Source: Thermococcus aggregans (lineage in GTDB: Archaea; Methanobacteriota_B; Thermococci; Thermococcales; Thermococcaceae). From it: DNA of 64,000 nucleotides. The translations under genes were made by a program, and so were the position numbers. The stretch lies in assembly GCF_024022995.1 (NCBI RefSeq), contig NZ_CP099582.1, forward strand, positions 372,001-436,000, in the 5' to 3' direction. This document shows positions 1 to 64,000 of the stretch, one piece after another; the first letter of the stretch is position 1; the number at the start of each line of letters is the position of its first letter. Under the pieces are notes generated by a model that was given only the letters and a program-made list of their open reading frames with translations, did not search any database and was not told the DNA's origin.

Positions 1-1
1 G

Positions 2-55
2 TGTCTATGGGATAAAGTATGTGATTCAAATGATGCAAAAATGAAGCAAGAATGA
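2..55 (+). CDS. C-terminal tail of a gene entering from the left (partial)
   Basis: An open frame runs from the window edge and ends DSNDAKMKQE-stop at 53-55. It lies at the same place relative to a flippase-start copy as the ends of the two AlbA-type genes downstream (DSN...MKQE here, HESNMSQ there). This suggests the tail of another gene of the same cassette series. Only 17 codons are visible, so the identity is an inference. Confidence 0.3.
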   Translation, partial: CLWDKVCDSNDAKMKQE

Positions 56-82
56 TGCAAAAGATGCAAAAAGGTGAACCTC

Positions 83-190
83 ATGAGCGAGGCAAGCCAG
101 GCTTTACAGAAGATTGCTAGAGGAACGGGGATTGTCTTTGCTGAATTTATTTTAGTGTATCATTTGTATCCTAAACTTTATAAAGTATAG
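83..190 (+). pseudogene. 5' stub of the flippase gene, copy 1
   Basis: From ATG 83 the frame reads MSEASQALQKIARGTGIVFA, almost the same as the start of the intact flippase at 4524. The copied ribosome binding site GGTGAACC lies at 73-80. Homology stops at about codon 20 and the frame then runs into unrelated sequence to a stop at 188-190 (35 codons in all). It is a truncated relic of the gene start, or a short peptide ORF if still translated. It overlaps the promoter of the next gene. Confidence 0.75.
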
Positions 191-206
191 CATACAAAGG
201 ATACAA
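164..206 (+). promoter_or_regulatory. Promoter with inverted-repeat operator for the AbiEi-like gene
   Basis: A TATA box CTTTATAAAG lies at 176-185 and the ATG of the next gene at 208, so the message should be leaderless or nearly so. A perfect 9-bp inverted repeat, TTGTATCCT at 164-172 and AGGATACAA at 198-206, brackets the TATA box symmetrically. A dimer bound here would cover the TATA box and the start site. The first gene product has an N-terminal winged helix, so autorepression is the likely role (inference). Confidence 0.65.
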
Positions 207-207
207 T

Positions 208-804
208 ATGAGGGCTCCAATACTGAAGGAGAAGATATTGAGGGAGTTGGCGGTTAAAGGGGAAACTTCTGTCAAAGAGCTTTTGCTCAAGTTTAAGGTT
301 AACAGGCCTTACCTTTACAGGATCCTTAGATCATTGGAGAGCAATGGTGCGATAATTTTGGAGACAGGGAGAATAGAGGTTGTTGACAAAAAGGCTCTCC
401 TCTATACTTGGGGAGAGGAAAAGAGGAAGATATTCCAGGTCATTAAGGGGATAACCTACAGGGTGAGGCCGAAAAAGGTCAGGGACTTTGTGGTGTTCTC
501 CGGGACGTCGGCACTGTGGATTCTTGGAAAGGTTCTGGAGCCAAGCTTTGGAACGGCGTACATTAAAAAAGATGATTTCGATAGGTTAAAGCAGATTGGG
601 ATCAAAAGAGAGGGCTATCCGATCAGGTTCTACTCCTATGACGAGGATATTTTTAACTACACGATAACCATGAGAGGGTATAAACTGCCGGTAATTGAGC
701 AGATTATTGCTGATGCCTTGGGGGAGGGAATATATACAAGAACTGTTGAGGAACTGCTGGAGGAGATGGAAAGTGGAAGAGATAGCGGTGAGGAGTTGGG
801 TTAA
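208..804 (+). CDS. Winged-helix AbiEi-like antitoxin/regulator
   Basis: A 198-residue soluble protein. Residues about 5-60 form a winged helix-turn-helix (ELLLKFKVNRPYLYRILRSL, then the wing GAIILETG). The remainder resembles the AbiEi-type domain that precedes nucleotidyltransferase toxins. It overlaps the nucleotidyltransferase gene by 32 nt, the usual antitoxin-first order of AbiE-type (type IV) TA pairs. The inverted repeat around its TATA box fits an autoregulating antitoxin. The winged helix and context are visible; the AbiEi assignment comes from fold pattern and partner, not a search. It may instead be a stand-alone transcription factor. Confidence 0.65.
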   Translation: MRAPILKEKILRELAVKGETSVKELLLKFKVNRPYLYRILRSLESNGAIILETGRIEVVDKKALLYTWGEEKRKIFQVIKGITYRVRPKKVRDFVVFSGTSALWILGKVLEPSFGTAYIKKDDFDRLKQIGIKREGYPIRFYSYDEDIFNYTITMRGYKLPVIEQIIADALGEGIYTRTVEELLEEMESGRDSGEELG

Positions 805-1531
805 CCCGATAATCAGGGAATCCTATGAGTGGATGCTGAAAGTTGGCAGAGAACTGAAAGAGAAGCTTGTGTTAGTTGGAGGATGGGCAACTTACCTTCA
901 AGCTCAGAAATTGGGGAGCAGATCCCTTCCATCTCTAGATATTGATTTTGTTGCTTTGAAGGAAAATTTTAGGACTATTGAAAAACATTTACTGGCTAAT
1001 AACTTTACGCCAGTTGGTTTTAGGTATATTAAATATTATCACGAAACACTGGACGGAGGATTAAAGGAGATATGTTTTGAGGAGTCCAAACGGATTCCTC
1101 CATATGAGCTCAGGGAACTGTTTTTGGACATCTTATGGGACGAAAAGATAAGTCCAATAAGCTTTACACATCCTTACGTTGAAATAGTTTTTGAAAAAGA
1201 ACTTTACGATGAAATTGAAGGCCTTAGGGTTGCCCTTCCTGAGGTTATCTTGTCAATGAAGTTTCTGATAGAGAAAAACAAGTACCGGGGACAAAAGCAG
1301 TTGAAAGACCTAGTGGATATTTATGTATTGGCTGTTAGTCCTGAAGAGCTGGACTTTGAGGTGTTTAAACTGCTGTACTCCAAGGAAAAATTTGACCTGA
1401 ATTGGGTAGTTCAATATTTCAAGGAAAATGAGGAGTTCTTAGCTTCGGTAGCACGTGAGCTGGGGATAGTGTTTGATAGAGAGGAGTTTTTGTTCGTTAT
1501 CAGCGAGCTGAAAGAAAGCTTAAAGGGGTGA
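773..1531 (+). CDS. Nucleotidyltransferase, AbiEii/MNT-like toxin
   Basis: A 252-residue protein of the DNA polymerase beta-like nucleotidyltransferase fold. The G-G-x motif (LVGGWATYL) is followed by the acidic pair in SLDIDFV, and a helical C-terminal half contains a conserved KDLVD motif. Such proteins paired with AbiEi modify tRNA or other targets in phage-abortive systems (family knowledge). GTG 773 is chosen because GGAGGAG ends 7 nt upstream. A longer reading from 695 would lie deep in the antitoxin gene and has no binding site. The second flippase stub starts 5 nt after the stop. Confidence 0.7.
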   Translation: MEEIAVRSWVNPIIRESYEWMLKVGRELKEKLVLVGGWATYLQAQKLGSRSLPSLDIDFVALKENFRTIEKHLLANNFTPVGFRYIKYYHETLDGGLKEICFEESKRIPPYELRELFLDILWDEKISPISFTHPYVEIVFEKELYDEIEGLRVALPEVILSMKFLIEKNKYRGQKQLKDLVDIYVLAVSPEELDFEVFKLLYSKEKFDLNWVVQYFKENEEFLASVARELGIVFDREEFLFVISELKESLKG

Positions 1532-1536
1532 GCTCA

Positions 1537-1617
1537 ATGAGCGAGGCAAGCCAGGCTCTGCAGAGGATTGTCAGGAACGCGATCCAAGCTCAATTTAAAG
1601 CCCAAAAAAAGTTATAG
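1537..1617 (+). pseudogene. 5' stub of the flippase gene, copy 2
   Basis: ATG 1537 starts MSEASQALQRIVRN, matching the flippase start at 4524 for about 13 codons. It then diverges and ends at 1615-1617 after 26 codons. The preceding GGGGTGAGCTCA keeps a ribosome binding site. It directly follows the nucleotidyltransferase gene, as copy 1 follows the partial gene at the left edge. Confidence 0.7.
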
Positions 1618-1654
1618 ACAAAACAGCATTTATGAGTGAATGGAGGGCGTATCT

Positions 1655-3023
1655 ATGTGTGATGTTAAAAAGTTAATATTGATTGGCGAAAACGAAGAGA
1701 TAGAATTCAAAGAAAATTTTGACTTTAATGGGATAATGGAAACAGCAGTTGCTTTTGCTAATAAAAGAGGCGGCGTGATATTAGTTGGAGTTAGAAATGA
1801 TAGAACTGTTGCTGGAGTTCAAATCGGTAGAGAAACCCTAAGAGACTGGGCAAATAAAATTTCTCAAAATACAGATCCACCTGTGATACCAGAGCTTGAA
1901 GTTGAAGAAATTGAAGGTAAAAAAGTCCTCTGCATAAAGATTGATGAATACCCAGTAAAGCCGGTCATGTTCAGGGGCAGGGCCTATCTAAGGGCCGGCA
2001 GTTCAAACAAAAGGCTGAATGCCAGAGAAATAGCGGAACTTTATTATAAGAGCATAAGGCACAGCTTGGATTACCTCACGGTCAATGCAGGTTTAGAGGA
2101 GGTTAATTCTGAAGCAGTTAGGAAATTTGTTGAAGTCGCCAAAAACAGAGGAAGGCTTAATGTGCTCGAAGGAGAAGATTTGGAGACAATTCTGAAAAAG
2201 CTTGAGCTTGTTCGCGACGGGAAGCCAACAAGGGCTTTAATTCTCCTTTTTGGAAATGATCCTCAAAAAATACTTTCCACATGCCCTCGTGAGGATTGCG
2301 AAGTTCAGGGGAAACGAGATTGAAGACGAAATAGCAATAGATGGAAACCTCTTTAATCAGGTGGAGGAAGCTCTGAAGTTCATAAGGAAGCACATAAACA
2401 TTAGGTTTAAAATTGGGGGGAGAGCGCAGAGAGAAGAGCTCTGGGATTACCCTCCGGAAGCGCTGAGGGAAGCTGTAATCAATGCCATTGCGCACAGGGA
2501 CTACGCAGAACCTGATGAGATACAGATAAAGATATTTGACGATAGAATAATATTCTGGAATCCCGGAGGGTTGCCTTTCGAGTTGAAGATTGAAGATTTG
2601 TACAAGCCCCATCCTTCGAGACCGAGAAACAAGCTTATTGCTAAGGTCTTCTACTATTTTGGCTACATTGAAAAGTGGGGCAGCGGCATAGAGAGGATTC
2701 TGAGAGCATTAAGGGAGTATAATCTGCCAGAGCCCAGGTTTGAGGAAGTCTTTGGAGGGTTTCAGGTCACATTCTACAGGGACGTTTTCACTGAAGAACA
2801 TTTGAGAAAGCTGGGTTTGAGTGAAAGGCAGATTAAAGCAGTGCTCTATGTGAAGGAGAAGGGTAGCATAACAAATAAAGAATATCAAGAACTGTTTAAG
2901 GTTTCAAGACAGACGGCAACACGGGATTTAAGTGAGTTGGTTAAATTGGGAATTTTCGAGCGTGTTGAAAAAGGCAGGTATAAACTAAAGACTCATCATG
3001 AGTCAAATATGAGTCAACTATGA
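1655..3023 (+). pseudogene. AlbA/Schlafen-type ATPase-like protein, frameshifted
   Basis: The two halves together equal the intact paralogue at 3151-4497. The N-terminal AlbA_2 (Schlafen AAA_4-like) domain includes EIEFKENFDFNGIMETAVAF and RGGVILVGV. The C-terminal half has a GHKL-type ATP-binding region (EAVINAIAHRDY; DDRIIFWNPGGLP) and a winged helix. The frame breaks at the A6 run 2265-2270. Removing one A restores PQKYFPHALVRI, which aligns with PQRYYIQAKVRI of the paralogue. ATG 1655 is preferred over 1640 because GGAGGG lies 7 nt upstream of it. Such proteins occur as regulators and in phage-defence loci. Whether the lesion is real, or a sequencing error, cannot be told here. Confidence 0.8.
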
Positions 3024-3050
3024 GTCAAATGAGTCAACAAGGTGAACCTT
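2790..3050 (+). repeat. Direct repeat, unit A: 3' end of AlbA-type gene plus flippase leader
   Basis: About 260 bp that recur at 4264-4523 with only a few scattered differences. The repeat covers the last roughly 75 codons (winged helix), the iterated ATGAGTCAA tail and the GGTGA site before the flippase-like start. The upstream parts of the two genes are far more diverged. This points to gene conversion or recombination inside the repeat. Confidence 0.85.
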
Positions 3051-3161
3051 ATGAGCGAGCGGCAGAGGATTGCCAGAGAAACGGGGAGTGTTTCCCGTTA
3101 TGCTGAAAACTTATTAACTGATAACTCCATCAAAATGTTGGGTGAACCGTATGGATGTTAG
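3051..3161 (+). pseudogene. 5' stub of the flippase gene, copy 3
   Basis: ATG 3051 reads MSE then RQRIARETGSV. This matches MSEASEALQKIARGTGIV with an internal loss of about five codons. The copied GGTGAACC site is at 3041-3048. The frame runs on to 3161 across the start of the next gene. It is the shortest and most decayed of the three stubs. Confidence 0.65.
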
Positions 3162-4497
3162 TGACCTGATTAAGAAAGGTGAGAGCGAAACTCTGGAGTT
3201 TAAGCGGGAGCTGAATGATTCTGTGTATAAGACTTTGTCAGCCTTTGCTAACACTGACGGTGGAATTTTGCTTCTCGGTGTTGGCGATGATGGAAACATT
3301 TATGGCTTTTCTGGGGACTTAGATAGTTTAGCCAGGTCAATAAGGCACAATCTTGGAATAAACCCCTCCATAAAGGCTGAAGAGATTGGTGGAAAAAAAG
3401 TTATCATCATTGAAGTTTCTAAATCACCCGTCCCAATTTCATTTAGGGGAAGGTATTATAAAAGGGTTGGAGCTCAGACCGTTGAGATGGGCTGGGAGGA
3501 TTTGCAGAGGTTCTTCCTTCAGAAATCTGGGGTCACGTGGGATTCTCTGCCATCTTCTGCAACGTTAAAAGATCTGGATGAGGAAACTATCAGAAAGTTT
3601 GTTCATATGGCTAGAAATAGGTTGCCATACATCAATGAAAACGAGGACGTTGAGTCAATTCTCGATAAGCTGGGGCTTTTGGAAGATGGAAAGATAACCA
3701 ACGCTGCACTACTGCTCTTTGGAAAAGAGCCGCAGAGGTATTATATCCAGGCCAAGGTCAGAATAGGGCGCTTTAAGGATCCAATAACAATTATAGATGA
3801 TAAGGAGATTGGGGGGAATCTCTTTACCCAGGTTGAGGAAGCTATGAGGATTATAATGGGTCACATTGGAGTTAGGTACGAGTTTGAAGGTGGACTGAGG
3901 AGAAAGGAAGTCTGGGATTATCCCTTAGATGCCCTTAGAGAGGCCATAATAAACGCCCTGATTCACAGGGACTACACCGACCCGAGCAACGTGCAGATTA
4001 AGATCTTTGATGACTTCATCTGGATCTGGAATCCCGGGAAGCTGCCGGAGGGGATTAGCCTTGAAGACTTGAAAAAGGAAATGCACCCATCCAAGCTGAG
4101 GAACCCCAAAATTGCTCAGGTTTTCTACTATGCCGGACTGATCGAGAGGTGGGGGACGGGGACGTTTAAGATAGTCCGCCTCTGTTTGGAGAGCGGCTTA
4201 CCTGAACCTGAGTTTAGAGAGGAGGCCGGGGGATTTGTGGTTCTTTTGAGGAAGGATATTTATACTGAAGAACATTTGAGAAAGTTAGGTTTGAGTGAAA
4301 GGCAGATTAAAGCCGTGCTCTATGTGAAGGAGAAAGGCAGTATAACAAATAAAGAATATCAAGAACTGTTTAAGGTTTCAAGACAGACGGCAACAAGGGA
4401 TTTAAGTGAGTTGGTTAAATTGGGGATTTTCGAGCGTGTTGAAAAAGGTAGGTATAAACTAAAGACTCATCATGAGTCAAATATGAGTCAACCATGA
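3151..4497 (+). CDS. AlbA/Schlafen-type protein with GHKL ATPase-like domain and winged helix
   Basis: A 448-residue protein. Residues about 1-130 form an AlbA_2 domain (ETLEFKREL; FANTDGGILLLGVGDDG). Residues about 230-340 resemble the GHKL ATPase domain of RecG-like/AAA_4 proteins (EAIINALIHRDY; DDFIWIWNPGKLP). The last roughly 75 residues are a winged helix (SRQTATRDLSELV) that ends in repeated MSQ codons. Family members are transcription regulators or parts of defence loci; the exact role is not known. ATG 3151 is chosen for GGTGAACC at 3141-3148; the track start at 3142 overlaps that site. It is the intact paralogue of 1655-3023. Confidence 0.75.
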   Translation: MDVSDLIKKGESETLEFKRELNDSVYKTLSAFANTDGGILLLGVGDDGNIYGFSGDLDSLARSIRHNLGINPSIKAEEIGGKKVIIIEVSKSPVPISFRGRYYKRVGAQTVEMGWEDLQRFFLQKSGVTWDSLPSSATLKDLDEETIRKFVHMARNRLPYINENEDVESILDKLGLLEDGKITNAALLLFGKEPQRYYIQAKVRIGRFKDPITIIDDKEIGGNLFTQVEEAMRIIMGHIGVRYEFEGGLRRKEVWDYPLDALREAIINALIHRDYTDPSNVQIKIFDDFIWIWNPGKLPEGISLEDLKKEMHPSKLRNPKIAQVFYYAGLIERWGTGTFKIVRLCLESGLPEPEFREEAGGFVVLLRKDIYTEEHLRKLGLSERQIKAVLYVKEKGSITNKEYQELFKVSRQTATRDLSELVKLGIFERVEKGRYKLKTHHESNMSQP

Positions 4498-4523
4498 GTC
4501 AAATGAGTCAACGAGGTGATCCC
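4264..4523 (+). repeat. Direct repeat, unit B: 3' end of AlbA-type gene plus flippase leader
   Basis: Second copy of the repeat at 2790-3050. It is offset by 1474 bp at its left end and 1473 bp at the flippase start, so there is one indel near the leader. Here it leads into the intact flippase. Confidence 0.85.
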
Positions 4524-6053
4524 ATGAGCGAAGCAAGTGAGGCTCTGCAGAAGATTGCGAGGGGAACGGGAATTGTCTTTGCGGGAACGGTTATCTCGAT
4601 GTTCTTCGGGTTTTTGAGTAGAGCAATAATCGCGAGGTATTTTTCCACCGGGGAGTATGGAGTGTTTAATTTGGCATTGACCGTCTTGAGCATTGCCCTC
4701 GTTGTGGCAACGCTTGGGTTTCAAAATGCCCTCCCACGGGAGGTTGCCTTCTATAAAGAGAGGGAGCCTTCAAGGGTTAGGGATTTGATCTCAACGGCGT
4801 TGATAATTGTGGCGCTGAACAGCATTATCTGGACGGTAATTTTAATCCTCGGGGCCGGGAACGTTGCCCAGGTTTTCAACGAAGAAAGGTTAGCTTACGC
4901 TTTGAAAATAGTGGCCTTTGCTCTGCCGTTTTCAGCTTTAATTGGAACCATAGTTTCAATTTCGAGGGGGTTTGGCAGGGTCAGGGAGAAGGTTTACTTC
5001 CAGAACATAGTTTATCCGACTGCGTTTTTGGTTTTCATTGCCTTAGGGGCTTTCTTAAATTTCCCCTTCACTTACGTGTTCTTTGCTTACGTCCTTGCTC
5101 AGGTTCTTACGTTTCTGGCATTAACTTTTGATGTTTGGAGAATTAAGCTCTTTGAGTTCAGGACTTCGCTGGATTTAAGGCTTGGAAGAGAGCTTATAGT
5201 TTTCTCCCTTCCCCTGTTGTTTACGGGAATTTTAGGTTTCGTAATGACGTGGGCCGACACCCTGATGCTCGGCTATTACAAATCTTCCGAAGTTGTGGGA
5301 CTTTACAACACTGCCTCTCCCATAGCTAGGTTGCTTCCAATATTCCTGAATTCTGCGGCCTTCCTGTATGCTCCAATAGCATCTCAGCTTTACGCCCAGG
5401 AGAAGCTTGGAGAGTTAAAGAGGGTTTATCAGATTCTGACCAAGTGGGTGTTTTTATTGACTTTGCCCATTTTTAGCGTGATGTTCCTCTTCCCAGAGGC
5501 CACGATAGGGTTCTTCTTTGGAGTTAAGTATACTTCAGCGGCTCCGGCGCTTCGGATTTTAGCATTAGGTTTTATGTTCCACACTTTCTTGGGGTTGAAT
5601 GGTATGAGTTTGACAGTTATAGGGCAGCCAAAGCTTAACATGATCGGTAATTCTTTTGCAGTCATTTTCAATATCGTGCTGAACCTTTTGCTCATACCTA
5701 AGTATGGAATGGTTGGAGCGGCTGTAGCCACTGCCGTTTCCTATTTTGTCGCCAATGTGTTTAGGTCTTTCTGGCTCTATCAAAAGACGAAGATTCATCC
5801 CTTCAGCTGGAACTACGTGAAGCCTTTGGTTATTAGTTTTGTTTTATTGGGGTTAATTCAGAGCTTGCACTTGAGAGTGCCGAACATATGGTATGCGATT
5901 CCAATTTTAGTTATATTCTTGGGAGTTTACTTCTTCTTAGTGCTCTTAAGCAGGAGTGTTGATAAAGAAGATGTTGAGTTGTTGTTGGCGATAGAGAAGA
6001 GGGTGGGAGTGAATTTGGGGATAATAAAGAAGGTTTTAAGGAGGTTTGTTTAA
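4524..6053 (+). CDS. Wzx/MATE-like polysaccharide flippase
   Basis: A 509-residue polytopic membrane protein with about 12-14 hydrophobic segments, of the polysaccharide biosynthesis (Wzx/MurJ-like) transporter group. It would move lipid-linked oligosaccharides across the membrane for AglB-type glycosylation. The N-terminus MSEASEALQKIARGTGIVFA is followed by the first membrane segment and the typical RAIIARYFSTGEYGVF. ATG 4524 is chosen because GAGGTGAT lies just upstream and because all three truncated copies start at the equivalent ATG. The reading from 4494 would simply extend into the repeated ATGAGTCAA tail. It is convergent with the sulfotransferase gene. Confidence 0.85.
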   Translation: MSEASEALQKIARGTGIVFAGTVISMFFGFLSRAIIARYFSTGEYGVFNLALTVLSIALVVATLGFQNALPREVAFYKEREPSRVRDLISTALIIVALNSIIWTVILILGAGNVAQVFNEERLAYALKIVAFALPFSALIGTIVSISRGFGRVREKVYFQNIVYPTAFLVFIALGAFLNFPFTYVFFAYVLAQVLTFLALTFDVWRIKLFEFRTSLDLRLGRELIVFSLPLLFTGILGFVMTWADTLMLGYYKSSEVVGLYNTASPIARLLPIFLNSAAFLYAPIASQLYAQEKLGELKRVYQILTKWVFLLTLPIFSVMFLFPEATIGFFFGVKYTSAAPALRILALGFMFHTFLGLNGMSLTVIGQPKLNMIGNSFAVIFNIVLNLLLIPKYGMVGAAVATAVSYFVANVFRSFWLYQKTKIHPFSWNYVKPLVISFVLLGLIQSLHLRVPNIWYAIPILVIFLGVYFFLVLLSRSVDKEDVELLLAIEKRVGVNLGIIKKVLRRFV

Positions 6054-6078
6054 TACTCAATCATGACAATGGCAACTT

Positions 6079-7050
6079 TCATCCGAACCAGTTCTCAGGG
6101 GGGTACATTTCCTCGACCAAGTCCAATAATTCCAATTTTTCCAATCTTTGTATGAATATTTCCCTTAATTCCTCAGATTCAGTAATGGATCTTGGAGTTA
6201 GCTCCTTAGCATATTCTAAGTTAAACTTAATGTGAGTAAATTGTTCCATACGTTTAAAGTGACGTTCAGGAGATTTGACAAGGCTTTCATAGTATATGAT
6301 CATCCCTTTTCCAGATTTACTTTGTTGCCAAGCGCTATGATTGAGAAGTGTCCAATTAATTAGCAACTTGTCAAGATTATTTTTCGCAGGGGGGAACTTG
6401 AAATAAGCAGAGACTAACCTATGGAGGGAGTCTAGATAAAAGGCGTTTCTTGTAGCCTCTAAATTGGGCCAGTGTAGAATTAGCCACTTTGTGACTTTAG
6501 AATCCCTACGTTTGTATAAAACTTTTGAAATATGTTTGACAAATGGCTTAATCAAGACATATCTGGTTCTAACTTTGCTCAATCGAGTTAGAGGTTTGAG
6601 AGAATGGCTAAACCATATATCGATTGGATTTCTGATTATATGAATAAAACGCAAGTTGTAATATTCTGAAACATCCTTCAAAATCAAGTGGAATCTATTT
6701 GGCTGAAGAACAACATTAGTAGAAATGTTCTCTAAGATATCAAGCAGAGGTGCTACTTCACGTATGTCTCTTGGGAGGATATCCATTGTATATCGCTTTT
6801 TAATATTTAACCAAGCCCGTATATATTCATCCTTAATTTTTTGAAATTCTGGCCGATAATAGTCTTCCCAAATGGGCAAGGGTGAATCAAAATGATAACC
6901 TTCTTTCTTATAATTTTTTAGTTTTTCTAACCATTTAGGCTCTAAAGGCTCATATAAGTGAAGCATTTCAGGATTGCTCCGCTTTATTATCCACCACATT
7001 ATGGAGGTTCCTGATCGATAATATCCATTAAACACTAATTTTATTGTCAT
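6079..7050 (-). CDS. PAPS-dependent sulfotransferase-like protein
   Basis: A 323-residue protein. The N-terminal FNGYYRSGTSIMWW matches the 5'-phosphosulfate-binding loop of sulfotransferases. FIHIIRNPIDIWFSHSL at mid-protein matches the 3'-phosphate-binding Arg/Ser segment. Family members transfer sulfate from PAPS to hydroxyls of sugars or lipids. Its place at the end of a glycan cluster suggests sulfation of a surface sugar. ATG 7050 has AGGAGGAG 7-8 nt upstream, so the 11-residue longer reading from 7083 is rejected. Its codons are more A+T-rich than those of the neighbouring galU/ugd genes, consistent with separate acquisition. Confidence 0.7.
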   Translation of the reverse strand: MTIKLVFNGYYRSGTSIMWWIIKRSNPEMLHLYEPLEPKWLEKLKNYKKEGYHFDSPLPIWEDYYRPEFQKIKDEYIRAWLNIKKRYTMDILPRDIREVAPLLDILENISTNVVLQPNRFHLILKDVSEYYNLRFIHIIRNPIDIWFSHSLKPLTRLSKVRTRYVLIKPFVKHISKVLYKRRDSKVTKWLILHWPNLEATRNAFYLDSLHRLVSAYFKFPPAKNNLDKLLINWTLLNHSAWQQSKSGKGMIIYYESLVKSPERHFKRMEQFTHIKFNLEYAKELTPRSITESEELREIFIQRLEKLELLDLVEEMYPPENWFG

Positions 7051-7140
7051 TGCAACTCCTCCTGCTACTATTATATCATCCACTATGGTATTAAAGTCAT
7101 AATGAACCTTAAAAGAGTTGCTATGACCCCCTTGATACTG

Positions 7141-7326
7141 TCAGGATAACTGGGGCATCACCTACTGAAGCCATTCTGCAATATCACCAGGCGGCCCACT
7201 AAACCGGGAGTGAGTCCTAACAAAATTATACCAGAAAGCAAACAGAAAAACAAACTTGTGAATCTTACGCCAGTCTCTACTCCTGAAATTATTCTAAAAA
7301 CGCCCCGTCCGCTCCTTAACGGCCAT
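7141..7326 (-). pseudogene. Dead DDE-type transposase, C-terminal remnant
   Basis: One minus-strand frame reads AVKERTGRF-stop-NNF, RDWRKIHKFVFLFAFWYNF, VRTHSRFSGPPGDIAEWLQ-stop-VMPQLS-stop. The YNFVRTHSRF...GPP block is typical of the end of integrase-core transposases (IS6-, IS481- or related families). Two in-frame stops mark decay. It is too short and broken for ORF callers and lies between the sulfotransferase and GT4 genes. No intact terminal repeats were recognised. The rest of the gap 7051-7381 holds nothing else that I recognise. Confidence 0.7.
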
Positions 7327-7381
7327 AAACTAGTACTTATCTCTGTTCCTTTTATAGTCCGACTCTAAGCCGGAAATTTGT

Positions 7382-8539
7382 TCATGAGATTCCTTCCCAC
7401 AGTTTTATCAGATCTCTAGCAATGTTCTTGCTTCTCCATTTTTCTGCTGTTTTTTTAGCATTTTTTCCCATACTTCTGCGTTTTTTGTTATCTTCAAGCA
7501 ATATTCTGAGTTTTTCTGCTATGTCTTTTGGATCTCTTGGGTTTATTATAAATCCATTTTTCCCAGGAATTATTGCCTCAGGAACAATACCTACAGGGGA
7601 TGCAACAACGGGCGTTCCTGTTGCCATGCTTTCTATCGCAATAAGAGAAAAATTTTCTCTAAATGATGGGATAACTACAATAGAAGCTTTTGAATAATAT
7701 TGAAGTAGGACTTTCCTAGAGATTTTTCCTAGAAACATAACATTTTCCTGCAATTTAAGTTTACTAATAAGATGTGAGATTTCTTCATAATATTGCATAT
7801 CTTCAGGAACCCCGGTAAGAATAAGCCTAAAATTAGAAACGCCCATTGATTTTAGTATTCCAAGAGCTTTTATTAGGTTTGGATGATTTTTTCTAGGAAT
7901 TAATCTTGCGGGGAAAAATATCACTCCATTCTCCTCATTTTTATTAACTTCAAAAAAATCACTGGAAATTGGATTGTGAATTACACTAATGTGTTCCAAT
8001 GGAATTCCAAAAAACGTATTGATATCTTTCTTTTCTAACTGAGAAATTGCCACATATCTTATATTTTGACTTTTAGCTAATGCTCTGAGTCTATAATCAA
8101 GAATAATAAAGGAAAATTTTAGATACGTCGAGTTAATAAGTGGGACTATATCCCGAGCCATAGAGTGGAAATGGTGGATGAGTAGCTTTTTAGGATACAA
8201 CTTCGTGAACTGAAGAGAGAAAAGAGCATCATGACTATGGACAATATCAGCATTTATTATGTGATTCTTGAGATACTTGATAGCCATAAACGCATTCTCT
8301 ACATCCCCAAAGAAAGTTATCGGCGGAAGCAACTTATAAGATATTAATTCTAGCCTTGAACTTAGTTTTTCAGTTTTTGGTCTAGGTGAGTTCCCTTTAT
8401 CCGAGACAATTGTAATTGAAATATCTTTTCTCTCCAAGTCTCTTTCGATTTTTTTAAGCCCTTCCACGATGTTATATGCAACGTTTTCGACACCCCATGA
8501 GGGATTACTCGTATACGGCATTATGAGGATCACTCTCAA
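7382..8539 (-). CDS. Glycosyltransferase family 4
   Basis: A 385-residue GT-B retaining glycosyltransferase. The N-terminal half is the acceptor domain (GVENVAYNIVEGL). The C-terminal half is the nucleotide-sugar-binding domain, with ARLIPRKNHPNLIKAL and the E-x7-E motif in RENFSLIAIE followed by TGTPVVAS. It would add a sugar to a lipid-linked oligosaccharide at the cytoplasmic face. The start codon is TTG, with GGAGGG 7 nt upstream. It is the last glycosyltransferase of the minus-strand cluster before the transposase remnant. Sugar specificity cannot be read from sequence. Confidence 0.85.
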   Translation of the reverse strand: MRVILIMPYTSNPSWGVENVAYNIVEGLKKIERDLERKDISITIVSDKGNSPRPKTEKLSSRLELISYKLLPPITFFGDVENAFMAIKYLKNHIINADIVHSHDALFSLQFTKLYPKKLLIHHFHSMARDIVPLINSTYLKFSFIILDYRLRALAKSQNIRYVAISQLEKKDINTFFGIPLEHISVIHNPISSDFFEVNKNEENGVIFFPARLIPRKNHPNLIKALGILKSMGVSNFRLILTGVPEDMQYYEEISHLISKLKLQENVMFLGKISRKVLLQYYSKASIVVIPSFRENFSLIAIESMATGTPVVASPVGIVPEAIIPGKNGFIINPRDPKDIAEKLRILLEDNKKRRSMGKNAKKTAEKWRSKNIARDLIKLWEGIS

Positions 8540-8552
8540 AATGCTTCCCTCC

Positions 8553-9971
8553 TCATATTATTTTGATTAATTTTTTGAAATGTTTTTGATTTATCTTTTC
8601 CTGTTTTATGCCATAGTAGCTTAAATCTACGTATTTGGGTTTCTTCTTTGCGAATTCTGAAGTTTCTTCAAAAATCTCCCCTAAAACCTTTCCGTCTATG
8701 TCCCCTAGAATTGGCAGTCCAAATATATGAAGCACCGTTGGAACGATGTCATATACCCGAGGAAGTTTCTCAAACTCAATATGTTCTTTTACCTGCTCTC
8801 CATATACAGAGAATACTCCGTGTATCTCATGATCACCCTTGCATGTCTTCTCAGTTATCTTTCCCTTAAGTTCATGGGAGAACTCGACTCCTTTTTTGGG
8901 GATTACAATAAGATCAGGCATTCTCTTCAAGTATGGTCCCTTGTGAAGCAGTTTAAATTCAATGACATCAAAAATTTCATCGTATTTTTTCAGAGCGTTT
9001 TTGACTTTAGGAGTTTGACTCTTGTCTCTCACGTAAATTCCCCAGTTAGCAGGTTCCACCATGAATGCATCCGCCTTTTGTGCTATGTAACTGACAACAC
9101 TTGCAGATTTTCCGGCTTTGGTGAGAACCTTGTTCAATATTTCCTTTGGAACGTTGTTTTTGATAATATTCACAATCCGGGCCTTGGTTTTATTGTATCT
9201 TATGAACCCATTTTCTGCCAAGACCTCATTTACGTAAAAGACCTTGTTCTTAACTTCAAAGCCATGATCGCTAACTATAAACAGGAAATCCGCCATTGAT
9301 TTTGCCGTCTCGATGAATTCACGTATCAACTTGAAAGTTGGGGTGACTATGTGGGTGTTTTCACCTTCCAGTATCTCGGGAAATATATGGGAAAACCAAT
9401 CCGTCTCGCTGAAAACGATGAAATATAAGTTCCAGTCGTCTCTCTCAAGTAGATCATAGTAAAGGTTCATCCGAGTCTCAGTATATTCCTTGACTCTTCT
9501 GGGATACTCCTTCTTCCCGTATTTGGCCCATTCATGGGGAGGGTCAATAAGATACTCTCTGTATTTCTCCTCCAACTTTTGGGGAAAAATAGCCTGCTTT
9601 GGAGCGGCCCAGTCAGAGATAATAATAGTGTTTTCTCTCTTCCTAATCCCATTGAATGGATATGTCATAGGGAGGTTTATTAAAACACTCTTCAAATTTG
9701 CTATATCTAAAATCTCCGAGAGGCGGGGGTACTTAACATCCAGGGATGTAAATAAACTAACTTTATTGCGCTCTAGATCAACCTTCTGCCAACCTATAAT
9801 ACCGTGTTTAGCAGGATTTACCCCAGTAAGAATCGATGTCCATGAAGGGGGAGTGTATGGGGGTATGGTTGATATAAAGTCATGGAGTTCTGTATCTATT
9901 CCAACAAGCCTTGCAGTTGTTTTGTTCGCACCATCAAGACCAATGATGACAACCTTTTTTGGGGAAGGCAT
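8553..9971 (-). CDS. Type I phosphodiesterase / alkaline-phosphatase superfamily protein
   Basis: A 472-residue protein. VVIIGLDGA carries the first metal-binding Asp. TPPSWTSILTG carries the catalytic Thr/Ser. FIVSDHGFEV and KGDHEIHGVF carry further metal ligands. This is the nucleotide pyrophosphatase/phosphodiesterase branch of the AlkP superfamily. No signal peptide is seen, so it probably acts in the cytoplasm, perhaps on nucleotide sugars or phospho-linked glycan groups. ATG 9971 is chosen (GAGGTGG upstream); this removes the overlap with the next gene that the TTG at 9995 would create. Members are frequent in archaeal glycan clusters, but the substrate is unknown. Confidence 0.8.
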   Translation of the reverse strand: MPSPKKVVIIGLDGANKTTARLVGIDTELHDFISTIPPYTPPSWTSILTGVNPAKHGIIGWQKVDLERNKVSLFTSLDVKYPRLSEILDIANLKSVLINLPMTYPFNGIRKRENTIIISDWAAPKQAIFPQKLEEKYREYLIDPPHEWAKYGKKEYPRRVKEYTETRMNLYYDLLERDDWNLYFIVFSETDWFSHIFPEILEGENTHIVTPTFKLIREFIETAKSMADFLFIVSDHGFEVKNKVFYVNEVLAENGFIRYNKTKARIVNIIKNNVPKEILNKVLTKAGKSASVVSYIAQKADAFMVEPANWGIYVRDKSQTPKVKNALKKYDEIFDVIEFKLLHKGPYLKRMPDLIVIPKKGVEFSHELKGKITEKTCKGDHEIHGVFSVYGEQVKEHIEFEKLPRVYDIVPTVLHIFGLPILGDIDGKVLGEIFEETSEFAKKKPKYVDLSYYGIKQEKINQKHFKKLIKII

Positions 9972-9981
9972 GCCGACCACC

Positions 9982-11538
9982 TCAGTACAGGACAACTATG
10001 TTGTTGTCATTGTAAATCATTGAAAGATTGTTTCGTACAATATAAACCTTTAAAGGGAGCGGTTTAAACCTATTCCACGCCTGCAGGGATACCAGTCTTA
10101 GATGCTTTTTAAAGAGCAAAGTGTTTACAACCAGTAGTGACTTCTCGTTCTTGTACTTTCCTTTAACGAGCTTCTCGTAGATTCCGAGAGTTATTCCCCA
10201 CTTAAATATTCTAATCTCTGATATTTCATATAAGTGGTATTTTGAGAGGATTATCTGGAGATACCCTCCAGTGTTACCATCGGAGACTATGAGGATGTTA
10301 TGTGTATGGTGAGAAATCCACCCTATACTCGGGAAGTATATATAAAACGAAGTCTCACCCCTAGTATCTTCAAATGTGTCAGTATACATAATCTGGAGTG
10401 TTCCTGCTCCGAAAGATGCAACTAGCATCCCCACTAAGAATAGCGATGTCAATTTGGTGATGCTCTTCGGTGAGTACGAATCCACGAGTAGGTACACAAC
10501 AATAAGGGGATAGAGCAATGTTTGGAATACAACTGGAGGAAATATAAAAGTTGCTGAAAAGTATGCAGCCATGAATAGGATATTCCCAAGGAATATGATT
10601 GCTAATAAGGCAACGATGCTTTTATCAATGGAGGTTTTGTTTATCTTCTGGATGTTTTGATATAAAATCCAAAGAGATGCTAGTGTTAATATTATATAAG
10701 AAGAATACAATCCTAAACTGATCACTTCACCAGGAACAAAAAATTTAGAACTAAATATGTATTCCCTCGGTATAAAGTTGCCTTTAGAAAATAATCCTAT
10801 AAGTATATATTGGATTGATAGATTTTTAACAAGAATGACAAAGTTACGAAAGGCACCTCCATAGGTCAGCCCTCTAATGAAAATCCATGATATAACAGTT
10901 ATCAGGACATATGTGTAGATTCCCCAACTCCGCATCATATTTCTCTTGCTTGAAAAAGCCAGACTAATAATGATATAAGACACTACCAAAGAGAACCCTA
11001 TCATCCCCGCACTATGCCAGTATAGAGATAGAACAGAATAGGATAGGACACCAAGTATCGATGTTTTTAAATGACTTGGAGTTTTGATAAGCGACCATAA
11101 AATCATGGAGATTAGCATCAGGGGAACTCCTGGCCATGAAATTGTGATTGCAAATAAAATCGAAAGACCGACCACCATGCTTTTGTCCAATCTCTTGTCT
11201 TTAAATTGCAATAGTGTGAGTAGTATTAAGTATGCAAGCATTCTAAGAAGAACCGATAGCAAATATACTATTCTGCTTAATATTAGAGGATCTCCATCAG
11301 CCACTAGGATAAGTATTGCTTTATTTAGCGCGTATTGAGTGAGCACAGATCTAGCATAATATGGAAGTGTTGAATACTCAAAGTTCAATCCAAAATTCGG
11401 CAGAAACAAATTTGCAATATGGTGAGGACCATATGCATATCCAGGAGAATTTGGCAAAAAGATCACCATACTTATTATCAAGAGAAGGATTCCAAACAAA
11501 CATATGTTCACTCTTTGAATAGTAGGGATTTGATCCAT
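9982..11538 (-). CDS. Polytopic membrane protein, possible GT-C-type or polymerase-like
   Basis: A 518-residue protein with roughly 10-12 hydrophobic segments and an extracellular-looking C-terminal tail of about 110 residues. The first loop after the N-terminal membrane segment is long and polar, as in GT-C enzymes and O-antigen-polymerase-like proteins, but I see no diagnostic motif. AAGGTGA precedes ATG 11538. It sits between GT4 and the AlkP-like gene within the same operon, so a role in glycan assembly or polymerisation is an inference from context. Confidence 0.6.
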   Translation of the reverse strand: MDQIPTIQRVNICLFGILLLIISMVIFLPNSPGYAYGPHHIANLFLPNFGLNFEYSTLPYYARSVLTQYALNKAILILVADGDPLILSRIVYLLSVLLRMLAYLILLTLLQFKDKRLDKSMVVGLSILFAITISWPGVPLMLISMILWSLIKTPSHLKTSILGVLSYSVLSLYWHSAGMIGFSLVVSYIIISLAFSSKRNMMRSWGIYTYVLITVISWIFIRGLTYGGAFRNFVILVKNLSIQYILIGLFSKGNFIPREYIFSSKFFVPGEVISLGLYSSYIILTLASLWILYQNIQKINKTSIDKSIVALLAIIFLGNILFMAAYFSATFIFPPVVFQTLLYPLIVVYLLVDSYSPKSITKLTSLFLVGMLVASFGAGTLQIMYTDTFEDTRGETSFYIYFPSIGWISHHTHNILIVSDGNTGGYLQIILSKYHLYEISEIRIFKWGITLGIYEKLVKGKYKNEKSLLVVNTLLFKKHLRLVSLQAWNRFKPLPLKVYIVRNNLSMIYNDNNIVVLY

Positions 11539-11544
11539 AATATT

Positions 11545-12711
11545 TCACCTTGTCACTTCTGAGCAAACTCTTATAATCTGTCTCGCAATATTCTCCCAAG
11601 TAAACTGTTCCGCATACTTCCTTATCTTCTCCCTGTCCCACTCCTTTTCAAGGGCTATTAAAATTTTCTCCGCGAGGCACTCAGGGTCAGCTGGTGGGCA
11701 CAGCAAACCGTAATCCTCGGAGGTTATTATCTCGGGGACACCGCCAACTGCAGTCCCAACGAATGGCAGGCCAACTCCCAAAGCTTCGAACATCACCGTG
11801 GGGTTCCCCTCGCTCAAGCTCGGCAGGACGAACAAATCAGCGGCATTCATCCAGAGGGCAAGCTGGTCATCTGGGACGAAGCCGAGCAGTTTCACGTGCT
11901 CCTGAAGGCCGAGTTTATTTATCTGATTTTGTAGTGTGTTTCTTAGTGGGCCGCTTCCGCCAATGAAGCACACAACATCTCTGCGCTCTTTAGCAACAAG
12001 GGACATTGCATCGATAAGGTAGTGAAAGCCCTTCCGCTCTATCAGGTTTCCAAGGCCAAAAAGCACCTTGGTATCCTTAGGTATCCCCAAATGATTTCGC
12101 GCCATCCCCTTATCAACAAAGGGTAGCCTCCTCGGGTTAAAACCGTTGGGAACGTGGAAAACGTTCCTGTTGAACTCTCTGAGGAGTGGAATATCCACTT
12201 TATTAACCCGTATCAATGCATCTGCGTTCCTCCAAGCCCAGTAGATTTTTTCATTTCTGGACTTATATTCCTTAAGAAACCAGTCTCTATTCTCGTGAAT
12301 AGTGATTACGGACGGAACTCCATACTCTCTCGCCACCTTCACACCAGCATATCCACTAGGCCATGTGAAGTGGGCGTGAATTAAATCAAACTCAATCTTG
12401 TGCCTTTTAATATAACGGTCAAAGAGCTTGGCAAGCTTGTCACCAAGTTTAGTGTTCCTCCCGTCTGGCGTGAAGTAAACCGTAGAAACAACGTGAACTC
12501 TGACATTGGGAGGGAGTCCAGTCAAATCCACAAGGTTTTTCCTGGAGAACTTCTCAACGTGCCTGAAGTAAGAGAAGGGCATATACGGAGCGAGCTCGGA
12601 AAGGTAGTTGTGGTGGACTAACACATCTATCTTGTCCACATGTTTAGAAAGTGCCTCTGTAAAGTCCTTAATAAAAAATCTATAGAACGGGGCGATTGTT
12701 AGGATTCTCAT
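11545..12711 (-). CDS. Glycosyltransferase family 4
   Basis: A 388-residue GT-B glycosyltransferase. The N-terminal domain includes FDLIHAHFTWPSGYAGVKVA, which resembles other GT4 acceptor domains. The C-terminal domain has GNLIERKGFHYLIDAM, GGSGPLRNTLQ and the E-x7-E motif SEGNPTVMFEAL followed by GGVPEII. GGGGTGAG precedes ATG 12711, 6 nt after the galU-like gene. Its base composition is closer to galU and ugd than to the A+T-rich genes further along the cluster. Confidence 0.87.
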   Translation of the reverse strand: MRILTIAPFYRFFIKDFTEALSKHVDKIDVLVHHNYLSELAPYMPFSYFRHVEKFSRKNLVDLTGLPPNVRVHVVSTVYFTPDGRNTKLGDKLAKLFDRYIKRHKIEFDLIHAHFTWPSGYAGVKVAREYGVPSVITIHENRDWFLKEYKSRNEKIYWAWRNADALIRVNKVDIPLLREFNRNVFHVPNGFNPRRLPFVDKGMARNHLGIPKDTKVLFGLGNLIERKGFHYLIDAMSLVAKERRDVVCFIGGSGPLRNTLQNQINKLGLQEHVKLLGFVPDDQLALWMNAADLFVLPSLSEGNPTVMFEALGVGLPFVGTAVGGVPEIITSEDYGLLCPPADPECLAEKILIALEKEWDREKIRKYAEQFTWENIARQIIRVCSEVTR

Positions 12712-12717
12712 GGGATC

Positions 12718-13533
12718 TCACCCCGCCCCCAGTTCCCTGTTAGCCCTCAACCACCCTTCGGGAGTTCCGATGTCGTACCTCTTTCCAGAAATTTCCTTGG
12801 CTATTATTCCATAACCCTTCCTCAACAATAAACCCAGTGCATCCGTGAGCTGTACCTCTCCTCTCTCGTCGGGCTCGACTTCTCTTAATGCATCAAAGAT
12901 CTCCGGCTCAAGGATGTACCTTCCAATTATTGCAATGTTACTTGGAGCCTCTTCCCTCTTGGGTTTTTCCACAAGTGCACTTACCGTATAGACGCCTTCC
13001 TCAACTGGACTCCCTGAGATAATCCCATACTTCTCAACGTCTCCCCATGCAACCCTCTCGACTCCCAGCACCGTGCATTCAAACCGCGAATGGACTTCCA
13101 TCAGCTGTTTTATTGCGGGCTTTTCACTAATGATAATGTCGTCTCCAAGTAACACCGCAAATGGTTCCCCGTTCACGTGCTTCTCCGCGTACCTTATGGC
13201 ATCGCCGAGGCCGAGGGGCTTTTTTTGTCTAACATAATAAATGTCAACCATCTCGCCAATTTCCTCTACCTGCTTTAGCTCTTCAAGCTTTCCCTTCTCT
13301 TTAAGGTAAAATTCCAGCTCGAAGCTCCTGTCGAAGTAGTCCTCTATGGCTCTCTTTCCCTTTCCAGTTATTATGAGGATATCATCGATTCCAGATTTTA
13401 CGGCCTCCTCAACGACATAGTGAATAGCGGGCCTATCAACAATTGGAAGCATCTCCTTTGGCATTGACTTGGTTAGTGGCAACAACCTAGTTCCCAAACC
13501 CGCCGCTGGAATGACTGCTTTTTTGACCTTCAC
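12718..13533 (-). CDS. galU: UTP-glucose-1-phosphate uridylyltransferase
   Basis: A 271-residue nucleotidyltransferase with the signature AAGLGTRLLPLTKSMPKEML, LLGDDIII for metal and nucleotide binding, and VEKPKREEAPSN. It makes UDP-glucose from UTP and glucose-1-phosphate and supplies the dehydrogenase encoded just upstream. GTG 13533 is chosen. It overlaps the stop of ugd by 4 nt (GTGA) and has GGGGG 7 nt upstream, whereas GTG 13539 is too close to that site. Another NDP-hexose specificity is possible. Confidence 0.88.
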   Translation of the reverse strand: MKVKKAVIPAAGLGTRLLPLTKSMPKEMLPIVDRPAIHYVVEEAVKSGIDDILIITGKGKRAIEDYFDRSFELEFYLKEKGKLEELKQVEEIGEMVDIYYVRQKKPLGLGDAIRYAEKHVNGEPFAVLLGDDIIISEKPAIKQLMEVHSRFECTVLGVERVAWGDVEKYGIISGSPVEEGVYTVSALVEKPKREEAPSNIAIIGRYILEPEIFDALREVEPDERGEVQLTDALGLLLRKGYGIIAKEISGKRYDIGTPEGWLRANRELGAG

Positions 13534-14813
13534 CAGCACACCCCCTCGTAAACCCTAGCGGTTTCCTCAGCATTCCTCACACGCCTTCCATCAATCACGA
13601 TTTTACCAGAGTAATCAAGCTTCTCAAACTCGGGCCACTCGGTTACGATTAGAATGACATCCGTAGCCTTGAGAACATCAGCAGCAGACCTAGCGTACTC
13701 AATCTTCTCGCCAACATCAGGATAGAAGTGCTTAAAGTTTTTCATTGCCTTGGGATCGTAGGCAACAACCTTTGCCTTCTCTTCAAGCAGTTTTTTGACT
13801 ATGATGTACGCCCTCGTCTCCCTCACATCATCCGTATTCGGCTTGAAAGCCAAACCGAGAACGCCAATGGTTTTACCCCTCAGCTCGGGGACATGCTTCT
13901 TGAGGAGTTCAATGAGTTTTAGTGGTTGCCTCTCATTGACTTCAACAACGGCCTTGAGTATAATCGGCTCCTCTCCAACCTCCTCCGCCTTCCTGATGAG
14001 TGCTTTAACGTCCTTCGGGAAGCATGAGCCGCCCCAGCCTATTCCCGTCCTGAAGAAGTGCGGACTAATTCTGTGGTCTAAACCAACTCCCTCAAACACC
14101 TTCCACGAGTCAACACCAAGCTTTTTGCAGATGTTCCCAATCTCGTTGGCGAAACTGATTTTTGTCGCGAGAAAGGCATTGGAGGCGTACTTAATCATCT
14201 CGGCCGTCTTAATGTCCGTGAAGAGCTTGGGAGCGTCTATGGGCTTGTAGAGTTCTTCTAAAACCTTTTTTGTTTTCTCGTCCTGGATGCCGATGACGAT
14301 TCTATCCGGGTTGAGGAAGTCCTTTAAGGCCACACCCTCGCGGAGGAACTCTGGGTTCATTGCAAGCCCAAAATCCTGGAAGGCTTTCTTGCCCGAATGC
14401 TTCTCTAAAATCGGCCGCACTACTTCATCGGTTGTTCCTGGAAGAACAGTACTTTTCACAACAACAACGTGGTAGTCGTCTTTTTCTTTTAACGCCTTGC
14501 CAATTTCCTTTGCTGCCTCTTCAACGTAGGTAAGGTCGATTGAACCGTCTTCTCTCGAAGGTGTTCCAACGGCGATAAAAGTCACGTCCGAGTTGAGAAT
14601 TGCCTCGCGGTAGTCTTTTGTTGCCCTATACTTCCCCCTGAATTCTCTCATGAGTTCTTCGAGGCCCTCCTCGTAAATCGGGGGTTGAGCGTTGTTTATC
14701 ATTTTGATTTTTTTCTCGTCAACGTCCACAAAGATAACCTCATTCCCAAGCTTAACAAAACCCATCCCACTCACAAGACCAACGTAACCTGAACCAACGA
14801 TCGAGATGCGCAT
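13530..14813 (-). CDS. ugd: UDP-glucose/UDP-sugar 6-dehydrogenase
   Basis: A 427-residue protein of the UDP-glucose/GDP-mannose dehydrogenase family. It has an N-terminal Rossmann domain (SIVGSGYVGLVSGMGF), a central helical dimer domain, the catalytic cysteine in GWGGSCFPKDVKAL, and a C-terminal UDP-binding domain (VLGLAFKPNTDDVRET). It oxidises UDP-glucose to UDP-glucuronate with two NAD+. Paired with galU it gives a two-step route from glucose-1-phosphate to UDP-glucuronate. Uronic acids are common in archaeal N-glycans. The ATG follows the stop of the previous gene directly. Confidence 0.9.
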   Translation of the reverse strand: MRISIVGSGYVGLVSGMGFVKLGNEVIFVDVDEKKIKMINNAQPPIYEEGLEELMREFRGKYRATKDYREAILNSDVTFIAVGTPSREDGSIDLTYVEEAAKEIGKALKEKDDYHVVVVKSTVLPGTTDEVVRPILEKHSGKKAFQDFGLAMNPEFLREGVALKDFLNPDRIVIGIQDEKTKKVLEELYKPIDAPKLFTDIKTAEMIKYASNAFLATKISFANEIGNICKKLGVDSWKVFEGVGLDHRISPHFFRTGIGWGGSCFPKDVKALIRKAEEVGEEPIILKAVVEVNERQPLKLIELLKKHVPELRGKTIGVLGLAFKPNTDDVRETRAYIIVKKLLEEKAKVVAYDPKAMKNFKHFYPDVGEKIEYARSAADVLKATDVILIVTEWPEFEKLDYSGKIVIDGRRVRNAEETARVYEGVCW

Positions 14814-15302
14814 TTATATCCCCCCAACATTGTTAACGAGCTCAGCGATGATCCTAACAAGACGTGGGGGTGTTTTTCTTCTTGGACGGGCTTTTAGGTT
14901 TGAATCTAGTGCATCCAATATGGCCTCCCCAAGTTTCTGGATATCGTAAACTGGTATTACCAACCCTCTCTCCTCCAATGCCCTAACTATCTCCAGCTGG
15001 TGGTCGTCTATATGTTCTCCAAACTTTTTCAACCTCGGCACGACTATAGGTTTTTTCCCCAGCATAAGAATATCAAGTATCGTTCCGGCACCTGCGTGGG
15101 TTACTATTACTTTAGCATTTTTGAAATGTTCGAGCATTGTTTCATAGTCTGCGTATCTAAACCACCTCGCGTTTTTTGGGATGTAAGAGCTTGAACCAAT
15201 CTGCATTATAACTTCATACGGCAATTTGGGGGCGAGTGCATCCATAGCCCTTATTAGTCTCTCAAATCCTATGTTTGAGTTCCCCACAGTAACGAATATC
15301 AT
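14814..15302 (-). CDS. Alg13-like glycosyltransferase catalytic subunit
   Basis: A 162-residue protein equal to the C-terminal (donor-binding) half of GT28/MurG-type enzymes. MIFVTVGN opens the domain. THAGAGTILDIL and the following GKKPIVVPRL form the nucleotide-sugar-binding region, ending at DDHQLEIV. Alg13 proteins work only with a membrane-bound Alg14 subunit, here the overlapping upstream gene. ATG 15302 has GGGGGATA upstream and overlaps that gene's stop by 4 nt. The 19-residue extension to 15359 lies inside it and is rejected. Confidence 0.85.
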   Translation of the reverse strand: MIFVTVGNSNIGFERLIRAMDALAPKLPYEVIMQIGSSSYIPKNARWFRYADYETMLEHFKNAKVIVTHAGAGTILDILMLGKKPIVVPRLKKFGEHIDDHQLEIVRALEERGLVIPVYDIQKLGEAILDALDSNLKARPRRKTPPRLVRIIAELVNNVGGI

Positions 15303-15793
15303 AGTATCCCCCCGAAATATCGTGCTTTTTTGCCGTACTTTTCCAGAAGCTGGGGCCACTGAACTATGAAGACATCCGAGAAGTAGTACAGAATCCTGCC
15401 ACTGTCAGATTTTTTAGTAACCCTTGACCATGAGTGAATATAAATCGTGGGTATGCCAAACACGACCTTTGAGAGGATAAAAGCTGGAATTGAAACCCAC
15501 CCTGCGGTAGAAATTATAACATCCGGCCGTTCTTTTTTAAGGATCCTTAGAACTTTGATAAAAACGGTCGGGCTGAATGCATGAAGGTATCTCAGGTATT
15601 TGTTTTTGTATCCACTAGTCTCTAAGAGGTAAACTTCATCGAATAGGCTATAACTTTTCAGGTTTTTTGTCCTTTTGCTGTCCTCAGTTACTAAAACGAT
15701 ATTAATGTCTTCCCTCAGTTCTCTCAGGTGTTTCAATATGTATGTCATCTGTGTCAGATGTCCCCCACTTTCACAGGCGGCTAGGAGTTTCAT
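15299..15793 (-). CDS. Alg14-like membrane-anchoring glycosyltransferase subunit
   Basis: A 164-residue protein resembling the N-terminal acceptor half of GT28 enzymes (Alg14, PssD, EpsE-type). ACESGGHLTQM opens the fold. KKERPDVIISTAGWVSIPAF and a hydrophobic stretch before GIPTIYIHSWSRV fit the membrane-associated subunit. It overlaps the Alg13-like gene by 4 nt, as expected for an obligate pair. The two would add the second or a later sugar to a lipid carrier. Confidence 0.85.
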   Translation of the reverse strand: MKLLAACESGGHLTQMTYILKHLRELREDINIVLVTEDSKRTKNLKSYSLFDEVYLLETSGYKNKYLRYLHAFSPTVFIKVLRILKKERPDVIISTAGWVSIPAFILSKVVFGIPTIYIHSWSRVTKKSDSGRILYYFSDVFIVQWPQLLEKYGKKARYFGGIL

Positions 15794-15819
15794 TGATTAT
15801 CACCTGAGACTTATTGCTC

Positions 15820-15873
15820 TTAAGGGGTTCCCACTTGTCCTATGTACCCGAGACCGAGGACTGAGATCTTCAT
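15820..15873 (-). pseudogene. 5' stub of a second UDP-sugar dehydrogenase gene
   Basis: ATG 15873 reads MKISVLGLGYIGQVGTP-stop. The first 12 residues match the Rossmann start of UDP-N-acetylmannosamine or UDP-glucose dehydrogenases (normally MKISVLGLGYIGLPTA). After that the sequence changes and a stop follows at codon 18. It starts 2 nt after the methyltransferase stop, where a downstream operon gene would begin. It is therefore the surviving 5' end of a gene lost by deletion or replacement. It differs from the start of the intact ugd here (MRISIVGSGYVG). Confidence 0.7.
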
Positions 15874-15874
15874 C

Positions 15875-16603
15875 TTAGTTACCTCCAGCGCATTTTTCTA
15901 ATTTCTTAAAGATCAACACGAACCCCAATGGCATAACATCAAGAACTTTAAGGCGTTTTAAAAGATTATAAATTGCTCTAAGTTTATTTGGTATCAACTC
16001 TTCTGTATAAATTATTCTCTCAGTATATACTAAATTGCACCCTTGAGCCTCCGCTTCTTTTATGATATCCCCCGGAGAAACTTTAAACACATGTTCAAGC
16101 CAATGTTCATGCCCCATAGCTTTAACATATCGTCTTCTGAGCGGAGAAGGGAGAAGATATGGGTTGAACATTCCAGTATGCAAATCAACTGGAAACTTAA
16201 GATTTGGAATCTGGATAAACAGTAAACCCCCAGGCCTAAGAACCCTGCAACATTCTTTAATGGCCTTATCTCTTTCTTTCACATGTTCGATTACAGAAAT
16301 TGCTGTAACTAAGTCAAAGTAACCATTCTCAAATGGGAGAGCTCGGATATCACCAACAATGTATTTAACATTGTCATATTGTGTTTGATACCTTTGTATA
16401 TCCAGCACCCATATTTCATTAGCATTTAACTCTCTGCCAAAAATGTAAGCGTTTGTTCCATCGGCACCTCCAGCGTCAAGATACCTGTTTATCTTGAAAT
16501 CCTTGGGAATATTCTTTCTAAGAATATCCACAAGGTACATAGCACGGTTTATTTTTGCTTTTGCTACTGTTCTGTATATCGAATTTGGGTCAACAATCCT
16601 CAT
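15875..16603 (-). CDS. SAM-dependent methyltransferase
   Basis: A 242-residue class I methyltransferase of the Methyltransf_11 type. Motif I is DAGGADGTNAYIFG, the acidic loop is EIWVLDI, and the post-I region is DIRALPFENGYFDLVTAISVIEHV. LRPGGLLFIQIPN closes the fold. AGGAGGAAG precedes ATG 16603. Within the cluster it may methylate a sugar of the surface glycan. The coding sequence is more A+T-rich than that of the adjacent GT2 gene. Confidence 0.83.
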   Translation of the reverse strand: MRIVDPNSIYRTVAKAKINRAMYLVDILRKNIPKDFKINRYLDAGGADGTNAYIFGRELNANEIWVLDIQRYQTQYDNVKYIVGDIRALPFENGYFDLVTAISVIEHVKERDKAIKECCRVLRPGGLLFIQIPNLKFPVDLHTGMFNPYLLPSPLRRRYVKAMGHEHWLEHVFKVSPGDIIKEAEAQGCNLVYTERIIYTEELIPNKLRAIYNLLKRLKVLDVMPLGFVLIFKKLEKCAGGN

Positions 16604-16669
16604 TGCTCTTCCTCCTTACCATCCTCTTGATTTATTTCATCATTGGTTTCATAGTTCCCACCGTTATCT

Positions 16670-17590
16670 CTACTCCTTCATCTCCCTCAACCCCTTCTTG
16701 ATCTCTGTCATCACTTTGAACATGTACGTCATCACAAAGCCTATTGCAATGAACTGAATCCCACCTAAGACCAGTATGGAAGTGACGATTGCCAGCAGAT
16801 TGTGAGAGACATGATTGAACCATTCATGAACCACGTAAACCCCAAATATGAGCCCAAAAAGGAGGAAAAGACCCCCAATGAAGTAGAGGTACTTAGCGGG
16901 ATTGTATCTCACCAGCAGCTCTATAATCGTCTTCCCAATCCTCCATCCATCCTTAATGGGGTGGAGGTTTGCTTTCCCTTTACGCCTGTAATAGTTAATG
17001 GGAACCTCGGCGATACGGAATCCCTTGGCAATGGTCTCAACTGTCAGCTCAGTCTCAACCTCAAAGCCGTGCTTCTCAAGCTCGACGCTCTTGTAAAGAT
17101 CCCGCGTAAGGGCACGGTATCCAGTAAGAAGGTCATGAACCTCGACACCGTACATAAACCTAAAAAGGGCATTGAAAATCTTGTTACCGATAAGGTTTAA
17201 CCTCGTAAAAGCACCCTTTTCAAAATTACTCAAACGATTTCCAATAACGTGCTCCGCTATGCCCCTCTCAATCGGCTGGAGGAGTTTTGTTACATCCTTA
17301 GGGTCATACGTTCCATCCCCGTCAATAATAACAGCCACCGGCGTGTTTACCATTTTAAACGCCTCTGCAACGGCCTGTCCCTTGCCCTTCCCGCTCTGGA
17401 GAACGACTCTGGCACCCTTCTCCTTGGCTATCTCCCTTGTCCTATCTGTGCTGTGGCCGTCGATGACGAGGATGTTTGTGTAGCCGAGCTCTTTAAAGCC
17501 ATCTATAACCTCCCCAATTCCATCTTCCTCATTTAATGTTGGGATTATCACCGTAACTTTCGATGGGTCGAGCTTTTCTATCTCACCCAT
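16670..17590 (-). CDS. Polyprenyl-phosphate glycosyltransferase, GT2 (DPM1/AglJ-like)
   Basis: A 306-residue GT2 enzyme. VTVIIPTLNEEDGIGEV opens the GT-A fold and IIDGDGTYDP holds the DxD-type metal site. Two C-terminal membrane segments lie at about 230-255 and 262-290. Such enzymes transfer the first sugar to dolichyl phosphate, so this is a candidate initiating enzyme for the cluster. ATG 17590 overlaps the stop of the truncated GT2 upstream by 8 nt (AATGGGTGA). The same 8-nt arrangement occurs at the GT4/GT2 junction at 41326. Confidence 0.87.
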   Translation of the reverse strand: MGEIEKLDPSKVTVIIPTLNEEDGIGEVIDGFKELGYTNILVIDGHSTDRTREIAKEKGARVVLQSGKGKGQAVAEAFKMVNTPVAVIIDGDGTYDPKDVTKLLQPIERGIAEHVIGNRLSNFEKGAFTRLNLIGNKIFNALFRFMYGVEVHDLLTGYRALTRDLYKSVELEKHGFEVETELTVETIAKGFRIAEVPINYYRRKGKANLHPIKDGWRIGKTIIELLVRYNPAKYLYFIGGLFLLFGLIFGVYVVHEWFNHVSHNLLAIVTSILVLGGIQFIAIGFVMTYMFKVMTEIKKGLREMKE

Positions 17591-17768
17591 TTAAATAGCC
17601 CCCAAGTCTCGTTTTTATCATGTTTGTCTTCGTGCTTTTCGCGATATCGGAAGTTCTATCCTCGCTTCCATCAACAACAAGAACATCCCCGTACTTCTTA
17701 GCTAAAGCAACAACTGACCCAATCGTTAGCTCCTCGTTGTATGCGGGGATCACTATCAGGGTCTTCAT
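17583..17768 (-). pseudogene. Truncated GT2 gene: N-terminal 50 codons fused to a foreign tail
   Basis: MKTLIVIPAYNEELTIGSVV and DVLVVDGSEDRTSDIAK are the first strands of a GT2 glycosyltransferase, normally 220 residues or more. After about 50 codons the similarity ends, and the frame closes with GGYLNG-stop overlapping the next gene. The end -LNG-stop also closes the GT4 gene at 41333 that precedes the other DPM-like GT2. The tail may therefore be the last codons of a lost GT4 gene, leaving a deletion junction between two genes. GGTGA precedes ATG 17768. Confidence 0.75.
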
Positions 17769-17769
17769 G

Positions 17770-18117
17770 TTATTCACCTTCAGACTTTAGGACTTCTACC
17801 AGCTTATCTTTTAGCTGGGGAAGTTGGGAGGAAATTATTACCCATACCACCTTTAAGTCGACTCCAAAATACTGGTGAATAACAACGTTTCTGAGGCCCA
17901 CTATCCTCTTCCATGGGATTTCCTGGTACTTCTTTCTTATCTCCTCAGGAATGTTCCGGGCGGCTTCTCCGAGGATCTCTAAATTCCTTACAACTGCATC
18001 GATTGTTTTCCTATCATTTATGAAATCCTCGAAGGAATAACCTTTTGTGTATTCTTCAATCCTCTCAACGGCTTCGAGCATGTCCTCAAGGAAAAGCCTG
18101 TAGTCCCGTTTAGACAT
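17770..18117 (-). CDS. hepT: HepT-like HEPN toxin (DUF86)
   Basis: A 115-residue all-helical protein. The HEPN RNase signature R-x4-6-H appears in LRNVVIHQYFGVD, and NLEILGEAARNIP is typical of HepT. HepT/MntA is a type VII TA pair in which MntA inactivates HepT by oligo-AMPylation near the motif. It overlaps the mntA stop by 8 nt, the usual order. The last codons overlap the start region of the truncated GT2. Confidence 0.88.
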   Translation of the reverse strand: MSKRDYRLFLEDMLEAVERIEEYTKGYSFEDFINDRKTIDAVVRNLEILGEAARNIPEEIRKKYQEIPWKRIVGLRNVVIHQYFGVDLKVVWVIISSQLPQLKDKLVEVLKSEGE

Positions 18118-18406
18118 GGATAAGCTCCTCCCTGATGTATTTCCAGAGCTTGGGCTTTCTCATCACGCCGTCCTTTGTCACCAGATCAACTTTTACCCCA
18201 AGTAAGCTTTCTAAGTATTCTTTTAGATCCACAATCTCCCACCCGATAGGCTCATAAAAGTCTACAAGAATGTCAACGTCGCTTGTTTCTTTAGCCTCTC
18301 CCCTAACGTAAGACCCAAAAATACCGATCTCCTTAACCTTAAACTTCCTCCTCAGCTCTTCCTTATGCTCCCTCAAAATTTTCTCAATCTCTTCAAGGGT
18401 TCTCAT
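18071..18406 (-). repeat. Duplicated segment, copy 1: mntA and start of hepT
   Basis: 336 bp that recur at 19158-19493 with a constant offset of 1087 and no indels, with only scattered substitutions. It covers all of mntA and the first roughly 16 codons of hepT. Copy 1 keeps the whole hepT. Confidence 0.9.
18110..18406 (-). CDS. mntA: MntA-like nucleotidyltransferase antitoxin
   Basis: A 98-residue minimal nucleotidyltransferase. GIFGSYVRGEAKETSDVDIL contains the G-S-x10-D-x-D core. A further Asp lies in VKVDLVTKDG. In the HepT/MntA system it is the antitoxin, which AMPylates HepT. ATG 18406 is chosen, with GGTGA 5 nt upstream. Confidence 0.88.
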   Translation of the reverse strand: MRTLEEIEKILREHKEELRRKFKVKEIGIFGSYVRGEAKETSDVDILVDFYEPIGWEIVDLKEYLESLLGVKVDLVTKDGVMRKPKLWKYIREELIHV

Positions 18407-18407
18407 G

Positions 18408-18845
18408 TTATTCACCAAGCTTTTTCTTTATATCCTTGAGCTCTTCGATTAAATAGAAGGCATTAACTCCAAACTTTTTAGCGCTTTCCACTTGAACTTT
18501 ATCGTTTGATACGAGGATTGCATCTCTAACCTTTGCAGTGGCGATGTAGAACGAGTCTATTGCCCTGCATCCTGTCTCAAATGCTATCAAAAAGGCGAGC
18601 TCATAAATTTCGCTGTCTTCAACAAAGTTAACATCATTAAAGACCTCCTCCGCAATAATTGAGGCTCTGTCTTTCTTTGTCCTCCTAACTAGTTGCCCGA
18701 TGAGCTCTATTTTGAATAGTCTGGGCTCAAAAATTGGGACTTCTTTTTCCTCTATAGTCTTAAATAAGGCATCCGCAAGTTTGGTTCTTTTTCTGTCATA
18801 TTCAAAGAACAAATCTATGAAGACCGATGTATCAACAACAATCAT
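18408..18845 (-). CDS. vapC: VapC-type PIN-domain ribonuclease toxin
   Basis: A 145-residue PIN domain. Acidic residues expected for Mg2+ binding are in VVDTSVFIDLF, FKIELIGQLV and RAIDSFYIATA, followed by ILVSNDKVQVESA. It would cleave tRNA or rRNA when freed from its antitoxin. It overlaps the DUF104 antitoxin gene by 4 nt, the normal operon form. Its stop lies close to the mntA start, so two TA modules are joined head to tail. Confidence 0.88.
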   Translation of the reverse strand: MIVVDTSVFIDLFFEYDRKRTKLADALFKTIEEKEVPIFEPRLFKIELIGQLVRRTKKDRASIIAEEVFNDVNFVEDSEIYELAFLIAFETGCRAIDSFYIATAKVRDAILVSNDKVQVESAKKFGVNAFYLIEELKDIKKKLGE

Positions 18846-19027
18846 CTCCTCTCCTCCAGGAACTCCCTGAGGGCATCCTCCTTTACCTTTATCCTGTATT
18901 TCTTCGCTATCTCGGATATTCGCTTTGGTAATCTTATGATCACAATTCCCCTCGTGCCTTCCTTTAATTTTATCTGTTTTAAAGGCTTGAAGACACCGTC
19001 CTTATAGACAACCTCAATCTCCTCCAT
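18842..19027 (-). CDS. vapB: DUF104-type antitoxin (AF2212/PG0164-like)
   Basis: A 61-residue protein beginning EEIEVVYKDGVFKPLKQIKL. This is the beta-rich N-terminal pattern of the DUF104 antitoxins that pair with PIN toxins in archaea. The C-terminal helix KEDALREFLEERR would bind the toxin. GGAGGAG-type purines lie inside and before the start. The start overlaps the C-terminal end of a PIN-domain fragment in another frame. Confidence 0.82.
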   Translation of the reverse strand: MEEIEVVYKDGVFKPLKQIKLKEGTRGIVIIRLPKRISEIAKKYRIKVKEDALREFLEERR

Positions 19028-19147
19028 TCAAACACCTCCTCAACAAACTTAACCGGATTCATAACCCTCACCTTGATTTTATCCCTGTTCTCTTTAACCT
19101 TTTTGATAAGGGAATCATCCGTCGTTAGCATCACATCAGCACTTTTC
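18979..19147 (-). pseudogene. C-terminal fragment of a PIN-domain toxin
   Basis: The frame AEKSADVMLTTDDSLIKKV, followed by MNPVKFVEEVFEW, is the last third of a VapC-type protein, with the conserved TTDD segment. The N-terminal two thirds and the antitoxin are missing. At its 5' side it is fused to the truncated second hepT copy. The stop lies beyond the start of the DUF104 gene. It is a deletion product, not a functional toxin. Confidence 0.7.
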
Positions 19148-19204
19148 TCAGCGCAGGGCTTCGAGCATGTCCTCAAGGAAAAGCCTGTAGTCCCGTTTAG
19201 ACAT
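19148..19204 (-). pseudogene. 5' stub of hepT (second copy)
   Basis: MSKRDYRLFLEDMLEA matches the first 16 residues of the intact HepT at 18117. Two changed codons and a stop follow, where the sequence joins the PIN fragment. It is the broken partner of the second mntA. Confidence 0.85.
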
Positions 19205-19493
19205 GGATAAGCTCCTCCCTGATGTATTTCCAGAGCTTGGGCTTTCTCATCACGCCGTCCTTTGTTACTAAATCAACTTTTACTCCAAGTAAACTTTCTA
19301 AGTATTCTTTTAGATCCACAATCTCCCACCCGATAGGCTCATAAAAGTCTACAAGAATGTCAACGTCGCTTGTTTCTTTAGCCTCTCCCCTAACGTAAGA
19401 CCCAAATATTCCAATCTCCTTAACCTTAAACTTCCTCCTCAGCTCTTCCCTGTGCTCCCTCAAAATTTTCTCAATCTCTTCAAGGGTTCTCAT
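19158..19493 (-). repeat. Duplicated segment, copy 2: mntA and start of hepT
   Basis: Second copy of the 336-bp segment described at 18071-18406. The duplication ends exactly where hepT is truncated (about codon 16). The right border is the ATG of mntA; upstream of it the two copies have different neighbours. Confidence 0.9.
19197..19493 (-). CDS. mntA: MntA-like nucleotidyltransferase, duplicate without full HepT partner
   Basis: A 98-residue protein that differs from the copy at 18406 by very few residues (for example EHREEL for EHKEEL). All catalytic residues of the G-S-x10-D-x-D core are kept. Its hepT is only an 18-codon stub. It may act as a spare antitoxin for the HepT at 18117, or simply be a relic. 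ATG 19493 is chosen by identity with copy 1. It overlaps the 3' end of the frameshifted vapC by 14 nt. Confidence 0.85.
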   Translation of the reverse strand: MRTLEEIEKILREHREELRRKFKVKEIGIFGSYVRGEAKETSDVDILVDFYEPIGWEIVDLKEYLESLLGVKVDLVTKDGVMRKPKLWKYIREELIHV

Positions 19494-19970
19494 ATTGACC
19501 ACGCACTTCTTTCCTCAGCTTCTCAAGACTGTCTATCAAAACTATTCCCTCTTTTTTGCATGCATTTTCAAAGTCACTATCAAAGGATATCAGATATTTG
19601 ATACTATAAAACTTGCAGGTGGCTAAGATGAGAGCATCATTTGGGAGCAAACCATATTTTCTAGAGATTTCAGTTGAAAGGAGTGTTATTTCAGAGGTTA
19701 TTTCCAGAAAATTTGGGATGCTCAACATTGGAAAAAGGGATTTTAGGAATTCCTCTGCTGTTTCTTTAACTGATGCTTTGTTCTTTTTCAGTTCCCAATA
19801 GGATTTCCCAGTTTTTACCTTATAAAGATAAAAAATACTTCACTGTATACGATTCCATTTATGAAGGTGGTAAACTTGCCCTTAAAGATGTAATCCAACA
19901 GCTCAACTGCTCTGGGGTTATTTTTTGCAAATTCGATTATAACATTACTGTCAAGGAATAAGCTCGTCAT
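19480..19970 (-). pseudogene. VapC-type PIN toxin, frameshifted
   Basis: ATG 19970 starts TSLFLDSNVIIEFAKNN, a PIN-domain N-terminus with the first Asp. The frame is lost at the A6 run (plus strand 19830-19835). One extra T on the coding strand restores EVFFYLYKVKTGKSYWELKK and leads to the second half, which ends with LPNDALILATCKFYSIK and LISFDSDFENACK. The gene overlaps its VapB by 20 nt. As given it cannot make a full toxin. Sequencing error, decay or slippage cannot be told apart here. Confidence 0.82.
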
Positions 19971-20136
19971 AGAGTTCTGCCTCCAGCTCTTCCCAGCTTT
20001 TTGCAGTCTTTAGAGAACCTCTCGCTTTTTTTAAAGCCTCATCAACATTTATCCTGGCTTTTAATCTCTCAATCTCCTCCCTGATCTTCATCTCAACTTC
20101 TTTTGGAACCTTAAACGTGATAACAACTTCCGCCAT
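19951..20136 (-). CDS. vapB: VapB-type antitoxin
   Basis: A 61-residue protein. MAEVVITFKVPKEVEMKIRE resembles a ribbon-helix-helix DNA-binding N-terminus, followed by a charged helix (NVDEALKKARGSLKTAKSWE) typical of toxin-wrapping tails. GGAGGAGA lies 8 nt upstream of ATG 20136. The toxin gene overlapping its 3' end is frameshifted. Upstream lies mobile-element debris rather than a clear TATA box, so its original promoter may be lost. Confidence 0.75.
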   Translation of the reverse strand: MAEVVITFKVPKEVEMKIREEIERLKARINVDEALKKARGSLKTAKSWEELEAELYDELIP

Positions 20137-20146
20137 AACATATCTC

Positions 20147-20331
20147 CTCCCTTTTGCGAGGGTTCCAACGAGTTAGCCCCTCGCCATTGGCGGGAAGGTT
20201 TGCGGGCCCATCACCTACTCCCGTTGCCGGTTTCGGTTCAGCCCGGTCTTAAGCCAATTACCGTTCTGGTTGCCCGCTACAATGGTTTCGCATGTCCCAA
20301 AAGTAGCGGACAACCAGAACGGAGGTCAGCA
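20147..20331. other. G+C-rich mobile-element-like debris with a 20-bp inverted repeat
   Basis: A stretch clearly richer in G+C than its neighbours. Arms CCGTTCTGGTTGCCCGCTAC at 20261-20280 and its complement at 20303-20322 match at 19 of 20 positions around a 22-nt loop. A smaller hairpin CGCC-ATT-GGCG lies near 20185. Strong hairpins in short G+C-rich segments are found at the ends of IS200/IS605-type elements. The right arm runs into GGAGGTCAGC, a motif that recurs beside other TA genes in this window. No coding frame was recognised. Confidence 0.5.
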
Positions 20332-20640
20332 TTAGGTCTTTTCATACAGTACAGCGCCCTCGGACAGTATAATTTTATGGAACGATGTTTCTTTTAGTCT
20401 CTCAAACTCTTCTTTACTCTCGGTGATTGCATTTATTAAAACCCCATATTTAAGCATAATTTCAAAGATTAGGTCGAGTATATCATCTAAGCTAAGCTCG
20501 CCAACTATCAAAACATCAATGTCGCTCTCCTCATCGTAGTCCCTCCTTACATAGGAGCCAAACAGCACAATCTTCTCAATCCTCCCGGGAAATTGAGCTT
20601 TTAATTTTTCAATGAACTCCTTCAACGCTTTCTCTCTCAT
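20332..20640 (-). CDS. MNT-type nucleotidyltransferase
   Basis: A 102-residue minimal nucleotidyltransferase. KIVLFGSYVRRDYDEESDID contains the G-S-x10-D-x-D core, with a C-terminal hydrophobic/acidic domain. It pairs with the overlapping HEPN gene upstream as an MNT/HEPN TA module. ATG 20640 has AAGGTGG upstream, which favours it over TTG 20646. Confidence 0.82.
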   Translation of the reverse strand: MREKALKEFIEKLKAQFPGRIEKIVLFGSYVRRDYDEESDIDVLIVGELSLDDILDLIFEIMLKYGVLINAITESKEEFERLKETSFHKIILSEGAVLYEKT

Positions 20641-21025
20641 ACTCAACCACCTTCAAAATTTCTTTGGCCTTCTCCAAGAACTTCTCAGCATCTTCTAATA
20701 TCTCCTCAGCTTCTTCCCTAACTGGTGAGTAGAAAACATTATAATCGGCTTTTGTTCTAAGTTCAAAAGCTCTGGTTAAAGCCTTCCCGTAAACTTCATC
20801 GACAATGCCTTCTTTAACGAAATACCGCCCGAACATAGATACAACTCCGGCATGCTTTCTTGGAATTATATCTCTCATTAAAAGCAAAGCCCTTGCTGCG
20901 TGAAACATTGAGTAATAAGCCCTGCTGATTGCATCTCTATATTTTCCGTTTTCAAACAGCAGATAAGCCGATGAAAGCTCTTCTTCAGCAACTTCAATTT
21001 CTTTGATTATCTCTTCCTTGAGCAT
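20609..21025 (-). CDS. HEPN-domain protein
   Basis: A 138-residue helical protein. ENGKYRDAISRAYYSMFHAA is the typical HEPN segment of the C-terminal-Rx4-6H-poor group paired with MNT enzymes, and DYNVFYSPVREEAEE is the second conserved block. It overlaps the nucleotidyltransferase gene by about 30 nt. ATG 21025 is preceded by GGTGA. The module order is HEPN then MNT, opposite to the MntA-HepT pair at 18.1-18.4 kb. Confidence 0.82.
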   Translation of the reverse strand: MLKEEIIKEIEVAEEELSSAYLLFENGKYRDAISRAYYSMFHAARALLLMRDIIPRKHAGVVSMFGRYFVKEGIVDEVYGKALTRAFELRTKADYNVFYSPVREEAEEILEDAEKFLEKAKEILKVVEYERESVEGVH

Positions 21026-21042
21026 CTTATTCACCAGTTTCT

Positions 21043-21168
21043 TCAGCTTCTTCTCTCTTTTATCTCACTCTTGTCTATGTCCTCCGCAGTAGAGGCTGTC
21101 CAATAAATTCCATTCTGTTTTAAAGGCCTGAAGACACCATCCTTATAGACAACCTCAATCTCATCCAT
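21043..21168 (-). pseudogene. Truncated DUF104-type antitoxin gene
   Basis: ATG 21168, with GGAGGGGG upstream, starts MDEIEVVYKDGVFRPLKQ. This is nearly the same as the first 18 residues of the DUF104 antitoxin at 19027. The following 23 codons (NGIYWTAST...) are unrelated to that family, and the frame stops at 21043. It is a 5' end fused to other sequence; no PIN toxin follows. It may still be translated as a 41-residue peptide. Confidence 0.7.
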
Positions 21169-21494
21169 TTATTCCCCCTCCAGTTAGCCTTTATCGTGGA
21201 GCTTTCGGGGGAAATAAGCCCCCACACCTTTCGTTGAGTCCCCCATTCGGGCTTGTAAACCCCACATACCGGGAACTGCCACATCACTAAAAACTACCTC
21301 ACAGGACTACATAAAAATTACGAAAACAAAAACCATCAAATACTTTGCTTGTTACATTTTCTTTTGAAAGCCTCCCCTTTAGGGGCAGTTGATGGACAAG
21401 AAGGGAATAGAGAGAATCAAAAAGGCTGACCTCCTCCCCGCCCTGAAGGCTGAGGCTTTCGAAAGGTAACTCTTTATAATTACCCCCCCAGTCT
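21169..21494. other. Intergenic region with mobile-element-like hairpins and TA-flanking motif
   Basis: No gene was recognised. GGGGG-AAATAAG-CCCCC near 21200 is a strong hairpin. GAAAGCCTCCCCTTTAGGGG at 21366-21385 is one copy of the dispersed TA-flanking motif. AGGCTGACCTCCTCCCCGCC at 21423-21442 begins a second, inverted copy that ends AGGCTTTCGAAAG. The two face each other across about 40 bp. TTTATAAT at 21473-21480 resembles a TATA box but has no gene to serve on the plus strand. Confidence 0.5.
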
Positions 21495-23849
21495 TCAACC
21501 CCTCCGAAATATCCCCCTATCAACTATCTTCTTGCCCACAGCATAGGCGTATCTTATAACCGTCCCGTTAACTTCTTCAGGTAATTCAAACTCGTTTTTA
21601 CCCTTCACGTTATACCATTTCTTGAACACGAGCGTCCCGTTGTCCATGAAACCCCAGATTCCCAGTCCAGTTCCGGTTGCGTTTTCAAAATGGAAAATTA
21701 CCCTGCCGTTTGCCTTCTCCACCCTCACGTTTGGGTGTTTAAGTTTCAGGATTTTTACAAATCCCCCGTCGGAATAAACCAGCTCGTAAGGCTCTTTGGG
21801 CGTTATGAAAAGCTTTGCCAGAGTTGTGTTGAAGGCTTCCTCGTTCATAAAAACCGCATACTTGTAATTAAGGTTTATGTAAAGGTAGGTGTTGGAGTTT
21901 GAGTTTGTGAGGTTTGGCTTCATCACTCTGCCTTGATACTCCACGTAAAGCTCCTTTGGCATTAGCACGTTCCCGTTGATGTTTGCTATCGCACTCCACT
22001 CGTTCCCGGGCTTCACCACTATTCTGTAATTCCCCTTCTGGAATACCAAAGCTCCAATCTCGGAGGTAAGCGGCAAGACGAGAAGCCCGTACTTTTCGGT
22101 AATGTTGTACTTCGGATGGCTATCTGCAGTTTCGACTATCGCCCTAAACTTGAGGAAGTCATAATAGCTCACAACAACGTAGTCCACTCCCAAGTTTATA
22201 GCCCAGTTTTCATCGAGCTTGCCGAGATAATAAAGGGCTACGCCAGAATTTGGACTCCCCTGGGCTATTGGGCTTCTTCTTGCGTAATAAGTCACCCAGT
22301 GACCGTAGTCCCACCAAGCTAAAACTATATCGTTTTCATTTGAATGATTCCCTAAATAAAGCAAGGCATTCTCCCAGTTTTTATTCATGAAAGGCTTCTC
22401 TGCCAAAACCCTTTCAAGTCCCAAACCCGCACTTGTTACCGGAACCACAACGAGCAGAAGCACCGAAAGGGCCAGCGCCTTTCTATAATCAAACTTCGAC
22501 TTTACCCTAGGATAAATTGTATCATGCAGGGAAACTACCCCTACTCCAGCCATTGTTGCAATTGCCATAGACCCGATGAAAAGGAACCTCGTCCAAGTGT
22601 AGACCATGTAAAGGCTTGGCAGAATAAGACCCAAGAGAAGGAAATCGGGAAGTTTGGCTTTTCTCGAGGCAAAGCGAAGGAGGAAAAGAGGACACAAAAA
22701 CACCAAAATGCTGTAAGCTGCCCAGATGTCGCTAAACGTCGAATGCCTTGTCTCAAGAATTGGCGCTTCTTTGAAAATTCCGAATCCAGAGGAAAGCTCC
22801 TTAAGTGCCTCAAACCTAGCGAAAAGCAGATAAACTCCGATGATTGAAAGCATAACCACTATTAGAGCTCTCTGCTTTCTATCTTTCAGGACTCTCGAGA
22901 GGAGGAACAACACAAGAATTCCTGCAAGTGCTAAAGGCACTAGATACTTCAAGTGAACAACCAAATAAACGTCTTTGATTGCTCCTAATTCAATTCCAAG
23001 TTTCTCTGCAGTCTTCTTAGCCAGCCAATTACTTCCTCCGAGCATGCAGTATCCAAAATATTTTCCTAAATAGTTGGCCAGAATTGTCCCGAAAGCCGTT
23101 GAAACTGCCAAAAGCCCAGAATCTAGGAGGTATTTGTCTCTTCCCATAATGAAAGCCCCAAAGGCCAAAAGAATGGCATTCCCAAGAAGGAATATGAATA
23201 TTGGGTAGTAAGCCTGCCAGAATATCGAGGCTAAGCCGCTTGCAAAGGCTGGAATTAAATAAAAGGCAAGTCTCTTATATCTCCATTTTCTTCTGGTCTT
23301 TGTTAAAGCCAATGAAATTCCAAACAAAGCCATCGAATACCAGAAGAGCATGTAGTTATCTCCTCTATAATAGTTTGCCATCGACCTAAAAATGTGCCCA
23401 AAGCTTACCGCAAGGAATAGCCCCGAGAAGAACGCCTCTTTCTCTCCATAAAAATTAAGCATGGCAAGATAAAGGAAAACTATCGTTAGAACACCGAAAA
23501 TCACCGGTGTAATTCTGAAAGCGTCGTAAAGGGAAACTCCAAAAACACTCAAAAACTTATAAACATAAGCCGGGGTCATCCAAAGCCCAAGAGGATGGAA
23601 ATTTTTAATCTGAAATCCCCAAGGCCCACCAGCAATAGTGAAAAAGTTAAACCACTTCCCAGCCTTCAAAGCCTCCTCAATATAAGCTAAATGAAAATAA
23701 GGATCATAACCAAACATGTACTCATACCTTAAGGGAACTAGCCTCATAATAAGCGCAATTACAGTTATTATGGGCAAAGCCACTTTAGGCCTAAAGATGT
23801 CCTCAGGTTTCATCACACTCGCCAGCCTATATTTTTCCTCACAACTCAC
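21495..23849 (-). CDS. aglB: Oligosaccharyltransferase AglB (STT3 family), copy 1
   Basis: A 784-residue protein. The N-terminal roughly 480 residues form about 13 membrane segments with the first acidic motif in GYDPYFHLAYIEEAL and the second in YYRGDNYMLFW. The catalytic WWDYG motif lies in LAWWDYGHWVTYY at about residue 510, followed by a globular extracellular domain. It transfers lipid-linked glycans to Asn in N-x-S/T sequons at the outer membrane face. GTG 23849 gives a 4-nt overlap with the upstream gene; ATG 23813 is an alternative start. It is the last gene of the MoxR/DUF58 operon and a close paralogue of 36585-38891. Confidence 0.92.
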   Translation of the reverse strand: MSCEEKYRLASVMKPEDIFRPKVALPIITVIALIMRLVPLRYEYMFGYDPYFHLAYIEEALKAGKWFNFFTIAGGPWGFQIKNFHPLGLWMTPAYVYKFLSVFGVSLYDAFRITPVIFGVLTIVFLYLAMLNFYGEKEAFFSGLFLAVSFGHIFRSMANYYRGDNYMLFWYSMALFGISLALTKTRRKWRYKRLAFYLIPAFASGLASIFWQAYYPIFIFLLGNAILLAFGAFIMGRDKYLLDSGLLAVSTAFGTILANYLGKYFGYCMLGGSNWLAKKTAEKLGIELGAIKDVYLVVHLKYLVPLALAGILVLFLLSRVLKDRKQRALIVVMLSIIGVYLLFARFEALKELSSGFGIFKEAPILETRHSTFSDIWAAYSILVFLCPLFLLRFASRKAKLPDFLLLGLILPSLYMVYTWTRFLFIGSMAIATMAGVGVVSLHDTIYPRVKSKFDYRKALALSVLLLVVVPVTSAGLGLERVLAEKPFMNKNWENALLYLGNHSNENDIVLAWWDYGHWVTYYARRSPIAQGSPNSGVALYYLGKLDENWAINLGVDYVVVSYYDFLKFRAIVETADSHPKYNITEKYGLLVLPLTSEIGALVFQKGNYRIVVKPGNEWSAIANINGNVLMPKELYVEYQGRVMKPNLTNSNSNTYLYINLNYKYAVFMNEEAFNTTLAKLFITPKEPYELVYSDGGFVKILKLKHPNVRVEKANGRVIFHFENATGTGLGIWGFMDNGTLVFKKWYNVKGKNEFELPEEVNGTVIRYAYAVGKKIVDRGIFRRG

Positions 23850-24322
23850 TTAAACATTTCCACTTTCTTGACTTCTCTCTTTAAGCTCAGCAAGAGGAAC
23901 ATCATGCTCAACCCAGCCATAAGCGAAACCTGGTTCTCAACGGTGTAAAGGTACTCATACCTGAGCCTTAAAACCACCATCAAGCCCACAACCACTAAAA
24001 CAAAAACAACTACTCTCAAATCAAGGAAAACTTTCATATCTGGCTTTTTGAAGTTATAACTCCCCCTAAACTCCACCCCGACCAAAACCTCCCTAAGAAC
24101 CATTAAAGAAGGCAAAACACCAAGCAAAAGAACTTTAATTGCCTCAAAAGACAGGAAATCCTTCACAAAAACATCATTCATCAACCAAATAGCATAGAAG
24201 AAATAAGCAAGAAGACCCAAGTCTTTGCTCTTCCTCGCTAACAAATAAACTAATGGTATCAAAACAACGGCCTTGGCCCTTAAAAGCAAGCTCCCTATTA
24301 TCGCTATTACTCCCCAGATCAT
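23846..24322 (-). CDS. Small polytopic membrane protein of unknown function
   Basis: A 158-residue protein with about five hydrophobic segments (for example VVVFVLVVVGLMVVL). I do not recognise a family. It is joined by 4-nt overlaps to DUF58 on one side and to aglB on the other, so it is translated within the same operon. It may help assemble the neighbouring membrane complex; this is inference from position only. Confidence 0.75.
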   Translation of the reverse strand: MIWGVIAIIGSLLLRAKAVVLIPLVYLLARKSKDLGLLAYFFYAIWLMNDVFVKDFLSFEAIKVLLLGVLPSLMVLREVLVGVEFRGSYNFKKPDMKVFLDLRVVVFVLVVVGLMVVLRLRYEYLYTVENQVSLMAGLSMMFLLLSLKREVKKVEMFK

Positions 24323-25605
24323 CTCAGCTCCCTCGCTATCTCCCTAAGGTAATCGCTCGGGCCCAGATCAATAGTAGGAACCAAAGCGTTGAACTTCCTA
24401 ACCGTCTTCTCCCTCTCCAGATACCTTTCGTACAAAAACCTCAACGTCTCTTCATTAATATCTCTACCGTAAAACAGTATTGGGTTGGGGGAGAGCACAA
24501 CTATCTTGTGCTTCTTCCTTAGTATAAGCATTAACCTGTAAAGCAGGGACGTATGCCCCATCAAATCACTAATAACTATCAGATAAGAAGGATCCTTTAT
24601 GTTGAGCAGGGCCTCACCAAGCCCACTCCTCTTCCTCGGGAAGAGCTTCCCCATGAACTTCCTACCCTTCTCGCTGAACCTCAAGGTTAAGGTGCTCTTC
24701 AAGCTCATCAGCCCTTTCTCCTGCCTGAACCTCACCGCAGCCCTTATTTTATTCATCTGCTCCCTTCCCCTAGATGGCCTAACGACCCTAACGCCCCTGT
24801 CATCGTATATGATAAGCCCCACCTTGTAGTTCTTCTTCAAAAGAACCGTCGCCAAGTGCAGAACCAGAGTTGAGGCATAGTCTATCTTGGCCTTCTTGAG
24901 CCCCTTCCTCATCTCCCTTGTTGCATCCAATACAAGGTAAACGTTCCCTTCCTGCTCCTTCATGAAGACCCTGACTATGAGCTCTCCCAAACGGGATGAG
25001 GCCTTCCAGTCTATCCTCCTCAAGTCATCCCCCGGTAGATACTCTCTCAAGCCCTCGAGCTCCAAGCTCTCCAGCCCAAGGAAGACGCTCTTCTTGTAGG
25101 CCTCGCCAAGCCTTATGTTGTAGTCCTCTTTAGCCGCTTCCCTTATGGAATCAACCGAGGGGATCACATCGAGCTTGTACTTGCCAACACTCAATTCCTC
25201 AAAGTAGAGCTCGTTCAAATCATAAATCTCCAGTTCCAGTGAAACTTCATACTCTCCCTTCTTCTCTGGAATAAGAAATAAATCGATAAACTTCTCTTCC
25301 CCAGACTTCAGAACGTAAGTTCCCCCATCTTCAATCCTCACGTTTAAAACAGGGCCGCTCTTAACCCTAACCTTTACATCGCTCCCAAGGTTCTTGACCT
25401 TCAAAACAACCCTTGCCTTTTTACCTTCCTCAACAGTTTTTGGAAACTCAACGTCAACTTTTATCTCCGGCTTAAAATCCCTTCTGGTTTTTAAGATATA
25501 CAGAGCTAGGCCTAGGCCAAAAAGAGCACTAAAAACGTTTGAGGCCAAATACCCATGGGCAAAGCCTATGCCCGAAAGAGTCCACAGAAGATCTTCTCTT
25601 TTCAT
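24319..25605 (-). CDS. DUF58 domain protein
   Basis: A 428-residue protein with two N-terminal membrane segments and a beta-rich middle domain. The DUF58 signature lies in LREYLPGDDLRRIDWKASSR, followed by a VWA-like fold (VYLVLDATREM). DUF58 proteins are almost always encoded with MoxR ATPases, which are thought to act as chaperones for metal-binding VWA partners. It overlaps moxR by 4 nt. Its function in archaea is not established. Confidence 0.88.
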   Translation of the reverse strand: MKREDLLWTLSGIGFAHGYLASNVFSALFGLGLALYILKTRRDFKPEIKVDVEFPKTVEEGKKARVVLKVKNLGSDVKVRVKSGPVLNVRIEDGGTYVLKSGEEKFIDLFLIPEKKGEYEVSLELEIYDLNELYFEELSVGKYKLDVIPSVDSIREAAKEDYNIRLGEAYKKSVFLGLESLELEGLREYLPGDDLRRIDWKASSRLGELIVRVFMKEQEGNVYLVLDATREMRKGLKKAKIDYASTLVLHLATVLLKKNYKVGLIIYDDRGVRVVRPSRGREQMNKIRAAVRFRQEKGLMSLKSTLTLRFSEKGRKFMGKLFPRKRSGLGEALLNIKDPSYLIVISDLMGHTSLLYRLMLILRKKHKIVVLSPNPILFYGRDINEETLRFLYERYLEREKTVRKFNALVPTIDLGPSDYLREIARELR

Positions 25606-26531
25606 ACAGGCACCTCTACCTCGTCAAGGATATCCCTTATGACGTCTTCGCTCTTAACACCTTCAATTTCGTAATCTGCCCTAACAATAAGCCTGTGGCT
25701 CAAAACACTTGGTGCAATTTCCTTTATGTCGTCCGGTATGACGTAGTCCCTCCCCCTTAGGAAGGCTAAGGCCTTTGAGGCATAGAGGAGATGTTCAGCA
25801 GCCCTTGGAGAGGCTCCAACTAAAAGCCTATCGTCTTTTCTAGTTCTGGCGATTATCTGATAAAGATACTCCAGAACCTCCTCACTTGTTTTGACCTTTT
25901 TAACCTGAGCCATTAAAGCCAGAATCTGGGTTGGGGTGAACCTCTGCTTTACTTCTCTAAACTCTCCTCTGTCCTTTCTAAGCAGCATCTCAAGCTCTTC
26001 CTCTTTATCGGGATAGCCCACTTTTATCTCCATCATAAACCTGTCGATCTGGGCCTCCGGTAAAGTATAAACTCCCTCGAACTCCAGCGGATTTTTGGTC
26101 GCTATCACAAGGAAAGGCCTTGGCAATGAAAGGGTTTTCCCCTCTATCGTTACCTGGCCTTCTTGCATCGCCTCAAGCAAAGCGGATTGAGTCTTTGGCT
26201 GGGCTCTGTTAATTTCATCGGCCAAAACTACGTTGGCAAATATGGGCCCCTTCTTTATCTTGAACTGACCAATCTTTTGGTCGTAGTAAACGGTTCCGAT
26301 TATATCAGCAGGCAATAAATCAGGTGTAAGCTGAATCCTCGAAAATTCCAAACCAATGGCATGTGCAAAGCTCTTCGCTATTGTAGTCTTCGCAACTCCC
26401 GGAATCCCCTCAAGGATCACGTGCCCCTCGGCCAATAAAGCTACAGCCAAAAGCTCTATAACATCATCTTTCCCAACAACAGCGTTGTGAATTTCATCTT
26501 TGAGCTTTTCAAGGAACTCTTTACCGTTCAT
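25602..26531 (-). CDS. MoxR-type AAA+ ATPase
   Basis: A 309-residue AAA+ protein. Walker A is EGIPGVAKTTIAK, Walker B is VVLADEINRAQPKTQSALLE, sensor 1 is LVIATKNPLE, and the C-terminal lid has GASPRAAEHLL. MoxR ATPases mature or assemble protein complexes together with VWA/DUF58 partners. ATG 26531 follows the stop of the upstream gene by 1 nt, with GGGTGG before it. The 3-residue longer form is rejected. Confidence 0.92.
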   Translation of the reverse strand: MNGKEFLEKLKDEIHNAVVGKDDVIELLAVALLAEGHVILEGIPGVAKTTIAKSFAHAIGLEFSRIQLTPDLLPADIIGTVYYDQKIGQFKIKKGPIFANVVLADEINRAQPKTQSALLEAMQEGQVTIEGKTLSLPRPFLVIATKNPLEFEGVYTLPEAQIDRFMMEIKVGYPDKEEELEMLLRKDRGEFREVKQRFTPTQILALMAQVKKVKTSEEVLEYLYQIIARTRKDDRLLVGASPRAAEHLLYASKALAFLRGRDYVIPDDIKEIAPSVLSHRLIVRADYEIEGVKSEDVIRDILDEVEVPV

Positions 26532-26532
26532 T

Positions 26533-27543
26533 TTAACCACCCAGCTTTTTTCCGGTGTTTATCTCCCTTATTATCTTCCTGAGAACCTTCTCATCATAGC
26601 CCTCTTTCTTTAACTCCTCTATCACATCGTCCAAACTTTTTTCTTCTTCCTTAAAGACTTTGCCCAGTATGAAATTCACAGTCCTACTTATTCCCTCCAA
26701 GGCCAAGCCGCTCTCAATGAAAATAGCTAAAACTGCCACCCCCAAAATCACGTAAAATGCCTTCATTTTGTCCAAGCTTCTTCTGATAACCACAGTTCCC
26801 ATGGAATAAGGATTGAAGCTCGCGTGATGAGCTTCGTCGATGTAAATCACATCTGCCTTTATGTAGCGCACGAAGTTCCTTATGAAGGGCTCGTTCATCT
26901 CGAACATGTCGTTTATGAAGACGCTCGGGTCCGAGAAGAGGATTATCCTCCCGTTCCCGTATTCGAGCTCGCTCATTATTGGGAGCTGCCTCTGGTTGTT
27001 CCCTATTATAGCCACTTTGCTCGTGTATATTGAGCCGTTGGCCCCGACTATTACCGATGGAACGTTAAGCGTCAGCTTATCAACCCCAACGCCAAGCTGT
27101 GGGTCTAAGATCCTCACGACCTCAGGGAAGTTGTAGTTCTTCGAGTAGAAGACGTCAATGGGAATAAGGCTCGTAAACCTGGCCGTTAAGTTTAGCCCCA
27201 CCAAAATATCATTTCCCGTACCGAAGTCGTCTATCAAAACAAGCGTGCCGCCGTTCTCCAGGAACTTCTTAACTTCCTCAACCTCAAGGGGAGAATAACC
27301 CAGATTCGGTCCAAGGATTAAAAGAACACCTTCTTTCTCGCCAAGGCCAAAGGAGTTATACGAAGTTATCACAGGAACAACCTTCGTCTCCTCATACAAG
27401 AGCTTTCCAAACTCTGAGGCACCGTTCCACCTCGTGTTGAAAACGCTGAACTCAGCGCTTGTGTGGAATACAGGTATGGCTAAAGGCATCACAATGAGAA
27501 AGATACCAAATGCCATGAGTATAATGTAGACGGCCCTCCTCAT
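26533..27543 (-). CDS. DUF4350 domain membrane protein
   Basis: A 336-residue protein. One N-terminal membrane segment is followed by a Rossmann-like ectodomain (KFLENGGTLVLIDDFGTGND; GRIILFSDPSVFINDMF), then a C-terminal membrane segment and a cytoplasmic tail. This fits DUF4350, a regular member of MoxR/DUF58/DUF4129 operons. It overlaps the upstream DUF4129 gene by 4 nt. The activity is unknown. Confidence 0.82.
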   Translation of the reverse strand: MRRAVYIILMAFGIFLIVMPLAIPVFHTSAEFSVFNTRWNGASEFGKLLYEETKVVPVITSYNSFGLGEKEGVLLILGPNLGYSPLEVEEVKKFLENGGTLVLIDDFGTGNDILVGLNLTARFTSLIPIDVFYSKNYNFPEVVRILDPQLGVGVDKLTLNVPSVIVGANGSIYTSKVAIIGNNQRQLPIMSELEYGNGRIILFSDPSVFINDMFEMNEPFIRNFVRYIKADVIYIDEAHHASFNPYSMGTVVIRRSLDKMKAFYVILGVAVLAIFIESGLALEGISRTVNFILGKVFKEEEKSLDDVIEELKKEGYDEKVLRKIIREINTGKKLGG

Positions 27544-29279
27544 AACTCCTCCCTCACTATGAAGGACACTATAAGCCCGGCTATATGCCTCAAGTAGTCC
27601 AGAACCTCACGCCTTCTGAGAGGCTTCTTACCATAAAAGTGCTTCTCGTAAAGAACCGTGACTTTTTCCAGGTGGTATGCAAAAGCCTCCTTCCTCAACC
27701 TGTTCACAAGCTCCCTGGGCGTTAGGCTGGGCTTTAGACCATAGTGCTTGATGAGCTTCTCGTAAACCTCCCTGTACATCTCCCTGAAAGACTTTAATTT
27801 CCTTTCCACTTCTTGTTCTTCAATCTTCCATGCCTCTTCAAGGGCCTTCAACAGCTTCACGAACTCCTCATCGCTTATACCTCTTCTCCTTCTTATGTAA
27901 ACTTTCCTTGCCAGATACCCGATGCCGCCAAAGAGGACAAGAACCATAACAAAGAGTATTAACTCAAATATGGAAAACTCGGTACCTCCAATGTTTACGG
28001 TATTTTCAGCTTCCTCTTCCCCACCCACCGTCTCAACCGGGTATTCAAGGAACACAACCCCAAGGGAGGCAGAACTACCTGCATAAATCTCACTACCGAT
28101 ATAGGTAACGTTTAATAGCTTCTTCCCGGCCTCGTTGCTCGTAACGTTGAACGAAAACCTCCCATCGCTTGAAGTTACCAATGAAAACCTCTCACCATCA
28201 AACTCCCCAAAGACCTCTTCACCTTTTAAGGGCCTCCCGTAATAGTCAAGGAGCAGGCCTTTAACCGTTATGCTCTCGTTTACGTAGGCACTTCCCCTGG
28301 AAGAGAGTACTATCTTAGTGGGCACCTTCAACACATTAACCACAAGAACGTTTGATTTCACGACGCTCCCGTTCTTTAATCCGGTTGCAAAGACCTCATA
28401 CTTGCCAACCTTATCAAAGGAATACACGTAGGAAAATCTGCCCCCCTTAACCCTCAAAGCTATGGTTTGGTTCTCAATATGGAGGTAAACATTCTCAAAG
28501 CCCGGAGCATAGCCATAAAAGGTGACGTTCTCATAAACATAAGGGTTAAGGTTCGAGGCGTAGAGTGTTATGGACGCAGGAACTAGCACAACTTGGTTTT
28601 CCTCGAGAAATTCTTCAAAACCAATTGGTTCTCCGTTTTTTTCTTTTTCTTTGATAATCTCCTGCACTTCTTCAGGGGTTAAAACTTTATAAGCACTCAA
28701 AACCCTCTCATAGCCGGAATACATCTTCTTAATCTTCTCAAGCTTCTCTCTGAGGGATGATGTATCGAGCGTTAAGGTGCTGTTGTCCTCATCAACGAAC
28801 TCAAAGGTATCAATCACATCAAGGGCCTTCTCGGCACTTGAGATTCCTTCCTTCACCATTTCCAAACCTAGGGTTGCATTAACGTAGGCATAGTAGTCTC
28901 TCATCTCTTTGACGACCTCGATGTTGTCTAAGAAGAGCCTCTGGCCGAGGGCTATCTTCTTCAAACCATTACCGAGCTCCAGAAAAGGAGGCAAATACTT
29001 TTCAACCTTTGACTCTATCCCAAAGGACTTGTAAAACTCCACCTCTTCCCTAGTCGTGTTCAGCTTTGCCTCAACGCTATTCGCGTAATATATGCTCTCG
29101 TTGTCCTCGGCAATTACCTTGTCAAGAGCCATCTCAGAGTAGAGGAGGATAATTCTAAAATGGATATAAATCCCCTTATCGTTCTCGTAGGCCTTTTCGT
29201 ACTCAAGATGCCTTTCCATGGCTAATCCAAAGCCGCTGAAAATCAGGAGCGTGAGGATGATTAAAGCAGCTACTCTCAT
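27540..29279 (-). CDS. DUF4129 membrane protein with Ig-like ectodomain
   Basis: A 579-residue protein. It has an N-terminal signal or anchor (RVAALIILTLLIFSGFGL), a helical region of about 220 residues, and one or two Ig-like beta domains (PVNI-type strands around VFATGLKNGSVVKSN and TVKGLLLDYYGRPLKGEEV). A membrane segment FELILFVMVLVLFGGIGYL and a cytoplasmic DUF4129 tail (YGLKPSLTPRELVNRL) follow. DUF4129 is the usual partner of MoxR and DUF58. ATG 29279 (GAGGGAA upstream) is chosen; the start at 29408 would cross the divergent promoter and gene. It is the first gene of the six-gene operon. Confidence 0.8.
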   Translation of the reverse strand: MRVAALIILTLLIFSGFGLAMERHLEYEKAYENDKGIYIHFRIILLYSEMALDKVIAEDNESIYYANSVEAKLNTTREEVEFYKSFGIESKVEKYLPPFLELGNGLKKIALGQRLFLDNIEVVKEMRDYYAYVNATLGLEMVKEGISSAEKALDVIDTFEFVDEDNSTLTLDTSSLREKLEKIKKMYSGYERVLSAYKVLTPEEVQEIIKEKEKNGEPIGFEEFLEENQVVLVPASITLYASNLNPYVYENVTFYGYAPGFENVYLHIENQTIALRVKGGRFSYVYSFDKVGKYEVFATGLKNGSVVKSNVLVVNVLKVPTKIVLSSRGSAYVNESITVKGLLLDYYGRPLKGEEVFGEFDGERFSLVTSSDGRFSFNVTSNEAGKKLLNVTYIGSEIYAGSSASLGVVFLEYPVETVGGEEEAENTVNIGGTEFSIFELILFVMVLVLFGGIGYLARKVYIRRRRGISDEEFVKLLKALEEAWKIEEQEVERKLKSFREMYREVYEKLIKHYGLKPSLTPRELVNRLRKEAFAYHLEKVTVLYEKHFYGKKPLRRREVLDYLRHIAGLIVSFIVREEL

Positions 29280-29349
29280 TTCCCTCAAATCAAAGAAAAT
29301 GATAAACATTTTAAAGTTAATGGTTTTAAATTGAGGGGGAGGTAAAATT
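29280..29349. promoter_or_regulatory. Divergent promoter region
   Basis: Seventy bases separate the starts of the operon leading to aglB (minus) and the 252-residue protein gene (plus). TTTTAAA-type TATA candidates lie at about 29312-29317 and 29323-29329. GGGGGAGG just before ATG 29350 is a strong binding site for the plus gene. Which TATA serves which strand is not resolved. Confidence 0.45.
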
Positions 29350-30108
29350 ATGAGAGTGGAGAGGATAGCCAGTGCTTCTCTAGCGGGCATTGGAACTTTT
29401 CTCATCATCTATGGGGCGATAAATTCCAATCAGAGCTTAGTTAATCTGGGCTTTGCCGGACTGTTTCTGGGTTTTGTAGTCCTAACGTTCAAATCTAAAG
29501 AATACGTCAAGAGAGAGGCCCTCGACAACCTAATACTCCCCTACATAGAGACCCTCCGCCGTATGGTAAGGGATCTGGGCCTTGAAGGCAACGCGCTGTA
29601 CATACCCCCATACGAGAACATGCCCGAAGGAGGGACTTTTATCCCCCTGCACAAGGACTTTGACCTCGACCTTGGGAGGATGGACGAGGAGACGGTTTTC
29701 TTAACCAACGTGGCCAATGAGAGGCAGATGGGTCTTTTGATAAGGCCAACTGGTGCCGACCTTGTCAAGAAGTTTGAAGAGCACTTTGAAAGCACTTTGG
29801 ACGGAAGCGGCTCCTCGGCAGTTGAAAGCGTTGCATCTTCTGTCTTGAGAGCCCTTGACCTTGCCAGAGGTGTCCACATAGACGAAAGTGAAGGGGGGTT
29901 TAGGATAATCGTAAAGCCAACAAACATTGAGATATGTAGGGCGAGCATAGAGGACTGCAACCAAACGGCCTGTCCAGTGTGTTCGTCTATTCTATTGGCC
30001 CTTGCAAAAGGCACAGGTGAGGTTTTGGAGAGCGAGGACTTTAATATGGGAGAGCATGGAATCGAGATAAAGGCCAAAAAGCTCGGGGGAGTAATAGAAT
30101 GGACGTAG
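29350..30108 (+). CDS. Membrane-anchored protein of unknown function
   Basis: A 252-residue protein with two N-terminal hydrophobic segments (about 8-27 and 32-50) and a cytoplasmic or extracellular domain of about 200 residues. A cluster of cysteines (ICRASIEDC, TACPVCSS) near the C-terminus could form disulfides or bind metal. I do not recognise the family with confidence; proteins like this occur near surface-protein genes in Thermococcales. It overlaps the next small gene by 10 nt. Confidence 0.7.
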   Translation: MRVERIASASLAGIGTFLIIYGAINSNQSLVNLGFAGLFLGFVVLTFKSKEYVKREALDNLILPYIETLRRMVRDLGLEGNALYIPPYENMPEGGTFIPLHKDFDLDLGRMDEETVFLTNVANERQMGLLIRPTGADLVKKFEEHFESTLDGSGSSAVESVASSVLRALDLARGVHIDESEGGFRIIVKPTNIEICRASIEDCNQTACPVCSSILLALAKGTGEVLESEDFNMGEHGIEIKAKKLGGVIEWT

Positions 30109-30341
30109 AAGACTATATCCTGCTCTTCCTCTCAATCTGGGTTCTCATCTCGGCTTTAGCTACAGGGAGTGTAGATGTATTTCTCACCTTAACCCTCATT
30201 GGGCTTTTGATAACCCTTGAAGTTGGGGGCTTATTCTTAAGCAAGGAGCAGAAGGAAAACTTAAAACCTCTGGTCGAGCTTCTGCTCGTGATATTCGCCA
30301 TAATAGTGATGAAAAAAGTCTACGAGGTTTTGAGTGGATGA
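30099..30341 (+). CDS. Small membrane protein
   Basis: An 80-residue protein with three predicted hydrophobic segments (ILLFLSIWVLISALAT; VFLTLTLIGLLITLEVGGL; LVELLLVIFAIIVMKKVY). It overlaps the end of the preceding gene by 10 nt and is probably co-translated. No family was recognised. Confidence 0.65.
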   Translation: MDVEDYILLFLSIWVLISALATGSVDVFLTLTLIGLLITLEVGGLFLSKEQKENLKPLVELLLVIFAIIVMKKVYEVLSG

Positions 30342-30438
30342 ACCAAACCCGTTTTAATGTCTTTTTTGGCAAAGCTGGAGCCAGATACAGCCAAAATGAT
30401 ATATCCAAAAATTGGATAATCCTGTTAGTGGATTATGA

Positions 30439-30489
30439 ATGAAGTTCTATGACCAAGAGAGGGAACTTGAAGTTCTAGAAAAGCTTTAG
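30439..30489 (+). pseudogene. 5' stub of an archaeal AAA ATPase gene
   Basis: ATG 30439 reads MKFYDQERELEVLEKL-stop (16 codons). This is the typical N-terminus of archaeal ATPase_2-type proteins (M-K-F-x-D/N-R-E-x-E-L...). The P-loop and everything after are absent. It lies just before a copy of the TA-flanking motif. It is a likely deletion relic; the short length keeps confidence modest. Confidence 0.5.
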
Positions 30490-30510
30490 CCTTACAAATA
30501 CTTTGTTCTT

Positions 30511-30540
30511 TTGAAAGCCTCGTCCTTCAGGGTAGGGATG
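30511..30540 (+). repeat. TA-flanking dispersed motif
   Basis: GAAAGCCTCGTCCTTCAGGG followed by TAGGGATG. It matches the reverse complement of 21423-21466 and the plus-strand copy at 21366-21385 in the core GCCTC-x2-CCTTyAGGG. It lies just past the 3' end of the vapC gene. Such short palindromic cores resemble ends of IS200/IS605-type or miniature elements (inference). Confidence 0.5.
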
Positions 30541-30550
30541 TAGGTGAAAG

Positions 30551-30967
30551 TTAGTCTTCAACAACCACAACATCAAGGTTCTCAAAATGCCTATCAAAAG
30601 TATAAATTTCTTTAATGCCCAACTCCTTCATTTTAAGATACGCCAAAGCATCATTTACACTTACGTTTTTCTCCCTTGCTGTTAAGACAGCCTTTAGATA
30701 ATCTTCCATCGTGACAGATACTATTTTAACATTTTCCGCTGTTAGAAGTTCTTCTAGGAACTCTAGAGCAGTTGTTAAGTTGGCCTTCGCCTCGAGAATG
30801 TTTGCGACCTCACTAAGGTGAACGACCGTCGTAGTGACCTCTTCCCCTTCTTGGACTCTTTGAAGAATCTTTTTTGCCTTCTTTTTCCTATCAAGAATTT
30901 GAGGGCTGAGGTTGTTTTTTGGTTTTATTATGGCATATAGAAAAACATTGGCATCTATGAATCTCAT
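30551..30967 (-). CDS. vapC: VapC-type PIN-domain toxin
   Basis: A 138-residue PIN domain. RFIDANVFLYAI, HLSEVANILEA, SVNDALAYLKM and IYTFDRHFENLD carry the four acidic positions. It overlaps its AbrB-type antitoxin by 4 nt. A broken homologue of its C-terminus lies at 36288. Confidence 0.9.
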   Translation of the reverse strand: MRFIDANVFLYAIIKPKNNLSPQILDRKKKAKKILQRVQEGEEVTTTVVHLSEVANILEAKANLTTALEFLEELLTAENVKIVSVTMEDYLKAVLTAREKNVSVNDALAYLKMKELGIKEIYTFDRHFENLDVVVVED

Positions 30968-31182
30968 ATTAAATCCTCCAGCAGTTCCTTTTCGAGGTCT
31001 TCTCCCTTAATTTCAACTTCAACCATATCAAAAAATCTGGACAAGTTGGGCTTCTTTCTCGGTAGTATCTCTATTCTATCGTCCAGTTCAATTAAAATGA
31101 TCTCATCACCCCATTTATCACGCCACTCTTTGGGAATGACTACCCTACCTTGTCTATCAATTCTCTTAATTTCCATTATCAT
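30964..31182 (-). CDS. vapB: AbrB-type VapB antitoxin
   Basis: A 72-residue protein with an AbrB swapped-hairpin DNA-binding domain (IDRQGRVVIPKEWRDKWG) and an acidic toxin-binding tail (VEIKGEDLEKELLEDL). GGTGA lies 7 nt before ATG 31182, and CTTATTAAT at about 31216-31224 on the minus strand may be its TATA box. It is a complete VapBC pair with the gene at 30551. Confidence 0.88.
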   Translation of the reverse strand: MIMEIKRIDRQGRVVIPKEWRDKWGDEIILIELDDRIEILPRKKPNLSRFFDMVEVEIKGEDLEKELLEDLI

Positions 31183-31310
31183 ATAATTGTCACCATTTTC
31201 TTATCGTAATTCCACATTAATAAGATTTGTGGTAGAACTTTCTAGGCCTTCAAGAGTCCCCTTGAGCAGGTGACGTCAAAAGTGTAGAGAATAACCTACT
31301 CTACTACAGA

Positions 31311-31344
31311 GCTGACCTTCTCCCCTCCCTAAAGGAGGCGTAAA
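31311..31344 (-). repeat. TA-flanking dispersed motif
   Basis: On the plus strand GCTGACCTTCTCCCCTCCCT followed by AAAGGAGGCGT. It aligns with 21425-21458 (GCTGACCTCCTCCCCGCCCT) and more weakly with 35269-35292 and 36242-36263. It lies 3' of the frameshifted HEPN gene. Confidence 0.5.
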
Positions 31345-31378
31345 AAGAAAAAATCAGCTAAAAATGCAAGAAACACTA

Positions 31379-31796
31379 TTATACCACCTGACTCACAATT
31401 TCCAAAAGTTCTTTGGCGAACCTCAAAACGAACTCCGCTTCTTCTTCATCAACTAAAGCCCCCTCCATACTGGACATTGTGCCTTGAAATCCCGAGTTTA
31501 TCTAGAATGTCCATAAGCTCCACTATTTTGGGATTACTTCTGTACAGTTCCCTAACAGCAATAACTAAACACTGATGGCTTCTTTCTTTATATCCCTTTG
31601 CAAAGAGTAGGGCCCTCACCGAATGAAATGCGGAATTATAAGCGGCTATTTCAACCATAACGTAGTCGCCAATTTCAAATGTTCTTTCTGCAGATTTTAG
31701 GAACCGTCTTGCAATCTCTATTGAACTTTTCACCCTTTCTATTGCTGAAGGATCGTGCTTTATTAATCCTCTCCTCAAACACTCCTCAAACTTCAT
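31379..31796 (-). pseudogene. HEPN-domain protein, frameshifted near its end
   Basis: ATG 31796 starts a HEPN protein (SAERTFEIGDYVMVEIAAYN; AFHSVRALLFAKG; ISRHNVQYGG). The frame is lost in the C5 run 31459-31463 (G run on the coding strand). Removing one G gives YGGALVDEEEAEFVLRFAKE and a natural end at 31379. As given it ends early at 31449 with an altered tail. Its nucleotidyltransferase partner is missing; a possible stub of it lies beyond the transposon at 33860. The transposon ends within a few bases of this start codon. Confidence 0.8.
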
Positions 31797-31799
31797 AAT

Positions 31800-31816
31800 G
31801 GAGCCCCGTTTCCTCC
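31800..31816 (-). other. Possible terminal hairpin of the TnpB guide RNA scaffold
   Basis: GGAG-GAAACGGGG-CTCC on the minus strand, 6 nt downstream of the tnpB stop codon and directly before the HEPN start. TnpB genes of IS605/IS607 elements overlap or precede an omega RNA whose 3' hairpin marks the element end and is followed by the guide. If so here, the guide would be read from the first codons of the HEPN gene. Position and hairpin are seen; the RNA is inferred. Confidence 0.35.
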
Positions 31817-31821
31817 TGCAC

Positions 31822-33135
31822 CTATTTTTGTTTTAAACACTGACTAATCACTACTAATGAGTTCTTGTGGTGCAGGAGGTTGGCCTCAACCGTTAAGTTC
31901 ACGGGAACCACCGGCTCCTCCCCCAACGGTTCACGGGCCTTCGGGCTGAACGGAAACAGCCCCAACAAGTTCAGCACAGCAACAAAATCCCTGTCTGCAG
32001 AAAACCCGCAAACGGGACACTCGAAAACCCTCCGACGCAGAGCGCCATCACCGGGTTTAATCTTAAACGCCCCACAACGAGGACAAACCTGAGAAGAATA
32101 CGCTGGATTCACAAAAACAAGGGGAACGCCAAACTCAACCGCCTTCTCGAAAACAAACCGCTGGAACCCGTTCATACCAATATTGTGGAGCGTGTTCCTC
32201 AGCCTCTTCTCGTTCTTCTTCCTCTTCTTGGTAACCTTCTGATTGAAATTCTTGGGGACGGCCTCAAGAACAATCGTAGCGTTCAACTCTCTGGCAACTT
32301 CGACTAGTCTCTTCGCCAACTTCCTCTGCAAGTCAACTCTCCTATCCATCTTCCTCCGTCCAAACTTCCTGAGGAGTCCCTTCCCCTTCTTCGAAGGCAG
32401 TTTTCTTTTCCAGCCAGTTAAGTGAGACTCCTGAGTTCTTGTCCTCACGTCAGAATAAAACCTCGTCAGTCTTCCAAAATCCGTTCTAACCTGAATTAAA
32501 AACTCCTGAGTGCCGAAAGAAACGTTGTCTGCATTGTAATCCACGCTGAGGAAACGCCCAGTAACTTTGGGTTCATCGAACTCTTTCTCGAAGACGAAAT
32601 ACGCAAGGATTTTCCGCTCTTCCTCAGCAATACGGAGTTTCACGCCGGCCTTGACCTTCCAGCCCTCGTTGAGGTATTTAAAGAAGAGTTTGTGAGGTTT
32701 TAAAGGAAGTTTTATCCGCCCACGTTTCGTGGTTAGGCCGATTATGAGAATTCTTCTCCCGTTTCTAAGAGTGTTGAACTGTGGAAACCTCTTGTAATCC
32801 CACAGAACGTCGTCCAGCCAGAGAGAAACGTTCCTGATTTCTGGTTTCTCTGTTCTGGCCCTTCCCTTCTTCTTCAGTTCGAGAAAACTCCTTGCCCTTG
32901 TCGTGGCATCCTGACAAACAGTGTAATAGTAATGGGTTGGTAAGTCGTGTTCTTCCTTGAGTTTTTCATAAAAGCGTTTTCTAAGTTTCAGGTGGCTCTT
33001 CACCTTGTTCGCGACGGCGTAATTTGTCAGAAACTTCAGAATTTCCAAGTATTCATCATAAACTTCTTTTATCGTTTCGAACTTTTTTCTCGTGAGTGGA
33101 TAACTTTCGAGGACGATTGTTCTGGTCAGTTTCAC
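31822..33135 (-). CDS. tnpB: TnpB RNA-guided nuclease of an IS607 element
   Basis: A 437-residue TnpB. The RuvC-I aspartate is in RFLSVDYNADN, the RuvC-II glutamate in ATIVLEAVPKNF, and the RuvC-III aspartate in SADRDFVAVLNLL. The zinc-finger cysteines CPRC and CPVC are present, so all catalytic and metal residues are there. TnpB uses an RNA made from the element end to cleave donor-site DNA and helps keep the transposon. GTG 33135 overlaps the tnpA stop (GTGA). Confidence 0.92.
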   Translation of the reverse strand: MKLTRTIVLESYPLTRKKFETIKEVYDEYLEILKFLTNYAVANKVKSHLKLRKRFYEKLKEEHDLPTHYYYTVCQDATTRARSFLELKKKGRARTEKPEIRNVSLWLDDVLWDYKRFPQFNTLRNGRRILIIGLTTKRGRIKLPLKPHKLFFKYLNEGWKVKAGVKLRIAEEERKILAYFVFEKEFDEPKVTGRFLSVDYNADNVSFGTQEFLIQVRTDFGRLTRFYSDVRTRTQESHLTGWKRKLPSKKGKGLLRKFGRRKMDRRVDLQRKLAKRLVEVARELNATIVLEAVPKNFNQKVTKKRKKNEKRLRNTLHNIGMNGFQRFVFEKAVEFGVPLVFVNPAYSSQVCPRCGAFKIKPGDGALRRRVFECPVCGFSADRDFVAVLNLLGLFPFSPKAREPLGEEPVVPVNLTVEANLLHHKNSLVVISQCLKQK

Positions 33136-33752
33136 TCGTTTTCAACCTCCGTGAGGAGTTTTTTGAACCCTTGGACAAATTTCTTATTCTTATGACTCCT
33201 CAACCCATAAAGTCTTCCCGCGAAACTGGTTATTATTGCAATCAAGTCTTCCACGAGTTCTTCTTTCGGGGTTTTGTCCTTCTTGAAGACTGTTTCAATC
33301 CTCACGTTGTAGGCTGTGAAGAGTTCTTCCAAGTATTTGAATCCGAATCGTGTGAGCCTGTCAGGGTAAGTTACGATGAGAACATCGTACTCCTTGTTTT
33401 TTGCTAAATTGATTAGTTTTTTGAGGCCTTTCCTGTTTTCGTTTAGTCCAGAGGCAACTTCCTTAACCTCATCCACGATTTGGTAGCCTTTGCTGGTAGC
33501 GTATTGTTCGAGGGTTTTGAGTTGGGTTTCTAAGTCTTCCTTCTGGTCTCTTCTTGAGACTCTAGCGTAGAGGATTGCCCTTGTTATTTCTGTTCTTTTG
33601 CCAAGTAGTTTTTGGACTTCTTCTTCTGGAATTCTGTAGTCTCGGCCTATTTTGATGGCCTTGATTTTTCCAGCGTGGATCCAGCGGATTATGGTGACTT
33701 TATTGTAATTGAGGAGTTCCGCAACCTCTGAAGGTTTGTAAAACTTGGGCAT
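33132..33752 (-). CDS. tnpA: IS607-type serine recombinase
   Basis: A 206-residue protein. An N-terminal MerR-like helix-turn-helix (KPSEVAELLNYNKVTIIRWI) is followed by a serine-recombinase domain with the nucleophile in AILYARVSRRDQ and DVLIVTYPDRLTRFGF. This order, DNA-binding domain first, is specific to IS607 TnpA. ATG 33752 has AGGTG 6 nt upstream; the GTG at 33761 overlaps that site. Confidence 0.92.
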   Translation of the reverse strand: MPKFYKPSEVAELLNYNKVTIIRWIHAGKIKAIKIGRDYRIPEEEVQKLLGKRTEITRAILYARVSRRDQKEDLETQLKTLEQYATSKGYQIVDEVKEVASGLNENRKGLKKLINLAKNKEYDVLIVTYPDRLTRFGFKYLEELFTAYNVRIETVFKKDKTPKEELVEDLIAIITSFAGRLYGLRSHKNKKFVQGFKKLLTEVENE

Positions 33753-33788
33753 TACTGACACCTAAGTATTAGTATGCAACGAAAATAT

Positions 33789-33860
33789 CTAAATCTTTCG
33801 AAAGATACTACTCAAAGAACAGCCTGTAAATTTTTTAAAGTGCTCTAGTCTTTCGTTCAT
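33789..33860 (-). pseudogene. Possible 5' stub of an MNT nucleotidyltransferase gene
   Basis: ATG 33860 reads MNERLEHFKKF and then TGCSLSSIFRKI-stop. The first 11 residues resemble the N-termini of small thermococcal nucleotidyltransferases that pair with HEPN proteins. The remainder is unrelated and enters the transposon-side palindrome. It lies across the IS607 element from the HEPN gene, in the same orientation. The match is short, so this is tentative. Confidence 0.35.
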
Positions 33861-33952
33861 TATAACAAACGATTTCACTTAACTTGAAATTAACACGTTA
33901 GCATAGGGAAAACCGTTTTAAGCATTCTCATTCCTTTAGTATTGGTGATTAA

Positions 33953-34939
33953 ATGAACCTAAGAGATTACTGGGATTTGATAACGATCATTGCGCTCTCA
34001 ATCTTCCTTGACTTCCTCATCGCTTTCTATCCCGAAAGCCTGCTTAGAAAAGCCCTTGGTCTGGCTTTTGTACTCTTCTTCCCGGGCTATGTTTTCATAA
34101 CAGCCCTCTTCCCCGAGAAAAAGGAGCTCGACAACCTTGAAAGATTAGCCCTAAGCTTTGGTTTAAGCATAGCGATAGTTCCCCTCATAGGCCTCGGCCT
34201 CAACTACACACCCTGGGGCATAAGGCTCATCCCCATACTCGTCAGCTTAACCGTCTTCAACGTCCTCTTTGGGGTTGTGGCAATCTACCGCAGGGCAAAT
34301 GCAATCGACCCATGGATTCCAAGAATAAGCATTGAAAAGCTCAAGGAGGAGCTCGAATGGGAGCAAGCCAGCAAGCTTGACAAAGCTCTAACCGTGATTT
34401 TAATCATAGCTATAATCTCTTCAATAGCAACTTTGGGCTACGTCATAACCCATCCGAAGCCTGGAGAAGCTTTCACCGAGTTCTACATCCTCGGCCCCAA
34501 TGGAAAAGCAGCTGATTACCCCACAGAGCTCTTCGTTGGGGAGAACGCCACCGTGATTTTGGGCATAGCGAACCACGAATACAGGAACGTTACCTACCAC
34601 GTGGAAGTCTGGCTCGTCAACTTGACCTACAACTTCACGACAAACGAGACACACATCCACAACATGTACCTTATGGACTACTTCAACGTGACCTTGCCCC
34701 ACAAGCCCGTCGACATTGAAGGCAACTGGACGCCCCAGTGGGAAACCAACTACACGTTCAGCATAGACAAACCCGGAAAATGGCAACTCTGGTTTTTGCT
34801 CTTCAAGGATGAGAGGCCGCCCTTACCTGAGCCCGTAAACGGGGACTACGCCAAAACAAACGCCACCCAGAGAATTCTGGACGCTATAAACGGCACAATC
34901 TTGAGCTTGAAGCTCAACATAGAAGTTAGGGAGATTTAA
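33953..34939 (+). CDS. DUF1616 membrane protein
   Basis: A 328-residue protein. Four N-terminal membrane segments (around FLDFLIAFYPE, LGLAFVLFFPGYVFITALF, LSFGLSIAIVPLIGLGL) and another near 147-165 precede an extracellular beta domain rich in sequons (VEVWLVNLTYNFTTNETH). LFFPGYVFITALFP is characteristic of DUF1616. Members are encoded beside archaeal surface and glycan genes, but the role is unknown. GGTGATTAA precedes ATG 33953 and GTTTTAAG at about 33914-33921 is a likely TATA box. Confidence 0.82.
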   Translation: MNLRDYWDLITIIALSIFLDFLIAFYPESLLRKALGLAFVLFFPGYVFITALFPEKKELDNLERLALSFGLSIAIVPLIGLGLNYTPWGIRLIPILVSLTVFNVLFGVVAIYRRANAIDPWIPRISIEKLKEELEWEQASKLDKALTVILIIAIISSIATLGYVITHPKPGEAFTEFYILGPNGKAADYPTELFVGENATVILGIANHEYRNVTYHVEVWLVNLTYNFTTNETHIHNMYLMDYFNVTLPHKPVDIEGNWTPQWETNYTFSIDKPGKWQLWFLLFKDERPPLPEPVNGDYAKTNATQRILDAINGTILSLKLNIEVREI

Positions 34940-35203
34940 TTGAAGGTACTTCCAACTCTGCTATAATGTCTTTCCTGCTCAGTTTCCTAATGAGAATTCC
35001 CTTCTCACGAAATTCTTTAATTAACTCCTCCCTGGTAACTTCCAGAAGTTCTGCTGCTTTTCCTAGGCTTATCTTTCCGTCAAGATATGCACTAACTACG
35101 ATCTCCCAAAACAACTTTTTATCTTTTTTAGGAGCTTGATTATACGCTCCGGATTAAGTGTAGCAATCTTTTCAAACTCGCCTATTATCCAAAGCTCTTC
35201 CAT
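34926..35203 (-). pseudogene. UPF0175-type antitoxin, frameshifted
   Basis: ATG 35203 (GGTGAGAAA before it) starts MEELWIIGEFEKIATLNPER. The second half is in another frame and reads LFWEIVVSAYLDGKISLGKA and AELLEVTREELIKEF. Together they form a typical UPF0175 protein of about 92 residues, with a helix-turn-helix in the second half. The break is at the T6 run 35124-35129 (plus strand); one more base restores LLKKDKKLFWEI. No matching DUF3368/PIN toxin follows, because the 3' end overlaps the convergent DUF1616 gene. Confidence 0.8.
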
Positions 35204-35643
35204 TTTCTCACCATTTGGATATTTAGGTATATTAACTTTATTTTCCTTTGAAATAATCCATGGATTGTCTGATCTCCTGCCCTAAAAGAGCAAGGATCGA
35301 AAAAGAAAAAGTACCATCCTCACTTTGCAAAACAAAAACTTCTAAAATAATTTCTGAGTGGCTTTTAGGGAAAGGATCAAAGTTATAATGTGGCTTTTTC
35401 AAATTCAATTCTCACCATTCAGGACAAAGTGGAATCAAAATTAAATACCGTCACATCAGGATTTATAAATCTCTGAGAACTCAAACTTCTCAAGTATTAT
35501 GTTGAAGATTTAAGCTACATGAACCCTTGGCGAATTTTGAGACCAGACAACGGCACAGAATAATACTGGTGAATTTATGGTGCGCGTCTTTTCTAAGAGA
35601 AAGTTTTAAATCTCTGAGGGTTCAATAATTACTGGTGGTAAGA
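35204..35643. other. Intergenic region with repeated promoter-like motif
   Basis: No gene was recognised in about 430 bp. TTTATAAATCTCTGAGAACTCAA at 35461-35483 and TTTTAAATCTCTGAGGGTTCAA at 35604-35625 are near-copies of one motif that includes a TATA-like start. The second copy lies at the right distance to drive the vapB gene at 35644 with a very short leader. The first could be a duplicated promoter whose gene is gone. A weak copy of the TA-flanking motif is at 35269-35292. Confidence 0.5.
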
Positions 35644-35835
35644 GTGGAAGAAATTGAATATGTATATGGGAAAAACGGAAAGATCAAAGCTGTTATAATT
35701 CCCATAGATCTCTGGGAGAAAATCAAAGCAAAGTTTTTTGACCCTTCTGAGTTTAGAGGGATATACAAAAACTTAAAGGTCGACTTCGAGAAAGAGCTCA
35801 GGGAGCTGAGGGAAGAATGGGAGAGAAATATTTAA
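35644..35835 (+). CDS. vapB: VapB-like antitoxin
   Basis: A 63-residue protein. VEEIEYVYGKNGKIKAVIIP resembles the DNA-binding strands of small archaeal antitoxins, and the helix FEKELRELREEWERN would bind the toxin. It overlaps vapC by 19 nt. GTG 35644 is chosen because GGTGG lies 5 nt upstream; GTG 35635 would be inside that site. Confidence 0.75.
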   Translation: MEEIEYVYGKNGKIKAVIIPIDLWEKIKAKFFDPSEFRGIYKNLKVDFEKELRELREEWERNI

Positions 35836-36224
35836 TCGATACAAACATTCTAATCTATTACCTGGCCGATGCAATCCCAGAGAAAGAGATTAATAGAGTG
35901 GAAGAAATTCTCAAAACTTCATTTAATGTCTCAATAATTACGAAAATTGAATTCTTGGGATGGCGTGGGCATACTGAAGAAGGCTTTAAAAAAGCGGAGG
36001 AGTTCATAAGCTTCGCCAGGGTTATTCCTCTAACGGATGAAATTGCAAACTTGACAATAGATTTAAGGCGAAAATATAAAATTAAGCTTCCAGACGCGGT
36101 AATCGCTGCAACAGCACTTTATCATGATCTAATTCTCGTCACAAGAAATGAAAAAGACTTTAAGGGAATTGAAGGATTGAAAATTTACAATCCATTTAAG
36201 AGTTATGATGGAAAACTTGAATAG
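35817..36224 (+). CDS. vapC: VapC-type PIN-domain toxin
   Basis: A 135-residue PIN domain. YLIDTNILIYYLAD, ITKIEFLGW, KLPDAVIAATALYHD and LVTRNEKDFKGIEG carry the expected acidic residues in order. It is a complete pair with the overlapping upstream antitoxin gene. Confidence 0.9.
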   Translation: MGEKYLIDTNILIYYLADAIPEKEINRVEEILKTSFNVSIITKIEFLGWRGHTEEGFKKAEEFISFARVIPLTDEIANLTIDLRRKYKIKLPDAVIAATALYHDLILVTRNEKDFKGIEGLKIYNPFKSYDGKLE

Positions 36225-36287
36225 TTTTTAAGAGAAACAAGGCCGATTCCCTGCTCTAAAAGGCAATAATTAAAAAGAAAAAAGTTC

Positions 36288-36525
36288 TCAGTCTTGAATA
36301 ACCTTAACGTCCAAGTTCTGGAAATGCCTGTCGAATGTGTATATTTCCTTAATGTTTAGCTCTTTCATTTTGAGGCAAACGAGAGCATCATTAACACTTA
36401 TTCCCTTTTCTTTAGTAATCCCCCGCAAGATCATCCTTCAAAAGCTCTTTTTCAACGTCCTCCTCAGCTTCTTCCACTTCGATTATATCAAAGAACTCCG
36501 AAAGCTTTGGCTTCCTCTTCGGTAG
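36288..36525 (-). pseudogene. Deleted VapBC: antitoxin tail joined to toxin tail
   Basis: Minus-strand frames give LPKRKPKLSEFFDIIEVEEA (about 36420-36525), which matches the end of the AbrB-type VapB at 31182. They then give ITKEKGISVNDALVCLKMKE and IYTFDRHFQNLD (36288-36420), which match the last third of the VapC at 30967. The segment between, most of vapC, is missing, as is the vapB start. This is a diverged relative of the pair at 30551-31182 and is non-functional. The stretch 36526-36584 holds nothing clear. Confidence 0.8.
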
Positions 36526-36584
36526 ATTCCTGTTAAAGTGTACCGATACAAAAAGGCAAAAGACTTCAGAGGTAATCATGAGAT

Positions 36585-38891
36585 TTAATCTCTCCTAAAG
36601 ATGCCCCTGTCCAGTATCTTCTCACCTTCCATATACGCATACCTTACAACATCTCCTTCTACTTCTTCTGGAAGCTCAAGCTCCGTCTTATTTTCAACGT
36701 TGTATTCCCCTTCAAACACCGCCGTCCCGTTGTCCAAGAACCCCCATATTTTTAGCTTCGTCCCCACTGCGTTCTCAAACTTGAATATTACTTTGCTTTC
36801 GGTTCTTTCAATCCTCACATTTGGGTGTTTGAGTTTCAGGATTTTTATCAAGCCGCCATCTGAATAAACTAGCTCATAGGGCTCACTCGCATTGATGAAA
36901 AGCCTTACTAGAGGTGTGTTAAACGCTTCCTCGTTCATAAAAATCGCATATTTGTAATCAAGATTTACGTAAAGGTATGTGTTCGTGTTTGAGTAAGCTA
37001 ATTCCGGAGTTGTTATGTCCCTATGGTACTCAACGAAGAGTTTCTTGGGAGATATTGTCTTCCCATTCAGGTTTATTCTGACATCCCATTTTTCTCCGGG
37101 CTTTGCCAATATTTTGTATTCCCCTCTCTCAAAGGCCAGAATCCCGCCGTAAGATAAAGTCAGTGGCAGAACAACCAGCCCATATCTTTCGCTGATGTTG
37201 TAACTGGGGTGAGCACTGGCAGTCTGCACTATCGCATCAAACTTTAGGAAGTCGTAATAGCTCACAATAACGTAGTCCACCCCAAGGTTTATAGCCCAGT
37301 TCTCATCTCTTTTTCCCAAGTAGTAGAGGGCAACATCCGGATTAGGTGCTATTTCAGCCAGGGGACTTCTCCTCGAGTAGTACGTTATCCAAGCCCCATA
37401 GTCCCACCAGGCTAAAACAATGTCGTTCTCGTTTGAGTTATTCCCGAGCCACGTCAAAGCATCCTCCCACGCTTCATTCATAAAGGGCTTTGTGTTTAGG
37501 ACATTTTCAAATGTAAAGACCCCGTTTATTGTCGGGAGCAGTATTAGAAGAGCTAAAACGACGCCATACGCCTTCTTGTTTTCCAACTTTGACACTATCA
37601 GTTCATAAGCTTCCACCACTCCTGCTCCCACCATAAGGGCTACAGCCAGTGAGCCTATGGAGACAAACCTTGACCAGGTAGAGAGCATATATAGGCTCGG
37701 GATAATCAATCCCAGAAGGAGGAAATCGACTAATTTCACTCGCCCTGGGCGGAAGCGCAGAAGGAATAGTGGACTTAGGAAAAGGCTTATTGAAAAGGCA
37801 TTCCACAGATCTTGGAAAGTTGTTGGGCTTGTCTCCATTATTGGAACGCCCTCAAACATACCAAAAACGCTAGAAAGCTCTTTCAATGCCGGGAATTTTA
37901 AGAGGAATATCAAAATGGACACTGCAGCTAAGCCGAGTATAGCTCTCACCTTTGCTTTTTTGTCTTTCACGAATTTTGAGAGCAAGAGCAAAAGTATTAC
38001 AAAAACCAGAGCCAGCGGCACGAGGTAGTAAAGATGAACCAAAAGGTATGCGTCCTTTATTAGTCCAAATTCAACCCCCAGCTTTGCTGCGATGGATCTT
38101 CCAAAGTCTCCAGTGTATCCAAGCATGCCGTAGCCAAATTTTCCTCCTAAGAAGTTGGCTATAAATGCCCCCAGTGCTGTCGAAAGAATTAGAGCGAGGC
38201 TGTCTAACAAACGCTCTTGCTCATTGAGTAGAAACGAACCGATAGCCAATAACATACCACTCAAAATTAGAAATATGAATATTGGGTAATAGGCCTGCCA
38301 GAAGATTGAGGCTAAACCGCTCGCAAAGGCCGGAACTAAGTAGAACAGTAGCCTTTTGTGCCCCCATTTTTCTTTGTCTGCACTGAATGCCAATGCTATC
38401 CCAAGTAAAGCTATTGAATACCAGAAGAGCATGTAATTGTCTCCCCTATAGTAGTTTGCCATCGACCTAAAGACGTGCCCAAAGCTCAAAGCCAAAAACA
38501 AAGCCGAGAAGAAAGCTTTCTTATCACCATAGAACTTCCGTAGGGCGAGATAAAAGAATATTATCGTCAAAACTCCAAAAATCACCGGCGTGATCCTAAA
38601 AGCATCGTAAAGAGAAACCCCAAAGACACTCAAAATTTTGTAGATATAAGCAGGAGTCATCCAAAGCCCAAGAGGGTGGAAGTCTCTAACTTGAAACCCC
38701 CACGGGCCATTGGCAAGAGTGAAGAAGTTAAACCATTCCCCCGCTTTCAAAGCCTCCTCAATATAAGCCAAATGAAAATACGGATCATAACCGAGGAGAT
38801 ACCTAAATCTCAATGGGAGGCTTCTCAAAAGTACTGCTATGATCGTGAGAAAGGCAAGTGGAGTTAGAGAAGATTTTCGTAGGGATTTCAT
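36585..38891 (-). CDS. aglB: Oligosaccharyltransferase AglB (STT3 family), copy 2
   Basis: A 768-residue protein built like copy 1. It has the same GYDPYFHLAYIEEALKAG and YYRGDNYMLFWYS motifs, about 13 membrane segments, catalytic LAWWDYGAWITYY at about residue 493, and a matching C-terminal domain. The two copies are clearly paralogues, with long shared blocks (FGVSLYDAFRITPVIFGVLT) but differing loops. GGTGGG precedes ATG 38891 and ATATAAAA at 38928-38937 on the minus strand is its TATA box. It diverges from a flippase/glycosyltransferase operon that may supply its glycan. Confidence 0.92.
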   Translation of the reverse strand: MKSLRKSSLTPLAFLTIIAVLLRSLPLRFRYLLGYDPYFHLAYIEEALKAGEWFNFFTLANGPWGFQVRDFHPLGLWMTPAYIYKILSVFGVSLYDAFRITPVIFGVLTIIFFYLALRKFYGDKKAFFSALFLALSFGHVFRSMANYYRGDNYMLFWYSIALLGIALAFSADKEKWGHKRLLFYLVPAFASGLASIFWQAYYPIFIFLILSGMLLAIGSFLLNEQERLLDSLALILSTALGAFIANFLGGKFGYGMLGYTGDFGRSIAAKLGVEFGLIKDAYLLVHLYYLVPLALVFVILLLLLSKFVKDKKAKVRAILGLAAVSILIFLLKFPALKELSSVFGMFEGVPIMETSPTTFQDLWNAFSISLFLSPLFLLRFRPGRVKLVDFLLLGLIIPSLYMLSTWSRFVSIGSLAVALMVGAGVVEAYELIVSKLENKKAYGVVLALLILLPTINGVFTFENVLNTKPFMNEAWEDALTWLGNNSNENDIVLAWWDYGAWITYYSRRSPLAEIAPNPDVALYYLGKRDENWAINLGVDYVIVSYYDFLKFDAIVQTASAHPSYNISERYGLVVLPLTLSYGGILAFERGEYKILAKPGEKWDVRINLNGKTISPKKLFVEYHRDITTPELAYSNTNTYLYVNLDYKYAIFMNEEAFNTPLVRLFINASEPYELVYSDGGLIKILKLKHPNVRIERTESKVIFKFENAVGTKLKIWGFLDNGTAVFEGEYNVENKTELELPEEVEGDVVRYAYMEGEKILDRGIFRRD

Positions 38892-38994
38892 TTAATCCCA
38901 CCTGCGTTTTTAGGTTTGGCTTTTTTATATTCAACGATATCCTTAAAAAATGCTTGCATTAAGTCGGGTAGTGGAATACTGAGGGGGGCGTTTA
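38892..38994. promoter_or_regulatory. Divergent promoter between aglB copy 2 and flippase operon
   Basis: On the minus strand a TATA box (ATATAAAA) sits about 40 nt before the aglB ATG. On the plus strand CCTTAAAAAATG at 38950-38961 sits about 40 nt before the flippase ATG, with GAGGGGGG as ribosome binding site. Both have the expected spacing for archaeal promoters. Confidence 0.6.
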
Positions 38995-40218
38995 ATGAAT
39001 CTTAGCCGCCTGCTTGGTCATGAGTTCTACATAAGCACATTCATTTTGATGGTAGCAATAATCGTTTCAAATCTCTTCAATTACCTTTATCAAGTTTTTA
39101 TGGGCAGGTTTTTGACCCCAGCGGAGTATGGAGAATTACTAGCCTTGTTATCTTTACTCTACGTGGTTTCCGTGGTGTTTGATACTATCAATGCCTCATC
39201 GACAAAGCTTTCTGCATTATACGGGAACAGAAGAAAACTAGTACGTAAAGGAAGTTTTTTAGTCCTCGTTGCAGGTGTTCTGTTATATTTCCTACTCTTG
39301 GTAGTGTCTGTTCCCCTTTCAGGGTTTTTGAATATTCAGGAGTTGAGTTACTTTTCTCTTGTTTTTCTTTCTGTCCCTCTCGGCATGCTACTATCTTTTT
39401 ACCAGGGTATTTTGAGGGGACTCCAGAAATTTGGTAATCTTGCCATAAGCATATCATCTTGGGCCGTGTTCAAATTCGCAATTGGAGCTGTACTTGTCAT
39501 AAAAGGGCTGGGGGTTGTGGGGGGCATTTTGGGCTTTCCCCTGGCCTCGCTACTCACAATATTCCTAACCTTAGCGTTCATTTGGAGAAGAACTGAAGAA
39601 AGTGAGTTTGAAAATGCCAAGTCCTTAGATCTAAGAGATTTTTTGAGATTCAGCTGGTTTGCCTTTTTAGCAATGCTTTTCTACGCTTCTCTGTGGAACT
39701 TGGACTTAATCCTTGTAAAACATTATTTTCCCCCAGCAATTGCGGGGCAGTATTCTGTTATATCCGTGGTTGGAAGAATATCTCTGTTCTCAACAATGGC
39801 TGTTGGACTGGTTGTACTACCTAAAGCAACTAGGAGTGGCAAAAACCAGAAAATGCTTCTAAAAGCCTTGGGGTTCACTTTGATTGTCTTGGGCGTGGTT
39901 TTAGCGCTCTATTATTTCATCCCGGAATTCATACTTAATGTCCTTTATGGTCCAAAATACATCACCCTAACCCCCTACATTTGGAAATATGGATTAGCTA
40001 TGTCATTTCTTGGAATGGTCAACGTAATGATGAACTATGGACTGGCTACTGATAACTTTAAGATCGTCTATTGCATGATTTTTGGGGTTTTAATGGAAGT
40101 TCTGGGCATTATGCTTTACCATGGAAGCATAGGGGCAGTTATAAATGTTGTAGTTTGGGCAACTTTTGCAGTATTCGTCTTGATGCTTTTGGTTATCTGG
40201 AGGGATGAAAGGGCATGA
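38995..40218 (+). CDS. Wzx-like oligosaccharide flippase
   Basis: A 407-residue membrane protein with about 12 segments. FLTPAEYGELLALLSLLYVV near the N-terminus is the family's typical first loop. It is shorter than, and clearly different from, the flippase at 4524. It is the first gene of a four-gene operon (flippase, GT4, GT2, GT4) with 1- to 8-nt overlaps. It would flip the lipid-linked glycan used by the divergent AglB. Confidence 0.85.
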   Translation: MNLSRLLGHEFYISTFILMVAIIVSNLFNYLYQVFMGRFLTPAEYGELLALLSLLYVVSVVFDTINASSTKLSALYGNRRKLVRKGSFLVLVAGVLLYFLLLVVSVPLSGFLNIQELSYFSLVFLSVPLGMLLSFYQGILRGLQKFGNLAISISSWAVFKFAIGAVLVIKGLGVVGGILGFPLASLLTIFLTLAFIWRRTEESEFENAKSLDLRDFLRFSWFAFLAMLFYASLWNLDLILVKHYFPPAIAGQYSVISVVGRISLFSTMAVGLVVLPKATRSGKNQKMLLKALGFTLIVLGVVLALYYFIPEFILNVLYGPKYITLTPYIWKYGLAMSFLGMVNVMMNYGLATDNFKIVYCMIFGVLMEVLGIMLYHGSIGAVINVVVWATFAVFVLMLLVIWRDERA

Positions 40219-41333
40219 GGATTGCATTTATCTACGATGTAGTTTATCCATATGTGAAAGGGGGTGTTGAGAAGAGACTCTATGAGCTCGGAAAACGCCT
40301 TGCCAGAAAACACGAGGTCGTCTGGTTTACCTTAAAATGGTGGGAAGGGAAAGATACAATCGAGAAAGATGGGATTCAAATAATAAGCGTGGGAGACTCA
40401 AAGACACTCTACCACGGAGGGAGACGATCAATATCAGAAGCTATTTATTTTGCTTGGAAAATGCTCCTCAAAGGTTCTCTCGGAGACTTTGACGTGATTG
40501 ATTGTCAGGAGTTCCCGTATTTATCGTGTTATACTTCTCGCTTGAATCTCCCAAAGGGAGCAAGTTTTGTCATAACTTGGCACGAGTTTTGGGGAAAATA
40601 CTGGAAAGATTATCTCGGGAGTGCTGGAATTGTCGGAGTGAAAATAGAGAAGGGGCTAACAAAACTTACAAGGCACCACATAGCAGTCTCCAAGATCACT
40701 AAAGATTATCTAAAGGAAATAGGAGTCTCAGCTGCCTTGGTTCCAAATGGCATCGACTTTAAAAAGATTGACAAAATAAAGAAGGGAGAGCGGAGCTTTG
40801 ACTTCCTCTTTGTTGGCAGGTTAGTCAGGCACAAAAACGTCGACTTTCTTCTAAGGAGCATTGCTCATGTTAAGAGAGAGCATCCCGACATAACTCTGGG
40901 AATAATAGGGGATGGACCTGAGAGAGATAACCTCGAACTTTTAGCAAGGGAACTTGGAATTTCTTCCAATGTTGAGTTTTTGGGGTTTTTGGAGAATCAT
41001 GAAGAGGTAATTTCAACAATGAAATCTTCCAAAGTTTTTGCATTTCCTTCGTTGAGGGAAGGGTTTGGAATTGTTGTTTTAGAGGCCAACGCCTCTGGGC
41101 TTCCTGCTGTGGTTGTTGACCATCCTTTAAACGCATCGAAAGATTTAATTGTGCCATGGAAAAATGGTTTTGTGAGTAAAAACAGCGAAAAAGACTTTGC
41201 GGAACATTTAATTGTTGCATACGAACATAAGAAACGATTGGGAAAGACTGCCAAAAGCGTAGCAAAGAAATATGATTGGGATTTAATCGCCAAGGAGTTG
41301 GAGAAATACTACCGGGGGATTTTAAATGGTTGA
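40215..41333 (+). CDS. Glycosyltransferase family 4
   Basis: A 372-residue GT-B enzyme. IAFIYDVVYPYVKGGVEKRL opens the acceptor domain. VGRLVRHKNVDFLLRSI, GDGPERDNLELLA and the E-x7-E motif REGFGIVVLEANASG form the donor domain. It overlaps the flippase stop by 4 nt and the next GT2 start by 8 nt. Confidence 0.88.
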   Translation: MRIAFIYDVVYPYVKGGVEKRLYELGKRLARKHEVVWFTLKWWEGKDTIEKDGIQIISVGDSKTLYHGGRRSISEAIYFAWKMLLKGSLGDFDVIDCQEFPYLSCYTSRLNLPKGASFVITWHEFWGKYWKDYLGSAGIVGVKIEKGLTKLTRHHIAVSKITKDYLKEIGVSAALVPNGIDFKKIDKIKKGERSFDFLFVGRLVRHKNVDFLLRSIAHVKREHPDITLGIIGDGPERDNLELLARELGISSNVEFLGFLENHEEVISTMKSSKVFAFPSLREGFGIVVLEANASGLPAVVVDHPLNASKDLIVPWKNGFVSKNSEKDFAEHLIVAYEHKKRLGKTAKSVAKKYDWDLIAKELEKYYRGILNG

Positions 41334-42441
41334 TGTATCTGTTGTATTGCCAACCATGAATGAGGAAGAAGCAATAAAGGTCATTTTGCCCAAGATAAAA
41401 GAAGTTTTAGGTAAAATGAGAATATCCTATGAAATCGTAGTCGTTGATAAAAGCAATGATAATACCCCCAAAATTTCCCAAGAGCTCGGTGCGAGGGTTA
41501 TAAGACAAGAAGGGAAGGGCTATGGCGATGCCTACCTTCTCGGGTTTGAAAACGCGAAAGGTAAGATTATAGTCATGATGGACCCTGACGGGAGTTACGA
41601 CCCGGAAGACATCCCAAAAATTCTGGAGCCGATACTCAACGGGCGTGCGGATTTTGTCATGGGGAGTAGGCTTAGGGGTGAGATTGACGATGGAGCAATG
41701 CCCTGGCTCCACAGGCGCATTGGAAACCCCCTCCTCACATGGATACTCAACTTCCTTTTTAAGGCAAATATAAGCGATGCACACTGCGGAATGAGGGCCA
41801 TAACAAAGGAAGCCCTAGAAAAACTGCCACTCAAATGCAAGGGGATGGAGTTTGCCAGTGAGATGGTGATTGAGGCTGTTAAAGCAGGGCTGAGAATAGA
41901 AGAAGTCCCCATAAGGTACCATGAAAGGATAGGGGAATCCAAGCTCAGCTCCTTTAGGGATGGGTGGCGGCACCTGAGACTTATGCTGCTTTATTCACCC
42001 TCTCATCTCTTTCTCCTTCCGGGAATATTTCTTCTGGGAATGGGCGTTCTCTTCATGGGGTATGCATATCTAATCAACCCGGAAAGACTGCATACCCTAA
42101 TACTTGGAAGCGCCTTAACACTCCTCGGTTTTCAGGTATTGTCTTTCGGCATTTCTGCAAAAGTCTACGCTGTTAAGGAGGGTTTTGAAAAGCCCAGTAA
42201 ATTGACAGGATTTTTCATTAGGTACTCCGTCCTCGAGGAAGGTTTGCTGGTAGGAGGCATAATGTTCCTCATAGGTATTATCCTAGGTATCTATATCTTC
42301 CTGCAGTGGAGGGCAAGCGGGTATGGAGAGCTCTTTATGCTCAGAGAGGCCGTGCTAGTGCTTACCCTAACAACTCTGGGAATATCCGTGATGTTCTTCT
42401 CCTTCTTTGTGAGCATATACATGCTTAAGGGGGAGCGTTGA
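41326..42441 (+). CDS. Polyprenyl-phosphate glycosyltransferase, GT2 (DPM1/AglJ-like)
   Basis: A 371-residue enzyme. VSVVLPTMNEEEAIKVILPK opens the GT-A domain and MMDPDGSYDPEDIP holds the metal site. GMRAITKEALEKLPLK and YHERIGESKLSSFRDGWRHL are typical of dolichyl-phosphate sugar synthases. Four membrane segments follow from about residue 228. It probably loads the first sugar on dolichyl phosphate for this cluster. It is longer than the GT2 at 16670, which has two segments. Confidence 0.88.
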   Translation: MVDVSVVLPTMNEEEAIKVILPKIKEVLGKMRISYEIVVVDKSNDNTPKISQELGARVIRQEGKGYGDAYLLGFENAKGKIIVMMDPDGSYDPEDIPKILEPILNGRADFVMGSRLRGEIDDGAMPWLHRRIGNPLLTWILNFLFKANISDAHCGMRAITKEALEKLPLKCKGMEFASEMVIEAVKAGLRIEEVPIRYHERIGESKLSSFRDGWRHLRLMLLYSPSHLFLLPGIFLLGMGVLFMGYAYLINPERLHTLILGSALTLLGFQVLSFGISAKVYAVKEGFEKPSKLTGFFIRYSVLEEGLLVGGIMFLIGIILGIYIFLQWRASGYGELFMLREAVLVLTLTTLGISVMFFSFFVSIYMLKGER

Positions 42442-43583
42442 TGGGGAAGCACATACTCGTTGTTTCTCCATACTTTTATCCCGAAGGGGGAGGACTTGAG
42501 AGGTATGCATTCAATATGGCCCAAGAGTTGGCAAAAAAAGACAAAGTCAAGGTTTTATGCATGACGAGAGGAACTGAAAAGATTGAAGAGATAAACGGAA
42601 TCACCGTCTACCGCGTTAAGCCAGAAATAATAATATCAAACACTCCAATAAGTTTGAGGTTCATCTTTAAGGTGGCCCGTGCGATTAAGGATAGCAAACT
42701 TGTAATTACCCATACTCCCGTTCCTTTTGCCGCAGACATTGCATCTTTCTTTGCCAAATTAAAAGGTATTCCTATTGAGATAGTCTATCACACAGTGGGG
42801 CTCAAAAAGGGAGATAAAATACTTGACTTTGTCGCTAGCGTATATTCCTTAACTCTGGAGAGAATAACGCTAAGGGGGTCAACAATAATTGCCGTTTCTG
42901 GGACTGTGTTTGAGTACTTCAGGGGCAGAGGATACCACTCCAGAATTTCATATCCCATGCCAGATATTACAAAATTTAACCTTTCCAAAACCTGCAAAAG
43001 AGAAAACGCAGTGCTCTTCGTGGGCCAGCTAGGCAAATACCACAAGTTTAAGAACTTAAACCTGCTCATAAGGGCTTTTGCAGAGGTTTCAGAGGAATTT
43101 CCGGAATGGAAGCTTTGGGTGGTCGGGAAAGGAGATATGGTAGATGAATACAAAAATCTAGTAGAAAAGCTAGGAATAACGGAGAAAGTTCACTTCTTTG
43201 GGGGTTTGGGAGATGAAGAGCTTTCAAAAATATACTCAAAGGCCAAGCTACTTGTTCTCCCGTCTACCTTTCCTGAATCCTTCGGAATGGTCGTTGCAGA
43301 GGCCCTAGCTTTTGGTACCCCGGTAATCGTTTCACCTTATGTTGGGGCAAAGTTCTTAGTGGATGACAGAAAAAATGGAGTGATTTTGAAAGACCTCAAG
43401 GAAGAGTCCCTTGAAAATGCTATGAAAAATCTGATGAGAAACCCAAAGGCTTTGAAGAGGTTCTCTCATATTGCCAAACATAAGATGCGTGCTTCTCTTA
43501 AAGGAGAAACTCCCCTAGTTCCCAATGATATAGATTTGGACAGGAAACATGAGCGAGATACCAGAATAGATTGTGAATGTTAG
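42441..43583 (+). CDS. Glycosyltransferase family 4, possibly truncated at the 3' end
   Basis: A 380-residue GT-B enzyme. VSPYFYPEGGGLERYAFNMA starts the acceptor domain. FVGQLGKYHKFKNLNLLIRA and the E-x7-E motif PESFGMVVAEALAFGTP lie in the donor domain. The last roughly 35 residues (from about HKMRASLKGE to RIDCEC) do not look like a GT4 end and may be new sequence after a 3' deletion. ATG 42441 overlaps the upstream stop by one base, and GGGGGAG lies before it. Confidence 0.82.
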   Translation: MGKHILVVSPYFYPEGGGLERYAFNMAQELAKKDKVKVLCMTRGTEKIEEINGITVYRVKPEIIISNTPISLRFIFKVARAIKDSKLVITHTPVPFAADIASFFAKLKGIPIEIVYHTVGLKKGDKILDFVASVYSLTLERITLRGSTIIAVSGTVFEYFRGRGYHSRISYPMPDITKFNLSKTCKRENAVLFVGQLGKYHKFKNLNLLIRAFAEVSEEFPEWKLWVVGKGDMVDEYKNLVEKLGITEKVHFFGGLGDEELSKIYSKAKLLVLPSTFPESFGMVVAEALAFGTPVIVSPYVGAKFLVDDRKNGVILKDLKEESLENAMKNLMRNPKALKRFSHIAKHKMRASLKGETPLVPNDIDLDRKHERDTRIDCEC

Positions 43584-44077
43584 GTTTTAAGTTTTTTGTG
43601 AGAGAATCGAATATTACGAGACAATTTGAGAGTATTAATGGCCCGAAGTAGGTGAGTTAATTTAGTATTAATCTCTTGACCTTTGGATTGCGAGAGTTAG
43701 TTCTGTAGAGTAGGATGTGAAAAAGCCGTGAAAAGCACAAAGTACTATGTTGTATTTTTTTTGTTACATTAGTTATACCATACGAATGTCGTCAACAAGT
43801 AGGGAATATCCCCCAACATACTCAATTAACTGCTATCGCCATAATAACTAGTTTGATAAAAATAACTAACATAAGATGTACAAGATGTAACAGTTAGTTT
43901 GGAATTATTCAATAGTTCCCTTAATCAAACAATTACCCTTAGTAACAAGCATTAATGAGGTAATTAAGTCATTAATGAACAATTATCGAAAGGCTTATAA
44001 TGTTTGAAAGTATAAAATCATATTGGCCTCTCAGAGGCCGGCCTCTGAAAAAAGAAGTAAGGTAAGGTGAAGGATTT
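43584..44077 (+). promoter_or_regulatory. Upstream region and structured leader of the S-layer-like gene
   Basis: No gene was recognised. Two TATA candidates are present: CTTATAAT (43994-44001, preceded by CGAAAGG) and GTATAAAA (44010-44017, preceded by TTTGAAA). Upstream, CATTAATGA at 43950-43958 recurs at 43970-43978 and is also inverted as TCATTAATG at 43969-43977, so it may be an operator. In the leader, GGCCTC-TCA-GAGGCC (44025-44039) competes with the perfect palindrome CAGAGGCCGGCCTCTG (44032-44047). GGTGA lies just before ATG 44078. The first 350 bp are very A+T-rich and hold nothing else recognised. Confidence 0.6.
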
Positions 44078-47000
44078 ATGAATAATAATAAGAGCAAATA
44101 TTTAGGTGTGTTGCTAGCAGTTTTAATGCTAGCAACAGCAGTGCCAGGGTTCTTAGTTCCAGTAAGTGCTGCAGCTCCAACTTCTATAAGCGCAACAGTT
44201 GGTACAAATTACCCCAATAACAAGATATTTGCAGGGTTACCAGTGAACATATCCTTAAACGTCACTTATGACCAACCAGCGAACAGTTACGTCCGAGTTA
44301 CAGTATACTACAATGAGATAAGCACTGCTACTAAGCTTTATGAGACACCAGATGGCAATATACCTGGATTCCCAGTAACTAATGGAACTGCCCATATTGA
44401 GTTGCCTGAATTAAGATTTCCTCAGGAAGCTGAGACGGCAATTATTGTGCTTTATGACCCACTGTACGAGATAACGGCAAATGAGACCCTTCCAGTTCTC
44501 TTCCCATACAACGTAACATACACTGTTACATCGGCAGTGCCGTACTACAATACAACATGGAAGTATGACATGGCATTTAAAGAGATACCCTTCAATCTGA
44601 CAGTAAACGTGACATATGACCCAGATAGTAGTGTAGGTGCTCCAAGTAATGTTACTGCAATAGTCTACCTCCCAGACGGCACAGATAATACCACAATAAT
44701 ATCCCTAACCAATGGTATTGGCAGTGTAACATTCGAGAACTTGATTTCAAACAGTATTGGAACTGTTGAGATAACTGTAGCGGACACTATAAACAAGTTA
44801 ACTAAGACAATATCTGGCCCAGAAGTCCACAACTGGTGGATTGAGTTTGATGTTAACTACACTACCGACTTCAGCTTGACATATCCACCATATGCAAAGC
44901 TTCCATTCAACATAACTGGAAATGTAATTGCATATACGGACTTTGGTGCACTCTTAAGTGTCAATGATAACGTTTACATTGAACTAGCAGAGAACTCTAC
45001 ATACAACACAACTACCACTATGATCAATGGAAATGCTTCCTTCAGTATGAGCGATATTACCTTGGAAGAAGGAGGTACCTACTACCTCTATGCAAACATG
45101 AGCATGTACTCCCCAACTGCCACCCTCGAGTTCAACATAACTTCATGGGACATCAATATAACCCCAACCATAACCTGTGATGGCGTAGAGTGTGCATACT
45201 TCTATGTGGGTCTCAACCAGACCCTTAACATAACGGTTAACTATCCAGTCAGCCCATACAACATTGCTTCAACAGCAAACTACAGCATCCTCCTAAACGA
45301 CGTTGAAATACACAACGGCACTATAAATGTCGTCAATAACACCGGCGAGGTTATCATTCCGGTTAACTTCAACGAGAGTGGAGTCGTTACCATTGAAGTG
45401 TGGGACGAAAACTACCAAGAATTTAACAGCGTAACCATTGAAGTTAGAGAGTGGGGTCTTGATTACGATTACACCGTTACCCACTACCCAGACACGTACT
45501 TCATCACTGATGACAAGTTCTACGTTGGAATTCCGGCTAGCCTAACGCTGGATGTTATCTACACCCAGCCTTGTCCGATAAACGCCACCGTCAACATAAC
45601 CTTACAGCTTCCAAATGGTACAGTGCTTACCAATTCGACGGTCGTCTCAGATGATACCAGCACCATATTTACATTCCCAGAGACGTTCCTATTCAAAGAG
45701 CCAGGATTCGTTGTAGTGACATACACCGACAGCTTTGACAAGAGCGTTAGCTTCAAAATACCTGTCAAGGACTGGGGTATCTTCGTGGACGTATCCCCAG
45801 AGGAGCTCATCCAAGGCGAGAGCGTCAACTTCAACGTATTCGTAGCGGAGTCACTGTACTTTGGCGATACCTGGGAAAGCGGTCCAGGAAGTAGAGATGT
45901 CACAGTTACAATTGAACTCCCCGATGGCTATGTTGAGACAAAGAACCTTACACTTGAGCAGAATGATGACTGGTACTCCGGTCAGGGCGGCTACCAGGGA
46001 ATAGTGACATTCGAGAACGTTACACCACAGATGCCGGGACTCGCTTGGGTCACAGTTACCGATGTACTCAGCGGTAAGACCGTGAGGATGCCGGTAGAAG
46101 TAAAGGTTCCAGAAGACTACGTCGGAAAGGTGATACAAGTAACAGCCACACCAGAGTCAACCCCAGTTTATAAATACATCCCGAACGCAATGGAGATTAC
46201 CATTGAGTACTACAACAGAGATGCTAACGGAGGCCTTACCCCGGACAACGGTCCCCACTACATGAGAATACTCGTATATGACGCAGATGGTAGTACTGTG
46301 ATAGTCAACACAACTGCCTCTACCAACGAATACATGTACATTCTGCCAGTTGATGAGATTCCAGTTAACGGCCTCACACCAATAGCCATCCACGTCATCG
46401 ACTTGACCAACACAAGCATCAGAGGTACTACAACAATCCCAGTCACCGACTGGAGTGCCATCATAAACATCGAGGACGTCACGGTCTGGAAGTATGTTGA
46501 CAACACTCTCACGGTATCGGTGGAGCCGACTAACGGTGTCCCACTCACTGCAGCCGACCTTAACGTTACCGTCAGCACCAACTACGGAAGTGACAACGGC
46601 ATGGGAGAAGTTACAATATCACTGACTGATCCAACTGAAAATGTCACCGGAACCGTCGAAGTCTACTACAAAGATTACCTCATTAACAGTACCACCATAA
46701 ACATACCAGTCACTCCATGGAACGCCACCATAACCGTTATTCCAGACAAGATTTACTGGGGTATATCAACTGATGTCACGGTAAATGCTGAGCCAACTGA
46801 CAGCCATCCGGACGAGGATGTTCCAGTTACTGCAGCCGACCTTAACGTTACCGTCAGCACCAACTACGGAAGTGACAACGGCATGGGAGAAGTTACAATA
46901 TCACTGACTGATCCAACTGAAAATGTCACCGGAACCGTCGAAGTCTACTACAAAGATTACCTCATTAATACAGTAGCCATTTTCATCCCAGTAGAGGAGT

Positions 47001-49840
47001 GGGCAGTTAATGTGGACTACGAACCAAAGACGTTCTACTACCTGCCAAACGGATACGCCAACGAGCCCCTCGTTGGAAGTGTTGTCCTTGACCTTCCGGC
47101 CAGCATCGCGAGTGCTGCCAATATAACATTTGAGGCCTCGCTTCCAACGCTAGGCATTGGTGGAGGCTCAAGTGGAAGCAACACCTTCACGTTTGACTTC
47201 ACTTGGGCTCCCGAGAAGTTCGTATTCAACAGTAGCGGCGTGGTTCCTCTAGTGGTCAAGCTATATGACCCGGCCACAAACTTCACGTACTTCGAAGAGA
47301 CCTATGAAATACCCATCGAGCTCGCCCTTGATGCCGAGATAAGCGGAACATACTACGAAGACGTTCCAACGGACTTCGTAATATACGTCGAGTCTATCTC
47401 CGACAATCCGAATATAACCGTCACGATAAACGACACTGACTACACTACCACAGTTGATCAGGATGGCGAAATAATTATCGAGGACGTCACGCTTGATGCT
47501 GGTAACTACACGGTGATAATAAGTGATGCATCTCTTGGAGCAACCATAACTAGAACCTTTGAAGTCAGGGAGTGGTACATCGAAGTTAATGTTATCCCAG
47601 ATGAAATCGTTGCGGGAGCAGCTTGGAATGTATACTCTGAGGTTAGGACAATAGACTCAACAACTAATGAGACCGCCCCAATAAGTGGTCCTGTTGATAT
47701 TACAATTGAATTCTCGGATGAAACAATAATTAGACCAGACTCACGCCCAGTTGAGTTAGTAAATGGTATGGCAGAGTTTAGAAAAGTACTCATAGCTCCA
47801 GTACCAGGAAACTACAGCATTACTGCGACCATCTACAACCACACCGACGCATTAGTGCTAAATGTAAGAGCTCCAGAGCCTAATGAAGTTGCATGGGTGT
47901 ATGCGAACATTAGGATTGAAAACACTACTGAAACACCTGATGAACCCACTGTAATCTATATATCTTGGGCCGATGCCCCACTGGAAAGACCAGACATCCC
48001 GTACTACCCAGTTTACGACCCCATAACAGGTGAACTAGTAAAAGCAGATGCAGGAGAGGATGAAGTGGCGTTTAGAGTATATGCTGGCGGTGGCGAGTAT
48101 GAGTGGGCATGGTGGCAATGGGGTTACGTTATAGCAGTACCCGAAAATGTCCACAATGCATTAGAAGTCCCAGAGATTCGGGATGGTGAAGTTATCAGAC
48201 CAGTAGCCGATACATATGCAGATTATGAGCACTCTGTTACGTCAAACGGATACTACAACTGGACCATCACTGTGACTGCTGATAAGTATGATGTAACCTA
48301 CGTCTACAAACCGCCAATGTATCCAGGACTGCTATACATCGAACAGGCATCATCATCCTTCCAAATAAACGCCATATATGTTGGAGCTACAACTGAAACA
48401 GAGTTAGCAGATAGTCTCACTAACTTCACTACAATCGAAATTGTTCCAGACAACCTCACATTGAGCCTGCTTGATGAAACTGACAAGAAGCTCATCAAAG
48501 AAGGAGAAGAAGGGCCAGAATTTACAATACAGGCATTACTAAGGATAATGAACGCCAGCGAGCAGTTCGAAGAGCAGTTTGCTCCGTTCGAGGAATGGAT
48601 AATGGACATAGACTTCCTTTCCGAGGAGCAGAAAGCAGAGATCATCACCAACATTACTGCCCAAATCGGAGAACTTCCGAGCGAGCCAGTTCCATATCCA
48701 AATGCTACAATAGAATTCTACCACACCAATTCAGCAATTGCAGATCTCATACCAGAAAATGCTACAACTGATGAGAGCGGTACTGCAACAGTAACTGTTA
48801 AATCAAAAGCAACAGCTGATATGTTACCTGAAGAACTAGCTCAACTAGTAGGTAGCACTACAGTTAGTGCCACCTATGGAGCACTTCCAAGTAGTAACAA
48901 CATAACAGTTACATTCTTAGGAACAGGTTCAGTATCAGGAGATGTCACAGACATCACAGGAATGCAGATTCCAGGAGCTAAAGTGTACCTCAAGATAAAA
49001 GTTAACGGAACGTGGGTTAACGCAACAGACTACTACGGCAATCAATTAATCACGCAATCTGCAGAAGATGGACACTACTCAATTGACAATATTCCAGTTT
49101 ACAGTTCTGAGGGTACAGAATACTTAGTAGTTGCGGAATTCTCCGAAACAAAAGGATATGCCTATGTAACAGTAAAACCATTCGTAACAGCAACAGCAGA
49201 CGTCAAACTTACTGGAGAAGTTCCATCCACAGGCCTTGCAATTTATAAGCAAAAAGTCCAGCAGGCTGAGCACGTGTACGTGGTTTACGGTAGTGATGCT
49301 CTCAGCAGTGATTCATTCGCAATCTCAGCATACATAGCCCAGACAGTTCCACCAGAGAAGTTCCTCATGAGGACTGACGCCCAGCTCGACATGAGTGCGC
49401 TAACAGACAAGGACGTTGTTGTTTCAGTCGGTGGTCCGGCAGTTAACGAGGTAACAGCAGCCTTCGAGCCAGTTGCTCCAGTCCACATGGTACTTGGCGA
49501 AAACATCACAATAGTTACTCCAAAAGGAAACCTCACCTGGAGCGCCCCAGAAGTCTGGTACAACGTCACCGAAGGATACTTCATCATCCAGCTCTTCGAA
49601 GACAATGAGACAGGCGCACTAGTAGTCACAATCTACGGTACTGATGCCGACTCAACACTCGCAGGAGCATACTACTTCGCCAACACAATCTATCCAAACC
49701 TCGCCGACTACGCAGAAGTCAGCTGGATCGTCGGCAAGTGGACTGACAGTGATGCTGGCGAACCAGTAGTAATCCTCGACCCAGCCGACGACAGTGGATT
49801 CAACCCAGCAGACACCATTACAATCGTCTACAAAGGCTGA
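44078..49840 (+). CDS. Large S-layer-like surface glycoprotein
   Basis: A 1920-residue secreted protein. The signal peptide is NNNKSKYLGVLLAVLMLATA, with likely cleavage near VSAAAP (about residue 31). It is followed by some ten tandem beta-sandwich modules of about 90-120 residues, most joined by an x-x-W linker (VREWGLDY, VKDWGIFV, VTDWSAII, VEEWAVNV, VREWYIEV). A helical insert lies at about 1470-1530 and a carboxypeptidase-regulatory-like domain at about 1615-1705 (SVSGDVTDITGMQIPGAKVY). The C-terminal 200 residues resemble the S_layer_C domain (VVSVGGPAVNEV; GTDADSTLAGAYYFAN). Dozens of N-x-S/T sequons fit AglB targets. It is either the main S-layer protein or a large surface protein; no membrane anchor is visible. 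Confidence 0.85.
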   Translation: MNNNKSKYLGVLLAVLMLATAVPGFLVPVSAAAPTSISATVGTNYPNNKIFAGLPVNISLNVTYDQPANSYVRVTVYYNEISTATKLYETPDGNIPGFPVTNGTAHIELPELRFPQEAETAIIVLYDPLYEITANETLPVLFPYNVTYTVTSAVPYYNTTWKYDMAFKEIPFNLTVNVTYDPDSSVGAPSNVTAIVYLPDGTDNTTIISLTNGIGSVTFENLISNSIGTVEITVADTINKLTKTISGPEVHNWWIEFDVNYTTDFSLTYPPYAKLPFNITGNVIAYTDFGALLSVNDNVYIELAENSTYNTTTTMINGNASFSMSDITLEEGGTYYLYANMSMYSPTATLEFNITSWDINITPTITCDGVECAYFYVGLNQTLNITVNYPVSPYNIASTANYSILLNDVEIHNGTINVVNNTGEVIIPVNFNESGVVTIEVWDENYQEFNSVTIEVREWGLDYDYTVTHYPDTYFITDDKFYVGIPASLTLDVIYTQPCPINATVNITLQLPNGTVLTNSTVVSDDTSTIFTFPETFLFKEPGFVVVTYTDSFDKSVSFKIPVKDWGIFVDVSPEELIQGESVNFNVFVAESLYFGDTWESGPGSRDVTVTIELPDGYVETKNLTLEQNDDWYSGQGGYQGIVTFENVTPQMPGLAWVTVTDVLSGKTVRMPVEVKVPEDYVGKVIQVTATPESTPVYKYIPNAMEITIEYYNRDANGGLTPDNGPHYMRILVYDADGSTVIVNTTASTNEYMYILPVDEIPVNGLTPIAIHVIDLTNTSIRGTTTIPVTDWSAIINIEDVTVWKYVDNTLTVSVEPTNGVPLTAADLNVTVSTNYGSDNGMGEVTISLTDPTENVTGTVEVYYKDYLINSTTINIPVTPWNATITVIPDKIYWGISTDVTVNAEPTDSHPDEDVPVTAADLNVTVSTNYGSDNGMGEVTISLTDPTENVTGTVEVYYKDYLINTVAIFIPVEEWAVNVDYEPKTFYYLPNGYANEPLVGSVVLDLPASIASAANITFEASLPTLGIGGGSSGSNTFTFDFTWAPEKFVFNSSGVVPLVVKLYDPATNFTYFEETYEIPIELALDAEISGTYYEDVPTDFVIYVESISDNPNITVTINDTDYTTTVDQDGEIIIEDVTLDAGNYTVIISDASLGATITRTFEVREWYIEVNVIPDEIVAGAAWNVYSEVRTIDSTTNETAPISGPVDITIEFSDETIIRPDSRPVELVNGMAEFRKVLIAPVPGNYSITATIYNHTDALVLNVRAPEPNEVAWVYANIRIENTTETPDEPTVIYISWADAPLERPDIPYYPVYDPITGELVKADAGEDEVAFRVYAGGGEYEWAWWQWGYVIAVPENVHNALEVPEIRDGEVIRPVADTYADYEHSVTSNGYYNWTITVTADKYDVTYVYKPPMYPGLLYIEQASSSFQINAIYVGATTETELADSLTNFTTIEIVPDNLTLSLLDETDKKLIKEGEEGPEFTIQALLRIMNASEQFEEQFAPFEEWIMDIDFLSEEQKAEIITNITAQIGELPSEPVPYPNATIEFYHTNSAIADLIPENATTDESGTATVTVKSKATADMLPEELAQLVGSTTVSATYGALPSSNNITVTFLGTGSVSGDVTDITGMQIPGAKVYLKIKVNGTWVNATDYYGNQLITQSAEDGHYSIDNIPVYSSEGTEYLVVAEFSETKGYAYVTVKPFVTATADVKLTGEVPSTGLAIYKQKVQQAEHVYVVYGSDALSSDSFAISAYIAQTVPPEKFLMRTDAQLDMSALTDKDVVVSVGGPAVNEVTAAFEPVAPVHMVLGENITIVTPKGNLTWSAPEVWYNVTEGYFIIQLFEDNETGALVVTIYGTDADSTLAGAYYFANTIYPNLADYAEVSWIVGKWTDSDAGEPVVILDPADDSGFNPADTITIVYKG
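46547..46686 (+). repeat. Exact 140-bp in-frame direct repeat, copy 1
   Basis: Identical over 140 bases to 46829-46968, with an offset of 282 bases (94 codons). Encodes TAADLNVTVSTNYGSDNGMG and following residues of one beta module. Exact identity including third codon positions means recent duplication or gene conversion. Confidence 0.95.
46829..46968 (+). repeat. Exact 140-bp in-frame direct repeat, copy 2
   Basis: Second copy of the repeat at 46547. The sequences outside (before TAADLN and after KDYLIN) differ. Only the inner part of the module is homogenised. Confidence 0.95.
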
Positions 49841-49850
49841 AAGCCTTTTT
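49832..49850 (+). terminator. Hairpin terminator across the S-layer stop codon
   Basis: AAAGGCT at 49832-49838 pairs with AGCCTTT at 49842-49848 around a 3-nt loop. It is followed by a T-rich tract with TTTTT, then CTTTTTCTCTTCTTTT. The stem includes the stop codon TGA (49838-49840). Hairpin plus T-tract would end the long transcript before the next promoter at about 49917. Confidence 0.6.
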
Positions 49851-49953
49851 CAAACTTCCTTTTTCTCTTCTTTTGCCTTTTGCAATTCTTCGAAGTTCTA
49901 AAAACTATCACAAACATTTTAAAGGAATACAGCTTATTTGGTATTCGAGGCCT

Positions 49954-52035
49954 ATGAACGCGCTCCGTGAAGAATTCAAAAACAAAAGTGAGGTGTTTTT
50001 GATATTTATTGCCTATGCATCCTTCGTTGTTCTTGTATACTATCAAATATTCATTAAAAGCATCCCACCCCTAATATGGGATCAGGCAATCCATTTCATG
50101 GATAGCATTAAATATTATCGCGCATTGAGAGACCTAAGTCTCACTCCCCTTATTTTTGCAGATAGATATTACCCACCATTTCCCCAGCTTTTGGCAATTC
50201 CTGGATATGTGATTTTTGGGGAATCCCCCGAAGTCGGAATTTTCACCGTGAATCTTATAGCAGTTGGATTAATTAGCTACTCTATCTACAAACTCTCCAA
50301 AATACTAGACATAAAAAAATCAGGCTTTTTGGCAGTTCTTGTTCTTTTGACTTCTCCGATAGTGCTTGATCAATCAATAGTTTTCATGGTAGATTTAACG
50401 CTAACTGCAATGGTTACAGTTGCTTGGTATTTTCTTCTAAGAGCTGAGGAATTCAAATCGAGAAAGTACTCAATTCTCGCTGGGATAACCGCAGGCTTGG
50501 GCTTGCTGTGCAAATGGACTTTTCCGTTTTTCATTGCTGTTCCAGTGTTGTATGGGTTAATAAAGGGATTCAAGAACAACTGTGTTCACAAGGAGACTTT
50601 AAAATGTGAGATACTTAGCAATTTTGCTCTTTTTGTTTTGGTGGCTTTTGTGATTTCGGCGTGGTGGTACTTGCCAAACTTGAAAGTGTTAATACCCGCA
50701 CTATTATACAACAGTAGAGTGAGTGGTGCCTTGGAAGGAGACCCAGAAGTGTTTTCATTTCAATCAATTCTGTACTACCTTTGGGTGTTTGTTAATTATT
50801 ATCTCGGTCTGCTGGGGTTTGTTGTGTTTACTATTGTGTTGTTCTATGTCTGTAAGGAAAGAAGACAAAATACGCTAACAAATCTTTTATTGTTCCAGTT
50901 AATTTTCTCTTACGTTCTTTTCACATTAACCCGGAATAAAGCTCCCCGATTTTTAATGCCAATAATTCCACTTTTGGCTATGTTGGTTTCCTATGGTACT
51001 GAAAGTTTGGTAAGACAGAACAAAAAAGTGCTAAGCATTTCGATTACAGTTATTCTTGGGATCTCTGGGGTTTTTAATGTTTTGACATTTCTTGGTGCTC
51101 TCCAACCAACATCGATCACTCAAAGCTCTTTAATTGCAATAAATGGGGGAAAATTGTACTTTACTGGAGTTTACGAAAGTAGAGCATTTGGACATTCAGA
51201 ATGGGGAGCTTACTTGAAAACCACAGAAAAGGACTGGAAGATCGATGATATTCTTTCGGCAATAGGTTGCCCCCAAACTCAGAAGAAATTATATGTTCTG
51301 GCCAATAATCCATGGATAACTTGGCCGTTAAGGTATATGGCATTGCTTAGGGGATGTAATATCGAGGTTATAGAACCTATTGAAGAAAACTATCTCCTCT
51401 CCATTGCTTCAGACTATGTTCTTTACACTGAGGGAGGCTTTCTAGCTGAACCGTGGGCCATTAATTATACTTTGAAAGCCAGGGAATTGTTCATTCATTA
51501 TAACAATAGTAGCGGACACTTTATAGGAATTAACAGATTCCAATTTCCAGATAGTGAAGGAATTCTTTATAAAAGAAGCTCAAACTACACACTCTTACTC
51601 TCGAACTTATCAACAGATATAACGAAAAAGAGATGTTCAATCTCCAAGCCTATTTTTGCTCAGAAAATAGAACTTATAGGCTTGTGCATTTATCAAACAA
51701 TGCATGATAAACATGTGCTTTTAATTGAATACTACTGGAGAACAAATTCGCCCATAGAAAGAGATTATGAAATATTTGTGCACTTTACCGACGAAAAAGG
51801 GAACATTATTTTTCAACAGGATCACCAACCTTGTGGAGGAAAGTGTCCCACTTCAAGTTGGAAACCTGGAGAAATAATCCACGAAGCATACATAGTCAAA
51901 ATTCCAGCTCAAGGTACTTATCAAATTCGCATTGGATTTTGGTATCCCGACACTGGAGAGAAACTTCCCGTAGATGAGGCTCACAACGATGGATACAATA
52001 GGGCAATTATAGAGACTTGTGAGTTCCCACTTTAA
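49954..52035 (+). CDS. GT-C membrane glycosyltransferase (PMT/ArnT-like)
   Basis: A 693-residue protein. About 10-11 membrane segments carry the acidic loop-1 pair typical of GT-C enzymes (PPLIWDQAIHFMDSIKYY) and ADRYYPPFPQLLAIPGYVIF. AGLGLLCKWTFPFFIAVPVL matches the PMT/ArnT fold. A C-terminal extracellular beta domain of about 200 residues follows. It would use a lipid-phosphate sugar to modify a protein or lipid at the outer face. ATG 49954 follows GAGG and a TTTTAAA box at 49917-49923. The 27-residue longer reading would start upstream of that promoter. Confidence 0.8.
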   Translation: MNALREEFKNKSEVFLIFIAYASFVVLVYYQIFIKSIPPLIWDQAIHFMDSIKYYRALRDLSLTPLIFADRYYPPFPQLLAIPGYVIFGESPEVGIFTVNLIAVGLISYSIYKLSKILDIKKSGFLAVLVLLTSPIVLDQSIVFMVDLTLTAMVTVAWYFLLRAEEFKSRKYSILAGITAGLGLLCKWTFPFFIAVPVLYGLIKGFKNNCVHKETLKCEILSNFALFVLVAFVISAWWYLPNLKVLIPALLYNSRVSGALEGDPEVFSFQSILYYLWVFVNYYLGLLGFVVFTIVLFYVCKERRQNTLTNLLLFQLIFSYVLFTLTRNKAPRFLMPIIPLLAMLVSYGTESLVRQNKKVLSISITVILGISGVFNVLTFLGALQPTSITQSSLIAINGGKLYFTGVYESRAFGHSEWGAYLKTTEKDWKIDDILSAIGCPQTQKKLYVLANNPWITWPLRYMALLRGCNIEVIEPIEENYLLSIASDYVLYTEGGFLAEPWAINYTLKARELFIHYNNSSGHFIGINRFQFPDSEGILYKRSSNYTLLLSNLSTDITKKRCSISKPIFAQKIELIGLCIYQTMHDKHVLLIEYYWRTNSPIERDYEIFVHFTDEKGNIIFQQDHQPCGGKCPTSSWKPGEIIHEAYIVKIPAQGTYQIRIGFWYPDTGEKLPVDEAHNDGYNRAIIETCEFPL

Positions 52036-52170
52036 ATGAAGTCTAATTCTTTTTTCCAAAACACTTTCACAGCCTAAGTTTAGTATCCTGCAGATTATCC
52101 TTGTAGTATTCCAAACCTATGAGGAAAGTCTTTTAAGTTTCCGAACGTTTTGTTTTTTTGGGATTGAGTG

Positions 52171-52857
52171 ATGAGGAGAGAACTGCTTTATGTTTTAGTT
52201 TTGGCATCTGTTATAGCTCTGGGCACTCTGCTAATAGTATACCCCAAAACGAGTCCCGGATATAGTCTGGCTTATTTTGACAACTTGACTACCCCAAATT
52301 ACATAATTCCCAATCAAACTTACGAAATGAGTTTTGTAATAGAATCACATGAAAGAGAAAGGACAAAGTATGAGTTTGAAGTTTTTATAAACAATCATAA
52401 AATAAAGAGCGGCGAAGTTGTTCTAGAACCTCAAGAAAAACACTCAATATCTTTCAACTTTTCCGTATCGGAAGTTGAGTATGAGAAAATAACCCTAGAA
52501 ACGAGAACTGAAAAATATTTGATAAACGGCTCCATAATTCTCGGCACACATTCTAGTTTAAACAATGCATCTGAATTGGGCATCTTGTTGCTAGACAATA
52601 ACCTTACGCTTAACTTAGCTTTTCCGATAACTGGGACACCACTTCACGTCTCTCATGTTCGGAATATTTCCGAAGGAAATGAAACTTTAGCGGAAATAAT
52701 AGAATACGACCTAACAGAAATTAATGAGACTTACATCCTAACCAGAAAGTACTCAAAGGTAAAATACGTTGCAGAACCAGTAAAAGTTAAGGTCATTGTT
52801 AAATCTCAGAACGAAGAGTATCCTTTACTCCTCACAATTCCCATAAAGGAGGGGTGA
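52171..52857 (+). CDS. Single-pass surface protein of unknown function
   Basis: A 228-residue protein with one N-terminal membrane segment (LLYVLVLASVIALGTLLIVY) and a beta-rich extracellular domain with several sequons. The general pattern recalls the ectodomain of DUF1616 proteins, without the four-segment membrane part. CTTTTAAG at about 52130-52137 is a possible TATA box. It overlaps the next gene by 4 nt (GTGA), so the two are probably made together. Confidence 0.65.
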   Translation: MRRELLYVLVLASVIALGTLLIVYPKTSPGYSLAYFDNLTTPNYIIPNQTYEMSFVIESHERERTKYEFEVFINNHKIKSGEVVLEPQEKHSISFNFSVSEVEYEKITLETRTEKYLINGSIILGTHSSLNNASELGILLLDNNLTLNLAFPITGTPLHVSHVRNISEGNETLAEIIEYDLTEINETYILTRKYSKVKYVAEPVKVKVIVKSQNEEYPLLLTIPIKEG

Positions 52858-55022
52858 AGTTGGATATTACGCTCCTCATTCTTTTCCTGTTTATCCTTGG
52901 AACAATGTATCTGGTCACCAGCGAAAAATTGACAAAAAATGCTACACTATTTCTTATTCTGTTTTTTGCTTTCATAGTTTGGTACTATATTCGATTTGGT
53001 TTTGGGCGATACTTCACAAGCTTTGATGAATCCTACTACACCTCCCTTCTGGGGGATCGTTATTGGTACAGCAACTGGCCGATCTCTGGATTTGCTACCC
53101 CTTTTCTGCTCCATAAATTGAATGACGTAATCTCCGACCCAATCATTACAACACTAACTTTCTCTGCCTTAGTCTTCCTGATTTATGTGATCTTTCTTTA
53201 CTGGTTTTACAAAAAGATGGGGCTTGACGAAAGAGCTTCTTTGTTCTCCCTGTTAGTCCTTTTTATGTCCAGCTATTACATCTGGCCAGCAATGGAAGTT
53301 AGACCCCAACAATTAGGACTCATAGTAGGTGCGTCCTTATTCCTAGCTCTAAGATCAAGACATAAGAGATTGTTAGCCCCTATTCTTTCTGTGTTACTTG
53401 TTTTAACTCATATCCTGTCGTTTATTGTATTTTCGATACTGCTACTGGTACATACCATGTTAGAAGTTGTAATCAAAGGAAAAAACCGTAGAACGGAGCT
53501 TTTAACGATATCTTTTTCAATAGTATCGGGATGGGTGGTTTTTCTCATATTTTCCCCATATAACAAGATGGTAGCTTCGTTAGTATGGGTAATAAAAAAC
53601 ACAAAAATAATTGGCAAAGCACCGTTATGGGATCATTTTTCGATCATATCCACTATTCTGTTAGTGATTGGCTTCTACATCGTAGTCAGGATTACGGATT
53701 TTGCTACTAAGAGGGTAGACACATTAAAAAACATTTGGGAGGTTACAACAGCGATTGTTAAAAGATTCAAGCCCTATATATTTGGATTATCTTTTGCACT
53801 TGTTATGATAGGCTTGTACTTGCAGTTTAAACTTAGGGCCGATGTTTATACAACCGTATATTCAAATTCCGCAGTAACATTTCTTTTACTTCAGTTTGGC
53901 AATCTGTTCTTCGCCATAGTGTACATCAAGGAAGTTATAAACAAAATACCAAAAAATGCTTTTCAGGACTTGGATGTTATCTCGATAATTTTAGTCTTTG
54001 TCGGAGGATTGGGTCTCCTTGCTTCCATTTTAATGCCAAGTTCTGGAGGGTGGTCATTTAACAACTGGCTAGTTAGAATAGTCCAGTACTTTGTACCTTT
54101 TGCTACGCCAATAGTGGCTCTTTCTTTAATGCGAGACTTAAAGGAGACAACTCAAAAAGTTAAACTTCTTATCACGGTAACACTCAGTCTTTTGATATTC
54201 TTGAGCGTCTTAAATGTAGCCAGACCCCCGCAACTCTATAATTATGATCTCACTTGGGATGAAGAAACAATAAATGTAGCAAAAAAAGCAAAATTCAATG
54301 CGTTTTTGGGATTCAGAACAACTCCGTCAGATTTCAAAAGGATTTCAGTCGAAAACTTGCTCAGAGCCTATGGAAGACTATCCACCGACTATGTAACTCC
54401 CCAAGGATCGGTTTTATTATCAAGTGACAATTATTATCTGCTATCTGCTCCGTTTACTCCAATAAAACTCGGAGAAATCAAAAAGTATCAAAATCTTTAC
54501 ATTGTTCCTTCGTCGCCCACTGAAGAGTATCACGCTTATCTTATATTCCATGAGCATTCACTAATAGAGACAGACAAATGTAGCGGAGTTTCTCCACTTT
54601 TAATTATTGGAGGGCCTCTTTCAAATAAGTGCACAAAACAACTTGAAGAAAAAAGAGCAACGTTGGTATCATTCTCAGAAAATGGCTTAGTCTCCCCACA
54701 CAGTATATACCCCTACCCCCAGTCCGGGAAAAATTGGTGGGATGTGGAAAATGGACTCTTTGTAATTCAATCATTAGAACACGAGGGAGATTTTATAATT
54801 CTGATAGAAGGAACAAACATAGACTCCACAATTGCAGGTATGTATTATTTTGAAAATTTTGTATACAAAGCAGAAATGTATTCGGAATGCTCGTATATCA
54901 TAGGGGAATGGAGAGAGAAAGACGGCCAAGTATGGGATAAACTCAAATTTGACCCAGAAGACAAAAATGGCTTTAGCGAAGGGGATGAAATTAAAATCTT
55001 AGAGGTAGGATGTTCTGGTTAG
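52854..55022 (+). CDS. Multi-pass GT-C-like protein with an S-layer-type C-terminal domain
   Basis: A 722-residue protein. Residues 1-470 hold about 12 membrane segments with an acidic first loop (GRYFTSFDESYYTSLLGDRY), as in GT-C enzymes. The last roughly 150 residues align with the C-terminus of the 1920-residue S-layer protein: LLIIGGPLSNK to VVSVGGPAVNE, LIEGTNIDSTIAGMYYFEN to TIYGTDADSTLAGAYYFAN, and FDPEDKNGFSEGDEIKIL to LDPADDSGFNPADTITIV. A shared domain on a membrane protein suggests contact with, or anchoring of, the S-layer. The start is GTG 52854, overlapping the previous stop. Function beyond that is unknown. Confidence 0.75.
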   Translation: MKLDITLLILFLFILGTMYLVTSEKLTKNATLFLILFFAFIVWYYIRFGFGRYFTSFDESYYTSLLGDRYWYSNWPISGFATPFLLHKLNDVISDPIITTLTFSALVFLIYVIFLYWFYKKMGLDERASLFSLLVLFMSSYYIWPAMEVRPQQLGLIVGASLFLALRSRHKRLLAPILSVLLVLTHILSFIVFSILLLVHTMLEVVIKGKNRRTELLTISFSIVSGWVVFLIFSPYNKMVASLVWVIKNTKIIGKAPLWDHFSIISTILLVIGFYIVVRITDFATKRVDTLKNIWEVTTAIVKRFKPYIFGLSFALVMIGLYLQFKLRADVYTTVYSNSAVTFLLLQFGNLFFAIVYIKEVINKIPKNAFQDLDVISIILVFVGGLGLLASILMPSSGGWSFNNWLVRIVQYFVPFATPIVALSLMRDLKETTQKVKLLITVTLSLLIFLSVLNVARPPQLYNYDLTWDEETINVAKKAKFNAFLGFRTTPSDFKRISVENLLRAYGRLSTDYVTPQGSVLLSSDNYYLLSAPFTPIKLGEIKKYQNLYIVPSSPTEEYHAYLIFHEHSLIETDKCSGVSPLLIIGGPLSNKCTKQLEEKRATLVSFSENGLVSPHSIYPYPQSGKNWWDVENGLFVIQSLEHEGDFIILIEGTNIDSTIAGMYYFENFVYKAEMYSECSYIIGEWREKDGQVWDKLKFDPEDKNGFSEGDEIKILEVGCSG

Positions 55023-55100
55023 ATCAGAAGTGCTCATTCCATAATTTCACTGCCCCCTGTGTAGTCTCTTCTTTCAATTTCTTAACTCCCAAGGACGAAA

Positions 55101-55110
55101 TACTTTTTAA
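55101..55110 (+). promoter_or_regulatory. Promoter of the TasA-like gene
   Basis: TACTTTTTAA preceded by the purine-rich element GGACGAAA is a good BRE/TATA. The ATG is 45 nt downstream, with TGGGGTT before it. The gap 55023-55100 holds no gene. Confidence 0.6.
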
Positions 55111-55154
55111 CTCAATAACATATTACTTCTCAAAATTGTAGTGGGGTTATCATA

Positions 55155-55751
55155 ATGAGGAAGGAAATCGTATTCATGATGCTGGGGTTGTTGTTGGGAG
55201 TAATGGGCTTTAAAGTAGGCACTGCGCTCTTCAGCGACATCAGTCTCTCTGAGAAAAACGAGATCTCCACAGGAGAATTCGACATAAGAATCAGCAAAAC
55301 AGGGGATAGGTTCTACAACGATTTGAAGCTCTTTGAGCTCGATAACCTAAAACCCGGAGACGAAGCAAACGTTAGCTTCTACATAAAAAACGGTGGAGAA
55401 ATAGAAATATCGAAAATAATCATGACTCCCAGAGTCCAGGACTTAGAGGATGGAGAGCTCACAGATGCTGAATCCCTTGTGGACTTCACTCCAGAAGAAG
55501 GGGAGCTAAGCAAAAGCATAATAATCGAGTGGATAGTGGTAACGAGGAGCAACGAAACCTACACCCTCAAAGAGTATTCGGAAAAGACCTTATATGAGCT
55601 TAACAACCAAGCAATATCCCTATTAAAAACTCCTCTTGCCCCATCGGAAACCCTTAAAGTGTCAATGTTTTTCCTTGTTGACCCAAATGCCACTAATGAA
55701 ATCCAGAAGGATCTCTCCCTGATCTCGCTCCAAATCTATGCAGAGCAGTGA
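55155..55751 (+). CDS. TasA/camelysin-like secreted protein
   Basis: A 198-residue protein with an N-terminal membrane or signal segment (EIVFMMLGLLLGVMGFKVGT), followed by ALFSDISLSEKNEISTGEFD. This is the characteristic start of TasA, CalY and SipW-dependent matrix proteins (x-FSD-x...N-x2-x-x-G-x-x-D). The rest is a beta domain (LKPGDEANVSFYIKNGGEIE). In bacteria such proteins form biofilm fibres, and relatives in archaea form bundling pili. No SipW-type peptidase gene is seen nearby. It overlaps nothing and has its own promoter. Confidence 0.75.
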   Translation: MRKEIVFMMLGLLLGVMGFKVGTALFSDISLSEKNEISTGEFDIRISKTGDRFYNDLKLFELDNLKPGDEANVSFYIKNGGEIEISKIIMTPRVQDLEDGELTDAESLVDFTPEEGELSKSIIIEWIVVTRSNETYTLKEYSEKTLYELNNQAISLLKTPLAPSETLKVSMFFLVDPNATNEIQKDLSLISLQIYAEQ

Positions 55752-55791
55752 GTTTTTAAACTCCCTTTCGTTTTCTTCTCTGGTGCTAGCG

Positions 55792-56589
55792 ATGATCGGC
55801 ATAATTTTCGATATGGACGGAGTCATCTATAGGGGAAACGAACCCATCGAGGGAGCCAAAGAGGTTATCGAGTTTTTAAAATCCCAAAAAGTCCCGTTCA
55901 TTTTTCTCACCAACAATTCTACCAGAAATGCCAGAATGTACAAAGAAAAGCTCGAGAAGATGGGAATCGAAGTTGAAGAAAACCAGATAATAACCTCCGG
56001 ATACGCTACAGCCAGATATCTGGAGAAGCACTTTGAAAAGGGCAACGTTTTTGTAATAGGTGGAAAAGGCCTTTTGGAAGAGATAAAAGCCATAGGCTGG
56101 CCTGTAATAAGCCTCGAAGAAGCAAAAGAGAAGTGGAGGGAAATAAATTACGTTGTAGTTGGTCTAGACCCTCAACTCACCTATGAAAAGCTCAAATACG
56201 GGTGTTTGGCCATACGTAACGGCGCCCACTTTATAGGGACTAACCCTGACACAACTTACCCAAGTGAAGAAGGTATTTTGCCCGGAGCTGGCGCAATAAT
56301 CGCCGCCCTAAAAACCGCGACCGAAAAGGAGCCTTTAATCATTGGCAAACCAAACAAACCGGTCTTTGAAGTGGTAAAGGAAAAGCTCAATGCAGATGAG
56401 ATATGGGTTGTTGGGGATAGGTTAGATACGGACATGGCGTTTGCAAAGAAGATAAATGCCAAGGCCATAATGGTGCTTACGGGCGTCAACACCCTCAAGG
56501 ATGTGGAAAAGAGTGAAATAAAGCCCGATGTTGTGATGCCTAGCATCAAGGGGCTCAAGAAATATCTGGAAGCCTATCTGGAGGGGTAA
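55792..56589 (+). CDS. HAD-superfamily hydrolase, NagD-like phosphatase
   Basis: A 265-residue HAD protein. The nucleophile motif is IIFDMDGVIYRG, motif II is FIFLTNNSTRN, and the Lys with DxxD motif is in IIGKPNKP and WVVGDRLDTDM. The long cap domain places it in the NagD/4-nitrophenylphosphatase branch. The substrate is uncertain (p-nitrophenylphosphatase or phosphoglycolate-type). ATG 55792 is preferred (GGTG upstream, TTTTTAAA box at about 55753-55760). The track start at 55738 lies inside the previous gene. Confidence 0.85.
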   Translation: MIGIIFDMDGVIYRGNEPIEGAKEVIEFLKSQKVPFIFLTNNSTRNARMYKEKLEKMGIEVEENQIITSGYATARYLEKHFEKGNVFVIGGKGLLEEIKAIGWPVISLEEAKEKWREINYVVVGLDPQLTYEKLKYGCLAIRNGAHFIGTNPDTTYPSEEGILPGAGAIIAALKTATEKEPLIIGKPNKPVFEVVKEKLNADEIWVVGDRLDTDMAFAKKINAKAIMVLTGVNTLKDVEKSEIKPDVVMPSIKGLKKYLEAYLEG

Positions 56590-56659
56590 AGCCCTAGGGG
56601 TAGAGATACTCCCAACCATACATTATTCACACGATAGATGTAGTTTTAGCATCGAAAGA

Positions 56660-56667
56660 TTTATAAA
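56660..56667 (+). promoter_or_regulatory. tRNA promoter
   Basis: TTTATAAA at 56660-56667 with CGAAAGA before it lies about 27 nt ahead of the tRNA-Glu 5' end, as expected for an archaeal tRNA TATA box. It probably drives both tRNA genes. Confidence 0.65.
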
Positions 56668-56692
56668 TTAATTTTCGGTTATCAACATCGAC

Positions 56693-56770
56693 GCCCCGGT
56701 GGTGTAGCCCGGTCAATCATGCGGGACTCTCGATCCCGCGACCCGGGTTCAAATCCCGGCCGGGGCACCA
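56693..56770 (+). tRNA. tRNA-Glu (CTC)
   Basis: The acceptor stem GCCCCGG pairs with CCGGGGC. The anticodon arm CGGGA-CTCTCGA-TCCCG gives anticodon CTC, read as Glu GAG. The T arm is CCGGG-TTCAAAT-CCCGG. The discriminator is A and CCA is encoded at 56768-56770. No intron is seen. Confidence 0.95.
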
Positions 56771-56776
56771 GACAAT

Positions 56777-56854
56777 GGGCCCGTGGCTCAGCCTGGTCAG
56801 AGCGCCCGCCTGATAAGCGGGAGGTCCGGGGTTCGAAGCCCCGCGGGCCCACCA
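56777..56854 (+). tRNA. tRNA-Ile (GAT)
   Basis: The acceptor stem GGGCCCG pairs with CGGGCCC. The anticodon arm CCCGC-CTGATAA-GCGGG gives anticodon GAT. The T arm is CCGGG-GTTCGAA-GCCCCG. The discriminator is A, with encoded CCA at 56852-56854. It lies 6 nt after tRNA-Glu, so the two are one transcript. Confidence 0.95.
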
Positions 56855-56919
56855 AAAAGCTCTTCTTGAAAAAGAAGAAACAATTAAAAGCTCAAACTTT
56901 TTTTGAGTCAGGTGATAGC

Positions 56920-58890
56920 ATGCACGTAAAAACTTATATCGCAAAGCTAATCGACCTTGTTGAGCTTGAGCGAGAAGCAGAGATCAACGCTATGCGCGAA
57001 GAGATGCGCAGGCTTAGAGGTTATGAGAGAGAAAAGCTCGGAAGGACTATTCTAAATCTCAACGGAAAAATAGTTGGCGAGGAGTTTGGGTTTAAGCTCG
57101 TCAAATACGGAAGGAAGGAGCCCTTCAAGACGGAAATTGGCGTTGGAGATTTGGTTTTAATCAGCAGAGGAAATCCCTTAATGAGCGACCTTGTTGGAAC
57201 TGTTGTGGAAAAGGGAAGCAGGTTTATCGTAGTTGCCCTCGAATCCGTGCCTTCCTGGGCCTTGAGAAACGTTAGAATAGACCTCTACGCCAACGACATA
57301 ACCTTTAGAAGGCAGATAGAGAACCTGAAAAACCTCAGTGAAAGCGGCATTAGGGCTTTGAAATTTATTCTAAAGCAAGAAAAGCCGACAAAAAGCACTC
57401 CCCAAGAATTCGAGCCCTTTGACAAGAGCCTTAACCCTACTCAGAGAAAGGCCATAAGCCTCGCCCTTGGCAGTGAGGATTTCTTCTTAATACATGGTCC
57501 CTTTGGAACTGGAAAGACAAGAACCCTCGCCGAGCTCATACTTCAGGAGGTCAAAAGAGGAAACAAAGTTCTTGCCACGGCAGAGAGCAACGTTGCAGTT
57601 GACAACCTCGTGGAGAGGCTCTGGGGAAAGGTAAACCTAGTCCGCTTAGGGCACCCTTCGAGGGTCTCAAAGCACCTAAAAGAATCAACGCTCGCATTTC
57701 AAGTAGAAAGCCACGAAAGATACAGAAGAGTGCGAGAGCTAAGAAACAAAGCAGAAAGACTGGCCATGATGAGAGACCAATACAAGAAACCAGTGCCACA
57801 GCTTAGAAGGGGTTTGACCAACAAGCAGATTCTAAAGCTTGCCGAGAAGGGAAGGGGGGCAAGAGGGGTTCCCGCAAAAGAGGTTAGAGAGATGGCGCAG
57901 TGGATAACCCTAAACGAAGGGGTGCAAAAGCTCTACAAATTCGCCGAAAAGATAGAGGAGGAGATAATTAAGGAGGTAATTGAAAAGGCTGACGTTGTTT
58001 TAAGCACGAACTCCTCCGCAGCCCTTGAATTCATAAAAGACGTTGAATTCAACGTAGCAATAATAGATGAGGCATCTCAAGCAACTATTCCAAGCGTTTT
58101 AATTCCAATCGCAAAGGCCAAGCGCTTTGTCCTTGCTGGAGATCACAAGCAGCTGCCACCTACGATTCTAAGCGAAGAGGCAAAGGAGCTTAGTGAGACG
58201 CTCTTCGAGAAGCTTATTGAGCTTTACCCATACAAAGCGAAGATGCTCGAAATACAGTACAGAATGAACGAAAAGCTCATGGAGTTCCCGAGCAGAGAAT
58301 TTTACAACGGAAAGATAAAAGCGGATGAGAGCGTGAAAAATATAACTCTGGCTGACCTGAATGTTAGGGAACCATTTTTCGGAGAGCCTTGGAATTCGAT
58401 TCTCAAAAGAGAGGAACCCCTTGTTTTCGTCGACACAGCCGAGAGGAGAGATAAATGGGAGAGGCAGAGGAAAGGCTCAACATCACGAGAGAACCCCCTT
58501 GAAGCGCTTTTGGTTAAGGAGATAGTTGAGAGGCTTTTGAGAATGGGAGTCAAAGAAGAATGGATTGGAGTTATAACTCCTTACGACGACCAGGTTGACC
58601 TAATACGCTCACTTATCGGCGAAGAGATTGAGGTTCACAGTGTAGATGGCTATCAGGGAAGAGAAAAAGAAGTAATAATCCTTTCCTTCGTGAGGTCAAA
58701 TAAGAAAGGAGAATTGGGGTTTTTAACTGATTTAAGAAGGCTCAACGTTGCCCTAACGAGGGCAAAGAGAAAGCTGATAGCAATTGGGGACAGCGAAACT
58801 CTAAGCAATCACCCCACGTACAAGCGCTTTTTGGAGTTTGTGAAAAGGCATGGAAGGTACATAAGGCTTGGAAACGCTGAAATACACTAA
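56920..58890 (+). CDS. Upf1/IGHMBP2-like superfamily 1 helicase
   Basis: A 656-residue SF1B helicase. Walker A is HGPFGTGKTRTLAEL, motif II is AIIDEASQATIPS, motif III is VLAGDHKQLPPTI, motif IV-V is EIQYRMNEKLMEFPSREFY, and motif VI is RRLNVALTRAKRKL. The N-terminal beta domain of about 130 residues is typical of the SMUBP2/IGHMBP2 branch. It probably unwinds RNA or DNA 5' to 3'. ATG 56920 (GGTGAT upstream) is used; the longer reading from 56719 would run through both tRNA genes. Confidence 0.9.
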   Translation: MHVKTYIAKLIDLVELEREAEINAMREEMRRLRGYEREKLGRTILNLNGKIVGEEFGFKLVKYGRKEPFKTEIGVGDLVLISRGNPLMSDLVGTVVEKGSRFIVVALESVPSWALRNVRIDLYANDITFRRQIENLKNLSESGIRALKFILKQEKPTKSTPQEFEPFDKSLNPTQRKAISLALGSEDFFLIHGPFGTGKTRTLAELILQEVKRGNKVLATAESNVAVDNLVERLWGKVNLVRLGHPSRVSKHLKESTLAFQVESHERYRRVRELRNKAERLAMMRDQYKKPVPQLRRGLTNKQILKLAEKGRGARGVPAKEVREMAQWITLNEGVQKLYKFAEKIEEEIIKEVIEKADVVLSTNSSAALEFIKDVEFNVAIIDEASQATIPSVLIPIAKAKRFVLAGDHKQLPPTILSEEAKELSETLFEKLIELYPYKAKMLEIQYRMNEKLMEFPSREFYNGKIKADESVKNITLADLNVREPFFGEPWNSILKREEPLVFVDTAERRDKWERQRKGSTSRENPLEALLVKEIVERLLRMGVKEEWIGVITPYDDQVDLIRSLIGEEIEVHSVDGYQGREKEVIILSFVRSNKKGELGFLTDLRRLNVALTRAKRKLIAIGDSETLSNHPTYKRFLEFVKRHGRYIRLGNAEIH

Positions 58891-60191
58891 TTCCTTCTCC
58901 TTATGTGTACTGGAGTGTGGAGCGGGAATGAAAATCCTATCAAACCCAGCACTGGAACTATTGCACAAAGGCCCATTGAAGATGCTATGGCAAAATTAAG
59001 GGCGAAATCCACTTGTGACACTACAAAGCCCCCGGCTAAGCTTCCAAGGACAAATCCGCCGGAGTTTATTAAGTTTGCAGTTGCTAAAACACTTCCCTGC
59101 TCTTTTGGAGAGCTCATTCTTCCTAGGAGAGAGGTTGATGAAACGCTTACGTACGACCAGGAATAGCCCATGAGAATGTAGCTTCCAAGGGCTGAGATGA
59201 GTAAACTGTAAGGAACGGTTAGGGGGAACAGCAACAGGAGAGCTCCAAGGCTTCTAATGAAGTATCCCTGAATCAACGCCAAAGCGGGATTCTTGGACTT
59301 AAGCTTTAGTCCCACCCTCTGATAGAGCATTGCTGAGGTTGAGGAGTTTAAGAGCGCCAGCCCAAATATTTCTTGGCCAGTAAGTCCATTGTTTATTAGG
59401 TACACGGGGAGCTGAGTGACGTACATACCCGATGATATCCAGAAGAATGCCGAAGACAGATAAAATCCCGCGAACTTTGGAGAGACCTTTAGTTTTGTGG
59501 GCATATGAATAATAAAGTTTGGAAGGTAGCGGCTCTTTTGGATAACTTGGGTTACAAAAGGCTTTATGTTATTCCTGTGAAGGTAAACTGGAGCCTCTCT
59601 GATAGTTCTCAATGCCATGATAACTCCTGGAACGTTTGCTATGGCAAAAAACAGGAGCAGCTGTCTAAAACTTAAAAATTTAACGAGTGCGAATCCTGCC
59701 AAAAGTCCCAAGACCCACGCCCAACCGCCGATTTTGTTGAACCTTCCTACCGCCTCATCCCATCTTGTCTTTCTCACGTTTCTGAAGAGGAGGACAATTG
59801 GTATGGACACCGTTGAAGCGAGGAAAAATGAATAAACTGCGTTTATTGCCAAGAGATCCCAGAAGTCCCTTGCAAACGACAGCAGGCTTAAGAAAATTGA
59901 AACACTCAAAAGACCCATTAGAATGAAGATCTTTCTTTTAAGTGTTTTATCGCTCAATTTGCCCCAGAATACTGTTCCTACGGTGGAAGAAAGTGTTGAA
60001 AATGCGTTTAACAGCCCAACCTCGCCGGCACCAGCCCCGAGGTGGATAGCATAGAGGGGAATTACTTGGGAGGAACCGCCGGTGGCTATCTTGAAAGGCA
60101 CGAAAGCATAAAACCACTTGGGCATCTGGTTATTATAACCTTTTACGACCTTTTTTCTTACCTGCATACTTACAGCTACCTTTTTCTTCAT
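58887..60191 (-). CDS. Major facilitator superfamily transporter
   Basis: A 434-residue protein with 12 membrane segments in two halves. The loop 2-3 signature is GTVFWGKLSDKTLKRKIF. Substrate is unknown. GGTGG precedes ATG 60191. The gene is convergent with the helicase and overlaps its end by 4 nt. Confidence 0.83.
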   Translation of the reverse strand: MKKKVAVSMQVRKKVVKGYNNQMPKWFYAFVPFKIATGGSSQVIPLYAIHLGAGAGEVGLLNAFSTLSSTVGTVFWGKLSDKTLKRKIFILMGLLSVSIFLSLLSFARDFWDLLAINAVYSFFLASTVSIPIVLLFRNVRKTRWDEAVGRFNKIGGWAWVLGLLAGFALVKFLSFRQLLLFFAIANVPGVIMALRTIREAPVYLHRNNIKPFVTQVIQKSRYLPNFIIHMPTKLKVSPKFAGFYLSSAFFWISSGMYVTQLPVYLINNGLTGQEIFGLALLNSSTSAMLYQRVGLKLKSKNPALALIQGYFIRSLGALLLLFPLTVPYSLLISALGSYILMGYSWSYVSVSSTSLLGRMSSPKEQGSVLATANLINSGGFVLGSLAGGFVVSQVDFALNFAIASSMGLCAIVPVLGLIGFSFPLHTPVHIRRRN

Positions 60192-60230
60192 ATATTTGCC
60201 ACCTTGCTACTCATCTGCGAAAATAACCCC

Positions 60231-60249
60231 CTTTATAAAGTTTTTCGGA
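60231..60249 (-). promoter_or_regulatory. Promoter of the MFS transporter gene
   Basis: On the minus strand CCGAAAAACTTTATAAAG combines a purine-rich BRE with a TATA box. It lies about 40 nt before the ATG at 60191. Confidence 0.65.
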
Positions 60250-60307
60250 TGCGAAATGTGCATCATAGCACAAAAAAGAGCAGTGAATAGGCTAAAGAAA
60301 TTAAAGA

Positions 60308-61639
60308 CTACCAGCCCTGCACAAACTTCAAGGCTTCATTCCCAACTTTGCCCTCTTCAACATCCGCTATAGCCTTTTCAAGCCTATCAAGGCCTTCGTC
60401 GAGAGTTTCTTTCTCAATTGTGAGCGGAGGCTGAATTCTCAAGACGTTCCCCTGCAAAAAGGCAACGATTAATCCAAGCTCGTAAGCCCTCCAGACAACC
60501 TTCTTCGCTTCTTCATATGCTCTCTCCTTGGTTTCTCTGTCTTTAACTAGATCAACCCCTATCATAAGACCCTTTCCTCTCACATCGCCTATTAGTTCGT
60601 GCTCTTCTTTCATCTTCTCCAGTCTCCTCATGGTGTAATCCCCAAGCTTTTCCGCCCTCTTTAAGAGATCCTTTTCCTCTATCTCCTCAATGACAGCAAG
60701 TGCTGCTCTGCTCGCAACAGGGTTTCCAATCAAGGTAAAGGCGTGACCAAGAGGTGGAAGAGCATCCATAATTTCGCTCTTTCCGATTACGGCACTTATC
60801 GGTAAGCCTCCCCCAAGGGGCTTTGCCACTGTTATTATGTCCGGCGTAACTCCGAAGTGCTCTATGGCAAACCATTTTCCAGTTCTTCCAATGCCGCTCT
60901 GGATTTCATCAACTATAAGAAGAATTCCATGCTCGTCAAGGATTTTCTTGACCTTTCTAAAGTAGTCCTCTGGAGGCACAATCATTCCGGCATCTCCTTG
61001 AATTGGTTCGGCAAACAAGGCAGCAACACCATCCGCGTACACTTCACCCTCAAACTTCATCTTAATGTATTCAATGCATTCCCTCTTACAAGACCCTCTT
61101 TCTTTTCCAAACGGACATCTGTAGCAGTCCGGATAGGGAATATAGTGGACGTCGCTAAGCTCGCCTACCAAAGCCCTGACATGAAAATCCAAGCCGGTTA
61201 TACTGGCTGCACCATATGTGGAGCCGTAGTAACTCTTAAGGTAACTAAGAATGGTTCTTCTTTTAGTGTAAGCCCGGGCAAACTTTATTGCCCCATCGTT
61301 TGCATCACTCCCGCTTAACCCAAAGGCTATCTTCGGTTCTTCAATGGGTGAAATCTCGGCAAGCTTTTCTGCAAGCAAGAGGGGCTCCGCTGTAAAACCA
61401 TAGATAAATGTGAAATGGATTAGCCTTTCAGCCTGTTCTTTTATGGCCCTAACGACCCTTTCGTTGTTGTGGCCAACGTTCTGAACGGCGGCATCGCTCA
61501 AAAAGTCTATGTATTCTCTCCCTTCGATATCCCATACTTTTGCGTTTTTTGCCTTATGGGCGACTATCGGAGCATAGGTTACTCTAGAAGCCTTTGGGAA
61601 GATTTTAGAGTATTGCGTTATTATATCTTCCTTTCTCAA
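60308..61639 (-). CDS. Class III PLP-dependent aminotransferase / amino-acid racemase family
   Basis: A 443-residue fold-type I enzyme. [16 protein letters not shown] binds the PLP phosphate. [17 protein letters not shown] holds the PLP-ring Asp. [15 protein letters not shown] carries the catalytic Lys. [16 protein letters not shown] is the class III signature end. In Thermococcales this group includes ornithine aminotransferase and broad-specificity amino-acid racemases, and I cannot separate them by eye. A cysteine-rich insert ([17 protein letters not shown]) is notable. TTG 61639 is preferred because GGTGAG sits 4 nt upstream; GTG 61651 lies before that site. It is divergent from the Lrp gene. 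Confidence 0.83.
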
Positions 61640-61777
61640 CTTTCTCACCACTTTAAATAATGCGTTTGAAATTAATAGAATTTTTGGTTAAATTTTGCGC
61701 ATTCTGACAAAAATGGCAAAAAGCATTTAAAATTCAGTAGTAGAATATTTAAACAAAGTACGAATCTGGTGGTCAAA
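61640..61777. promoter_or_regulatory. Divergent promoter of the PLP enzyme and Lrp genes
   Basis: For the plus strand, ATATTTAAA at 61745-61753 precedes ATG 61778 by about 25 nt, so the leader is very short. For the minus strand, ATTATTTAAAG at about 61652-61662 precedes the PLP enzyme start closely. The Lrp-type regulator may act on both, as is usual for such pairs (inference). Confidence 0.5.
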
Positions 61778-62227
61778 ATGAAGATGGATGAAATAGACAG
61801 AAATATCCTAAGGCTGTTGCAAGAAGATGGGAGGATGAGCTATTCAGAAATAGCAAGGAGAATAGGAATACCAGAATCAACTGTGAGGCTTAGGGTCAAG
61901 AGACTTATCGAAGAGGGAATAATACGAAAGTTTGCCGCCCTAATAAACCCCTTCAAAGCGGGTTACACCATAGTGGCATTCATAGCAGTTGATATCGAGC
62001 CCAACAAAATCAAAACGGCCGTTGAAGAGCTCTCCAAACTTCCAGAGGTTGATGTTTTGGGGATAGCTACCGGAGCACACGATGTTCTCATGCAGGTTAC
62101 CGTGAGAGACCTCCAAGAACTGGAAAGCTTTCTAATAGAAAAGCTTGGAAAAATTGACGGGATAAAGAGCACGGAAACCTCAATCCTAACAAGCGTTAAA
62201 AAATGGGGATACGCAAGGGTATTTTAG
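61778..62227 (+). CDS. Lrp/AsnC family transcription regulator
   Basis: A 149-residue protein. The helix-turn-helix is NILRLLQEDGRMSYSEIARR, then IPESTVRLRVKRLIEEG. A RAM effector domain follows (AFIAVDIEPNKIKTAV; VLGIATGAHDVLMQV). It is divergent from the PLP enzyme and probably senses an amino acid. ATG 61778 has GGTGGT upstream. Confidence 0.9.
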   Translation: MKMDEIDRNILRLLQEDGRMSYSEIARRIGIPESTVRLRVKRLIEEGIIRKFAALINPFKAGYTIVAFIAVDIEPNKIKTAVEELSKLPEVDVLGIATGAHDVLMQVTVRDLQELESFLIEKLGKIDGIKSTETSILTSVKKWGYARVF

Positions 62228-63492
62228 CGATTTCTCTTTGATCCCTTTAATATTGAAATTCTTCTCTTCGTCTCCTGCACCGCTTTTACTCTCTTTTCAG
62301 CTTTTCCTTGCTTCATGGCTTCAACTTCCTCTTTAAATGCCCACTTGAGCAGAGGTGGAGTTATTAAGACGGAGATAGTTATGAAAATTAGCGTCGCCGC
62401 AATGAACTTTGGAGCGTCGCTTTCGGGAATTGCACCTCCCTGAATTGCCACCATAAGGTCAACAAGTGCAACTTCCGTCCTTGGAATTGAACCAATACCC
62501 ATTTGGAGGGCTTTTTTGGCGCTCCACCCCATAATCATTGCCCCAACTCCTCTGCCGAGGACCTTTCCAACGACGGCAATTATAGTTAAGACCGTTGCAA
62601 GGGAAAGGGCTTCAACGCTGGCAAAAACCCTTAAATCGAGCATTGCCCCAGTGTACACAAAGAATACGGGAACCAAAAACCCATAGGCTATTGCTCTTAC
62701 ATCCTCCATTATTCTCTTACCCTCAGGAAGTTTTGAGAGAACAAGACCAGCCATAAAGGCACCCTCTATAGCGGCATCAAACCAGTGTTCAGCCAGAGCA
62801 GAGAACAGAAACATCAGAGCAAGCACCATTCCCAGAACACCTTTCTCAACGTGAAGCCATTCTGAAAAGCGGATGTATTTTTCTATTGTATACCACGCAA
62901 CCAAACCTGTAATGATGAAAAAGATTGCCATTTTACTTATTAGCCCCAAAATACTTCCAGTGCCGACCGCGAATATGACTAGTGCTATTCCAAGGAAATC
63001 GTCCATAACACTGGCACTCAGGGAAGCGGCACCAACGTCGCTCCTCAAAACTCCGAGGTCCATCATAACCCTTACGGTAATCCCTATGCTTGTTGCCGTC
63101 AATAAAACACCACCGGCAAAGGCTTCCCTAGAAGGATAACCCATCAGCTTGAGCCCAAAGTACCCAAGAACCAAAGGGACAAAAACGCCCAGGAGAGTAG
63201 AAACAGTCGCCACCGCACCGGTTTTTTTGAGCATTTCAACATCTGTGTCAAGACCACCCAAGAAGAGCAAGAAGATTATCCCCAAACGAGCCAAAAACTC
63301 AAATGTCTCATTTGAATGCAAAGTAAGGTATTCTGGACTTACTAAGCCAAAATATATCAAATTTCCCAAAATCATACCCATCAGTATCTCTCCCAGTACA
63401 CCGGGAAGTTCAAAGCGCTCCATTAGGTGATCTCCAAGCTTTCCAAAGATAAGTGCTACTCCGAGGGTGAAGAGGATCCATTCTGGAGCCAT
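62224..63492 (-). CDS. Kef-type cation/proton antiporter (CPA2)
   Basis: A 422-residue membrane protein with about 12-13 segments. ILGEILMGMILGNLIYFGL-type helix 2, LFLLFLGGLDTDVEML and the paired acidic region VMDDFLGIALVIFA fit the monovalent cation:proton antiporter-2 family. It overlaps the end of the CBS protein gene by 37 nt, so the CBS protein is a probable regulatory subunit. It is convergent with lrp, with a 4-nt overlap. Confidence 0.88.
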   Translation of the reverse strand: MAPEWILFTLGVALIFGKLGDHLMERFELPGVLGEILMGMILGNLIYFGLVSPEYLTLHSNETFEFLARLGIIFLLFLGGLDTDVEMLKKTGAVATVSTLLGVFVPLVLGYFGLKLMGYPSREAFAGGVLLTATSIGITVRVMMDLGVLRSDVGAASLSASVMDDFLGIALVIFAVGTGSILGLISKMAIFFIITGLVAWYTIEKYIRFSEWLHVEKGVLGMVLALMFLFSALAEHWFDAAIEGAFMAGLVLSKLPEGKRIMEDVRAIAYGFLVPVFFVYTGAMLDLRVFASVEALSLATVLTIIAVVGKVLGRGVGAMIMGWSAKKALQMGIGSIPRTEVALVDLMVAIQGGAIPESDAPKFIAATLIFITISVLITPPLLKWAFKEEVEAMKQGKAEKRVKAVQETKRRISILKGSKRNR

Positions 63493-63980
63493 TGCACACC
63501 ACCCACCTTCATGAGTCTTAAGAACTCGTCAATGAGCAACCTCAGGCTTATTTCTCCCCTCAAAATGTTGTTTTCATCGACAATAGCTAAGATCTGTACT
63601 CTGTACCTCCTCATTTTCGTTAATGCATCCAAGACAGTGGCATCTTCGTCTATTGTCATTACATTACGCTCCATTACGTCGGATGCTTTTTCTGCTCCTC
63701 CCAAAATGGACTTGAAAACCGTGCTTATGTTGCCAAGCCTCGCCTTTGTGTTCTCCGGAGGGAGAAGAATGCATATAACATCAAGGTATCTGATGACTCC
63801 TTCAAGCTTCATCTCCTTTTTATTGTTCACAACCCATACGTGATGCCTCGTCCTGAGCAGCTTAAGAACATCTATGATGGGAGAATCAACTGTGACAATT
63901 GGCATTGAAGCTACTGACGGCATTATATTCTTCAGCTTCATTGAATAAAAAGTCTGGAGAGCCCTCTCGACGTCATTCAT
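63456..63980 (-). CDS. CBS-domain-pair protein
   Basis: A 174-residue protein with two CBS motifs. The first is about residues 14-70 (VDSPIIDVLKLLRTRHHVWVV) and the second about 100-160 (VMERNVMTIDEDATVLDALT; ILRGEISLRLLIDEF). CBS pairs bind adenine nucleotides and often gate transporters. It sits directly upstream of, and overlapping with, the antiporter gene. ATG 63980 overlaps the stop of the gene entering from the right edge. Confidence 0.85.
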   Translation of the reverse strand: MNDVERALQTFYSMKLKNIMPSVASMPIVTVDSPIIDVLKLLRTRHHVWVVNNKKEMKLEGVIRYLDVICILLPPENTKARLGNISTVFKSILGGAEKASDVMERNVMTIDEDATVLDALTKMRRYRVQILAIVDENNILRGEISLRLLIDEFLRLMKVGGVQWLQNGSSSPSE

Positions 63981-64000
63981 GCTCTCACCACCAATAGCTT
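63977..64000 (-). CDS. C-terminal end of a gene entering from the right (partial)
   Basis: The minus strand frame KLLVVRA-stop at the window edge overlaps the CBS gene start by 4 nt (ATGA). This is the usual operon junction in this genome. Only seven codons are visible. Confidence 0.35.
   Translation of the reverse strand, partial: KLLVVRA

Follow-up and report, generated by a model that had tools for sequence, protein, structure and literature searches.

A GT-C_A-type membrane protein of Thermococcaceae carrying an S-layer-anchor-like domain in common with a neighbouring giant glycoprotein

The window analysed in the present study, a stretch of 64,000 nucleotides from a 1.89-Mb, single-contig genome of Thermococcaceae, contains an AglB-type N-glycosylation locus inside which a sequon-laden secreted protein is encoded. 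A 768-aa AglB/STT3-type oligosaccharyltransferase (36585..38891, reverse strand; STT3-PglB_core match over the cut-off) is divergently oriented to a series of forward-strand sugar-assembly genes encoding a flippase (Polysacc_synt), a GT4, a GT2 and another GT4 protein (38995..43583), and GT4/GT2 genes are conserved upstream in most homologous loci. These genes are followed on the same strand by a gene for a 1920-aa secreted S-layer-like glycoprotein (44078..49840), which has a signal peptide and Ig-like/CarboxypepD_reg-like repeats, lacks a C-terminal transmembrane (TM) segment and carries 63 N-glycosylation sequons (NxS/T), compared with a mean of 21 and a maximum of 34 in shuffles. Next, also on the forward strand, are a gene for a 720-aa PMT_2-family GT-C protein (49873..52035; Pfam PF13231, E=5.9e-15) and a gene for a 229-aa protein (52168..52857) with an N-terminal TM anchor, 9 sequons and an ectodomain that resembles the C-terminal portion of DUF1616. 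The latter gene overlaps by 4 bases the start of a GTG-initiated gene for a 722-aa polytopic protein of GT-C_A fold (52854..55022, forward strand), as described by its AF2 model, Foldseek and its homologues, and herein named gtB. Synteny showed that the position of the PMT_2-family gene between gtB and its 1920-aa partner is not conserved, and that the 229-aa gene precedes gtB in the nearer clade only.

The gtB protein and the 1920-aa protein share a C-terminal domain. Blastp pairs residues 559-719 of gtB (window ~54528-55010) with residues 1752-1920 of the 1920-aa protein, with 32% identity, 49% positives and E=1e-17, and the local score of the two C-termini is 193, compared with a mean of 29.7 (SD 4.9) and a maximum of 59 in 1000 shuffles. 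With relatives added, the families of gtB copies and secreted copies align over 178 columns (hhalign, P=100%, E=4.9e-40), and the blocks GGP-x2-N, GT-x2-DST-xAG-x-YYF and DP-x-D-x-x-GF are all found in the pair. These results confirm the shared domain claimed in the original prediction, which placed it at 54550-55022, correct to approximately 10 residues at the 5' edge. In gtB, the S_layer_C-like (anchor-type) domain, predicted to be extracytoplasmic, spans residues 555-722 (54516..55019, forward strand; blastp, hhalign and positive-inside topology); its DxNGFSxGD tail is nearly invariant, and Cys576/Cys593 are conserved in the nearer clade. The partner copy occupies the very C-terminus of the 1920-aa protein (49285..49837, forward strand; blastp and the 9FSA match described below) and includes a conserved W[WY]N[VA][TS] sequon.

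Several lines of evidence relate this domain to the S-layer. First, PF05124 (S_layer_C) matched the two window proteins with E values of 0.013 and 0.066 and with 13.3 bits (gtB) and 15.6 bits (1920-aa protein), below the gathering cut-off of 23.9, and the best E across 19 gtB homologues was 0.0029. Because these matches are sub-threshold, the shared domain is remotely related to S_layer_C, is additionally extended at its C-terminus and is not a plain member of that family. Second, in the profile-profile comparison with S_layer_C that had been set beforehand, a profile of the C-termini of 30 canonical ~600-aa Thermococcales S-layer proteins aligned with the secreted copies at P=93% (E=4e-7) and with the gtB copies at P=68% (E=5e-5; hhalign), in agreement with the original prediction. 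By sequence, the shared domain aligns with the split canonical domain in the C-terminal half of the latter only; no alignment was obtained for the N-terminal half, and the description as a complete anchor domain therefore depends on the structure match. Third, an AlphaFold model built for the C-terminal 320 residues of the 1920-aa protein (pLDDT 90) matched PDB 9FSA, the "Cell wall anchoring domain of the surface layer protein of Methanococcus voltae (aa 24-75; 484-576)" (Foldseek, E=3.8e-4, probability 1.00, TM-score 0.61 on target), a fold match of the secreted copy, to which the gtB copy is tied via hhalign at P=100%. The same entry was also recovered by sequence profile (E=0.015). Most of the Foldseek matches ranked above 9FSA (pilins, dioxygenases, SlaB) probably come from the beta-sandwich preceding the domain, and BcsB was a further distant alpha/beta match. 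The 9FSA domain makes the anchor dimer of M. voltae on the two-fold axis of the lattice, and a dimeric anchor has also been predicted for the S-layers of P. abyssi and of two species of Thermococcus (PMC11410804). The shared domain resembles the M. voltae anchor domain and S_layer_C in predicted fold, in the GGPxxN motif and in the order of elements. However, it is one continuous C-terminal module, whereas the domain of S-layer proteins is split between the N- and C-terminus; it adds a VGxWxxxD...DxNGFSxGDxI tail; and it occurs on a polytopic membrane protein too. Overall, it is of the anchor/dimerisation type and, although related to plain S_layer_C, differs from it. The earlier idea that this domain may mediate subunit contacts is sound and is strengthened by the relation to S_layer_C and by the predicted 9FSA-like dimerising fold.

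The membrane part of gtB resembles known glycosyltransferases. The top Foldseek matches of the AF2 model (pLDDT 87, pTM 0.82) were STT3A (E=6.4e-5), STT3, PMT1/2, PMT4, ArnT and DPY19, mostly at probability 1.00, and by this model the membrane part belongs to the GT-C_A class. Among the full-length homologues, which number 18 and show 26-38% identity, and gtB, Asp58-Glu59 (53025..53030, forward strand), located in the first external loop (EL1), which joins the first conserved TM helices, at the GT-C 'DE/DD' catalytic position, is invariant (19/19), as are R150-P151-Q152, H186, R408 and Y412 in the 19 sequences. The position of this EL1 acidic pair, that of ArnT D55/E56 and PMT1 D77/E78, has been reported to be critical for GT-C catalysis (PMC7801869). 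The positive-inside count gave 0.07 Lys+Arg per residue for the external loops and 0.20 for the internal loops, and the helix count from EL1 puts the C-terminal domain on the side of EL1, the outer side; by prediction, the domain lies outside the membrane. The AF2 model places residues 457-545 (~90) after the last TM segment and before the anchor-type domain.

Despite STT3A being the best structural match, gtB was rejected as an oligosaccharyltransferase, as it has no STT3/AglB Pfam match and the WWDYG motif is not in place; its sole WWD sits in the S-layer-like domain, where it aligns with the WWN[VA][TS] that the secreted copies carry. Searches against Pfam gave no GT-C or other glycosyltransferase family for gtB. 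Together with the lack of WWDYG in its place, this result puts gtB in a GT-C_A-type family of its own, and the conserved sequence and predicted structure indicate that it is probably an active enzyme. It shares with the GT-C_A enzymes (STT3/AglB, PMT, ArnT, DPY19) the fold, the direction of the TM segments and the EL1 acidic pair, and differs from them in the lack of a Pfam GT-C match and of the WWDYG of STT3, and in an ectodomain ending in an S-layer-anchor-like domain. GT-C enzymes with fused ectodomains are known, including DPY19, STT3 and EmbC (PMC10154233, PMC3044687). The layout of gtB is like that of the Mycobacterium arabinosyltransferase EmbC, a GT-C enzyme whose fused extracytoplasmic domain serves in acceptor recognition (PMC3044687), but the EmbC domain is a lectin-like beta-sandwich binding sugar, whereas that of gtB is a copy of a structural surface-protein domain. 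An S-layer-anchor-type domain on a GT-C enzyme was not found in the literature searched.

The distribution of gtB was determined in 115 genomes of the phylum, including 94 of Thermococcaceae. The polytopic form was observed in 21/94 Thermococcaceae and in none of the other genomes of the phylum; no GT-C homologue lacking the domain was found in the 115 genomes, and nothing was found in the plasmids and viral contigs searched. The co-occurrence looked for in other genomes was observed: all 21 gtB genomes have a secreted carrier of the domain, and 70 of the 73 genomes without gtB have none (Fisher's exact test, 4e-18 for all genomes and 1e-13 for near-complete genomes only, values inflated by shared ancestry and physical linkage). 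The three exceptions (G029, G035 and G037) have secreted carriers but no gtB, suggesting that the secreted domain also works with something else. Each of the 18 homologous loci that contain a full-length gtB also encodes a secreted carrier upstream, usually as the next gene or the next but one, and this linkage is kept while the other neighbours vary; in five genomes, the carrier is a divergent protein of 836-861 aa with a Cys-containing tail. In the domain tree, the gtB copies group in a single long-branched clade (support 97/100): there was one fusion, and joint inheritance followed. In a mirror-tree comparison, the distances of the partner's domain correlated at r=0.91 with those of the gtB domain and at r=0.87 with those of the gtB core, so that the gtB domain follows the partner hardly more closely than the core does. 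The domain is a portable C-terminal module, present on giant Ig-repeat proteins, SBP_bac_5 peptide-binding proteins, a clostripain-type protease and other secreted proteins, and no TM segment follows it in the secreted carriers; these results suggest that the domain is a general surface-retention tag in Thermococcaceae. For example, in L057:4399-7266, L060:3725-10018 and similar regions, the domain ends an SBP_bac_5 protein and a 2097-aa clostripain-like (Peptidase_C11) protein. A scan of named genomes revealed gtB relatives on six draft contigs only, one of which, a 5-kb contig labelled Thermotogaceae (JARRBB010000097.1), carries a gtB at 37% identity; this is probably a mis-binned Thermococci contig, or otherwise a case of lateral transfer.

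The two sets of domain copies differ at one site. The W[WY]N[VA][TS] sequon is present in 24/25 secreted copies compared with 2/19 gtB copies, which mostly read WWDV or GDV there. On this sequence contrast, the domain of the client seems to have been kept as a glycan acceptor, and that of the enzyme seems to have been freed of the sequon; the contrast fits a glycosylation link, but could also go back to one change in the ancestor of the gtB clade. Herein, we propose that gtB is a lipid-linked-sugar glycosyltransferase docked to its client glycoprotein through pairing of the anchor-type domains, a reading to which we assign a probability somewhat below one half (approximately 0.46), and in which the catalytic activity, the identity of the sugar and of the acceptor, and the domain-domain pairing are what we infer. 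First, gtB would take a polyprenyl-linked sugar at the outer face of the membrane. Second, by analogy with the pairing of anchors in the methanococcal lattice, its anchor-type domain would pair with the matching C-terminal domain of the giant glycoprotein encoded nearby. Third, this pairing would hold the client beside the enzyme, so that the protein chain or its N-glycans might be modified during export; the pairing may also retain the client near the membrane. If this proposal is true, an enzyme uses a copy of a domain borrowed from its client to recognise that client. The two-fold dimer of the anchor domain borne by canonical S-layer proteins of Thermococcales and of methanococci of this type has been described only recently (PMC11410804), and we found no paper naming a membrane partner of the S-layer anchor domain; gtB, kept beside a carrier in 21 genomes, is a concrete candidate for such a membrane contact.

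The original prediction took the 1920-aa protein for the S-layer protein and proposed that the polytopic protein could fix the S-layer to the membrane or alter the lattice in place. The identification and the fixing of the S-layer are overstated or unsupported in that form. A canonical 626-aa S-layer protein (PF05124, E=3e-33) is encoded ~1.4 Mb away in the record, and an over-cut-off PF05124 match is near-universal (91/94 genomes); the 1920-aa protein, a giant surface glycoprotein, is probably accessory. Given that gtB is present in only 21/94 genomes, compared with 91/94 for the canonical S-layer protein, gtB was rejected as a general S-layer anchor of Thermococcaceae. A narrower version, in which gtB is mainly a structural anchor for the accessory 1920-aa protein, with catalysis secondary or absent, is a doubtful alternative. 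The carriers end at the domain and no TM segment follows, so that some factor must retain them, and the domain resembles a crystallised dimeric S-layer "anchor" (9FSA). Moreover, a double S-layer has been reported to be common among Thermococcales, where many have one (PMC5744192), consistent with a second lattice possibly built of the 1920-aa protein. However, a passive anchor would have no need of an invariant D58-E59, the gene sits in an N-glycosylation locus, three genomes have carriers without gtB, and an abundant layer would require one polytopic protein per subunit or pair. Both the invariant GT-C residues and the location in an N-glycosylation locus speak for an enzyme rather than a passive anchor. 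A combined role is also conceivable, though we consider it unlikely: as a structural part of the surface layer, gtB would replace half of the anchor dimer, tie the giant glycoprotein layer to the membrane and glycosylate it in place. The SlaA/SlaB system of Sulfolobales is similar in that it, too, involves two proteins, one of them a distinct membrane protein that could retain a surface protein. To our knowledge, SlaB is not a polytopic protein of enzyme type and has no lattice domain in common with SlaA, as the gtB pair has. SlaB has been called the S-layer membrane anchor (PMC6805947). As a separate observation, eight genomes (G019, G021, G030, G033, G042, G051, G056 and G068) have the gtB pair and lack the DUF1616-like gene between, and the best PF05124 match of their canonical S-layer protein is confined to the N-terminal part of the model; these eight genomes may therefore have a divergent main S-layer protein.

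The domain might instead work inside the enzyme, shaping the acceptor site after having been borrowed once from the client, with no docking of the lattice type. This possibility, which we regard as rather unlikely, likens the gtB domain to the "luminal dome" of STT3, DPY19 and the Emb enzymes or to the lectin-like C-terminus of EmbC. GT-C enzymes usually have a C-terminal extracytoplasmic domain covering the active site or binding the acceptor (PMC10154233, PMC3044687), the single long-branched clade of the gtB copies is as expected after a change of use, and most of these copies are without the sequon. Nevertheless, residues 457-545 of gtB could already form the dome, and the gtB domain is still recognisably client-like in sequence (P=100%). 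Finally, ordinary shuffling of an alpha/beta module common among Thermococcaceae surface proteins, carried by two neighbours via duplication and fusion without any interaction, would suit the mobility of the module on SBP_bac_5, clostripain-like and other secreted proteins and its distant alpha/beta relatives in Foldseek, such as BcsB, but is improbable in view of the domain being kept by every GT-C homologue found in the 115 genomes of the phylum and of the linkage to the carrier retained while other neighbouring genes vary.

Several other genes of the window were also observed. Downstream of gtB, a 198-aa secreted protein (55155-55751, forward strand) matches Peptidase_M73/camelysin (E=4.8e-9) and, weakly, TasA; homologues at 49-54% identity are encoded near three related regions (L035, L044 and L062), and the protein could be a TasA-like fibre subunit. 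On the other side of the locus, a full-length DUF1616 membrane protein (33953-34939, forward strand; E=2e-92) is encoded in the same region as the short DUF1616-like protein adjoining gtB. In addition, a PIN-domain protein (35817-36224, forward strand; PF01850, E=6e-14) is likely the toxin half of a VapBC-type pair.
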